The notes beneath the pieces were generated by a model that searched no databases, was not told the origin of the DNA, and worked only from the letters and a program-made list of their open reading frames with translations. Of a stretch of 64,000 bases of DNA, positions 1 through 64,000 are shown piece after piece. The stretch comes from Sanderia malayensis (taxonomy: Eukaryota; Cnidaria; Scyphozoa; Semaeostomeae; Pelagiidae): NCBI GenBank assembly GCA_013076295.1, contig RQOL01000861.1, positions 4,194,235 to 4,258,234 on the forward strand. The letters are read 5' to 3'. Made by a program: the position numbers and the translations under genes. Numbering within the stretch: position 1 is the first letter of the stretch; the number at the start of each line of letters is the position of its first letter.

Positions 1-385
1 AGCAATAGTTGCACACTTGCTAACGTCTTTGATTGGATTAATTAAATTTCACTGGCAAATAGCAGGTGTAGCAACAATATAGAGCAAGAGTCCTTGGGAC
101 ACTTGTAAAATTAGCCTATCAACCAGCAAACTTCTTTCCATATGATTTTTATTTAACCCCACTGCCCCTAAAACAATGCTGTCCTCTCAAGCACACCCCT
201 GTGATCATCGGGCAAAAAGAATTTCGTCAATATTTTATAACATTATTATCTCTAGAGACAGCATTGTCTTGGGTAGGAGAGGGATGACCAGTAGGGGCAA
301 AAATTGCAAACATCGCAAGTGTCCCAGGGCGCTTGTTTCTTGTTGAAGGGTTTGGTTGAATAAATCAAAGATGTTATATTCTTAC

Positions 386-3300
386 CTGTATGGTTCTTGC
401 AACAGTCGCTTATATTTCTCCCAGAAGAAATCCTCTTTGCCAAGAGATGCAACGGTTCGTATGTTGATTATAGACTCAGTGGCCACCTTGAAGTACAAAA
501 TAAAATTGAAATCATCAGAGTAAACTATGACCAGACTTGCAAACATGAAGAAGAATAGATTCACGAACTGTTGGGTTCGAAAAATCTATTTGAATCCCGG
601 CATAAAGCAAATTGTATACTGGGAAAAACACCCCCATGGCCCAACATCTTATAAAACCTTTCATGATCCTACAGCATAAAGAGGAGGGTTACAATGTTTC
701 AGAATTTTATGGAATTCGGTCGTAAATCGCAGAGGCGGACCATGTTACTTTCTTAAGACCTCCACGACACATGAATATACTATTGTAAGCATGAGAGATG
801 AAAGAATGCTCTTTCGGAATGATCTTAAACAATTTTCAATCAACGGCATAAGAAAAGGAGAAGGCAATTCTACAAAGGATTATCAGATCATTCACAGTAG
901 ATATTCCAAGGAAAAACACAAGGGGCTGGTACTGAAGTCCTTTACATATCCAAAGCGATCTTATCGAAAGAAAAAGGGGGCTGATTGAAAAGAACATTTT
1001 TACGCACGGCGCCCGCTTCTACGATCTTTTCGTTTTCTTCGTGCGCAAAACTCGTCATCATCTTTGTGTGCATCGCTCCACCAAACATCAACAGTGGCAC
1101 GAAGCCCAGAATAAGCAGCGTCAACCTCCATTCGAACACGAAGGCAATAGTCAAAGCAGTTAGTCCCATCACGCCAACTTGAACCATGGTTGCCAAACGA
1201 GTACTGGTAGCCTGCGCAAACAAATGCAAAAAAACGTGTGTAAGCATGTTACTCATCAAGCAATACAAGTCAGTCAGTCGACTATCTATACTCAATAGAC
1301 AATGAAACACTTGTTACCAACGTATAGTCACTGTGTATAATGCACAAGCGTATTACAGATGAACCCTAACCCTAACCTTAACCCTGACCCTAACCTGAAT
1401 GCCTGATTACCAACTGTGAAGCCACCCACAGAGGAAAGACGTTTGATTCGCTATGTTAGAAAGCTAGTTACAAGTTTCATTGTATTTATATTACACACTA
1501 CTCTCTTGCAGGGGCAGTCGCCAGCAGACTAATCAGCAGTCTGTCCGTCTATCAAGCGCTTCTGCGCGAAACTCAGAGCTGCAAAGAATTTTCTTGTCTT
1601 TTCTATTATGCACTTCCAATTAATACCCCCTACTTGCACAACCAGCACTGTATGCTGGCAAAGACAGGACATCCTATGTGATATTAAACACTACAGACGT
1701 ATAACATGAGTGGATTAATTACCCCTTGAACACCAGATGCGTCGGTTGCAAGTCGAGCTGTCAGCGCACCAGTTGAATGGGCTGGCTCGTCGAAGAATGC
1801 TATGTCCTGAAACACCAACAACAAAAAATATACAGATGTCTACAACACGGATCACCCAGAGGAAAGCAAGCGCAGAGCAGTCATAGCATGTTTCATATCA
1901 TATACAGTGTATGTATTAATTGCATTGCAAACAGTATCAGTATCGTTGCAGGTAATAGCTAAAAGTTACGAACCTACATGGGCATGGATTGTTTACGTGT
2001 TATTGCACATTTAGTATTGTCACTCGTGTTTGGCTCACCTGACGAAGCAAAGCTTTGAAGCATTGTTGACGTAGTCTCATTGTCAGTGTTTCGCCAGCTC
2101 TTGCAAATAGGTACGACTGCAATTCAAGCGTAACACATATCAAACTGATTCAGAATACATTTACAAAATAAACCATAGCAAACGGCATTTAATAGCTCGT
2201 CACCAAGATTACTGAACCAGCTCAATCTAAAATATGCTCTCTATGGCAATTGAGCATTTCCTGACGTCCACTTCTTCTTAAAACCCCCAATAGACGCCCC
2301 GATTTCTGGTGAGATATCGAATAAGCGCCCCACTCTTTTAAGCAGCTCCTACTTAACCCGGATAATGCAATACAAGAAATTAAATGAATGCAAAGCCATA
2401 ATTACCGAAACTAGTAAGGAAATTCCATCAGCAAAACCGAGCGCAAGAAACATAAGAGACCATTTCCTGGCATCCGTTATTATCTTCTTTGGATCGACTT
2501 CTGAAAACACCTAAATTCGAAGGAAACAGAAATAATTCCCAATACATTTTAACCTGAATACATGGAAATGAATATTTACCAACTGCTTATTGAGAATTAC
2601 TCGCAATGAATTCAGCTAAAATGCCGCACAACGTTAAACAGACGAGTGAGGGTTTAATATACGAATGTTTTGTTGAATCTACGAATGTTTTGTTCAATCT
2701 ACCTCTACTTACATTGAGAATTTCACTAAGTATAATGGCGAATACAACTGGGAATGCTCCAACCACGGAAGCAAAAATGCTTCCAACTAGCAAAGAAGGC
2801 CATTCTGAAGCGCTTAGCTTCATCAAACGCTTGATAGGAGGCATCTCGACTTTTTCTTCGGGGGCTTCCTCGTCCTTCTTTTTACCCTATAAACAATGTA
2901 TGCAGTTGATTGTACAGTTGAAAGTAAAATAGTTTCGGCAACTCCTTGCCGATAGGTTTCAGGGACCTAACAAGCAATCATTTGCAGTGCGCTGCATGTC
3001 GCTAAAGCTAACTGTAACGTGGCCTATGGAGAGCTAAGTGCAGTGCGTCGCATATGTCAATAACTTTTAGTTCGTGTGGAGTATAAGCAGAAGGAAAACT
3101 AGCCAAAATGCATACCATGATGTTCCGATTAAACGCCCGGGTCGTTTATTAATCTTTTATATTTTAGGGAGCGTTAATAGAGGGGGCGTTTATTGAAAAA
3201 AAATTTTAAATGGGGGCCTATATTCGACGGGGCGTTTAAAAGGAGGGGGCGTTTAAAAGGGCGTTTAAAAGCATCACGGTACCTTCTTTGTCTTCTTTGT

Positions 3301-6300
3301 CTTCTCTTTCTTCTTCTTGATTGACATTCGCCTGGTGACGACATGTTCGAGCTCCTTAATTGCTTTCAAATCATCTTCGCTACCACCAGACATGCTTGAA
3401 ACTTGTCTCATGATCTTCATTGCCATTCTTTGCTCTGAAAACAACGTGGTCAAATAGAGTCATGCATTGAAACAATAGCAAAACGAGCCCATTTCTATAG
3501 CTAGTACCTCGATACTGATGAGGATAACGTCTACTGACGCGCTCGCAGCCAACAAATACTGTAGTTGGGGAACATTATGATAATCTCGTAAGTAAATAAG
3601 GAAGATAAAAAGCAGAAATATCATCAAAGTAGATAACAACAGCATTTAAAGTAGCAGGCATCAAGAAGTGTCAAGGTGACAGAGCAACAAACTTCAAAAC
3701 AACAGACAGGAAGCAGCATCGAAGCAGATTTCGAAGTATAACAGGCAACAAACTATACTACAATATACCGGGATCAAATCTCAAGGTCAGAAGAACAAAC
3801 GTTCCAAAATGTTCAAGAGATAATAGTGAACAAACTTCAAGGTCATAGTCGACAAGATTTAGATTAATAATAATCGACAAACAGTAGTTTAAACGAGGGG
3901 GTGATAGAATTGTTGGCTACCTCTGTCTTCTTGGCTGAGTATGGAGAGTGTTTCATCTGGTTCCTCTTCAACCTGTTCTGCTATCGTTTGCAACATGACA
4001 AGCTGGTAGTAGACGCCTTTGCGCTTCATCAACTCCTCGTGAGTACCGGATTCTGCAGCCTTACCCTTGTCCACGGCAACTATCATGTCCGCATTCCTTA
4101 CTGTTGACAATCTGTGAGCAATGATGATCGTTGTTCGTCCTTCACTGGCCTGCAAATCAAAGTCAAATTCCATTTGCGCCGACATACTGTTAAAAGTAAC
4201 TTAATGAACTTTATAACAAGTTAATATTAACCCAAATTAGAGAGCATAACATCATAATCTGCATCTCATTGGGATAGTCTAAAAAGTAAAGTATACAGTC
4301 TTGGATAGAAAAAATTATGTGGGGTGTAGCGCAGTCTATGGAATAGTAAATGCTTGAAATGTCTGGATAAATGTCAGAATAGCATGCGAAAGAGAATTCT
4401 TGCATTACCTTATCAAGGGCTGCTTGTACAATGGCCTCGCTTTCAGTATCCAAAGCAGACGTAGCCTCGTCTAGGAGCAGTATCTTAGGATCACTGATAA
4501 GGGCACGTGCAATTGCGATTCGCTGCTTCTGACCTCCGCTGAGCTGTGCTCCACCTTCTCCAACAAATGTCTTATATTTCTGCAAAAAACACGCACATCT
4601 TATATTAAGATTTGATCATTTGATGTACCATAGACTCGTTGACAAGTAGTGATCAGCACACTGTGCAAATTCGATCACTCACTACCATTTAACTTATAAA
4701 TCGTTCTTTTATCTACTTCCTTCGATCTTTACAGACCCTGCGTATTCACGCATGCTCGTTGCATTTGATCTTCGATAGCTCCCACTACTCGCTTATTCAA
4801 GCAACAAGCTTCTGTTTTGATGACTGCCCAATACATCAAATCTCAACCGTATATAAAGAGCATCGTAATATTTCTCTTTATGTCATACCTCTGGTAGTGC
4901 AGAAATGAAATTGTAAGCGTTGGCATTTTTGGCAGCAGTTTCGATTTCGGCATCAGTTGCATCATCTTTACCCATTCTGATATTCTCGGCAATTGTGCCA
5001 TCGAAGAGCACTGGCTCTTGGCTAACAACACCAATATGCCTGCGAAGCCAACCGACGTTCAAGTCGCTGATGTCAGTGCCATCCAAACTGACCTGGCAAA
5101 ATTTCAATGGATACACAATGATTAGAGGCACGATGATCAGAGACAAGATGATTAGAGGCACGATGATCAGAGACAAGATGATTAGAGACACGATGAAAAA
5201 GACAATATGATTAGAAATTGGAAATTAAGATGAAAAAATAAAGAAACGCTGCAAAAAAAATCATTTATATGGGCCCAAGTGCCAAATCCAATTTGTAACT
5301 AAAGCAACATACCACTCCACTTGCGAGATCGTAGAATCGTTGAACGAGTTTAACAACTGTACTTTTGCCACAGCCTGACTCGCCAACCAAAGCCACAGTC
5401 ATACCACTCTTAATGCTCAAGTTAAAACCATCAAGAACCTGCAGGTGTTAACAACAAAATGCCATCAATTATCAACATCAAATAAAACACAAGTAAATAA
5501 AACAAAACAATAATTTGTTTTCCAACGAGAGCTCGTTAAACTGGGGATAATTGAGTGAATAAATTCATGGAACAAAAAATATCTTGTTCGTTATACCAAA
5601 AAGCGGATTACATATAGCAGAATGTTGAATGAAAACTCTGAGATATACACAGAAAAGATTGTACCTTAACTTCAGGTCTAGAAGGGTAGAAAAAATCCGC
5701 TTTCATGAAGTCTATGTCGCCTTTGACTTTACTTAGAGTCGTGCCTTCCTCGGACATAGGATCGATGGCTGATTTCTGTAAGATACAATGAACACGCTGG
5801 TTAAAAAAAGCAACTAGAACACTAATAAACAACGAGTAAAAGCTTTACTTGCACTTAGCAACATTGCAGTATCAATACGAGTAGCAGTTGAAACTGAAAG
5901 AGCGGAAATCTTTGCTATGACGCACCCTGTTCATTATCTTATACACTTGGTAGGCAGCACCGCGGGAATTTGCCATCGCTTCCATATTCGGTCCAGCCTG
6001 ACCAATCTGAGCAGCGCCGATCATGACACAGAAGAACACCTGATAGAATAAGGCGCAAAACTGATTAATCATGACAATAAAGCGAAGAATTAGTGAGATT
6101 TCAAAACCAAAGCTGATAATCATAGCTAACCAAACCAAACCTAATATAACGATAACCAAAGCTAATTTTGCAATCAATGCTTGAAATCAATGCTTGAAAT
6201 CAATGCTTGAAATCAATGCTGATAATAGAAGCCACAGCCGTTAACATTAGAACACTTACCACCAAAACATCACCGCCAGGAAAATTCTCTTCCACGATAA

Positions 6301-9300
6301 GCTTAGACCCATACCTGCATGAGAAAGAAATGAAACGTCATTATCAATCAAGCACAAAGACAGGCTATGACAAAGACATCATATACATCGCTAAAAATAA
6401 AACAGCAAAAAAGGTTCAAAAGAGAACTTGGTCTTACCAGAAGGCGAGAGCGTAACAACTGAATATAACCACATGAAACAATCCAAATGCCATACCAGTC
6501 GAAGTACCTTTCTTTATTCCAGCACTCTTCGACTCTTCCAAATTGGCAGTGTACCTGAAGAATCAAATACAACAGTCGCACAACAATTCACCACTTCGTA
6601 TGACAAGGGAGGCAACAATTCAGACCTTGCTCAAACCTTTAAGTCTAGTAAACTTCAATAAAAGTTCATTTGGGGTGGTGATCAACATAATATAAACATT
6701 GTATGTATCTCAAAAGCATATTCTCTACCAAACGCTAACTGGACGTACCTTTCATACTCCTTCTCTTCGCCACCAAACGCAACAACAGTTCGTATGGAGC
6801 TCAGGACCTCTTCTGCTATGCTTCCAGCTTTGGCGTATGCCGACTGTTCGCGGCTCGTCAAGCTACCGATAACCTGGAATGGAAAGGGATAGTTCATTGG
6901 CCACTGCTGATCAATTCAAGTTACTTGATTGATGTTAACAAGGCCGTGCATTGAAACTAACTGGCTGATTGACGGTCTAACTAAAATACTAGCAGATGAA
7001 AATAGCAGATGAACATAACAGATGAACATAACAGATAAGACAACTTGCCTTTCCTGTAATCCCCCCTGTAACCATTAGTGCTGGACTAATGGACAATATG
7101 ACCAGCGTCAGCTTCCAACTGTACACAAACCCAATGATGAATCCAGTAAGGAACATGACCGTTGATTGGATGACCAACGCCACTTTGTCACCAATTCCAG
7201 TCTGTATTTTAGTGACATCACTAAAAGAACAAATTTGAATTTGTCAACAATGCCGCTATTACAAGAGCACTTTGTTAGGACAATCTCACACATTACCCAA
7301 CCTCAAATTGGGAATACACAGTTACACAATGCACTACAATGGAGACCCGCATACAAGAAGTACTTTTGTAAAACCCTTCAGGCTGAAATTTCTTCTCAAA
7401 GCAATAGAAAAAAGCCTATTGTGTTTAAACAATAGGCTGGACGCAAAAGCTATAGGTTCTTCTATGGGGCTATATACTGCATTGAAAACCGTATATATTA
7501 TGCCCACCTGTGCATACTAAGTTGTCCAGGCAAGCATAGTTAAGTGATCTTGACCCGACTATTCATGATACGAATCACTTGTCCAGGCAAGTGATGTTCG
7601 CAAAAAGTAGGTCACCCCGGGTCAACTTTGAAATTAGAATGTATCCCAATGCCCGTTGATAACAATTCAGGGGGGATGGAGAAATCAAGCAGTTACTCAA
7701 ACACTCACTCGGTCAACCTCGTGCTCAGTTCACCGCTGTCGATGACGTCAAACCAACCGATCTCTTGCCTGATGATCGACTGAAAACAATTGACGCGAAT
7801 TCGATGACACTGTCGCATGGCGGCCAGCGACCAGAAAGCCGTCTGAATGTAGGCACACACGAAGGTGCCAACACCGATGTAAGCGTAGTATTGGGCGAAA
7901 GTCGCCATCTCCGCTTGGATGTCTATTGTGGGTACGGTTATATTCATCGCGTTGCTCTTCAAAGCGTTGCTATAGACAATGAACTTGCCAATTAGCTTTC
8001 CGAACACCAAGAACGAGCAGGGCTGCGCTGCGCCATTTCCCATGGCGAATATTGTGCCCAACACCATGCACAATATGTCCCATTTGTCCGCAAATTGGAA
8101 CTGAAATGCAATAAGACAACAGTCTAATTATAAGGCCTAGACCAATATACACAAGACAAAATATACATTAGACAAGATACACACTAAACTCTGTTGGTCT
8201 CCGGCATTGAAAATATGGGGTATAAATTTTGTACGTATATAAGTGCACATGCGACGAACGTGTTGAACATAACACGACGAGCGTGTTAACGTGTAGCTGC
8301 CGCTGCCGCGTGTAATAAATGCAGGTGTATCGTATTTCGAGCCTTTCGGGCGCGCCAGAACTGGCATAAGCCGGCGACGAAATGGAGCATGAAACATGAT
8401 TAAAGTTACACGACGATGGCGTGAATCGTGAAAGCGAGACAAGTCGAGTCGAACCGAGACTAGCTACGTAAAACTGAAACAGGTTTCAAACAACGATGCC
8501 GAGTATTGAATTGAGAAAGAAACGATCTTTCAGACTTTGATTGTTTGATCTTCTGGCATAAAAGACCGTGGATGTCTGCATTTCAAAGGAGATGTCTGCA
8601 TTTCAAAGGGATGTCTGCATTTCAAAGGGGATGTCTGCATTTCAAAGGAGATCTCTTCAAATTCGATTGTTCGCAACAGGAAATGTCACAAAACATAGAT
8701 CGTATTATATTTGCAAAAAGAAAAACAGATTAAAATTAAACGGAATCTGGGCGATTCTTATGCAAATCAAATCGCTTTGGAAAATTACACAAAGACAGCA
8801 AAGTTGAATTTGATTCTACACAATTTTCAGGCATACAACTCTCCTCACTCCTATGACTTAGTCTCCATATCTTGGAAATGTATTGAAAGCAGTTTGAAAT
8901 TTTATTTTAGGATCTTCGTTTCCTGCATTCGTTAGGGCTTCCGTACACTATTTGTGTGGGAAATTAATGTCACCACCGTGACAACAAAACTTTAAAAAAA
9001 AATGCTGAACGTGGAGGAGTTTGTTTATGTTTTCATTATTTGTTATTCCTTTTGCTTTAATTAAAATATAATCAAATGCACAGTCGTAGTTATTCCTCTT
9101 GTTGTCACAAACGCATAAAAACTCAACATCAGCCTAATTTACGTTTTCGTTTCACAGTTCATAAAGTCGGATCATTAAGACAAACATTGGGAAACTTTGG
9201 AAATAATTTGCCTTTCAAAGGATGAATTCCTTTTTTTGTGATTTAGTGCTTCTTGTAATGTGATTTACAATATGTAGTTGGATAATAACTGACATGATCT

Positions 9301-10365
9301 TGTATTCAACTCTTTGTAAAGCCTAATGCAATTTCACAATTCAAAAGGTGAAACTCGGAGGGACACAAAGGCATTTAACATTTTTAAAAGGCTTTATTTT
9401 AATCATTTCAGTCCACAAGATGGTAAAGTCATGCCAGATTTGCTCCATTTTACAGCCTAGTATATGGTTGGTATACAAATATTGACCAGAATGTTTGAAA
9501 TATCAATATTCTTACCAACTCTTTCTGTGAAACGAGATTTGCTTCCTTTTTCTCTTTTTCACCACTGTCATCAGAATGGTCTGCATCTTTGCTGGAGCCT
9601 GCTGAACCAGTACTAGAAAGGATATTGCAAAATGTTAGAATATCCCCGAAACGTTAGGATACCCAACCAAAATGTTAGGATACCCCCCCCCCCAAAAATG
9701 ATAGAATACCTCTCCCATCAAAATTAACTGTAATACAGGTCCTCTTCGAGTCCTGCATGTGAAACGCCAAGGTAGATAACTGTGGTAGAATACAGCATGA
9801 CACGCGACAGTAACATGCAATATTGCAATATCACAGGTAAGAACATTGTGTGTGGCATGAAAAAAACCACGTGTAAATCCATTTGCCATTGATATGGTAC
9901 GGTTTTAGGGTACAAAACTGTACAAATAACGGTTATTTCGTCAATTAACCGGTCTAAATGCGTGGAAGCCTTAATAAACGGTCAATTACACATCCACTAC
10001 TACGCACAACAGAAAAAAATTTGCTTGCGTTGTTTTAATAATCTGCTTCTGGCCTGGTTGTACAAATCCATTTTTAAGATATTAATTTTTACACGCAGTT
10101 GTACATACAACCACATACATAATTATTCTTAAATCCTTCAACGTTCATTTTGACAATTCAAAATATACTTCCGAAATGTAAACTCCACGCAACATGGTCC
10201 AGTAAATTAGGCCTACCTCATGCTGTTGTTTTGGCCCTTCTCTATTTCAGCTCTTGTAAGAACCTGAACGTGAAAATCATCACCAACAGATTTTCCAGAA
10301 CCGTTTTGTGCTTTCTCTGTATCCTCAGCATGCACATTTTTTACCACATCTCCTAATTCAGTCAT
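386..10365 (-). CDS. ABCB1: ABCB1-like (P-glycoprotein/MDR) full ABC transporter, 3' part off window
   Basis: ATP-driven efflux pump of the plasma membrane (ABCB family, TMD-NBD-TMD-NBD). Exons in transcript order: 10365-10217, 9612-9516, 8100-7709, 7220-7049, 6873-6749, 6554-6438, 6314-6260, 6039-5926, 5775-5665, 5438-5313, 5092-4889, 4579-4409, 4149-3921, 3434-3283, 2886-2713, 2510-2406, 2116-2039, 1806-1723, 1211-1008, 486-386. All junction phases close; 986 codons are visible, against about 1280 aa usual for the family. Residues 1-82 are a charged N-terminus; TMD1 is about 83-407; NBD1 about 408-687, with A-loop YPSRP, Walker [11 protein letters not shown]-loop SQEPVLFD, signature LSGGQKQR, Walker [13 protein letters not shown] and H-loop AHRLSTV; then a Lys/Glu-rich linker (688-738) and the first part of TMD2. 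NBD2 is beyond base 1. The start ATG is the only one giving a splice-compatible frame into exon 2. Intron 4 has a GC donor. Assignment to B1 rather than another full ABCB is by general resemblance. Confidence 0.93.
1363..1396. repeat. Interstitial telomere-like repeat in ABCB1 intron
   Basis: Short degenerate run of the CCCTAA hexamer with CCTTAA and CCCTGA variants, inside the intron between the exons at 1806-1723 and 1211-1008. It is too short and too internal to be a chromosome end. A similar signal occurs in the satellite at 19216-19860. Confidence 0.7.
3120..3282. repeat. G-rich GGGGCGTTTA dispersed repeat in intron 14
   Basis: Several imperfect copies of a GGGGGCGTTTA/TTA motif run up to the splice donor of the linker exon (ends 3283). 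Complementary or related tracts occur at about 2270-2345, 16085-16150 and 37225-37430, so this looks like a dispersed non-coding repeat family. No coding potential is seen. Confidence 0.45.
5121..5195. repeat. 15/30-bp minisatellite in ABCB1 intron 10
   Basis: Five consecutive 15-bp units alternating between two forms, attagaggcacgatg and atcagagacaagatg, i.e. a 30-bp higher-order unit repeated two and a half times. It lies immediately upstream (transcript sense) of the exon 5092-4889. Confidence 0.85.
6181..6219. repeat. 13-bp tandem repeat, three perfect copies
   Basis: Three head-to-tail perfect copies of ttgaaatcaatgc, inside the ABCB1 intron between exons 6314-6260 and 6039-5926. Confidence 0.9.
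7413..7438. repeat. Dispersed hairpin repeat, copy 1
   Basis: Perfect 9-bp inverted repeat (agcctattg / caataggct) around an 8-base loop, embedded in about 70 bp shared with 41155-41220. Both copies sit in introns of unrelated genes, which suggests a small non-autonomous repeat with a stem-loop terminus. Confidence 0.7.
8571..8650. repeat. 20-21-bp tandem repeat, four copies
   Basis: Four copies of a unit built on gatgtctgcatttcaaagg, with small length variation in the G run. It is within ABCB1 intron 2. Confidence 0.9.
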
Positions 10366-13300
10366 ATTGTCTTCCCGATTTGAACAACGGCAAGACGAGA
10401 GCAGCTAATGGAAATGACACTGCGTGGTGAATATGACTTGCATATGATGCTTGCAATGCAAAGTAATTTTAAACTTGATTGTCTAAAACAATGATGTATT
10501 TCGACCATGAAATTCTTTTCAGAAAGTCTCTTGGACGTGGATTTTTCGTTTTATTGTTCTATCAACTCGAAAAGTATTGTATATATCTTTTACATATAAT
10601 TTTTCGTCTAAACGTGCCAGACACCACGATAGCTATATATAATATATGCAGATTATTGAAATAAATTGACAATTGAATATATTGCCACTCCCTTTGTAAA
10701 ACAGATATGAATTTGCCAGTTCAAATCTGCAGACTTCCTTGGCATTGAGTAGCTTTGCACTCTTCGACAAATAACACGACCTTCCTGAAGCACAACATTC
10801 ACAGAACTAAATTCAAATGTAATGTAAAATCAAATTTGGTTTAGATAATAAACAATCCTGAACCACGTGTGCTTATTGTTTGTGTGAACCTTACGGTATT
10901 GGCTTCCGGTCATTAAATACACATTTAAGTTATTACATCATGATTTGATGTTGCAAATTATGATGCAATTGAAAATTTCAAAAAAATAAATTATCATATT
11001 TGCATATTTGCCATCGACTTTGATCAGGAAAATGAATGACAAAAGGTTTATATTCAAAGCAAAACAATAAGTAGTTTTGGTTGATGGTTTGGGTCAAAAG
11101 CTCAAACAGGTTAGCATGGAAAATGTGCTTATTACATCAAATAGAACCTGAAGTACCTAAAATTACCATATTTGCAAAGATCTAATCTTCTGTCCACAGT
11201 TTTACCGCACCAGTTGACCAAATTTGGTGAAAACCAGCTTTAGAAATTATGTCATGGCTCAATTTAGTCCTAAGTAAGCGGTGACGTAATTTTCTAGGCC
11301 TCTCATTGAACGAAAAAGATTCATTCAAGATCTTAGAGCCTTGTTACCGTACCAGTGGAGCAAATTTGGTGAACACATATAGCAGTTATGTCATAACCTA
11401 AATTTAGTCTTGAGCGATGACGTAATTTCTGAGACGTGTCAATGAAAATGAACAAGAATTTCACGGATTCGTTTTCCAAACACACTTTGCATTTCTATAA
11501 ATCCATCGTTTGAGAGAATTATAATTGTATCAATAATAGTGCAGTGTTGCAATGTGAGGGACATGCTCTGTGAAATTTCCGATAATAACGGCCACCGTAA
11601 GAAGAGCGCCTCTAAAACAGATAATGCCACATGTTGGGCTAATTGAACACAAGCTGCAGCACAGCGTGGTTTAAATCATTGTTCATCGCATGAACCAACC
11701 AAACCAAACCACGTGCGTGAAACAATACGATTTTCAATTTCATCCATCAGTATCAGTTGTGCTTGTTGTGATGCCAAACACATTCCTTGACGGTTTTTTA
11801 CTTTGCCAAGAGTTTTAAAAAGAATTCACTTTTAAACCCACCGCTCCTTGATAAATGTTCAGTTACCTGCGTTGGCCTAAATAACAGCGTGTTTAACATT
11901 TCGGTTGCATTAATAAAATCTCAACGGAGGTATTTTAACCAGCAAGGTTGCATCACGAACGAATCCCGCGCAGACAGCAGCGTCCGCCAATTCACAAAAG
12001 ACGCCTATTTTAAATCTCAATTTCAGAATAGGGTTTTCAATTTCGTATTGTCTCCTTTGAGTTTCCCCGTTCCCTGTTCACTGTAAAGTTAGTGTTGAAG
12101 CTTCGTTTACTCCATCTATGATCATTTGCCATCTTTCAAAACTACCGGAACATGCTTTGTTCATAAAAACGACGACAGGTAACGCATCCCGCTGGCCTAC
12201 TTTATCTGATGCCGTAAAATATTTAAAATTTACCGTACTCACCTTACTCTTCGGTATTCCTCTCTCGGTACAATGGGTGTGTCGTCTTTTCTATGGCTGC
12301 CTGCTTCCATATTAAAGCTTACTCACTCAAAACAAGCAGTTAGTATGTGTTAATGTTTCTGATTTATCTGGCTAAGCTGTATATCAATCTTATCCCCCTT
12401 GAATCGGTGACAGTATGGTTGGTCTTCAGCTCAGTCGTCGAACCACACTCCCTTCTGTTCCTTGCCTCGCCGCGCTGTTTGTACAAGCTCTGTTCTTTGT
12501 AAAACGAAACGCAGGTGTCAGACAATTCTGACCAGCAAATCTTTGAACATACCTAGCGCTACGAATCTGTCATCAGTTGCATTGTGAAGAATACGAACTG
12601 GCAGCTACGTTGATAGAAGCAGATCAGAGAACAATATCTTTTGCATTTATTCAATATTTCAATATTTTGTTGCAATTAAAATATTTTAAGTTAAAGGGTG
12701 TAACCCGACTGTAGAGGTGTGTCATTAGCAGGTGATGTTGTCAAACAAAATGAAGGAATTAGCATACTTTCTGTGAAAAGATGTATTGAGCAAGATAATG
12801 CAAAGGTAAATATGGCAGATAAGAGATTTAATGGAGACCAGAGGTTTTGGATTACAACAAATAAGCTTTGTGCTGGGCAGAGATACTAGATCGTGTTTGC
12901 ATTCTCAGTACGCGAAAGAGGCGCAAGCCTTTTCGTGAAACGATATTTCTGGACAAGAGAAGCATCACGAGAAGCAACGTATTATCGGTGGTTCATGATG
13001 AGATAAAATAACCAATGAACGATAGACAAATAAAAAAAAACAAAAAAACAAATTTGTAAGCGTGTGGTATAATATACCTTGTGAAATAATATACCTTGTG
13101 ATGTGATAAAATAATAAATAAAAATAAGATTGACGTACCATGGATATTTCATTAAATTTTTATACAATGTTTATATTTTATTTAATGTTTTTTAATGTTA
13201 ATGTTCATTATTATTATTATAACAAATAACAATGCTGATCACGCACGGCCCAGTGGTAGATTTTCAATGCATTAGCCTCTATTCCATAATCAATCGCCCT

Positions 13301-13596
13301 CTTGTCCATGCATAAACTCCGCAAACAACATTCTTCCCCCAGAACATGAATAATTGGTGCATGTGTTACAATCTGTAAGCCAAGATAACGTGGAGAAACC
13401 ACAACTCACAAACAACAAGCAGGTTATTTTTCTCCTCATTAGTAAATATGCTGCATTACAAAGATAAACACAAAACGTCGAGCTTACTTATACCATACGT
13501 AAAAGTGTTTTTAAAGTTCAATGGCAGCATATATCACTATTAGCAATACTTAAGCTGAAATTAAATATTATGTATAGGTTAAAAAATTTTAAATCG
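10366..13596. other. Intergenic spacer between ABCB1 start and POMGNT1 stop
   Basis: AT-rich spacer of about 3.2 kb holding the ABCB1 5' flank and the POMGNT1 3' flank. I find no exon with both splice signals and family resemblance. The only clear structure is the degenerate duplication at 11199-11435, plus an AT-rich tract at 13010-13225. Small ORFs here are short and look random. Confidence 0.6.
11199..11435. repeat. Degenerate direct duplication, about 145-bp spacing
   Basis: Two diverged copies (about 11199-11295 and 11344-11435) share the blocks ttaccg.accagt, caaatttggtgaa, ttatgtcat, aatttagtc and gtgacgtaattt/atgacgtaattt in the same order. Each copy carries a TGACGTAA-like CRE half-site, but no regulatory role is shown. 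Confidence 0.65.
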
Positions 13597-16500
13597 TCAA
13601 TTTTTCCCCTCCTCTTTCTTTTTTTTCTTTGGAATGAATACGGGTTTTAAGTGTTTCGGCTTGTAGCTTGCAAAGGGCGAATAGGGAGCGCCGACAAGTA
13701 GAATATGATTCTGTTTGTACCAGAATCTCCAAAGACCCTTGTGATAGCCTCGCACGTCAAGATCCCAGATTCTGAAGCAGCCAGCCAGGTTGGTCCAGGT
13801 TTCCCAATCCGAGAAATGGTCCATCTTGATGTAGACGACATAGGTTTCACCTTTGGTGTCGGGAATGAAGTCTTCTTTGTGACTGCATTGGTTCTTCGTG
13901 TGATTCACGGCAATTGCATTCCTGGAAATTAGAGAGAATCATTCAACACTTAGGCAACATAAAGAATGTAATGATGAAGAGAAACCAGTGGGAAGACATC
14001 GTCGAAATGCCTTCTTCGTTAGGTCGCACAAATAGAAGAAGAACAAAGTGCAGATAATCCGAGAGTCAAAATCAAACCTACTTCATGATATTGTGAAGCT
14101 CTATGTCATAGTTTTCCTTGGTCACTTTGGTGATATTGAAAACGACATCGGTGGCTCGATTCAAAGCATGTTTGGTGAAATACATGTCCTGGAAGAACGA
14201 ATTCATGTTGATTCCTTTGGCCCCGAAATGATAGGTTCTGGAGATGTCCGGGATGATGCATTCGCGGCCTTTTCTGTTCGAGTTCAGTCTCATCCACATG
14301 TCCCAATCCCAGTAGTCGGTAGGTCCAGGCCATCTCGGCTCCAGTTCTTCCTTGTACATTTTACGCTTCAACATCCTGCGAAAAACAGCATCCACTTACT
14401 ACATCAATCAAAACCAAAATAACCGATATGTTGTAGAAATGCCTCCTCGACTGGCTTGAAAAATCAGCCGAAAAACATTTTTTCGAGCGTCATCACGGTT
14501 TGAATCAGGGTCAAGGGTGAAAGGTCAAGACTCAAAGGTCAAAGATCAAGACTCAAGGGTGAAAGGTCATGCAAGTATAAATGGAGCATATATGATCAAA
14601 AGTCGAAACTGAAATTCGTCAAGGGCAGAAACATATTCACGCGTCCAGCGATTCAAATGTCAGTTTATCAAGACTCGACTCTATATCGATTGTCGACTTT
14701 AATCTACATCTGGTAAGTTGATGAACCGTAATGGAACATGCACAAGATGACCAGCATAAATTAAAGTTATTGCGTCAGAAATACATACCATCCCAAGCCT
14801 GGCATTGTTTCCACTCTGTACAACAATGCAGGGTCGTTGCAACTATGCTCGTAGCCCTAGTATAAAATAATGCAAGCTTACAGTGCAATGTAAACATATT
14901 ATTGTAAGTGTTAAGAGAAACGTGCGCGGATGGCGACTACTCTATCCACAAGCCATTCAAATCATTATAAACGTACCTGGTCATTCCAAGCAGACACACA
15001 GTAGATGCTAGGGTCTTTTTCAAGAAGAGGCAACATCTGGCTGAAATAATCGAAAATGTCCTTAGAACAATCCAGATCTTCCTCCAATATGATCATCTGG
15101 TTGGCGTGTGGGTAGGCGTCGAAAGTTGTTGTCAAACTCTTCTTGTAATGCTAAAAAAATCATATAAATAATAATAGAATTACGAAGTCAATGGGGTTTA
15201 TCAATACAATGCTAAAAACGAGCTCCAAAAGCTGTATAGTAAGTTCAATAGAACAGTATACAAAGCATCTGGTTACTTTATTTGCTTCATAGTGCAAATT
15301 ACGTTTGGTTAGTTGGACTACAAATATGGAAAAGTAAGTGTAGCTTGTTACATTGGGATTTAAATATACTTGATTGATAATACCGTAGATAAAACATTAG
15401 GGTGGGAGGGATAAGAACCAGTGAGTACATTAAATATACATGTATAATCCGCAAAGGTTGATTACCTGCCCGATTCTGCAATTTTTACTGCAAACTGGAG
15501 TGTGCTGCACGGCTTTCACATTGAATAGTGTTGCAACTGCGGCAGGCTCATCGAAAAAGCCATCAATGTAGACGGTGACCATTTTTGGATCGGCACCACG
15601 CACGGTCAGCAGCCCTCGCAACATGCGGTAAAGATATTGCGGTCTGTCGGCAGCAATAACCGCAACGGGTAGCTCGGAGACGCGGTTGTTTGGTAACGGT
15701 TCGCCTTTCAAGTCTATCGGAGACGGATTCTTACCTGGCAGATAACAAAAAATAATAAGATTATAATACTTTACAAAGCAGTCAAGAACAGTGCTACAGT
15801 ACAGTACCTATACAGTAAACATCTGCGTATAAGAGCCTGCATATATTGCATCTACCTATTGTTCTAACACAATAAGCTATTGTTTTTCTTTTGTTTTGAA
15901 CATATATATCAGCCGGGAGGCTCATAAATCCATTGGTCTTTATATGTTGTATATCAATATCGCAAACCTTAAGTGAGGCAACAAATATATAGCATTCGCT
16001 TAACTGGAAAGAGGGACTAAGTGTCTGGCTTGTATGTATTATAAATTATGAGTCATAAATTAGCAAATGGATTATGGTAAAGGTTTTATCAGGCCACCTT
16101 TCTATTAAACACCCCCTCTAGAGCCCCCAAAATTAAACAAGCCCCCCTGGGGCTTCAGAGATCTTCCATAGCATGTGGATGATTTGTTATATGACATCTC
16201 ATTGCATAGTGATTTCAGTGTACTTACAATCACAGACACTTCCATATCCTTCATATTTATCACAAAATGTCTTTCGTCTGGCCGCAACTTCTCCAGTGCC
16301 ATAATCACAGGTATCTTCATCAGAGGCCAGCAGAAAATTTGCTTGTATAACCACGGCTGGGGGCCATTTATCCATTGCTGGACTTTTCTCTAATGATTCC
16401 GCTAGCCATTTTTTCTTCTTTTTCATTATGAATGCCCAGTTATCTCTCCACTTTAGATTATCAATGAATTTGCTACCAAATGCACGCAGAATGCTCTTGC

Positions 16501-18074
16501 CGGCTTTCTTCAAGTGGAAACTGGCTTCATCCTGAAACACAGGCAAGGCATAATGAAACAACAGTTGTACATGAAAGGGTCATGCTATTTGGCAGCATAC
16601 TTCTCAGCAAATCAAATCTATCATGAATACCAATTTTGTACAATACTCTGAAGGCTGTACCTCAGCTTAGAAGGCATGATGTCAAAACTACGGTCAGACA
16701 ACATTAACAACCCAAAAATAAAAATATGCAAACTTTGCATTTAGTCAATTATTTAAAAACAACAGCCTGCTGTTTCTTCCATTGTTTCAAGAAGAAACTT
16801 TAGCAAAAAGGTTTCTTATAAAAGTAGGTTCTTCTATGCAGATTTTAACTGCATTTTCTAAATGGCTCTATGTTTATAAATAGGTATGAAAAAAACACAT
16901 ACCTTTGTTAAAAAAACTATGATTCTTCCCTCCTGCAGCATATTCAAATACAGTACTATTTCCCCATCTAATACATATCCATATGTATCGTAAACCCTGG
17001 AGCTCATCTTCATTCCAGTTTGTTGATTCAATACAACAATATGCAGTCCTCTGGATGTATCATCAGTGGTGCCATCCTCATAAACCTTCACTCCATCCAC
17101 AGCAACGTAAACAAGTTCTTTACTGGACCTGGCTTCTATTTTAACCATCTTTCCATTATCTTCTACAAAACAGAGTGAGCAACATAGTAGTTTTAATTGA
17201 AGAATGCATACAATAGATCTTTATTGTACTGGATGACTTGGAGGTGACCAACCATCAGATGACCAATGGCATTGATAAAAATTTTTAGTGAGGGAGCAAA
17301 GGCCAACATTTTGTGACAAACAGTGTGCCTTTAAAAACGTTTTGAGTGACATGCAGATAACCACATGCCGGGCACTGCTGGCAGAGGCGGCACCACGGGG
17401 AGGACTGGGGAGGACATCCCCAATATTTTCCAGGGCCGATTTTTCAATTCGTTGAAATCCGAGGAGAAATATTTTGGGGGGGGGGGTATGATGGCACATG
17501 TGAAAAAATTTTCAACAAATAAGATAAACACGGAAATGAAAAACACTTTTTGAATATACCGACCCAATACAGTACAGTATACTATACTATACAACAAAGT
17601 CTAATTTTTCCAATGGGCGTGGATTTCATAAAAATGGGCGTGACCCTAAAAATTTTACCCCTCCTCCCCACCTTTTGAGGGCTGGTGCTGCCTCTGACTT
17701 CTGGATACTGTAATGTGCAAATAAATATACTTATTACATGGATTAAGATAAAAATATTTCTAAGTACCTGAGTGTGCCACACTCTGTTCTTGCAGGAATT
17801 GTTGATTCGCGAATTCATTGTCCAGTGCTTCATTTTGGACGGAGCTTGGGCTAGCAGATCTTAGCTTCTTGCTATTGTCAATTATAAAAATTATATTAAA
17901 AATTACAGTAACTGCTAAAACACTAACTAGAAGTCCTTGTAGAAACCGTCCAAGCATTCCCCTTCGTCGGATCTTCAAAGGTCTTGTACAGCAAGGCAGT
18001 CGCACGATATACGCTGCAGAACTCGGAATAAATGGCTTTGCATTCAAATTCGGTTGCCATTTTGAGTCAGCCAT
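13597..18074 (-). CDS. POMGNT1: Protein O-mannose beta-1,2-N-acetylglucosaminyltransferase 1
   Basis: Golgi enzyme that adds GlcNAc beta-1,2 to O-linked mannose on proteins such as alpha-dystroglycan (family knowledge). Exons: 18074-17768, 17162-16903, 16531-16228, 15734-15466, 15150-14977, 14856-14789, 14375-14082, 13921-13597. All phases close to a 666-aa protein, close to the 660 aa of the human enzyme. Visible: short cytosolic N-terminus with a basic RRR, one membrane anchor at about 45-65 (type II), a stem domain around 100-255 (VAVDG, GLHIVVLNQQTG, GYGSVCDCK), then the GT13-type catalytic domain with PVAVIAADRPQYLYRML, the metal-binding LEEDLD at about 402-407, SAWNDQGYEH, and the C-terminal IWDLDVRG...GLWRFW block. 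The stem and C-terminal block distinguish it from MGAT1. The C-terminus is Lys-rich (KKKKKEEGKN). Nothing looks broken. Confidence 0.97.
14511..14572. repeat. 21-bp tandem repeat rich in AGGTCA half-sites
   Basis: Three 21-bp units in POMGNT1 intron 6, each containing one or two GGTCA/GGTGA elements; 14536-14548 reads aggtcaaagatca, a DR1-type arrangement known for HNF4/RXR-class nuclear receptors. The tandem structure is seen; binding is inference. Confidence 0.75.
17379..17705. mobile_element. MITE-like element with about 15-bp terminal inverted repeats
   Basis: An island of about 325 bp in POMGNT1 intron 1 begins with ggcagaggcggcacca and ends with its imperfect inverse tggtgctgcctctgac. 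It contains a G12 homopolymer and GGGGAGG/CCTCCCC arms. No transposase reading frame is present, so a non-autonomous DNA element is the likely class. A clear target-site duplication was not found. Confidence 0.45.
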
Positions 18075-18499
18075 ATTCCAAATATATTTTGTCTCTTTTC
18101 TGCTTTATGTAACAAGTCAATATACGAAACACGAAATGTATTTAAGTGGCCTAAATGATACTAGTTAGTGCTTTAAGGATGCTAGACTTTGCGGCATAAC
18201 TTCGAAGTATCTCCTTCCATAAGCTGGTTTTTTCAAATTTCCAGAGACAACTCAATAATTTCAAATTTAGGCCACTCGAAAAATAAAAATTAGTCCAGGC
18301 AAATGCTTCCTTAGCTTCGGTCTTACCCATGTACTATGTTCAATAACCCCTCATAACATCAATCGTCTATCGAGAACAACGTGAACAATTACCAAACTTG
18401 CCACGTCTAACGGAACAACGGAAAAATCCCTTTCAAAATACCTTTGAAATTGTCAAGTAAAGCTTCTGATTCCCTGGGAAACGCACCAGGGCGGATGTG

Positions 18500-18545
18500 G
18501 TTGTAGACTCATTACATTGCGTCCCTGTGTCTTTGCTCGTGCCTT
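18500..18545. repeat. Dispersed repeat shared with mucin intron
   Basis: About 40 bp (gactcattacattgcgtccc and the following ctgtgtctttgctcgt) recurs with few changes at 43897-43935. Both are non-coding and in the same orientation. Confidence 0.65.
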
Positions 18546-19215
18546 CGCTCCACCAACAGGGACTTATCACATTTGAGTGTCAAATGGAAAAAAGAACAAG
18601 TTTCGCCTCCACTGGTACAGGTTTTACATCCATGGGTAAAAGTTTCGCCTCCGAAAACAACTCCACAGAAAGTAACACTACATGAATCCATAGAGATCGT
18701 AGACAAAAGAAGGGGCAAAAGCGCTTCCGGGAGTCGAACTTTAATTGAACATCAATAGACTCGTTACATGAAGAAATTACAACTTACTATTAAACAAAAA
18801 TCAAACAAAAATCAAAAAAGAGTATTGCTTTGGTTTTTGTCCATGGCGATGAATACTTTCATAGCCTGTAAAATAAAACTATAATTCTATTAGTCACTAC
18901 CTTGACTAATTAAGGTCCTCTGATTATTTTGAGACAAAATCCAGCCCTCTAAGGCAATTGGTTCAAAAGTTAAGCTCGCACACTTGCTGCAACAAGTGAG
19001 TTTCCATATCCGCAAGGGAGATTATTCGAGTAGTTTTCGAGAAAAAGTCTTGTATGTTTGTGGGTTCGTTCCATTTTAGCTGGCGTGTAGCCTCAAATCC
19101 TCCTCCGTTAAGCCGAATGCTGGGTATATTTTCAATCAATTTATAAATAGCGGTAACCTTTGCTGCAGTGCAGTGAGACGTTCCAGAAACATTCGGAAAG
19201 GGATCCAAGCCACAA

Positions 19216-19860
19216 TCCTAATCCCTAACTGACACGCCAGACACTGTAAGTAGTACTACGTCATGCATACTCCTGCGCAGTAGCCTTTATATGGGACTGC
19301 GCATACACGCCCACCTTTAGGGCACCTTAACCCTAGCCCCAACCCTAACCTTAATCCTAATCCGTAACTGACACACCAGACACTGTGAGTAGTATTACGT
19401 CATGCATACTCCTGCGCAGTAACTTTCATATGGCACTGCGCATACACGCCCACCTTTAGGGCACCTTAACACTAACCCTAACCCTAACCCTAACCTTAAT
19501 CCTAATCCTAACTGACACACCAGACACTGTAAGAAGTAGTACGTCAAGTATACTCCTGCGCAGTAGCCTATATATGACACTGCGCATACCCGCCCACCTT
19601 TATGGCACCTTAACCCTAACCCCAACCCTAACCCTAACCTTAATCCTAATCCTAACTGACACACCAGACACTGTGAGTAGTAGTACGCCATGCATACTCC
19701 TGCGCAGTAGCCTATATATGACACTGCGCATACCCGCCCACCTTTAGGGCACCTTAACCCTAACCCCACCCCTCACCCTAACCTTAATCCTAATCCTAAC
19801 TGACACACCTGACAGACACTGTCAGTAGTATTACGTCATGCATACTCCTGCGCTCGCGTA
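19216..19860. repeat. 144-bp satellite with embedded telomere-like repeats, about 4.5 copies
   Basis: The landmark gacacaccagacactg recurs at 19231 (as gacacgcc), 19370, 19514, 19658 and 19802, giving spacings of 139, 144, 144 and 144 bp. Each unit has a block of CCCTAA/CCTTAA repeats, a tactcctgcgcagta block, an actgcgcata block and a cgcccacctttagggcacc block. It is interstitial, between two single-copy genes. Confidence 0.92.
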
Positions 19861-19904
19861 GCCAATCCAGGGCATTTAAATTATTCCAAATTGATCAAAA
19901 CACA

Positions 19905-19990
19905 AAGTAGATGCCCTCATCAGGTTTTGAACCAGTGATCTTGAGCTTACTGTGCAGAGAAGTTACCGGTTGTCCACAGGAGCTCTTCCT
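19905..19990 (-). mobile_element. tRNA-derived SINE-like fragment
   Basis: On the minus strand an A-box-like tggacaaccgg is followed about 43 bp later by ggttcaaaacc, matching an RNA polymerase III B box; the spacing fits a tRNA-derived promoter. The 3' part gatgagggcatct recurs at 20058-20090 after another B-box-like ggttcgaaacc. It does not fold as an intact tRNA as far as I can see. Confidence 0.45.
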
Positions 19991-20054
19991 AGCAGTGGGG
20001 AATAGCATAAGGTCAAAGGAATCAACGCACCAGACGTATAGTCATCCTTCACCA

Positions 20055-20095
20055 GCACAAGACAGATGCCTTCATCGGGTTTCGAACCTGGTCTT
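20055..20095 (-). mobile_element. Truncated second SINE-like copy (B box only)
   Basis: The minus strand contains ggttcgaaacc followed by cgatgaaggcatctgt, nearly the same as the 3' part of the copy at 19905-19990. No A box is recognisable upstream, so this is a fragment. Confidence 0.4.
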
Positions 20096-20585
20096 CAGTT
20101 AAGTTATCAGTACAAAAAATCTCTGCTTTTTATCAAGCTTACTTATTTTAGACATTATTCAAAGTTTGAAGTGGAATAAATGGAAAGAGGGTTAAATTCT
20201 GCTAAAAAGGGAACTAACAAGAGAGGCGGTGGGGGCAGAAAAAAAGTTTACTGTTTCTTATCCAATTCAATTCAATGGTAGTAATGCATTGGATTCAACT
20301 GGACAACTTTTGCTCAAGGTCTGGGGAGAGTGTTGTCTTGTTATGTTATGTCAGGCAGGCAGAGAACTTCGAAGCTTTCATCGGTGGGAAAAGAATAATG
20401 CGGCACTGCAAAAAGTTTTGATTTTACGCAGATTGCGAATGTATTGACAGATTAAAACACAGCGACGGAAATTACTTCAATTTGTAAAGAAACACGTACT
20501 TTGAGTATAATAAGTAACAAGAAATAAGTATCAATTTGAGACATGAGAAGTTAGAGTGTTGCATGATCTGAACAGCAAATAAATT

Positions 20586-25470
<4,885 letters not shown>

Positions 25471-26847
25471 AGTATCGTTATGTTTATGCTTATCACTTCC
25501 CCTCTCCCCCCCCCCTCCATGAATAACTATACATTCAATACGACCTTATTTTCAAAAGTATGGCTCTATTAGGGTATATTATAAGTGCCTTGAATTAGTA
25601 AGAGTTAGGAATACTCTACGCACAGTAATGCAATTAGACTAACTTGTTATAACACGTCATAAAATCACCTTCCTAGGTAGTACACTAAAACCTATTAACT
25701 GACACCTCCTTACATTGGACAAGAGCTTCAATGCTATGGCATTGTATTAGATAACCTTCCAGATATTATTATGTTATAACAGTAAAACCTCCATTGATCA
25801 CCACCTTGCAGTGGATAGCGTCTTTAATGCTATGGTATTAGATAACACATCCAGGTAATTAAACTTTTACTGCAGAGCCTCGAGTCATCATGTATACCTT
25901 TTTACAGCGACCATTTATTGTAATGAGACCAACGTCTTCTTAGTATTCGCCATACGGAGGCTTCATTGTGATTAAATTGACCGTCGGGTCGGGAGTTATG
26001 AGCAATATGACTTCTGGAAGGATCTCGTTGCTTCTTAGAATTCAATCTTGACTGTTGGTTTACCAAGGGGCTTATTATGTTTCTCAGCATTTCTGTTGCT
26101 ATCAAAATCATATTTTTAGCTCATAGCTTTTGATTGCATTGGCTATTATTATTATTATATTATTAAATGTTTAGTTGATTAAGACTTTAATTTGAATGTG
26201 GCGCTATTTTTGTGATTTAGCTTTAGTTTTGGTTTTTAGTAGTTTATGTAATGGACAGTATTATAATAGATGGTGATTTAATTGTTTTACTGTGGATATA
26301 TCAACATATATATTATATTGATATATGTATGATATATCTTAGTTTAATTTAAGTTTGACAACAACGATTTTCATAAGTTTTTTATAAGTATAAATGCGTT
26401 TGGATAAGGGTTGGATTGTTAGTTTGAGACAAAGTAATTCTTCAGTAAACATAAATTAAGGAATTATATGTCTAGTTGGGAGTGTATTTATGTTTTTAGT
26501 TTGCCTTTCACTGACACCTTTTCCACTTCATTGCACCACTTTCGGGCACATTACATTTGGGCTTTATAAAATTTCTTCAATTTTTGACCGCATGTGACGT
26601 CATTGACCAATCAGAATTGGCTGGGGTCCAGTCTTTTTTGTTCTTGTTTATTCATCCATCATCAAGATCAAGAATGACCATTACTTATTTTCGACGAGCG
26701 ACATCTTGAAGATACCGATCGAGGAAAAATTATCGAGTTTCGTTAGTTAAGTATCATTTTATGAATATACCGGCTATTGAAGCTTATTGATGCTGGTTTT
26801 TGCATTTATGAAAGGCTTTTAGAAGCTGCGGAGACTACAGTAGAAAG
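25471..26847. other. PAK 3' flank and promoter side of MANSC-like gene
   Basis: About 1.4 kb of AT-rich non-coding DNA. It contains a C-rich tract (25500-25517) directly after the PAK stop and a degenerate pair of sequences of about 95 bp at 25680-25765 and 25780-25858. The 5' UTR of the next gene should lie near 26700-26847. No coding exon is seen. Confidence 0.6.
25680..25858. repeat. Degenerate tandem pair
   Basis: Two adjacent copies share ctaaaacct/gtaaaacct, tcaatgctatgg/ttaatgctatgg and tattagataac in order, about 95-100 bp apart. The acagtaaaacctccattgat start resembles ends of small DNA elements. Confidence 0.55.
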
Positions 26848-28764
26848 ATGAGAGGAAAAGATTGCGTTGTTCGTTGCTTTCTTATTTGTCTACTCTTCGG
26901 TGGCCTAACTGCGTCAAAATGTCCTCCAATAAAAGTCCACAAGGACACGATAATCAGAACGAAAGAATCGACAAGGAAAGGAGCTAAAATGCTCTATCAC
27001 ACTGACATTCAGTCGTCTCGCGAGTGCTACGAACTATGTTGTGAAACAAAAACTTGTAATGTCGGAATAGTGCATTATAAAAAAGAAAGGGATAGAGAAA
27101 CTGGCGAAATTATCACTCAGAAAAGTTGCTTCATATTTGCTTGTGGAACCCCGAATCGTTGCGTATTCATGAACCATACTGGATATGCTGTCATTGAAAT
27201 GCGGAAAATTAATAGAAACAAGCATACTGGCAAGAAAATACACCGAGCGACAGAGAAGCCAATAGTCGAGGAAGGTATGAACATAAAATCAATACAAGAA
27301 GGAAATTATTTATTTTTTGCTATTTATTTGTTTTACAAGTTGCGATGCCAATGCAATGCGAGTATGCGAGGCAGGTGTTTAAATAGTTGCCTGAATCAAT
27401 TTGGAAGTGCGAATATTGAGCTATAAGTAAATGTTTTTGGTTATGTCAAAGTGCATGCTAAACTAAATTTCTCAGACTATCCAATGCAATGCCATTCATA
27501 TGAGAATTGTATTGCCGTCAAAATGCAATGCATCAGTTTATGGCATAGGTTTCATCATTTTCAAGGCCATTGGATATTTGTATTCTTCTGAAAAATTTGC
27601 CATCGCATACCCATTCTAATGACACACAATTGAAATTTGTCTCGCTTTGTTTTCCAGATTGCCCTCCTGGAACTCCAGTAGCAATGTGTGCCAGAGATCC
27701 ATGCGAAGGAAAGACGTGCCATGCTCACAAAACAGCAAGATGCGTTGCAAACTATTGTGGGGGATGTCACGCTTTTTGGTATGACAAGCAAGCAAATAGA
27801 GTTGAATGTCATGGTAAGTAAGATGTGTTTAAATGCTCTGCTGATCTGTTATGGTATACTTAACTTTTTGACATCATGGAAGTGCACTGTAAGTGTATTG
27901 TTTTTTATGTTGTGAGAGTATAATTTTTTGTTTTATAGCAAAGAAAACAAAGCACCACAAAGTAATTGCAACAACACCCATGCCGACTGAAGCCCCAACA
28001 TCACCACCTGAAGAAGATCAAGAACCATCTGAAGAAGATCAGGAACCATTTGAAGAAGATTCATCAGAAAATGTGAGTGAAGAAGAAGTGGAAATCCGAC
28101 CAGAAGATACGAGTGGGAAGCCAACTGAGGATCCAAATGTGGCTGATGGTGAAGACCCTCATCGTGTTAAAGAATGGCGTACGTGGCTCAGCGATGAAAG
28201 AGAAGTACATGTTACACACGAGCCAGTGAATGTGACCACAAAACCTGTGCATCTTAATACTAAAGGAAATGATAAAAAACACAGTAAGAACTCTATGTCT
28301 GCTTCTTGTTATCTTGCCAAGTGTTTAGCTTGCTTCTGGCTGATGTCTTACCAGGTTTTCACTTGTTTTGAACAAGTCACTGCGCACAGACTCAAGCAGT
28401 TTGGACAAGGACTGTTTGAGGATGTACATAAGCTTCTATTTGGATACAACTCATAATTGTTAACTAAAACTCTTGGGATTACTCGTGCATTGTTGTTATG
28501 TTGTGTCAGAATGCTTTCATGTTAAAGCTGACTATCTTTCCATTTCCAGACCCACAAGATGATTTGGATAAATCAAGAAAGCCAACCAAGATCATTGAGC
28601 CTGTGCAAGCTTCGCATGTCACTGTTACACTTGCCATTGCACTGGGCGTCTGCTTATTCATACTCATTGCAGTGCTTGTGAAACTCAAGTGCACTGGGCC
28701 AAAGAAAAAGAAGAAGTTTGCAGTGGATGATGGTGATTATCTGATTAACGGCATGTATTTGTAG
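26848..28764 (+). CDS. Type I membrane protein with N-terminal MANSC-like Cys domain
   Basis: Exons: 26848-27274, 27658-27813, 27939-28283, 28550-28764. All three introns are phase 1, as is usual for exchangeable extracellular modules; the product is 380 aa. Order: signal peptide about 1-23; a MANSC-like domain about 25-120 (CYELCCETKTCNVG, SCFIFACG, RCVFM); a small Cys module from exon 2 (MCARDPCEGKTC, then ARCVANYCGGCHAFWYD), a pattern I have seen in invertebrate extracellular proteins but cannot tie to a named family; an acidic Glu/Pro/Thr-rich stalk about 195-305; one membrane helix about 332-354; and a short tail with KKKKK ending DYLINGMYL. MANSC domains occur in MANSC1, LRP11 and SPINT1, but no Kunitz or LDLa module follows here, so I give no symbol. 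Function unknown; probably a cell-surface protein. Confidence 0.88.
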
Positions 28765-29606
28765 ATGATAGACTAATGAGTTGACAGGGTATTTTCATTT
28801 TATATAATCATACAAGTAGACGTATTTCTAATTGTAATTGCCATCCTGCCATAAGTAATTGTAATATTATTTACATTGGGTGTTTGTATTAGCAAGCAGC
28901 TATTAAAAGACATTCTATTTGTCTCTTATTCTTTACAAGAATCTTTATTGTGGCACATTAATAGCCCAATCTTTTGGTGACTCCAATGTTTGTCACTGTA
29001 ACATTAAATGTAAAGGATTTTTCTTTAGTTCATTTGAGTTTCAAATGTTATTTAAGATGCAGAGTTGATTTTTATTTCAGTTTATTCACGTCAATGTGTT
29101 GATCTATTTGTGTAGCATGACTGAAATACATAACAGAAATTATTTGTTCCTCCTTTACCAACTGCTTTGACTTTTGTACTTATTGTCCTATTTATTTGTC
29201 CAACTTTGTCTGCTTCCTCAGTCACTTTGTTTGGATTCTTCCCATGTTTCTTGACTAAATAACAACACAACACTAAATACAAACCAATGAGTGCATTATA
29301 TCTCTTTAATATCATATAATAAAATACTATGTCAAATACAAAATAAAACAAAATATTCAAGCATGGACACTTCATTGCAGACAGCGCGAAGCAGCAAATT
29401 TGCAAAAATACAAATATTTTCAATAATTTAAGCTACAATGTCATGTAGAAATTAGTGCAAACCCAAAACAAACCAAACTGACATTGCATCCAGCATTAAG
29501 CAAGGTTTAACCAGATGTTTCAGTAATTGGAGTAGCACTGAACTGGAAGCAGCAAACAGCAATGTTAAACTCACAGAAAGCTGTGGTGTGTTTCGTCTGT
29601 GCCTGC
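28765..29606. other. Convergent 3' flanks of MANSC-like gene and PCMT1
   Basis: The two genes run toward each other. A candidate plus-strand poly(A) signal ATTAAA lies at 28902-28907. Minus-strand AATAAA/AATAAAA candidates for PCMT1 are at 29071-29086. No further gene is seen. Confidence 0.55.
28902..28907 (+). terminator. Candidate poly(A) signal (ATTAAA)
   Basis: Common variant hexamer about 140 bp after the stop of the MANSC-like gene, followed by a T-rich stretch. Inference from motif and position only. Confidence 0.35.
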
Positions 29607-31326
29607 TTACAACTCACCACCAGGCCACTGATGATTCTTGTTTGTCAGTGGCACATATATGACACCCATCAAATTCTTCTTAACAATCTTGCCGTCCATT
29701 TGCTTATCGTACTGCTCTAGCTGTTGGTTGCCTCCTTCAGGTCCAACTGGAATGATCAGTCTACCACCAGGCTTCAACTGATCTGTCAGCTGGACAAATG
29801 AAATTATAGATCATGAGAAAGTAAAAGATGACAAGCTCTTCATTGTTCTCAAATTTGGGGCTGAGAAGCAATTACAGAGCAACAAGACCAATACTTCTCT
29901 CTCTCTCTCACGAGTAGCTAGAGACACTATACCTTTCTTACCAGCCTTCTATTGGTTGATAAGAGGCATAGCAAATTAATTGGTAAATAAATACTAAGTA
30001 ACTCACAGCAGTTGGTAAGACTGGGGCAGCAGCTCCGACATGGATGGCATCATACGGTGCTTCATCTGCATGCCCTTGTCTGCCATCTCCAACTTGAAAA
30101 AAAAACAAAAACAGAACTAATCATATATTTGCAAAGAAAAACATGACGCATAATACCATCAAGATAGACTATAGTGAATTAGTCAGGCTATCTTGGTTCC
30201 CTTATGATATCGTGATACCATGTAATAGATTAATAAAGAGGCCCTTTACCAACTAATTTGATAATATTTTTATCCAATAATTCTTTATCAGCCTTTTTGA
30301 TGTTCTTCTCTGAGTCCCTAACCAATTCTTCAATGTGATCGATTGCAACAATTTTTCCCTCATTCCCAACCTAAGGAAAACTTTGAGTACTCAACAATCA
30401 GGAAACAACGGCAGAGCCGAGAGACAACACATCACAAATATAAACACAATTGTATTCTACCAAATACCATGTATGCCATGCATGCAGCCAAATACCCACT
30501 TCCAGATCCGACATCCAATGCCTTAGCACCCTTGTATAGTTTATCTTCAAGCAGTTGCAGAGCATATGCATGCTAGAAAGAGCAAATAAAGCAACTATGG
30601 CACATGTTAACCACAGCTAGATACAACATGACATGGATGCATATATGTATATTTAAAGGAAAGTCTTGATTAGCAAAAAAGGTATGAATTGTATTTCTAT
30701 GTAGGCATCATCTACCATGTGTGGTGCACTGATAGTGGCAGCATATCCTAGAAAAAAGACCAAACCGCTTGATAATTAGTAGATTAAGTGGCTAATTGAG
30801 GTTTATGTGTAAATATATCATATCTATTGTCTTGGTGAAGATAATACCAATGGATTGAGGTGAATCCTGGTATGGGTTTCTGCTACTGTAATGTCCTCTG
30901 TCGACTTTTTTCATTGCAGCTTCAACAGTTTCACTTTTGATAACTTTATTTGCTACAAAATAATAAAAACCTAACCACGACACGCCCATCATCTATGGCC
31001 TGATTGCAGAATCGGCCAGGCACTAGACAGCTTTGCTGGAGAGAGGCCATTTCAAAATATAATAAAAATAACACAAACATTTCTTTAGATCATCAACGCA
31101 TACTGGGAAAGCTTGGATTACCTTTTAGTTGCTTAACGAGGTCTTCGTTGTCCCTACCGTGAGATCTCCACGCCATGGCTCGTTGCAAAGAAATATAATT
31201 TACAAAAATGGAATAACAAAACAGTTGCTTCAATGTGAACCTCCCTCTACACAACAGCATTCTCTGCTGAAAATTTTCTCTGAATTTACGTTTCGCCAGT
31301 CTTTTCAGTATTCGTGCTGTTAACAT
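29607..31326 (-). CDS. PCMT1: Protein-L-isoaspartate (D-aspartate) O-methyltransferase
   Basis: Repairs damaged proteins by SAM-dependent methylation of L-isoaspartyl residues. Exons: 31176 (or 31326)-31122, 30952-30848, 30747-30716, 30572-30468, 30370-30250, 30092-30007, 29789-29607. From MAWRSHG at 31176 the product is 228 aa, nearly the human 227 aa, and that start matches the conserved MAWKSGG. An in-frame upstream ATG at 31326 adds 50 residues that are Arg/Lys-rich and partly hydrophobic; long PCMT1 isoforms with an N-terminal extension are known in mammals. Motifs: [32 protein letters not shown] motif [12 protein letters not shown] at about 82-92, [30 protein letters not shown]. The C-terminus is [16 protein letters not shown]. 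Nothing looks broken. Confidence 0.96.
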
Positions 31327-32011
31327 GAAGCTTTCGAATTTTGCGTGAAGTTCGTGCTAAAAGCTCGCACTCGAAGCTACTCGAAACTTTCGCCACGTGG
31401 GCCAGCTAGGACCTGTAGTGGCCTCTTTGTTTTGCTAATTATATCTAAAGATGCAGTGCTATCTTACTGGAAACTTCTTCAAAAGAAAACAGAGACCTTT
31501 TCTCAATTTCCATAAGTGAGTGCAGTGTATCTCTTGTTGTATATTTCTGTCTAAGTTAACTTACTATCGCTGTGCCAGGAAAAGGGGCGGGGCCAGCAGG
31601 CCAGGCCAGAGCCTTTGCACTGTACTAGCCACCAAGCCAGGCACACTTTACAGTGTATACACATACAGAGATATCTTCAGTTGTTTTTTAGTTTAAGTTA
31701 TTTATACCAACTCATTACCTCACTACAAAATTCAACATAACAAACTACAGATGCTTTTACATTCGTACACACACAGACAGTGCAAGTATATTTGTATTTC
31801 TAGCTGCATGTTTTTAGTCAGTGTCAGTGCATTTACGACACAGAAATCTAGTTGAAGAAGAAAGGATACATCTAAAACTATATTGGCCCTTTGGCATTTT
31901 GGGCAATTTAGTATTTACCAACTGTTGTGTGTTGTATGTGTTGTATACTGTTGATATTTTCTGCTGAACTACAAACTAAGACAGCTAGGGTGTCAAAATC
32001 TTTAAAGTCCA
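31177..32011. other. PCMT1 5' region and PPP1R14-like 3' flank
   Basis: Both neighbours are on the minus strand. The segment holds the PCMT1 N-terminal extension or 5' UTR (31177-31326), its promoter and the 3' flank of the next gene. A short GC-rich patch (ggaaaaggggcggggccagc) at about 31579-31598 carries an Sp1-like GGGGCGGGGC box about 400 bp upstream of PCMT1. No other coding exon is seen. Confidence 0.55.
31586..31595. promoter_or_regulatory. Sp1-like GC box upstream of PCMT1
   Basis: ggggcggggc in otherwise AT-rich DNA, upstream of a minus-strand housekeeping gene. Motif match only. Confidence 0.3.
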
Positions 32012-32747
32012 TCAGCGTGTTGCTTTTTTTACTGCGTTGTGCAATGCTTCTTCCCTGAAAGTATAAGAAAATTCATTAAATTAGCCATTACACAGAAACC
32101 AGATAACATACTAGAGATTCAACACCCTTTTTCCATTATGAGATAAGATTGAATTGGAGACAACGTAGCCAAGAGAACTTACAGTGCAGTAACCTTTTGC
32201 AGTAGTTCCATGATGAATTCCTGTAAAAATGTGGTAATAATCATATCTCAATCAGCTAGTAATTTGAAGAAGAGAATGAATTGGCGGGTAGAAAAGGACA
32301 TCAACTGAAAATTTGGAAATTGTAAGAGAAATCTGACCTCTGTTGAATCTGCAGCTCCTTTTAGAAGCTCCTGAAAATGAATCAAAGAAAGGAAGTAATC
32401 AGATAATCAATCTGCAAATCAGTTGATCACTTCCATAATCAAGCAATCAATCATTAAAATTAGTTGCAATTGCTATCATCCACAGTAGGTGGATTATAGC
32501 AATATCAAAGATCCCATCGAGATCCATTATACAAGGGCTGGTTTTCTCAGCATATTTCCACATATAAAAGTACTTACTTTCAGCATGTTTCGTTTCTCTG
32601 TTTCATCTGATTCACCCATCAAAATATCCACATCTATTTCAATGCCATAATCATCATCATCCTATGAAATTGATAAGTTGATTAAAAACGAAACCTTATT
32701 TTGGCGGGTAAGCAGTGCAGAGTTAATGAAATATTTTGTTTTATGAC

Positions 32748-32783
<36 letters not shown>

Positions 32784-33535
32784 AGCGATTCATTCCTCAA
32801 TGTCTACTTGAGGTTTTTTCATTATTTTCCTCATTAATTTGCCAAAATCTTTCGTAGATGACGTGCTCTTTCAGCAGCTTGCGGCAGAATTGTTTCCGTT
32901 TGGCTTTCGTGATGAAGAAAGCTACGTATCCATCCAGGTATGCGAATGTACAGTGTCCATAACTCTATATATACAGCTCTACGGTCTTATAAAAACACTC
33001 TACTGTCTGCGTATAACAGCAAGAGAATCAACTTTGTTATTAAAAATCTTAAAAGCTTCAGTCAATATCACTGAACGAACAATGCTATAATCAAACGCTT
33101 CTTTTATTTAGTCATGGTTATTTTATTTTATTCTCGGATTATAAAGATTTCGATTTCTTTAAAAGATTGAAATTTAATTTACCATATACAAATCGAAAAT
33201 AAGATGAGGCCAGTTTATCAGGATATGACGCAGTTTTTCTTTGAAGATTATGATTCAAAAATATGAAATAGGAAATTGCTCTTTGACAATTTTAATACCA
33301 AAATATTACGAACGATACGAAATAGAAAAATAATTTTGTTGTACCATACCTTGCATCTGTAAAGTATTTTCAATTCGTTGTGCATCCATTCCTCGATCTC
33401 TAGTCTTTTCTTGACGAGTTTTCTGTCGTACTTTGCTGTTGATTGATATTTCGTGCGCTGTACTTCGATAGGAACTTGGTTGTTGAACCTGAGAACTTTC
33501 GTATCGCCAGTTGAAACTACTCTCGACGTTGACAT
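32012..33535 (-). CDS. PPP1R14B: PP1 inhibitor of the CPI-17/PHI-1 (PPP1R14) family
   Basis: Phosphorylation-dependent inhibitor of protein phosphatase 1/myosin phosphatase. Exons: 33535-33350, 32661-32578, 32370-32338, 32220-32183, 32054-32012; phases close to a 127-aa protein (family about 120-150 aa). The core TAKYDRKLVKKRLEIEEWM matches the family signature TVKYDRKELRKRLNLEEWI, and the regulatory Thr is kept (Thr33 here, equivalent to CPI-17 Thr38). Next come LYRCK, an acidic stretch DDDDYGIEIDVDILM, the helix ELLKGAADSTEEFIMELLQKV and a short basic tail ending KKATR. The vertebrate Gly/Pro-rich N-terminus is absent. The paralogue letter (A/B/C) cannot be decided; B is used because of the acidic IEIDVD segment. 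Confidence 0.93.
32748..32783. repeat. (GAT)12 microsatellite
   Basis: Uninterrupted GAT trinucleotide run in intron 1 of the PPP1R14-like gene, about 90 bp upstream of the acceptor of an exon that itself begins with four GAT codons. Confidence 0.9.
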
Positions 33536-34476
33536 GATGATAGTTTACAACAGAACTGCGTTCGCGTACACTGCACGATACAGCCTTGTTTTTACGTGTG
33601 TCTTTCTCTATTTATGCACTGTATATGTGTCGGTGATTGCTGTGATTGGATGCCGGGCTGTTGAATGCTGCGCGCGTGTTTCGTGTGTGTTTTCCAAGTG
33701 GAGAACACGCGTGTGATTGTGAATTCGTTGACGAGAATTGAACCTGAATTATGTATGCAACATCATGCTAATGTCTGAGGGCTGCTTATACTGTCTGATA
33801 CATTATGCATATGAATGATTCAAGTTTTAACACAGAAAGATTTCATTTGCGGTTTGATAGATTCAGTGTTATTCGTCATAACATCTACAAAACAGCCTCC
33901 TTATCACCAGTGCATTATTCATTTAATGGTCTTGGTGTAAATATAGAAAATAAACTGTTGTGATCTTCGTGTTATTAAGATACAGGTTCGCCCCCCAGGT
34001 CTTTGCTATCTATCTTCATTTAGTCTTCATTTAGCTTTGTAATTTGCGTATTGACTATGTTTCATGCGCTGCTGAGAACCGTACCCGCACCAACAATACG
34101 CAGAAGAATGCGACCTGCAAAATGTTTGATTTGACCAACAATACAATGCGCCGTAGATCACTGAAAGTGATTCAATTTCGCCAGCCTATTGATTGTGTTG
34201 TTGTATTGCTTTGCAAGTAAAATTAGATGAACCCAGTTGTTGTTATTGTGGTTGTAACTTTATAAGTCGAGTTGTTGTCGTTGTTATTGTTGTAATTTCA
34301 TTTTGCATCGAATAAATGCTCTAGTTTGTTTTATACAAATGTAAAGCTATTAATCAAAATCGATGGATTTAATAAATTTAATAAAACTAACGATGAGACT
34401 GATAACTATTTCTTAATGCAGTTAATGCAGTGTCTACAATGAGCGCCAGGCATTGCATTTTCATGCAGATTCATTG

Positions 34477-34736
34477 AATTTAATTATTATGCATGTTTGA
34501 ATGTTTAAAGACAACTTTAGCTCTCCTGGCAAGCAGTTCCAAATCTGTGGTCCCAATGTGTTGAAAATAACTTGATTTGGTCTGCAAGCAGACGTGTTAC
34601 TTTTTCTTTTTATTTCACGTTGACAGTTACAGAAACTACATGTATTATTTTGCAGAAACACGTGAACGCTCCGTGCAAGTCTGTGAAAATCATGTGCACG
34701 AAAGAGCGAAAATGATTGGTCAGCTTGGACATTCAT
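34477..34736 (-). pseudogene. Relic of non-LTR retrotransposon reverse transcriptase C-terminus
   Basis: The minus-strand translation contains VIFNTLGPQIWNCLPGELK, the pattern (F....GP.LWN.LP..L/I) that closes the ORF2 reverse transcriptase of CR1/L2/Jockey-type LINEs. About 85 residues are open and upstream domains are missing, so it is a 5'-truncated dead copy. Confidence 0.55.
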
Positions 34737-35412
34737 TCAAAGGTATTAATTATTTTCCATCTCATCTTCTTTCTTATTGGCTAGTTTCACGTAGAGCGAA
34801 GCCGGATTGGTTGCCCGATCAAGTTTACACAGTATTTGAAATAGACGTTGCAGCTACTGAAAGATCATCATCTTTAAAAATTTTTAAATATGCAAGAGAT
34901 TGATGTCCTCCTTTCCATGTTTCATTTGACAGAAATCAAATCCCCACCTTTACTTTTAAGGCAACGTATGCTGCCCCAATTAAATTGTAGAAACGTCTAA
35001 TCCATATTATTTACTTGAAGTGGTTTATATATCATTTAATCTCCCTACCAATATTATTTTTCGAAACGCTTCACAATTATTTCTCTGAAGAATTGAGATT
35101 GAGTTCACACACTTTTTCATTCAATTTTTTCTCTGCTATCCCTTGCGGATTATGCTTTTCATGATCGTCTATAACTTTTACTCAGACCAAGCCAGCTATT
35201 TGATTGCCTTACAAGCTGTTTCTTTCTGAACTTGCAACATTATGTATCGTAAATAGCAATCTTAGAATCCAATGTCTCATATATAAATTCAGAATTATCG
35301 TCGTTAAATTTTGTAAGAAATTTTTTGTAAAATACGCGCCCTTTGTGCGAATATCGTCTATAAAAGTATCCAGGCTCAAAGCCTCTGAAAGTTAAGGATA
35401 TAGAAAGGAGTA

Positions 35413-35494
35413 AAGCATTACCAAGACTCAAGCATTACCAAGACTCAAGCATTACCAAGACTCAAGCATTACCAAGACTCAAGCATTACCAAGA
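35413..35494. repeat. 17-bp minisatellite, about 4.8 copies
   Basis: Head-to-tail aagcattaccaagactc units without mismatches; the last copy is truncated. Confidence 0.95.
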
Positions 35495-36016
35495 TCACGA
35501 TTTTCTACATTTTTGAACTTTCTCACAAAGCAAAACAGGGATATTTTAAGAATAATTGAAGAAAATTTTTAGCTTTAAAATCGACAATTTTCAAGAACAT
35601 TGAGGCTCAGCGAAATTTTTAGTTTTCTTATGAAAAGTGTACGTTTATCAAACCAGAACTCTTCTTAATGGACAAATTTTCGATTCAATTCAGCCAAGTT
35701 ACACCCACTCACTTCTTTTCTCTTTTCTACTCAATTTAATGTTTTGCGCATAATTTTTTCTTCGCACACCCGAGGGTATCTAAGATACATCCATCCTGAC
35801 AGAGAAGTATGTCCATTACGCATTGTTGGCCGACACAGTGCACGCCCATCTGACCAATCGCATTCGGCATAGCCCAGTGCATTCATTGCTTCGTCAGTCA
35901 TATATTCTTTCATTTTTTGGCAGCAGGCATTAACGGCAGGCCGTCTCAGCCACTGATCCAATCATTATTACAGCTCACTGTAGCTTTATACATAGTGATA
36001 TAACTGATTGCTGCCT

Positions 36017-36041
36017 ATAATATATATTATATAGAGGATTG
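36017..36041 (+). promoter_or_regulatory. TATA-like element upstream of mucin gene
   Basis: cctataatatatattatata lies 22-46 bp before the ATG. If it acts as a TATA box the 5' UTR would be only 10-25 nt, which is short. Motif evidence only. Confidence 0.3.
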
Positions 36042-36062
36042 ATAACTAAGATCATTTTCCCA

Positions 36063-39000
36063 ATGCAGGATCGAAAGAGCTTCGTGCTCGCCGTCCTATG
36101 TCTCATTGTTCTGGCTACGAGCAACAAATGGGCTGGAACACAGGCTAAAAGGTAAGATTATATTATTTCGCTAACTTTCTCCATTATTCGCGATTTTTTT
36201 GCTGATTAGATGTCATGTAAGAGCGTGAGTATTACTCTTCGCACCGTTGAATATCACCCAATGTAAACGTAGAATTCTAAAATTTTGCGTTTTCTATTGA
36301 ACTACGCGTCCCTTATTGAATTATGTCCAGAAGACTGGGTGGATTTGCAGTTACCATTTTTTTAGAACCAAAAATAGTTTGAAGCAAATCTCTACTGAGA
36401 AGTTCGCTTTAAACTTCAAAGTTTTTTTGCGATGTTCAAGTATACTTTTGTCCCCTCTCGCTATCAATCTCAAATATAAAATGATCAATTTACTTTCAAC
36501 ACATTTTATAATCCACGCACATATATATATTCATAACATGTATGCCATAAAATAGACTAAAGGATAAGAGATATGCGAGTGGAATGAGAAATGTTCTAAA
36601 TTAAGAAGTTTTCTCATTGATTGGTCGTGATACGCTACGCTATGTTACACCTGCAATAAGAATTTCAGAAGGCTAAGTCTAAGGCTAAGCTTGGTCTAGG
36701 AAGCTTAACGTTCAATGTTTTATATGGCTGTATGGAAAGTTTTTTACTTTTCCTGTGAAACTTGAAGAACAAATTCATACGAAAATGAACAGCTTCGAGT
36801 TGACGAAAGGTGTTAGAAACGTTTTTCCCAAAAATTCTTTACAGCTTTCTGCCCGATGCGTTGCCAAGCTTCCATTGATTCCATGTATGGAATTTTCATG
36901 CCATATCCAACCCCGCCTGAAGTTAATTTGTTTTTTACATTATTTTTGCTTTACTTTACAATATTTCATATTTATTTCATATTTTATGCTTTGCTTCATA
37001 CAAACGTGTTCACTTGTTCACACAAACTTGTTCCACGCATAGACTGATGCTTGCTTACCCTTGATATGGAAGAAAAATACAGGTGTGGCTGACGTTTGGC
37101 TGACGTATTAGCCCAATGATTTGAGTATGTCAAGAGGTTGCTTGAAAGTCAGCTACAACAAAAACCCGGGTCAAAATAGTTACTAGATCAATTACAGTAT
37201 ATGGTCTTCTCAGATTTATGCGCAAATTTTGTAGAGAGAGGGCGATTAAGAGGGCGAGTATTTTTCACGGGGACTAAGTAATGCATTTTATTTAAATAGA
37301 CCATTGCATTTATCCACGCGGCCTCTGGTGTGATGAATTTTGGGGGGCTAAAGAGAAGGGGAGGTTGCTGCAAAATCTATGATTTAATTCGAGGGGGGGC
37401 ACATTGGAGAAAGGGGCTTAAGTTACAGAGAGGCTGAATAAAGCCTTTTCGGTTAGCAAGTATAAGAGTTTCTATTCTGTTATTGGTTTGGTTGAGGAAA
37501 CAGAATCGTACTTATTTTAATTTTAATTTTCAACCGTTAAGTCTTGAGGAATATTAGTAGTTTTGCAAAGGGGTATTTTTAAGCACCGTTTACTCTTGTG
37601 AACGGATCTCTTACTGCAATGTCAACTTTGACATTTCAGATCAAACTTTGGATATAGCTATGAAAATTGGAATGATTTTAAAGGCGGTAAGTTTCTTTAA
37701 TTATGCAATGTTACAATTATATTATATTACATTATTATTATATTGCGAGTTATATTACAATGACATTTGTCATATTCATGGGTTAAATTATGAGTTAAGT
37801 TATTAGAAAGTTAGATGTATGTATAACCCAGATATCGTTTGGCACCAACATCGTCCGAACCGTTGATGTTATATATTTTTCAGATCCATTTGATGAACCT
37901 GAGCCAAAACCTTATCAGCAAGATGAATGTGAGATCTCGATTATTATTATTATGTTTATATGATATATTCCTCTGGTTATGTTGTAATCGTACCAACAAT
38001 TATTCTGCAAGCTTTAATTCTGGTTGTTTGAATTCTTGTTTACTTTTCAAATCAATGATCGAGGTAAATAGAAAAAATTCATTTCTGAAATTCGCGTTCT
38101 TCAATCGTTGGTCAAATCTCCATGGTCACTCTTACTATAACAGACAGTATTTTGACATTACCTGCTCCCTAATCCTTGCAAAATAATGCAACAATTTTAA
38201 TAAAAGGCAAATTAGCATATTCAAGCATTGTTCAATTGAAATTTGCTTTTTTATCAAAAGTAATGTTACTTGTTTCATTTTAAACATTGAGCATTATTCA
38301 TTAAGCATTGAAGTTATTAGCGCTACTTCACATTAGCTAAAATAAACTGTTTTTAACCACACTTCCATACTTATTTACTTTAATATCATATATGATTCTC
38401 TCTCTCTCTCTCTAAGTGCCCTGTTCTGCCAGAACGTTGACGGCCATGGCTCTACATAATTCTCTGTCCTTTGCTGTTCTGATTATTTCTTTTTTGCTTA
38501 TCTTCATCCAATGGCTGAGACTTAGATGAAAATGAGCCTCTGCCTTCCTCTAGCTCTTTTTCCTTCAATTTTTCCAGTTACTGGAAATTTGCCAACTTAT
38601 AATACTTTAATATCATAAATGTTGATAGCTGTTTTTGCTTTCTTTTATTTAGTTCGTTTCTTTCTGGCTATACTGACTTTCACTTGAATGTTATTATGTT
38701 TCAGCTGATACAATTTCCAACGATGATTTGCTTGAGAAGATCAAGCTTTTAGAAAGACAGCTGGAGTCAAGAGCTTCGGACAAGAATAAAGACGAAGAAG
38801 CTGTAGAAAAAAGAGGTAGCCAGTCAATTTATTTAATGCTCATTTCCATGCTCGTATCATGTAGCCATTAAAGCTTAGCTTTTTACTCTGCCAAAGCGAG
38901 TAATATCCTGGGTGTATGTGTTGCCTGGTTGCCAAGTACCGGTACACTCGTAATCATCAATTTCTTAATTAATGCTGACCACTCTACCAGGTTTGCCGGA

Positions 39001-42000
39001 TAAGCAGTAGAATAGCAGAAGAACAGGGAGGGCTGTCGCAACCATCCATGCCCTCCGTAGCGCCCCCTATGGACTTTCGTCACCTTTTGTCCCCAATGAT
39101 ATTTTTATTTTTTTCTTGGGTAAGGTTTGAATGTGAACACACAAACTGGATACTTTATTTCCAAGGTCTTCATTTTCTGTATAGCTTAGCCTCCAATAGC
39201 CTAATCGCTTTTATTTATAGAATGAAATATATTTGCATAAAATACATATAACCTTGAGAGTCAATGATAACAGTGATAATATAAGCAATGGTGCTGATAG
39301 AAGAGAAGAAATATGTTGTCTTCGGAGCACTAAATGTTGAATATCTTGATTTTTGTGCTCTAAACCTGACTTTGATTGTCTCATTTCACAGCCACTTGCA
39401 GCCCGGCTTGCACAAACAAAGGTGAATGTCGAAATGGAACTTGCATCTGTCCCACTGGATTTACCGGGATCGATTGCTCCAAAGGTAAATCTTATGTTAG
39501 TCTTCTTTTGTGACATTGTTGTGTGCAGACTCTCAGCTTTAAATCTTGCCACAGACTTGGTGAGGTTGTTTGCTTTCCTAGTTTGTCAAGCTTTTCTAGC
39601 TGTTTTTAGTGCCACGTTGCTATCTATTGAATAAAACATGGCAAACAATAGAATGCTTTTCATTCTATTTTGATTTCTTAACAACCATTCTATTCGCAGT
39701 GGCTTGCGTACCAGACTGTCAAAATAATGGAGTATGCGTGAATGGTGTGTGCAGCTGTACAATTTATTACGAAGGCAAATCTTGTGAAACACGTAAGTCT
39801 AACTATGAAATTCATATGCAGCACCTGATGTTCGCACAACCCCTTACTCTCACAGAGAGTTGTTCCGTATGGACCTCAAGGAATATTTCGCAATAACATT
39901 GAAACTGTTGCAAATTTGTTATAATTTCTTGCAATTATCATTATTATTATTAACTTTGCAGCAAAATGCCAAACACCTTGTGCCAATAGTGGCACTTGCA
40001 CAAACCCATACAAAAACACTTGCAACTGTACGCAAGGTTGGGCAGGACAAACGTGCACAAAATGTAAGTATTTGACTAGTAACATTGAGTATTGGATTGG
40101 TAACATTTAGCATTGGATTCCCCCTAATACAACTATTCAATTCTAGAACCATTGCAATCTTTGTCTTCCTCTTTCCTCCTTCTGCCCTACCCTGTCTTTT
40201 AAACCTTCATTTCATTGTAATTATAACGTTTCTATGTTACAGCTATTTGCAAGGAACCTCTCTATTGCAAGCACGGAGGAACGTGTCACGATTGGGACAA
40301 ATGCACATGTCCCATAGCTTACAGAAGCGCCGCTAGTCCACAGTGTCAGACTTGTAAGTACTATCACATTACCGTATATAACCAGGAAACATCTGTTCGT
40401 AGGAAGGGAGTGGGGCCTTTGTGCGTGTTTTGAATAATTTCCTGTTTTTTGCAGCAAACTGCGAGCCTGATTGTGGCATTGGAGGAACTTGCACACTCAA
40501 TGTTACCACGTTTGCTTACTCGTGTAAATGCAAAACTGGATACACAGGAGCTGATTGCAAGAAAGGTGCATGCTTAATTCGTATTTATTCTATGCAGCTA
40601 TGAATTGCGGTCAGCTAAGTTTTAACGAACATTTCAATGAACCTTTGCTTTAGCAAGTTGACAATACATATTTTATTTTATGGTCTTATTCAAGATTCTT
40701 CATTCTAGGATTCTATTCTACTAGCTAAATGTTGTGAAGATTCTTGCATTGAAGCTCTTAATTTTTGAATTTTGTAGAAAATAAATGCGCCATGCCGAAA
40801 GATACAGGCATTTGCAAGCTGTATCTCGACGAAGTGCTGACATTATCAAAGTCGAATGCACTGTCGTGGTCAGAGGAGCCAGTTGCCAAGAAATATTGCT
40901 TGGACTATCTGCAACTCGTGTCTAATAACATCCAGACCACTGATGGCAGGTTCTCATACACGCAGTGTTTGGGGTACTGTGGTACGTATTTCGGTTGTGA
41001 TGTTTGAACTAGTTATTAGTGGTATGTTGTTAGCACTGGATCATACACCTCAAGATACAACTCCAACTACTGTGTGGCAGTTAAATTTCATACGAAGCTA
41101 CTGTAACTGTGCATATGTAAATGAATCGGTTCAAAAGCACTTAGGCTGATATTTCTACTCAAAACAATAGAATAAATAGTAGCCTATTGTGTTTGAACAA
41201 TAGGCTGGATGCAGAATCTGCATGTTTTTATCTGCTGGTTTTTACTATGTTAGTAATTTGAGGTTAATCAATATGGGGTTTTTTGTTTGATATATCTTTG
41301 CATCAACTGGTTGCATGAACCTGCAACAGTTGATGCTTGCTTCAAGTTATCTACTGTTTAAAACGTGATTATATTTACATGGTTAATATTTCTGACTTTT
41401 TGTCAATCGATAGATACGAGCAAAACTGCAAAGGTTTGTGACAGAATATGGAAGCCAGAGACGTTGCATCTCAATTGTGAAGGCCACCAAAGATTCTACT
41501 ATGCAGGTGGCAAATGCCAAGCAATGGCATACAAAGGAGGACTTGGTAACAAGAATAACTTCAAAGACGTATCCTCATGCACGCAAAGTTGTACATGTAA
41601 GTATGCCGTATTGGTTGCTCGACCTTCGTGTATGCACCAGTTTAACATGACGTGGTTGTGCTATTGAGCAACTGAAAGTATATACAGTTGTACTTCAACA
41701 AGTCGAACATCCATGGGAATGAGGATTTCGTTCGAGTTGACGAGAGCCCAAGTTATCAAGGGAGGCGGCAAATCAAATATTTAAGAGAGACATATTTAAG
41801 TTGGACACATCAAAGAATTAGACTTATGAATAATCTTCATTAATTGCTGTTGTTTTTGCATTTCAGATACGAAGCCTACAATATCTTCGACTGTCGTTCC
41901 AGTATTAGCACCATGTAAGCTCGTTATTTAGTTTGTCCGTGGTTTCAATAGAGCATGTTATCTGACACTAGCTTGTCAGTTGTTTCAGTATGGTTTAGTA

Positions 42001-45000
42001 AGCGTACCATACTGACAATCCCCGTGTTGCAAATTATAATGCCGCGACTAATACAACGTAAAGTACGAACAAAAATGAAACATTAACAAGCACTAAACTT
42101 TAGATTGGCGATGTTCATCGTAATATCCACCGATTTGGTTTCAATTACAGTTAATAACACGTGTTACGTGTGGGGCAGACAGCACTACGCCACCTTCGAT
42201 GGCAAAATGTACGACTACTATGGAACGTGCTCCTACATCCTCATACACGACAAGGAGCCGACATCCACGTTTCAGGTTGTCGTTGTCAATGATAAGAACT
42301 GCAACTACAACGCAACGTGTAATCGAAAGCTGAAGATCACGGCCGATAGCAAGAAGATCTATCTCGGTCAGAAAACAAGTATCGGTGGTGAAGATGTCTA
42401 TGCTGTCAAGGTTGATGACAAGATTGTAGATCTGCCATACACGGGGGTGCCAAGGATTAAAGTGGTACGTATGCTTTGATTGTGTCTTTATAGGTCGGGG
42501 GGTTTAGTGTATGTGAATTACTCTTTTATGTTAGGGATACGTTGTGAGTTAAGTTTACAAATGTTGGTCTGATTCAAACCTACCTGGGATAAAAAGAGTT
42601 TGCTGCTACCGATTCTCGTGTAACGGAGAGCGATTTTAGGACTTGCAGGGGAAGGAATAGAGTTTGAGGGAATCGAGTTGCTTTCCGAACCTGTTTCTAA
42701 TTGGGAATTTTCATTTTTTTGTCCTTTCCGTTTGCTAGCTATCTCTTACTGAGATATAGACATGTAGTTAACCATACAAGGATTACTAACCAGTGGAACA
42801 TAGTTAACCATGCAAGGATTGCTAACTCTTCATCATTTTCTCGCTCTGTGTTGTTGAACCAGCAATCTAGCACTACAACAGTATCTTTTGTTGAATCACG
42901 AGGATGTAATTGCGTTTTCCTTTGTGTTTTAGGCCGGTCGCTACGTGATGGTGATTACGCAAGAGAATGCTATTATTTATTGGGATGGTGTGGAAGACGT
43001 GATGATAAAAGTACCAGATAGCTTTAAGTCGTCGTCGGAATCGAACCACCGACTGTTCGGTCTCTGCGGCACATTCGACGGCAATAAAGACAACGATTTT
43101 GTTGGCATTGACGGAGTAGCAGTTGCAAAGACAAACGACTTTGCAAAGAAATGGGTGTCGGAGACGAGCTGCGCCGAAACGTCACTTGCCGTACCTCCTT
43201 ACTACTCGCCAACAGGCAGTAACGAAAAGGCCATTCTCAAAGCTGAAGAACTATGCAGTGTGATTCAAACTGCACCATTCTCGCCCTGCTTTCCCCACAT
43301 ATTGACTGCGGGTTACAAGAAACTCTGCATGAAAGACGTGTTGCTGTGCAATTATGACCTGAGACGCGATTGCGTTTGCAATGCTCTCTCGCTTTACTCA
43401 AGGGCATGTCAACTGCAGAAGAACATCACGTTGAGCTGGAGAAGTGCAGCGCTTTGTCGTAAGTATTTCCTCTCGTTTACATTTGTTCTGGTGTTCTTTT
43501 CATGTCGTCAGGGCACAAGCACTCCGTCATTTGCAAGTCTAGTTGGCATTTTTGTATGTCTGTTATTCATTTGTTTTATACGACGAGTGATTGAGAAATG
43601 CAAAAGTATATAGTGATGAGTGAGAAATACAAAAGTATAAAATATAATAGTGCTGTACAAAAGACAATGAAAGCTTTATATTACTTATTAGTTTAACATG
43701 TTATATTGCTTATGAGAAGTACCTCAGGTACACACTCCACATGCTATACACTGAAGAACAGACACTTTCAGCCAACCATCTATTTAGAATGTTATCTTGA
43801 GGCATGTTATTCTCGCATGCCTTTGAGAGTTTATCACAGACCATAGAGATAGGATAAATAAGTATATATCCTATCTCTATGTCACAGACAGAATTTAGAC
43901 TCGCTACATTGCGTCCCTGTGCTTTGCTCGTTTTTGCCCAGCTCAAATAAGGAGCTGCTCCTGTTTTGAACGGAGAAAAACGACACAGGTACTCAAAGCA
44001 GTACGTCTAGACAGAATAAAATTGCAGTGAAGTGAACATGATGATATTGCTGCTAATGTGGTTTTTTCACCCATTCTAGCTGCCAAGTGCTCTGGCAATA
44101 TGGTATACAAGGAATGTGGCAGTGCGTGCCCAAAGACCTGCTCGAATCTGCTGTCGATAAATACCGAGAAGACGTGCGTTTCGAAATGCGTCGATGGGTG
44201 CAACTGCGCTGACAATTTGTGGAGAGATAATAACAAGTGTGTGCCACAGTCTGAGTGCTCCTGTTACGTGGACAACGTCAGATATCCACACGGAACAACG
44301 AAGAAAACTGCTTGCGAAGACTGGTGAGTGTGTATATTTACACATTATTAACTACCACCAGCTTTGATGTGGACCATTAAAGGTGGGTGGAACTGAGTAA
44401 AAGCGATTATTCATTTTTATTTCAGCATGTGTACTGGTGGCTTATGGAGCTGTAAGCGCAAGCCTTGCTCAGGTATGTAGCATTGCATTGAGCACCGAAT
44501 CGTGTATAGTCTATTTTACTGTCTATCCTTGCCTGGCTGAGCATTATGATGTGAATTCCTTTTCTTTTCTTAGCTACATGTTCTGTTGTTGGCGATCCAC
44601 ACGTGCGTACATTCGACGGCAAGACCTACTCCATGTACGGTAAATGCGCGTACACGCTGGCCGAGCATTGCCATTACGACAACGCAACGGGTAAACAGTG
44701 GGAACTGATCGTTAAGAACTCCGACTGCACGGACAACGTGGGCGGATTCGCGTCGTGTACACGATCTTTGATATTGAAATTGTTGAAGACGAACACGGTG
44801 TTCTCGCTCTCCTCGTCGCAGGGCAGCAACGGACAGCGCCTTCCCAACGTGCAGGTTGATGGACGAGAAGAAAACTGGGCGAAAACCGACAAGTACACGG
44901 TTGAACGTGTCGGAAAAGAGAACGTTGTCATCACAGCTTCACTCGGCCTGAGGATTTTGTGGACCGGTCGCAATGTTTACTTCACAGTCGGACCGAACTA

Positions 45001-48000
45001 CGAGAACAAGACCTGTGGTCTATGCGGCACGTTCAACTTCAACATTCAGGATGATTTTCACACGAAAGCTGGAACTACCGAGGTGTCAGTATTCTCCTTC
45101 AGCAAGCACTGGATATTCAAGGATTCCAACATCAATGATGTTGCCACGTGTCACAAGAACGACTGGGAACAGAACGGTTCACCTTGTGACATTTACACGT
45201 CTAAGGCGTCGTTCGCCTCGCAACAGTGTAGCATCATTACTTCGACAACAGGGCCGTTTAAGTACTGTCATTCGGTCATAACACCGACCGATTTCTACAA
45301 GATCTGCCGTGACGATGGCTGCAAGTGCACCGACTGCTACTGCGATGTGATTTCCAGCTATGCGAAGATGTGTACCGACAAGGGTATCTCTGTTGGCGAT
45401 TGGAGAAGCCAGAGGCCTTCTTGCTCGAAGCGTAAGTTTATCTTTGCTTTTTGTCATGCTCAGATTTCATATTCAATGTCATCATGACCAGTTTGTCATA
45501 CGTTTGCAGCTAATACATCGTTACACTTTTCTAATTATCAAAAGGCCATGAGGGCGTTGTAGAAATGAAATGATCATTTTGCGTCATATGTCAATGCGGG
45601 TTTTAATCTCCCAATTCAGAAGCGCAATGTTTCAGTTTCTCAAGAACTTGAATAGAATAACAGAAATTGCTCTGGGCTTTTCTTAAAGGCCTTGGAATTT
45701 TGTTTCAGTTGCGTGATATCTGTGTACTGTATTTATGTGCTTGGTTTTTTGTTTTTTCAGAAATGCAATGTGCAGCTCCCAGAATCCGCAAGCAATGTTA
45801 CAAGAACACCAAAGGCGTCTTAAAGTGTCCACAAACGTGCAGAGATATTTCATCGAACAGCACTTCCAGCTGCGTGAAGTAAGTCGATCTTTTGACCCCA
45901 TCCTACCCCCATTTTGGCAGATTGTACTAACCTTAACTATACTGATAAACTCACTATGTACATTATAAATGTGATTAATATTCAGTGGATTTGGGTGGAG
46001 TGGGGAGTTACCTGTTTATTACTAGATTAGTTAGCATTTGTTGTTTGTTTTCCCACTGGGACTCTTTCAATAATCTATTGTTCGCCAATGGCCAATGATT
46101 GGCCAATTTCGATCCTCTTCTGGGTATAATTGTTCGTTAGGTTTTCATTTTCGTTCTCTTTCTGACGTACTACTCTGATGAGTGTCCGACGAAAAGCTTT
46201 AGTATTTACTATGTTTCGCCATGTTTCCGATTTTAAAAGCAATTTTGAAGTTCTGTACCGATCAAAGAGAGTAGTTAGCATTATACGTATCTGTTCAGTT
46301 ATTTGTAATACCGTTATTTTTTCTCCACAGGCGTGGCTGCATCGAAGGATGCTACTGTCCTGATGGATACTACGAGAATAGCAAGCAGGAGTGCGTGCCT
46401 CAGAAGAGCTGTCCATGCTACCATAACAACATCGTTTATTCGTATGGTGCTGTGAGAAAGGAGAAGTGCAACAATTGGTATGATCTACGTTTCCCCATGT
46501 TGCGTGATGCGCTTTATACAGTATCATTATACTGTGATATGGTTTGAGTTAAGTGACTTTGTGTTCCTTGCATTTCAGTACCTGTATTGGCGGTGTTTTC
46601 CAGTGTACCAAAGTGAACTGCATAGGTGAGTGGAGTTTGTAAGCAAATCCAAATCCTGCCTATCTAATGTCTTTATTGCCTTCAGTAACACATTTCGTAA
46701 TGTGTTACACCCAAGTGCCATAATATAGGAGTACTGTAAACCTCCTGTAACACGAGCATTAACGTAAATTATCATTTCATTGCTGTTGCTTTTTATCAAA
46801 GAACACTGTAAAAGGCAAGGCCTGGAGTACAATGACTGTGGAATGACGTGCAATAATTTCAAGGATGACCCTCGCACATGCTCACCAGGCTGTTACTGTA
46901 AAGACGGACTTGCATTACACGAAAATGGAACTTGCGTCAACCCTGCTATTGGCTGCCAGTGCAAAGAAGGCGACAATTACTACGATAGAGGTGTCATTTC
47001 ACCATCTGATTGTTCCAGGTAAGGCAATGCTGCTGATGTTTTTATTGATTGTGGTGAGTTTGCACAGTAATGGATGAGGATCGGTCGTGAATCACAGAAA
47101 GTAAATGCTTGATATTGCTAGGTGGACATTCTGGATGGACTTTTAAGCAGCGAAGGGAGTTCTGTTAGAGTAATTTCTGGCCCTTTACAGGCTGGCTTTG
47201 AAATGTATAGAAATTCAATTCCAGCTTTCAATTTTTAGATGAAAATTCAGTGATGATAGACATTCATTTGTTGTCATTTTAGATCATTGTTCAATGTTGA
47301 TAGACTTTCGTTTTTAGTGATTTTAGATCAATGTTTAATTTTGATAGACATTCATTTCTAGTCATTTTAGATCTATGTTCAATGTTTATAGACATTCATT
47401 TTAGCCCTGTACTGATATAACCTGACACGAACACTCATTGATATCACTTTATTTGTTTTCACAAGGAAATGTCGTGGAGATCGTGAATGGAAGAAGCTGT
47501 CTGGTGTCGACGCGAAGCCTCAATACGACTGCGCAGCCTTCGGACAGCTACATTACCGGTCGTTTGACGGACGAATGTTTAAGTTCGACGGTCAGATGTG
47601 CGAGTACGTGCTCATGACAGACTGTCACCACGACCCCACAAATAAGATGTGCAACATGGAGAAAGCAAACATCAACATCAAAGTGAAAAACGTTTACTGT
47701 GTCAACAGCTACGAGCAGTACATTTGCAAGCAAGTCACCATTGAGGTGAAACAACCTGACGGATCCATGGCAAAGGTCGTGCTCAAGCAAAAGGAGGCTC
47801 ATCTCACATACGGATCGACAACGAAGGTGTTCAAGACTGGCAATTACCCACAGCCTCGTACTGATGCTGGCGGTGGCTTCGAAATATTCAAGGTCAGCTT
47901 GTTTTTTCTGATTGCATTAGTCACATTCACAAAGTTTGTTTGTTTCGTGTGCTGATTTAAAGAGGTTTCTAGTGCTTCTTGTTTATCTTAACAGCATACA

Positions 48001-51000
48001 TTTGATTCTTTTAGATGGGTGTTTATTTGTTCGTACGGGCCTATCATCTTGGCTATACGGTGAAGTTCGATCAGTCATCACGTGTCTACATTATTCCACC
48101 GAAGTCATCTTTCACTAAGGGCTATCTGGCTGGTTTGTGCGGTGACTACAATGGAAAAGACGATGATGATTTTAAAAAACCTGACCTGTCTATGGCAGAC
48201 AATGCTCTGAAATTTGCAAAGTCCTGGGGTGATCAGACAGGTGCATGCGCAGAACCTACTAACACAGACACGTGTGCCACCAACGCCTTCAGAAAACCAT
48301 GGGCAACAAAAGGTGGGAGTAGAAAAAATTAAAAATTGTTATAAAAATAAATATTGCCTCTCGTTTAGTTGATTGTTTGAGAATAAATGTACCGATTAAC
48401 CTTGTGGACCGTTGCATGTATAACGGATGCATGTATACTCAATATATACATCCATTACTTCAACTCCAATCATTTTGCAAATAGGATATGCAGTGAGTAT
48501 GCCTGTGAATTGCTGTTTCAGGTTGCAATGTCATGAAGTCAGGTAACTTTACCGCTTGCCACAAAGCCATTTCACCAGATTCCTACATCGAGGCGTGCCA
48601 ACAGGAGACCTGTCTTTGCAAATTTGGTGGCGACTGTGCCTGCTTCTGCTCGGCCGTTGGTGCCTACGTGCAAGAATGCAACCGAATTGGAATACCAGTC
48701 TACTGGAGAAGGGATGGACTTTGTCGTGAGTATCTTGAACATGTTCTCAGGTTAGAAAAATGAAATGAGACTGAGTATTCAAACACGAGACACAACAAAC
48801 AAGTACAAGATCAAGCCTATTGTCTGCTGCTCATAACATTATGTAGCGAGAAGAAATGTTTGCGAAATTACATGAAATAAAAACTGTCTTCTTTTTACTT
48901 CACAGAACTTGATTGCTGTGATCCATGCAATCACACATACGGATATTATCCTGACAACGTTGTGCCAGAGACCTGCGGCAAGACGAAGCCGGTTTGTACT
49001 TCAGATGAAAGATGCTGCAAAGGTCCAGTCGTGGAAGGTTGCGGATGTCCTTCAGGAACCTATGACAATGGCAAAAAGTGCATGAACATAACGGACACTG
49101 ATGTTATTCCATGTACGTCAACAGTTAGGACAACTACAGTGATATCGTCAAGCCCACTTCCCACTACATCTGCATACACCATCACAACTACCTCGATACC
49201 AACTACAAGCGTATCTATTCCAATATCATCATCGCTATTTGTATCATCCAAATCCAGTGTCGTCACTAGCTCAAGCACGCCATTGTCCTCACTTAAGACC
49301 ACATCAGTAGTGAAGTCAGTCAGCACAAGTACATATATTGCTCCACCACCAACAACATCGATTGTCAAGTCAGTCAGCACAAGTACATATATTGCTCCAC
49401 CACCAACAACATCGATTGTGAAGTCAGTCAGCACAAGTACATATATTGCTCCACCACCAACAACATCGATTATCAAGTCAGTGAGCACAAGTACATATAT
49501 TGCTCCACCTCCAACAACATCGATTGTCAAGTCAGTCAGCACAAGTACATATATTGCTCCACCTCCAACAACATCGATTATCAAGTCAGTCAGCACAAGT
49601 ACATATATTGCTCCACCACCAACAACATCGATTGTCAAGTCAGTCAGCACAAGTACATATATTGCTCCACCACCAACAACATCGATTGTCAAGTCAGTCA
49701 GCACAAGTACATACATTGCTCCACCACCAACAACATCGATTGTCAAGTCAGTGAGCACAAGTACATATATTGCCCACCACCAACAACATCGATTATCAAG
49801 TCAGTGAGCACAAGTACATATATTGCTCCACACCAACAACATCGATTATCAAGTCAGTGAGCACAAGTACATATATTGCTCCACCTCCAACAACATCGAT
49901 TGTCAAGTCAGTCAGCACAAGTACATATATTGCTCCACCACCAACAACATCGATTGTGAAGTCAGTCAGCACAAGTACATATATTGCTCCACCACCAACA
50001 ACATCGATTGTCAAGTCAGTGAGCACAAGTACATATATTGCTCCACCTCCAACAACATCGATTGTCAAGTCAGTGAGCACAAGTACATACATTGCTCCAC
50101 CACCAACAACATCGATTGTCAAGTCAATCAGCACAAGTACATATATTGCTCCACCACCAACAACATCGATTGTCAAGTCAGTCAGCACAAGTACATACAT
50201 TGCTCCACCACCAACAACATCGATTGTCAAGTCAGTCAGCACAAGTACATATATTGCTCCACCACCAACAACATCGATTGTCAAGTCTGTCAGCACAAGT
50301 ACATATATTGCTCCACCACCAACAACATCGATTGTCAAGTCAGTGAGCACAAGTACATATATTGCTCCACCACCAACAACATCGATTGTCAAGTCAGTGA
50401 CCACAAGTACATATATTGCTCCACCTCCAACAACATCGATTGTCAAGTCAGTGAGCACAAGTACATATATTGCTCCACCACCAACAACATCGATTATCAA
50501 GTCAGTGAGCACAAGTACATATATTGCTCCACCACCAACAACATCGATTGTCAAGTCAGTGAGCACAAGTACATATATTGCTCCACCACCAACAACATCG
50601 ATTATCAAGTCAGTGAGCACAAGTACATATATTGCTCCACCACCAACAACGTCGATTGTCAAGTCAGTGAGCACAAGTACATATATTGCTCCACCTCCAA
50701 CAACATCGATTGTCAAGTCAGTGAGCACAAGTACATATATTGCTCCACCACCAACAACATCGATTATCAAGTCAGTGAGCACAAGTACATATATTGCTCC
50801 ACCACCAACAACGTCGATTGTCAAGTCAGTGAGCACAAGTACATATATTGCTCCACCTCCAACAACATCGATTGTCAAGTCAGTCAGCACAAGTACATAT
50901 ATTGCTCCACCACCAACTACACCTGTAAGTTTTATTACATTTTTTAGCAAGAATTTGTTTCTTATTTCTTACTCTACCAACTTCGATGATCATTTCAATT

Positions 51001-54000
51001 TTGATAGTTACATATTTTTTATCATTCCATTGCAACATTTATTAATATTTTTATATGTTTATGTATACTGCTTTCTGATGTGTTTCATAAATTAATGTTA
51101 AAGTTATTACCTGAATTTTTCCCCCAATCTATTTAGCTGCATTGTTAATAATTGCTATTATTGCGTGTCTTTAGAAGAATACCATACTTTTGAGAAATGA
51201 TTTGGTTTCCGCAGGCTGTTGCCAACAGTGGCCCTTATCGTCTTACTAACTTAATTGAACCTCTTGTGTTTTTCTCCTAATTTTTTTACTTTTCTGATGT
51301 AGGTATCTACGAAGTCGAAATTTTCGTCTACAAATTTGCCAACTTCCTCATTTACCCCAAGTTTATCGGTATGTTTACTTTTTATAAGTTAATCCTCTTG
51401 AGCAAAAATATTCCAGTTATGATTGTATTAAATGATTTATTTTAAGTTTGTTGAAAACTGTGCTCTTGTACTCTTTCCTTTCTATTAAAAATGAATTGTG
51501 TTTCCACCATACGTCTTTTCATGGACGCAATTTTTTCCTTATTTCTTTCATTCTTGATTCAGCCACTTATTCTCATCATTATCTTTTGATACCCAGACCT
51601 CGGAATCGTTTACTTCAGTAACTTACAGACTCAAGACCCATACATCTCAAACTGTTCTTACTAAACCATACGAGAGTTACACAACATTCACACCTGGAAC
51701 ATCCAAAAAGTTTAATCCATCAGTAACACCGACTGTTTCGAAATCGTCAAGACCTTTCCGTTCAAGAAGCAAGACAACGGTATTTTTTTTGCATTTCTTT
51801 AGAAACTATGTTTTTGTTGTTCTTTGTGTTTTCACTTTTCGCAATATATTTACATTAATTTTTTTTCTGACACTTTACGATCCTAGTTTTTTAGTAAAAA
51901 ACCTTATTGTTATTTCAGCATCGGTCAATTGCATCAAGCCATTTTACAACAGAAAGTATTGAAACAAAACCTACTACATCACGTTTTACGCATAAGCTTA
52001 AACCATCAAGCAGCTATGTTATCCCACCCGGAACAAAATCGACTGTTAAGTCAGTGAGCACAAGTACATACATTGCTCCACCACCAACAACATCGATTGT
52101 CAAGTCAGTCAGCACAAGTACATACATTGCTCCTCCTCCAACAACATCGATTGTCAAGTCAGTCAGCACAAGTACATATATTGCTTCACCACCAACAACA
52201 TCGATTGTCAAGTCAGTCAGCACAAGTACATACATTGCTCCTCCTCCAACAACATCGATTGTCAAGTCTGTCAGCACAAGTACATATATTGCTCCACCAC
52301 CAACAACATCGATTGTCAAGTCAGTAAGCACAAGTACATACATTGCTCCTCCTCCAACAACATCGATTGTCAAGTCAGTCAGCACAAGTACATATATTGC
52401 TCCACCACCAACAACATCGATTGTCAAGTCAGTCAGCACAAGTACATATATTGCTCCACCACCAACAACATCGATTGTGAAGTCAGTCAGCACAAGTACA
52501 TACATTGCTCCTCCTCCAACAACATCGATTGTCAAGTCTGTCAGCACAAGTACATATATTGCTCCACCACCAACAACATCGATTGTCAAGTCAGTAAGCA
52601 CAAGTACATACATTGCTCCTCCTCCAACAACATCGATTGTCAAGTCAGTCAGCACAAGTACATATATTGCTCCACCACCAACAACATCGATTGTGAAGTC
52701 AGTCAGCACAAGTACATACATTGCTCCTCCTCCAACAACATCGATTGTTAAGTCTGTCAGCACAAGTACATATATTGCTCCACCACCAACAACATCGATT
52801 GTCAAGTCAGTAAGCACAAGTACATATATTGCTCCACCACCAACAACATCGATTGTCAAGTCAGTCAGCACAAGTACATATATTGCTCCACCACCAACAA
52901 CATCGATTGTGAAGTCAGTCAGCACAAGTACATACATTGCTCCTCCTCCAACAACATCGATTGTGAAGTCAGTCAGCACAAGTACATACATTGCTCCTCC
53001 TCCAACAACATCGATTGTCAAGTCAGTCAGCACAAGTACATATATTGCTCCACCACCAACAACATCGATTGTCAAGTCAGTCAGCACAAGTACATACATT
53101 GCTCCTCCTCCAACAACATCGATTGTCAAGTCTGTCAGCACAAGTACATATATTGCTCCACCACCAACAACATCGATTGTCAAGTCAGTAAGCACAAGTA
53201 CATACATTGCTCCTCCTCCAACAACATCGATTGTCAAGTCAGTAAGCACAAGTACATACATTGCTCCTCCTCCAACAACATCGATTGTCAAGTCTGTCAG
53301 CACAAGTACATATATTGCTCCACCACCAACAACATCGATTGCCAAGTCAGTAAGCACAAGTACATACATTGCTCCTCCTCCAACAACATCGATTGTCAAG
53401 TCAGTAAGCACAAGTACATACATTGCTCCTCCTCCAACAACATCGATTGTCAAGTCAGTCAGCACAAGTACATATATTGCTCCACCACCAACAACATCGA
53501 TTGTGAAGTCAGTCAGCACAAGTACATACATTGCTCCTCCTCCAACAACATCGATTGTGAAGTCAGTCAGCACAAGTACATACATTGCTCCTCCTCCAAC
53601 AACATCAATTGTCAAGTCAGTCAGCACAAGTACATACATTGCTCCACCACCAACAACATCGATTGTCAAGTCAGTCAGCACAAGTACATATATTGCTCCA
53701 CCACCAACAACATCGATTGTCAAGTCAGTCAGCACAAGTACATATATTGCTCCACCACCAACAACATCGATTGTCAAGTCAGTGAGCACAAGTACATACA
53801 TTGCTCCACCACCAACAACATCGATTGTCAAGTCAGTCAGCACAAGTACATATATTGCTCCACCACCAACAACATCGATTGTCAAGTCAGTCAGCACAAG
53901 TACATATATTGCTCCACCACCAACAACATCGATTGTCAAGTCAGTCAGCACTAGTACATATATTGCTCCACCACCAACAACATCGATTTTGAAGTCAGTC

Positions 54001-57000
54001 AGCACAAGTACATATATTGCTCCACCACCAACAACATCGATTGTCAAGTCAGTCAGCACAAGTACATACATTGCTCCTCCTCCAACAACATCGAATGTGA
54101 AGTCAGTAAGCACAAGTACATATGTTGCTCCTCCTCCAACAACATCAGTTGTCAAGTCAGAGCAAAGTACATACATTGCTCCTCCTCCAACAACATCGAT
54201 TGTCAAGTCAGATCAGCACAAGTACATATTGCTCCACCACCAACAACATCGATTGTCAAGTCAGTCAGCACAAGTACATATATTGCTCCACCACCAACAA
54301 CATCGATTGTGAAGTCAGTCAGCACAAGTACATATATTGCTCCACCACCAACAACATCGATTGTCAAGTCAGTCAGCACAAGTACATATATTGCTCCACC
54401 ACCAACAACATCGATTGTCAAGTCAGTCAGCACAAGTACATACATTGCTCCTCCTCCAACAACATCGATTGTCAAGTCAGTCAGCACAAGTACATATATT
54501 GCTCCACCACCAACAACATCGATTGTCAAGTCAGTCAGCACAAGTACATACATTGCTCCACCACCAACAACATCGATTGTCAAGTCAGTCAGCACAAGTA
54601 CATATTGCTCCCCCAACAACATCGATTGTCAAGTCAGTCAGCACAAGTACATACATTGCTCCCACCAACAACATCGATTGTCAAGTCAGTCAGCACAAGT
54701 ACATATTGCTCCACCACCAACAACATCGATTGTCAAGTCAGTCAGCACAAGTACATATTGCTCCACCACCAACAACATCGATTGAAGTCAGTCAGCACAA
54801 GTACATATTGCTCCACCACCAACAACATCGATTGTCAAGTCAGTCAGCACAAGTACATATATTGCTCCACCACCAACAACATCGATTGTCAAGTCAGTCA
54901 GCACAAGTACATACATTGCTCCCCCAACAACATCGATTGTCAAGTCAGTCAGCACAAGTACATATTGCTCCACCACCAACAACATCGATTGTCAAGTCAG
55001 TCAGCACAAGTACATATATTGCTCCACCACCAACAACATCGATTGTCAAGTCAGTCAGCACAAGTACATATATTGCTCCACCACCAACAACATCGATTGT
55101 CAAGTCAGTCAGCACAAGTACATACATTGCTCCACCACCAACAACATCGATTGTGAAGTCAGTCAGCACAAGTACATACATTGCTCCACCACCAACAACA
55201 TCGATTGTGAAGTCAGTCAGCACAAGTACATATTGCTCCACCACCAACAACATCGATTGTCAAGTCAGTCAGCACAAGTACATACATTGCTCCCCACCAA
55301 CAACATCGATTGTCAAGTCAGTCAGCACAAGTACATATATTGCTCCACCACCAACAACATCGATTGAAGTCAGTCAGCACAAGTACATACATTGCTCCAC
55401 CACCAACAACATCGATTGTCAAGTCAGTCAGCACAAGTACATACATTGCTCCACACCAACAACATCGATTGTCAAGTCAGTCAGCACAAGTACATACATT
55501 GCTCCTCCACCAACAACATCGATTGTCAAGTCAGTCAGCACAAGTACATACATTGCTCCACCACCAACAACATCGATTGTCAAGTCAGTCAGCACAAGTA
55601 CATACATTGCTCCACCACCAACAACATCGATTGTCAAGTCAGTCAGCACAAGTACATATATTGCTCCACCACCAACAACATCGATTGTCAAGTCAGTCAG
55701 CACAAGTACATATATTGCTCCCACCAACAACATCGATTGTCAAGTCAGTCAGCACAAGTACATATATTGCTCCACCACCAACAACATCGATTGTCAAGTC
55801 AGTCAGCACAAGTACATATATTGCTCCACCACAACAACATCGATTGTCAAGTCAGTCAGCACAAGTACATATATTGCTCCACCACAACAACATCGATTGT
55901 CAAGTCAGTCAGCACAAGTACATACATTGCTCCACCACCAACAACATCGATTGTCAAGTCAGTCAGCACAAGTACATACATTGCTCCTCCTCCAACAACA
56001 TCGATTGTGAAGTCAGTCAGCACAAGTACATACATTGCTCCACCACCAACAACATCGATTGTCAAGTCAGTGAGCACAAGTACATATATTGCTCCACCAC
56101 CAACAACATCGATTGTCAAGTCAATCAGCACAAGTACATATATTGCTCCACCACCAACAACATCGATTGTCAAGTCAGTCAGCACAAGTACATACATTGC
56201 TCCACCACCAACAACATCGATTGTCAAGTCAGTCAGCACAAGTACTTATATTGCTCCACCACCAACAACATCGATTGTGAAGTCAGTCAGCACAAGTACA
56301 TATATTGCTCCACCACCAACAACATCGATTGTGAAGTCAGTCAGCACAAGTACATATATTGCTCCACCTCCAACAACATCGATTGTCAAGTCAATCAGCA
56401 CAAGTACATATATTGCTCCACCACCAACAACATCAATTGTGAAGTCAGTCAGCACAAGTACATATATTGCTCCACCACCAACAACATCGATTGTGAAGTC
56501 AGTCAGCACAAGTCATACATTGCTCCACCACAACAACATCGATTGTAAGTCAGTCAGCACAAGTACATATATTGCTCCACCACCAACAACATCGATTGTC
56601 AAGTCAGTAAGCACAAGTACATACATTGCTCCACCACCAACAACATCGATTGTGAAGTCAATCAGCACAAGTACATATATTGCTCCACCACCAACAACAT
56701 CGATTGTGAAGTCAGTCAGCACAAGTACATATATTGCTCCACCACCAACAACATCGATTGTCAAGTCAGTCAGCACAAGTACATACATTGCTCCACCACC
56801 AACAACATCGATTGTGAAGTCAGTCAGCACAAGTATATATATTGCTCCACCACCAACAACATCGATTGTCAAGTCAGTCAGCACAAGTACATACATTGCT
56901 CCTCCCCCAACAACATCGATTGTCAAGTCTGTCAGCACAAGTACATACATTGCTCCACCACCAACAACCCCTGTAAGTTTTATTACATGTGGTTTCTGCT

Positions 57001-60000
57001 AACAAAATTTTTTGTTTGTTTGTTAGTCTACCAATATCCATCTTTCTTATTCCGTTTGATGTTATTTGATTTTCTATCCTTTGAATGCCACGTTTCTTAA
57101 TCTGGCTTACACTTCCAGGTTTCCTCCTTTTCTAATATATACTATAAACTAATTTAAAGTTATAAACTTGATTTTGTTTTGTAATCTGTTCAGCTGCATT
57201 AGCAATAACTGCTATTACCACGTGTCCTCTGAAGAACTCCTTACTTTTGGGAAAGAAGTTTGTTTCTGGAGGCTGTTGCCAACAGTTGCTTTTAGTTGCC
57301 TCGTAACTCAATTAACCCCTTTTGTGCTTTTTCCTTTATTTATTTTTTTTTTTTTGATAGGTATCTACAAAGTCGAAATTTTCGTCTACAATTTTGCCAA
57401 GTTCTTCATTTACCCCAAGTTTATCGGTTGGTTTACTTTTATAATTTTTCTGCCATTAAAAAATAATTTCCATTTATGATTGTATATATTGATGTATTTC
57501 AATTTTGTCGAAAACTGCACTTTTATTCCTTTTCCTTCCTCTCAAAAAGGAATAGTGTTTTACGGCAAATTTTTTCATAGGTATAATTTGTTTAATTATT
57601 TAATTTTTCATTTTATAGTTAAATCCTTTTTGATTTATACTTATTTAAAATCATATTCCATTGTGATTTAATTCTTGATTGCTTATTTAAATTATTATCT
57701 TTTTTCATCCAGACCTCGGAATCGTTTACTTCAGTAACTTACAGACTCAAGACCCATACATCTCAAACTGTTCTTACTAAACCATACGAGAGTTACACAA
57801 CATTCACACCTGGAACATCCAAAAAGTTTAATCCATCAGTAACACCGACTGTTTCGAAATCGTCAAGACCTTTCCGTTCAAGAAGCAAGACAACGGTATC
57901 TTTTTGCATTTCTTTAGAAACTATGTTTTTGTTGTTCTTTGTGTTTTCACTTTTCGCAATATATTTACATTAATTTTTTTTCTGACACTTTACGATCCTA
58001 GTTTTTTATTATATCCTTATTGTTATTTCAGCATCGGTCAATTGCATCAAGCCATTTTACAACAGAAAGTATTGAAACAAAACCTACTACATCACGTTTT
58101 ACGCATAAGCTTAAACCATCAAGCAGCTATGTTATCCCACCCGGAACAAAATCGACTGTTAAGTCAGTGAGCACAAGTACATACATTGCTCCACCAACAA
58201 CAACAACGATTGTGAAGTCAGTCAGCACAAGTACATATATTGCTCCACCACCAACAACATCGATTGTCAAGTCAGTCAGCACAAGTACATACATTGCTCC
58301 TCCTCCAACAACATCGATTGTCAAGTCAGTAAGCACAAGTACATACATTGCTCCACCACCAACAACATCGATTGTCAAGTCAGTCAGCACAAGTACATAC
58401 ATTGCTCCTCCTCCAACAACATCGATTGTCAAGTCAGTCAGCACAAGTACATACATTGCTCCACCACCAACAACATCGATTGTCAAGTCAGTAAGCACAA
58501 GTACATATATTGCTCCACCACCAACAACATCGATTGTCAGGTCAGTCAGCACAAGTACATACATTGCTCCTCCTCCAACAACATCGATTGTCAAGTCAGT
58601 GAGTACAAGTACATATATTGCTCCACCACCAACAACATCGATTGTCAAGTCAGTCAGCACAAGTACATATATTGCTCCACCACCAACAACATCGATTGTC
58701 AAGTCAGTCAGCACAAGTACATATATTGCTCCACCACCAACAACATCGATTGTCAAGTCAGTCAGCACAAGTACATACATTGCTCCACCTCCAACAACAT
58801 CAATTGTCAAGTCAGTCAGCACAAGTACACATATTGCTCCACCACCAACAACATCGATTGTCAAGTCAGTCAGCACAAGTACATACATTGCTCCACCTCC
58901 AACAACATCAATTGTGAAGTCAGTCAGCACAAGTACATATATTGCTCCACCACCAACAACATCGATTGTGAAGTCAGTCAGCACAAGTACATACATTGCT
59001 CCTCCTCCAACAACATCGATTGTCAAGTCAGTCAGCACAAGTACATATATTGCTCCACCACCAACAACATCGATTGTCAAGTCAGTCAGCACAAGTACAT
59101 ACATTGCTCCTCCTCCAACAACATCGATTGTCAAGTCAGTCAGCACAAGTACATACATTGCTCCACCTCCAACAACATCAATTGTCAAGTCAGTAAGCAC
59201 AAGTACATATATTGCTCCACCACCAACAACATCGATTGTGAAGTCAGTAAGCACAAGTACATACATTGCTCCTCCTCCAACAACATCGATTGTCAAGTCA
59301 GTCAGCACAAGTACATATATTGCTCCACCACCAACAACATCGATTGTCAAGTCAGTCAGCACAAGTACATATATTGCTCCACCACCAACAACATCGATTG
59401 TCAAGTCAGTCAGCACAAGTACATACATTGCTCCTCCTCCAACAACATCGATTGTCAAGTCAGTCAGCACAAGTACATATATTGCTCCACCACCAACAAC
59501 ATCGATTGTCAAGTCAGTCAGCACAAGTACATACATTGCTCCTCCTCCAACAACATCAATTGTGAAGTCAGTCAGCACAAGTACATATATTGCTCCACCA
59601 CCAACAACATCAATTGTCAAGTCAGTAAGCACAAGTACATATATTGCTCCACCACCAACAACATCGATTGTCAAGTCAGTCAGCACAAGTACATATATTG
59701 CTCCACCACCAACAACATCAATTGTCAAGTCAGTAAGCACAAGTACATATATTGCTCCACCACCAACAACATCGATTGTCAAGTCAGTCAGCACAAGTAC
59801 ATATATTGCTCCACCACCAACAACATCGATTGTCAAGTCAGTCAGCACAAGTACATACATTGCTCCTCCTCCAACAACATCGATTATCAAGTCAGTCAGC
59901 ACAAGTACATATATTGCTCCACCACCAACAACATCGATTTAAGTCAGTCAGCACCAAAATCTCCACCAACAACATCGATTGTCAAGTCAGTCAGCACAAG

Positions 60001-63000
60001 TACATACATTGCTCCCCACCAACAACATCGATTGTCAAGTCAGTCAGCACAAGTACATATATTGCTACACCAACAAATCGATTGTCAAGTCTCCACATCT
60101 ACTCCAACAACATCGATTGTCAAGTCAGTCAGCACAAGTACATATATTGCTCCACCACCAACAACATCGATTGTCAAGTCAGTCAGCACAAGTACATATA
60201 TTGCTCCACCACCAACAACATCGATTGTCAAGTCAGTCAGCACAAGTACATATATTGCTCCACCACCAACAACATCGATTATCAAGTCAGTCAGCACAAG
60301 TACATATATTGCTCCACCACCAACAACATCGATTGTCAAGTCAGTCAGCACAAGTACATACATTGCTCCTCCTCCAACAACATCGATTATCAAGTCAGTC
60401 AGCACAAGTACATATATTGCTCCACCACCAACAACATCGATTGTCAAGTCAGTAAGCACAAGTACATACATTGCTCCTCCTCCAACAACATCAATTGTCA
60501 AGTCAGTAAGCACAAGTACATATATTGCTCCACCACCAACAACATCGATTGTCAAGTCAGTCAGCACAAGTACATATATTGCTCCACCACCAACAACATC
60601 GATTGTGAAGTCAGTCAGCACAAGTACATACATTGCTCCTCCTCCAACAACATCGATTGTCAAGTCAGTCAGCACAAGTACATACATTGCTCCACCACCA
60701 ACAACATCGATTGTGAAGTCAGTCAGCACAAGTACATATATTGCTCCACCACCAACAACATCGATTGTCAAGTCAGTAAGCACAAGTACATATATTGCTC
60801 CACCACCAACAACATCGATTGTCAAGTCAGTAAGCACAAGTACATACATTGCTCCTCCTCCAACAACATCAATTGTCAAGTCAGTAAGCACAAGTACATA
60901 TATTGCTCCACCACCAACAACATCGATTGTCAAGTCAGTCAGCACAAGTACATATATTGCTCCACCACCAACAACATCGATTGTGAAGTCAGTCAGCACA
61001 AGTACATACATTGCTCCTCCTCCAACAACATCGATTGTCAAGTCAGTAAGCACAAGTACATATATTGCTCCACCACCAACAACATCGATTGTGAAGTCAG
61101 TCAGCACAAGTACATACATTGCTCCTCCTCCAACAACATCGATTGTCAAGTCAGTCAGCACAAGTACATACATTGCTCCACCACCAACAACATCGATTGT
61201 GAAGTCAGTAAGCACAAGTACATACATTGCTCCACCACCAACAACATCGATTGTGAAGTCAGTAAGCACAAGTACATACATTGCTCCACCACCAACAACA
61301 TCGATTGTGAAGTCAGTCAGCACAAGTACATACATTGCTCCACCACCAACAACATCGATTGTGAAGTCAGTCAGCACAAGTACATACATTGCTCCACCAC
61401 CAACAACATCGATTGTGAAGTCAGTAAGCACAAGTACATACATTGCTCCACCACCAACAACATCGATTGTCAAGTCAGTCAGCACAAGTACATACATTGC
61501 TCCACCACCAACAACATCGATTGTGAAGTCAGTCAGCACAAGTACATATATTGCTCCACCACCAACAACATCGATTGTCAAGTCAGTAAGCACAAGTACA
61601 TATATTGCTCCACCACCAACAACATCGATTGTCAAGTCAGTCAGCACAAGTACATATATTGCTCCACCACCAACAACATCAATTGTCAAGTCAGTAAGCA
61701 CAAGTACATATATTGCTCCACCACCAACAACATCGATTGTGAAGTCAGTCAGCACAAGTACATACATTGCTCCACCACCAACAACATCGACTGTCAAGTC
61801 TGTCAGCACAAGTACATATATTGCTCCACCACCAACTACATCGATTGTCAAGTCAGTGAGTACAAGTACATACATTGCTCCACCACCAACAACATCGATT
61901 GTGAAGTCAGTAAGCACAAGTACATACATTGCTCCACCACCAACAACATCGATTGTGAAGTCAGTAAGCACAAGTACATACATTGCTCCACCACCAACAA
62001 CATCGATTGTGAAGTCAGTCAGCACAAGTACATACATTGCTCCACCACCAACAACATCGATTGTGAAGTCAGTAAGCACAAGTACATATATTGCTCCACC
62101 ACCAACAACATCGATTGTCAAGTCAATCAGCACAAGTACATACATTGCTCCTCCTCCAACAACATCGATTGTCAAGTCAGTCAGCACAAGTACATATATT
62201 GCTCCACCACCAACAACATCGATTGTGAAGTCAGTCAGCACAAGTACATACATTGCTCCTCCTCCAACAACATCGATTGTCAAGTCAGTCAGCACAAGTA
62301 CATACATTGCTCCACCACCAACAACATCGATTGTGAAGTCAGTAAGCACAAGTACATACATTGCTCCACCACCAACAACATCGATTGTGAAGTCAGTAAG
62401 CACAAGTACATACATTGCTCCACCACCAACAACATCGATTGTGAAGTCAGTCAGCACAAGTACATACATTGCTCCACCACCAACAACATCGATTGTGAAG
62501 TCAGTCAGCACAAGTACATACATTGCTCCACCACCAACAACATCGATTGTGAAGTCAGTAAGCACAAGTACATACATTGCTCCACCACCAACAACATCGA
62601 TTGTCAAGTCAGTCAGCACAAGTACATACATTGCTCCACCACCAACAACATCGATTGTGAAGTCAGTGAGCACAAGTACATATATTGCTCCACCACCAAC
62701 AACTTCCATTGTCAAGTCAGTCAGCACAAGTACATACATTGCTCCACCACCAACAACATCGATTGTGAAGTCAGTAAGCACAAGTACATACATTGCTCCA
62801 CCACCAACAACATCGATTGTGAAGTCAGTCAGCACAAGTACATACATTGCTCCACCACCAACAACATCGATTGTGAAGTCAGTAAGCACAAGTACATACA
62901 TTGCTCCACCACCAACAACATCGATTGTCAAGTCAGTCAGCACAAGTACATACATTGCTCCACCACCAACAACATCGATTGTGAAGTCAGTCAGCACAAG

Positions 63001-64000
63001 TACATATATTGCTCCACCACCAACAACATCGATTGTGAAGTCAGTGAGCACAAGTACATATATTGCTCCACCACTAACAACTTCCATTGTCAAGTCAGTC
63101 AGCACAAGTACATATATTGCTCCACCACCAACAACATCGATTGTCAAGTCAGTCAGCACAAGTACATATATTGCTCCACCACCAACAACATCGATTGTGA
63201 AGTCAGTGAGCACAAGTACATATATTGCTCCACCACTAACAACTTCCATTGTCAAGTCAGTAAGCACAAGTGCATACATTGCTCCACCACCAACAACATC
63301 GATTGTGAAGTCAGTCAGCACAAGTACATATATTGCTCCACCACCAACAACATCGATTGTCAAGTCAGTCAGCACAAGTACATACATTGCTCCACCACCA
63401 ACAACATCGATTGTGAAGTCAGTCAGCACAAGTACATATATTGCTCCACCACCAACAACATCGATTGTCAAGTCAGTAAGCACAAGTACATACATTGCTC
63501 CACCACCAACAACATCGATTGTGAAGTCAGTCAGCACAAGTACATATATTGCTCCACCACCAACAACATCGATTGTCAAGTCAGTTAGCACAAGTACATA
63601 CATTGCTCCACCACCAACAACATCGATTGTCAAGTCAGTCAGCACAAGTACATACATTGCTCCACCACCAACAACATCGATTGTGAAGTCAGTCAGCACA
63701 AGTACATATATTGCTCCACCACCAACAACATCGATTGTCAAGTCAGTCAGCACAAGTACATATATTGCTCCACCACCAACAACATCGATTGTGAAGTCAG
63801 TCAGCACAAGTACATATATTGCTCCACCACCAACAACATCGATTGTGAAGTCAGTCAGCACAAGTACATACATTGCTCCTCCTCCAACAACATCGATTGT
63901 CAAGTCAGTCAGCACAAGTACATACATTGCTCCACCACGAACAAGCTCGTTTGTTGCCCCTCCACCGACGTCCACTTTCGTTCTCCCCCCTGGTACAAGT
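36063..64000 (+). CDS. Giant secreted mucin-like glycoprotein (EGF, Kunitz-like, VWD-C8-TIL, PTS repeats), 3' end off window
   Basis: Exons: 36063-36151, 37640-37686, 37884-37928, 38705-38815, 39392-39484, 39700-39792, 39962-40063, 40243-40353, 40455-40565, 40778-40981, 41414-41596, 41867-41914, 42151-42464, 42933-43458, 44080-44323, 44426-44472, 44574-45431, 45761-45878, 46331-46477, 46579-46625, 46802-47018, 47466-47892, 48015-48312, 48522-48725, 48906-50924, 51303-51368, 51597-51779, 51919-56972, 57361-57426, 57713-57895, 58032 onward. Phases close from the ATG through the exon starting at 48906. Signal peptide about 1-27; residues to about 1693 are Cys-rich modules, the rest Pro/Thr/Ser repeats. 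The plan resembles gel-forming mucins, otogelin and SCO-spondin, so an extracellular gel or matrix role is likely, but no orthologue is recognised. Arrays contain frame-breaking indels. The N-terminal exons before the EGFs are Asp/Glu-rich (DPFDEPEPKPYQQDE and a helical segment LLEKIKLLERQLE). Confidence 0.88.
39392..40565 (+). other. Five EGF-like modules, one per exon
   Basis: Exons 39392-39484, 39700-39792, 39962-40063, 40243-40353 and 40455-40565 each encode one module with phase 1 introns on both sides. The spacing is C-x3-C-x5-C-x4-C-x-C-x8-C or close to it, e.g. ATCSPACTNKGECRNGTC and CICPTGFTGIDC. The fourth is the most divergent (CPIAYRSAASPQC). They occupy about residues 98-267. Confidence 0.9.
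40778..41596 (+). other. Two divergent Kunitz-like modules
   Basis: Exon 40778-40981 starts CAMPKDTGICKLYL, the Kunitz opening pattern, and ends YTQCLGYC. Exon 41414-41596 has the Kunitz second half QRFYYAGGKCQAMAY, NKNNFKDVSSCTQSC, but the Cys of the usual GGC is Leu (KGGLGNKN). Protease inhibition is therefore doubtful. Phase 1 introns flank both. Confidence 0.6.
41181..41206. repeat. Dispersed hairpin repeat, copy 2
   Basis: Second copy of the 9-bp inverted repeat seen at 7413-7438, in an intron of the mucin gene, with flanking similarity on both sides. Confidence 0.7.
42151..43458 (+). other. VWD domain 1 plus C8
   Basis: Two exons joined at phase 0. The first holds CYVWGRQHYATFDGKMYDYY, the VWD start without GDPH; the second holds LFGLCGTFDGNKDNDF and then a C8 region (ELCSVIQTAPFSPC, LCMKDVLLCNYD, DCVCNALSLYSRAC). 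TIL exons follow at 44080-44323 and 44426-44472. Confidence 0.9.
42765..42826. repeat. 26-bp direct duplication, 36-bp offset
   Basis: tagttaaccat.caaggatt.ctaac occurs at 42765-42790 and 42801-42826 with two mismatches, within the intron that splits VWD domain 1. Confidence 0.85.
43842..43881. repeat. Perfect 15-bp inverted repeat (hairpin)
   Basis: catagagataggata (43842-43856) and its exact inverse complement (43867-43881) flank a 10-base AT-rich loop. It lies in the mucin intron between VWD1/C8 and TIL, just before the dispersed repeat at 43897. Confidence 0.9.
43897..43935. repeat. Dispersed repeat shared with 18500-18545
   Basis: Same sense copy of the gactcgctacattgcgtccc / ctgtgctttgctcgt element, with a few substitutions. 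Confidence 0.65.
44574..45431 (+). other. VWD domain 2 plus C8 in one exon, with GDPH
   Basis: A single 858-base exon encodes SVVGDPHVRTFDGKTYSMYG, then TCGLCGTFNFNIQDDF and a C8 (PCDIYTSKASFASQQC, KICRDDGCKCTDCYCD). It is the only one of the three with GDPH, the motif at which some mucin VWD domains self-cleave between Asp and Pro; cleavage here is inference. It also has the full CGLCG. TIL exons follow at 45761-45878, 46331-46477, 46579-46625. Confidence 0.93.
47250..47402. repeat. Degenerate tandem repeat of about 50-60 bp in intron
   Basis: Three to four copies built on gatagacattcattt, gtcattttagat and atgttcaatgtt, before the exon at 47466. Copies differ by substitutions and small indels. 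Confidence 0.8.
47466..48725 (+). other. VWD domain 3 plus C8
   Basis: Preceded by a TIL exon (46802-47018). Exons 47466-47892 and 48015-48312 carry CAAFGQLHYRSFDGRMFKFD and LAGLCGDYNGKDDDDF; exon 48522-48725 carries the C8 (ACHKAISPDSYIEAC, CACFCSAVGAYVQEC). GDPH is replaced by GQLH. The next exon opens with a Cys-rich stretch (LDCCDPCNHTYGYY ... CCKGPVVEGCGCPSG) before the PTS region. Confidence 0.9.
49301..50924 (+). repeat. 54-bp coding tandem array A, about 30 units
   Basis: Each unit encodes STSTYIAPPPTTSIVKSV (11 of 18 residues Pro/Thr/Ser). Units vary mainly at silent sites (tat/tac, cca/cct, gtc/gtg/gta) and at SIV/SII. The array ends in PPPTTP at a GTAAGT donor. Two single-base losses, near 49772 and 49829, shift the frame by a net two bases. 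Confidence 0.97.
51303..51779 (+). other. Cassette exons, copy 1 (22- and 61-codon PTS exons)
   Basis: Exons 51303-51368 (VSTKSKFSSTNLPTSSF...) and 51597-51779 (TSESFTSVTYRLKTHTSQ...) are both phase 0 with good splice sites and link arrays A and B. They are Ser/Thr-rich but not built of the 54-bp unit. Confidence 0.8.
51919..56972 (+). repeat. Leader plus 54-bp coding array B, about 91 units
   Basis: The exon begins with a 40-codon leader (HRSIASSHFTTESIETKP ... YVIPPGTKS) and from about 52038 holds roughly 91 units. The frame is intact to about 54150, then broken repeatedly to about 55900 by losses such as tatata to tata and ccaccacc to ccacc, then open again to the PPPTTP donor at 56972. 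Entry and exit frames differ by one base. Confidence 0.93.
57361..57895 (+). other. Cassette exons, copy 2
   Basis: Exons 57361-57426 and 57713-57895 duplicate 51303-51368 and 51597-51779. The 61-codon exon is identical base for base; the 22-codon exon has several changes (NLPTSS to ILPSSS) and a weaker donor, GTTGGT instead of GTATGT. Confidence 0.8.
58032..63938 (+). repeat. Leader plus 54-bp coding array C, about 107 units
   Basis: Same 40-codon leader as array B, then about 107 units from 58151. The frame is broken in a damaged patch at 59935-60115 and is then free of frame-changing indels to the end. After 63938 the repeat gives way to related PTS sequence (APPRTSSFVAPPPTSTFVLP) continuing past the window. 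Confidence 0.95.

Follow-up and report, generated by a model that had tools for sequence, protein, structure and literature searches.

What kind of protein, if any, is specified by the long 54-bp tandem repeats at the right-hand end of a 64,000-nucleotide stretch of jellyfish DNA (hereafter the window)? On the evidence set out below, these repeats very probably form the PTS (mucin) domain of a gel-forming mucin that is secreted and polymerises, in a cnidarian that is most probably the scyphozoan Sanderia malayensis.

Four arrays of one unit in a single gene

Tandem Repeats Finder called the 54-bp unit at 49313-56968, 58145-60091 and 60104-63944, the first of these rows spanning arrays 1 and 2 together with the intervening introns; array limits and unit counts were taken from a wraparound alignment, exon by exon. 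Array 1 (49313..50921, + strand, as are all features of the gene in the window) holds 29.8 units of 54 bp, in an exon that ends at 50924 with a GTAAGT donor. The array-2 exon (51919..56972) carries 92.2 units at 52024-56968, and the array-3 exon (58032..64000), which runs on to position 145 of the DNA just past the window edge (L009), carries 108.4 units at 58137-63954. Together these amount to 230.4 units and 12,372 bases, in good agreement with the roughly 228 copies in three arrays and 12.3 kb of coding sequence that a first-pass annotation, limited to the window, had proposed. A fourth array of 42.1 units (L009:1003-3276) lies beyond the window edge and was hence invisible to that annotation; it raises the total to about 272 units (272.5) as assembled, a count to be read with the proviso that assembly may collapse or expand long arrays. 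The first-pass annotation also assigned the arrays to one gene, which is correct, but they are separate exons, with introns and small linker exons between them.

The scale of the tandem array in both analyses rules out a chance periodicity. Exact copies of the unit are not dispersed elsewhere in the genome: a search of the 184.0-Mb assembly (918 contigs), in which the window occupies G000:C815:4194235-4258234, with an exact 26-base probe from the unit gave 124 matches. All of them fall within this gene, the window containing 109 and L009 the other 15. Long higher-order repeats were likewise rejected, the longest letter-for-letter shared run being eight units and the sole run of at least five.

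The repeat is translated and its peptide is constrained

The peptide proposed earlier for the unit, STSTYIAPPPTTSIVKSV, is encoded exactly by 213 of the 243 complete units that lack an indel. Eight of its 18 residues are Ser or Thr (44%) and three are Pro (17%), so that Pro, Thr and Ser make up 61%, and all repeats together contain about 2,180 Ser/Thr. A single Lys and a single Tyr occur per unit, acidic residues are absent, and the computed pI is about 10.

From the roughly 272 units, 268 complete ones were tabulated; the selection count rests on the 243 that are free of indels, and the remaining 25, which bear indels, were counted apart. The 243 units represent 74 DNA sequences but 17 peptides, and stops occur in none of them. 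In the mucin frame, 398 of their 429 substitution cells are synonymous, compared with 20 and 6 of the same cells in the other forward frames and 18, 206 and 11 in the reverse frames. When each distinct variant is counted only once, 22 of 39 are synonymous, against 11.9 ± 2.35 expected when the changes are distributed over sites that carry the same base (P 5e-5, 20,000 draws). Given this synonymous excess and the predominance of one identical peptide, we conclude that the repeat is read in the mucin frame and that purifying selection acts on it. Homogenisation alone is insufficient as an explanation, since the DNA varies silently around a fixed peptide, and a non-coding or antisense satellite can be dismissed because even the best reverse frame reaches only 206 synonymous cells. 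PTS domains are usually described as fast-evolving.

Gene anatomy

The exon model was drawn manually on GT/AG splice sites, with phase as the test. Between 38705 and 50924 it has 22 exons that can be joined in a single frame containing just one stop, at 49805, which falls between the two 1-base deletions of array 1. Upstream, a candidate signal-peptide exon (36063..36151; MQDRKSFVLAVLCLIVLATSNKWAGTQAK) has a GTAAGA donor after it; it does not connect in phase with the next modelled exon, and its assignment is therefore tentative. That next exon (38705..38815) ends in a dibasic KR and precedes five EGF-like exons (39392..40565), counted by eye from their cysteines, which share a common entry intron phase and match Pfam EGF_TEN (8e-34, three stretches). 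A cysteine-containing exon (40778..40981) gave no Pfam match at E<=1, and a Kunitz/BPTI exon (41414..41596; Pfam Kunitz_BPTI 1.4e-8) follows. The D1 assembly (42151..44472) consists of VWD with FGLCG, C8 and TIL, and the D2 assembly (44574..46625) of VWD with an intact CGLCG, C8 and TIL. A D'-like exon (46802..47018), assigned by position and by cysteines read by eye, stands before the D3 assembly (47466..48725), which has VWD with AGLCG and C8 with GGDCACFC; a 44-bp repeat in 3.8 copies (47233-47401) occupies the intron ahead of the D3 exons. The array-1 exon starts (48906..49312) with TIL-like cysteines, again recognised by eye, and a non-repeated Ser/Thr/Pro-rich stretch.

Arrays 2, 3 and 4 are each preceded by a 66-nt exon, a 183-nt exon and a lead-in within the array exon, all in phase 0, so that duplication of such a cassette would leave the reading frame intact. 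Cassette A (51303..51779) comprises exons 51303-51368 and 51597-51779, cassette B (57361..57895) exons 57361-57426 and 57713-57895, and cassette C lies beyond the window. Over the stretch that starts a little ahead of the 183-nt exon and reaches the array, with the intron counted in, identity among the three cassettes is 92-97%, which points to duplication of blocks made up of an array plus its cassette; around the 66-nt exon, cassettes A and B are 77% identical and cassette C has no match. After array 4, the C-terminal exons remain open up to a stop at L009:6149 and encode a Ser/Thr-rich exon, a VWC-like part (assigned by its cysteines, with no Pfam call), a cystine knot (CTCK) and a tail. 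A cystine knot normally ends proteins of this type; here about 75 residues with the dibasic sites KTKR and RKRR run on to the stop, and they are possibly a cleaved tail.

A probable gel-forming mucin

In MUC2, MUC5AC and MUC5B, VWD-C8-TIL assemblies stand ahead of a large PTS region of tandem repeats, and a CTCK lies at the C-terminus; the same three modules are found here. For the D1-D2-D'-D3 part, the N-terminal protein has three VWD stretches (8e-73), three C8 stretches (4e-41) and two TIL stretches (9e-13) above the Pfam cut-offs. The PTS part is the array itself, with its Pro/Thr/Ser-rich units and in-frame synonymous excess. The C-terminal protein matches Cys_knot (5.3e-7) and, where it aligns with the CTCK of VWF (E 0.0013), retains 10 of 10 cysteines. 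The earlier description of the locus as a mucin is thus upheld by what surrounds the arrays: three VWD-C8 assemblies with TIL parts on the N-terminal side and a cystine knot on the C-terminal side.

The CGLCG motif belongs to D assemblies of gel-forming mucins, and it is present here only in D2. In D3 the C8 retains GDCACFC, and the second Cys of this motif is aligned to position 1099 of the VWF-XTEN-Fc chain 7kwo; that position is Ala in 7kwo and Cys in other VWF chains. We take position 1099 to be one of two interchain cysteines in the D3 of VWF, the other being 1142, the equivalent of which falls outside the aligned part of D3.

In the PDB, D2-D3 matches IgGFc-binding protein, MUC2, MUC5B, VWF and MUC5AC, with whole-sequence E-values of 1e-102 to 1e-110 for the vertebrate gel-forming mucins. 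An IgGFc-binding protein or SCO-spondin-like protein is the best PDB match and also the best (29% identity) of 16 matches to D2-D3 in a large protein database, in a search whose size limits left full-length mucins outside. The CTCK and the giant PTS region fit mucins better than they fit IgGFc-binding or SCO-spondin-like proteins. There are also differences from MUC2, MUC5AC and MUC5B: EGF-like and Kunitz domains stand at the N-terminus here, and the repeat unit is unrelated. The PTS region is split over four exons by linker cassettes, whereas in MUC5AC and MUC5B it is described, in excerpts of one report, as large central exons (PMC10983947). The same excerpts allow a rough comparison of diversity, with 130 8-mer peptides and 211 24-mers for MUC5AC in 206 human haplotypes (PMC10983947), as opposed to 17 peptide and 74 DNA types in the single haplotype here.

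Frameshifts in the assembled arrays

The reading of the arrays as coding sequence has to contend with the fact that the frame, although translated as judged from the synonymous excess, is not continuous in the assembly. Arrays 1 to 3 contain 36 indel events, 33 of them frameshifting and 35 of them deletions, and array 4 contains none; three in-frame 3-base insertions at the 5' edges of arrays 2, 3 and 4 are omitted from this count. Besides the two 1-base deletions in array 1, there are 23 events at 54160-56546 in array 2 and 11 at 59938-60101 in array 3, the latter including losses of 5 and 14 bases. These two regions are the chief clusters, and the indels as a whole occupy 9 of 31 500-bp bins where 21.5 ± 1.8 are expected (none of 20,000 draws was as low). 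Taken literally, the sequence loses its frame in arrays 1, 2 and 3, as it would if the gene were a recent pseudogene or null allele with a protein ending inside array 1 or 2. We consider this highly improbable. Array 4, the splice sites and the downstream exons are intact, the 6,521 bases of single-copy exon in the gene are open throughout in one frame, substitutions in the arrays are overwhelmingly synonymous, and the indels are clustered and almost all of one kind.

A second giant mucin-like gene provides an internal control. It lies at G000:C405:5062001-5092000 (L014-L016) and has VWD-C8 parts, an array of 244 copies of a 45-bp unit encoding TTTTKPSTQPPSTTA, and, after it, LDLa, TIL, VWC and F5/8C domains. 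This second array is likewise full of frameshifts, with 65 frameshifting indels over its whole length, and 57 of its 68 events are deletions, compared with 35 of 36 here, so that the error spectrum is similar, not identical. The frameshifts in arrays 1 to 3 are therefore most likely assembly errors. If the assembly is that of S. malayensis, it was built from PacBio reads with FALCON, and indels were corrected with Pilon and a 500-bp Illumina library, according to excerpts of its description (PMC7305137); such short reads were presumably not uniquely placeable in these arrays. Units bearing indels show no excess of substitutions (26 in 1,273 bases, against 429 in 13,122 in intact units). Their non-synonymous share (7 of 26 in the 25 units, against 31 of 429) exceeds what pure indel error would leave, although misalignment of ruined units could supply some of it. 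The deletions at 59938-60101 could be a misjoin or a real lesion.

Ordered fibre or sticky protein?

The first-pass annotation had suggested that the repeat forms a regular fibre. An ordered beta-solenoid or cross-beta fibre could be imagined from the composition, V, I or Y making up 28% of the unit, and AlphaFold2, run without an alignment on 12 units, places two strands in every 18 residues (pLDDT 64, pTM 0.46). An out-of-frame decoy of the same DNA, CQVSQHKYIYCSTTNNID, however, scores higher (pLDDT 89, pTM 0.84), that is, the program is more confident on a meaningless frame than on the real one. The beta prediction therefore carries no weight, the beta-solenoid obtained from AlphaFold2 was dismissed and the suggestion of a regular fibre is left unsupported. 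A bias of AlphaFold2 for perfect repeats has been reported in the excerpted text of PMC11795689. Glycosylated Ser/Thr and PPP would in addition oppose packing, and we regard a fibre of this kind as very improbable.

It could also be that the gene encodes a bioadhesive or structural secretory protein of the Mlig-ap or Sfp1 type, in which VWD, TIL, EGF and Kunitz domains accompany a long basic repeat whose Tyr and Lys stick or crosslink. In excerpts of their description, the flatworm protein Mlig-ap1 combines VWD-C8-TIL with 17 EGF modules and regions that are strongly basic, and in Mlig-ap2 VWD and TIL are accompanied by 46 repeats in the centre (PMC6410801); the basic, acid-free unit with its single Lys and Tyr would suit such a protein. 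Gel-forming mucins nevertheless have just this succession, from three VWD-C8 assemblies through PTS and a VWC-like part to CTCK, and the repeat is dominated by Pro, Thr and Ser. As a separate class the adhesive seems quite improbable, but the two readings are compatible, because a sticky mucin would be both. In a related proposal, the unit would be a sequence-specific glycan carrier and not a loosely constrained one, its fixed Tyr, Lys and hydrophobic pairs, maintained by purifying selection, giving a cationic, cohesive or crosslinkable mucin in which the backbone, and not only the glycans, sets the properties of the slime; we think this rather unlikely.

Comparison with other animals

The gene type is well known, and the 18-residue repeat looks new. 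Three strings of the unit had no match in the text of 5.39 million papers. A 1,267-residue array piece had none in a database of 5.8 billion proteins, where scoring covered the 7,989 candidates with the most words in common with it, these being proteins of 0.55-1.75 times the query length, a range outside which full-length mucins fall. Within that scope, the search called for by the first-pass annotation agrees with its statement that no named mucin has this unit. Gel-forming mucins with the same module set have been reported from single-cell data in placozoans, a cnidarian and a ctenophore (PMC11452194), and partial mucin5B-like sequences in Actinia (PMC9080433). These share their module set with the present gene; the excerpted text of the two reports is without the present repeat. 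The only named jellyfish mucin found in our literature search is qniumucin, of moon jellyfish and Nomura's jellyfish, and in a mucus proteome paper on Aurelia the word 'mucin' occurs once, in a reference. Qniumucin resembles the present protein in being a monotonous scyphozoan mucin repeat with Thr and Pro, but its unit is described in the excerpts of PMC2801673 as 8 residues, VVETTAAP or VIETTAAP, with Glu, as against 18 residues and a basic character here.

Other loci were noted in passing. About 120 kb upstream, at G000:C815:4070567-4071010 (L018), is a gene with a VWD domain and, by eye, C8, TIL and VWC-like stretches, which we read as a BMPER/crossveinless-type protein. Within the window, ORFs resembling ABC transporter exons, by eye only, lie on the minus strand at 942-8073, a short AACCCT run is found at 1362, and a 144-bp unit with telomere-like ACCCTA runs is present in 4.4 copies at 19214-19853. 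The first exon of a PAK4/5/6-type kinase, PBD domain included, lies at 20586-21746; its part 20586-21503 is identical to one EukProt protein, and among the 120 of 308 matches listed the next proteins stand at 43-80%, the closest from named animals being those of Hydractinia (46%) and Hydra (41%).

Proposed assembly and glycosylation of the protein

The behaviour of MUC2, MUC5B and VWF serves as the model for how the protein would work, and expression, glycosylation, disulfide polymerisation and a tissue role are inferred from it by analogy. Chains would dimerise in the ER via the C-terminal cystine knot, and the D1-D2-D'-D3 part would pack and link the dimers by D3 disulfides in the Golgi. GalNAc-transferases would O-glycosylate Ser/Thr of the repeats, and the chain of about 7,200 residues (the sum of the modelled pieces) would swell into slime once secreted. 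To judge from composition, dense O-glycosylation of the repeat is plausible. A sequence pattern which we take to be the polypeptide GalNAc-transferase motif was found at five loci in the genome and at none in reversed controls, and the enzymes of O-glycosylation are on this basis probably present; four of the five loci lie within about 3 kb of a same-strand Ricin_B match. The Ricin_B family itself, with 73 matches in the genome, was rejected as a marker of these enzymes for lack of specificity. Clusters of Ricin_B-lectin matches on contigs C836, C699, C858, C829, C392 and C765, many of them in open frames about 400-480 residues long that score equally or almost so, suggest an expanded lectin family.

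Significance

Both giant arrays examined are full of frameshifts, and gene prediction may thus mis-call the largest mucins of this assembly. What sets the present gene apart is the strict constraint at the protein level, the four-exon cassette layout and the EGF-Kunitz N-terminus. As 213 of its 243 intact units encode one and the same peptide while the DNA varies silently, selection acts on the repeat sequence itself, and the array offers a clear test case for which features a mucin repeat must retain. If expressed, the gene would join qniumucin as a candidate for what forms the backbone of slime in scyphozoans.
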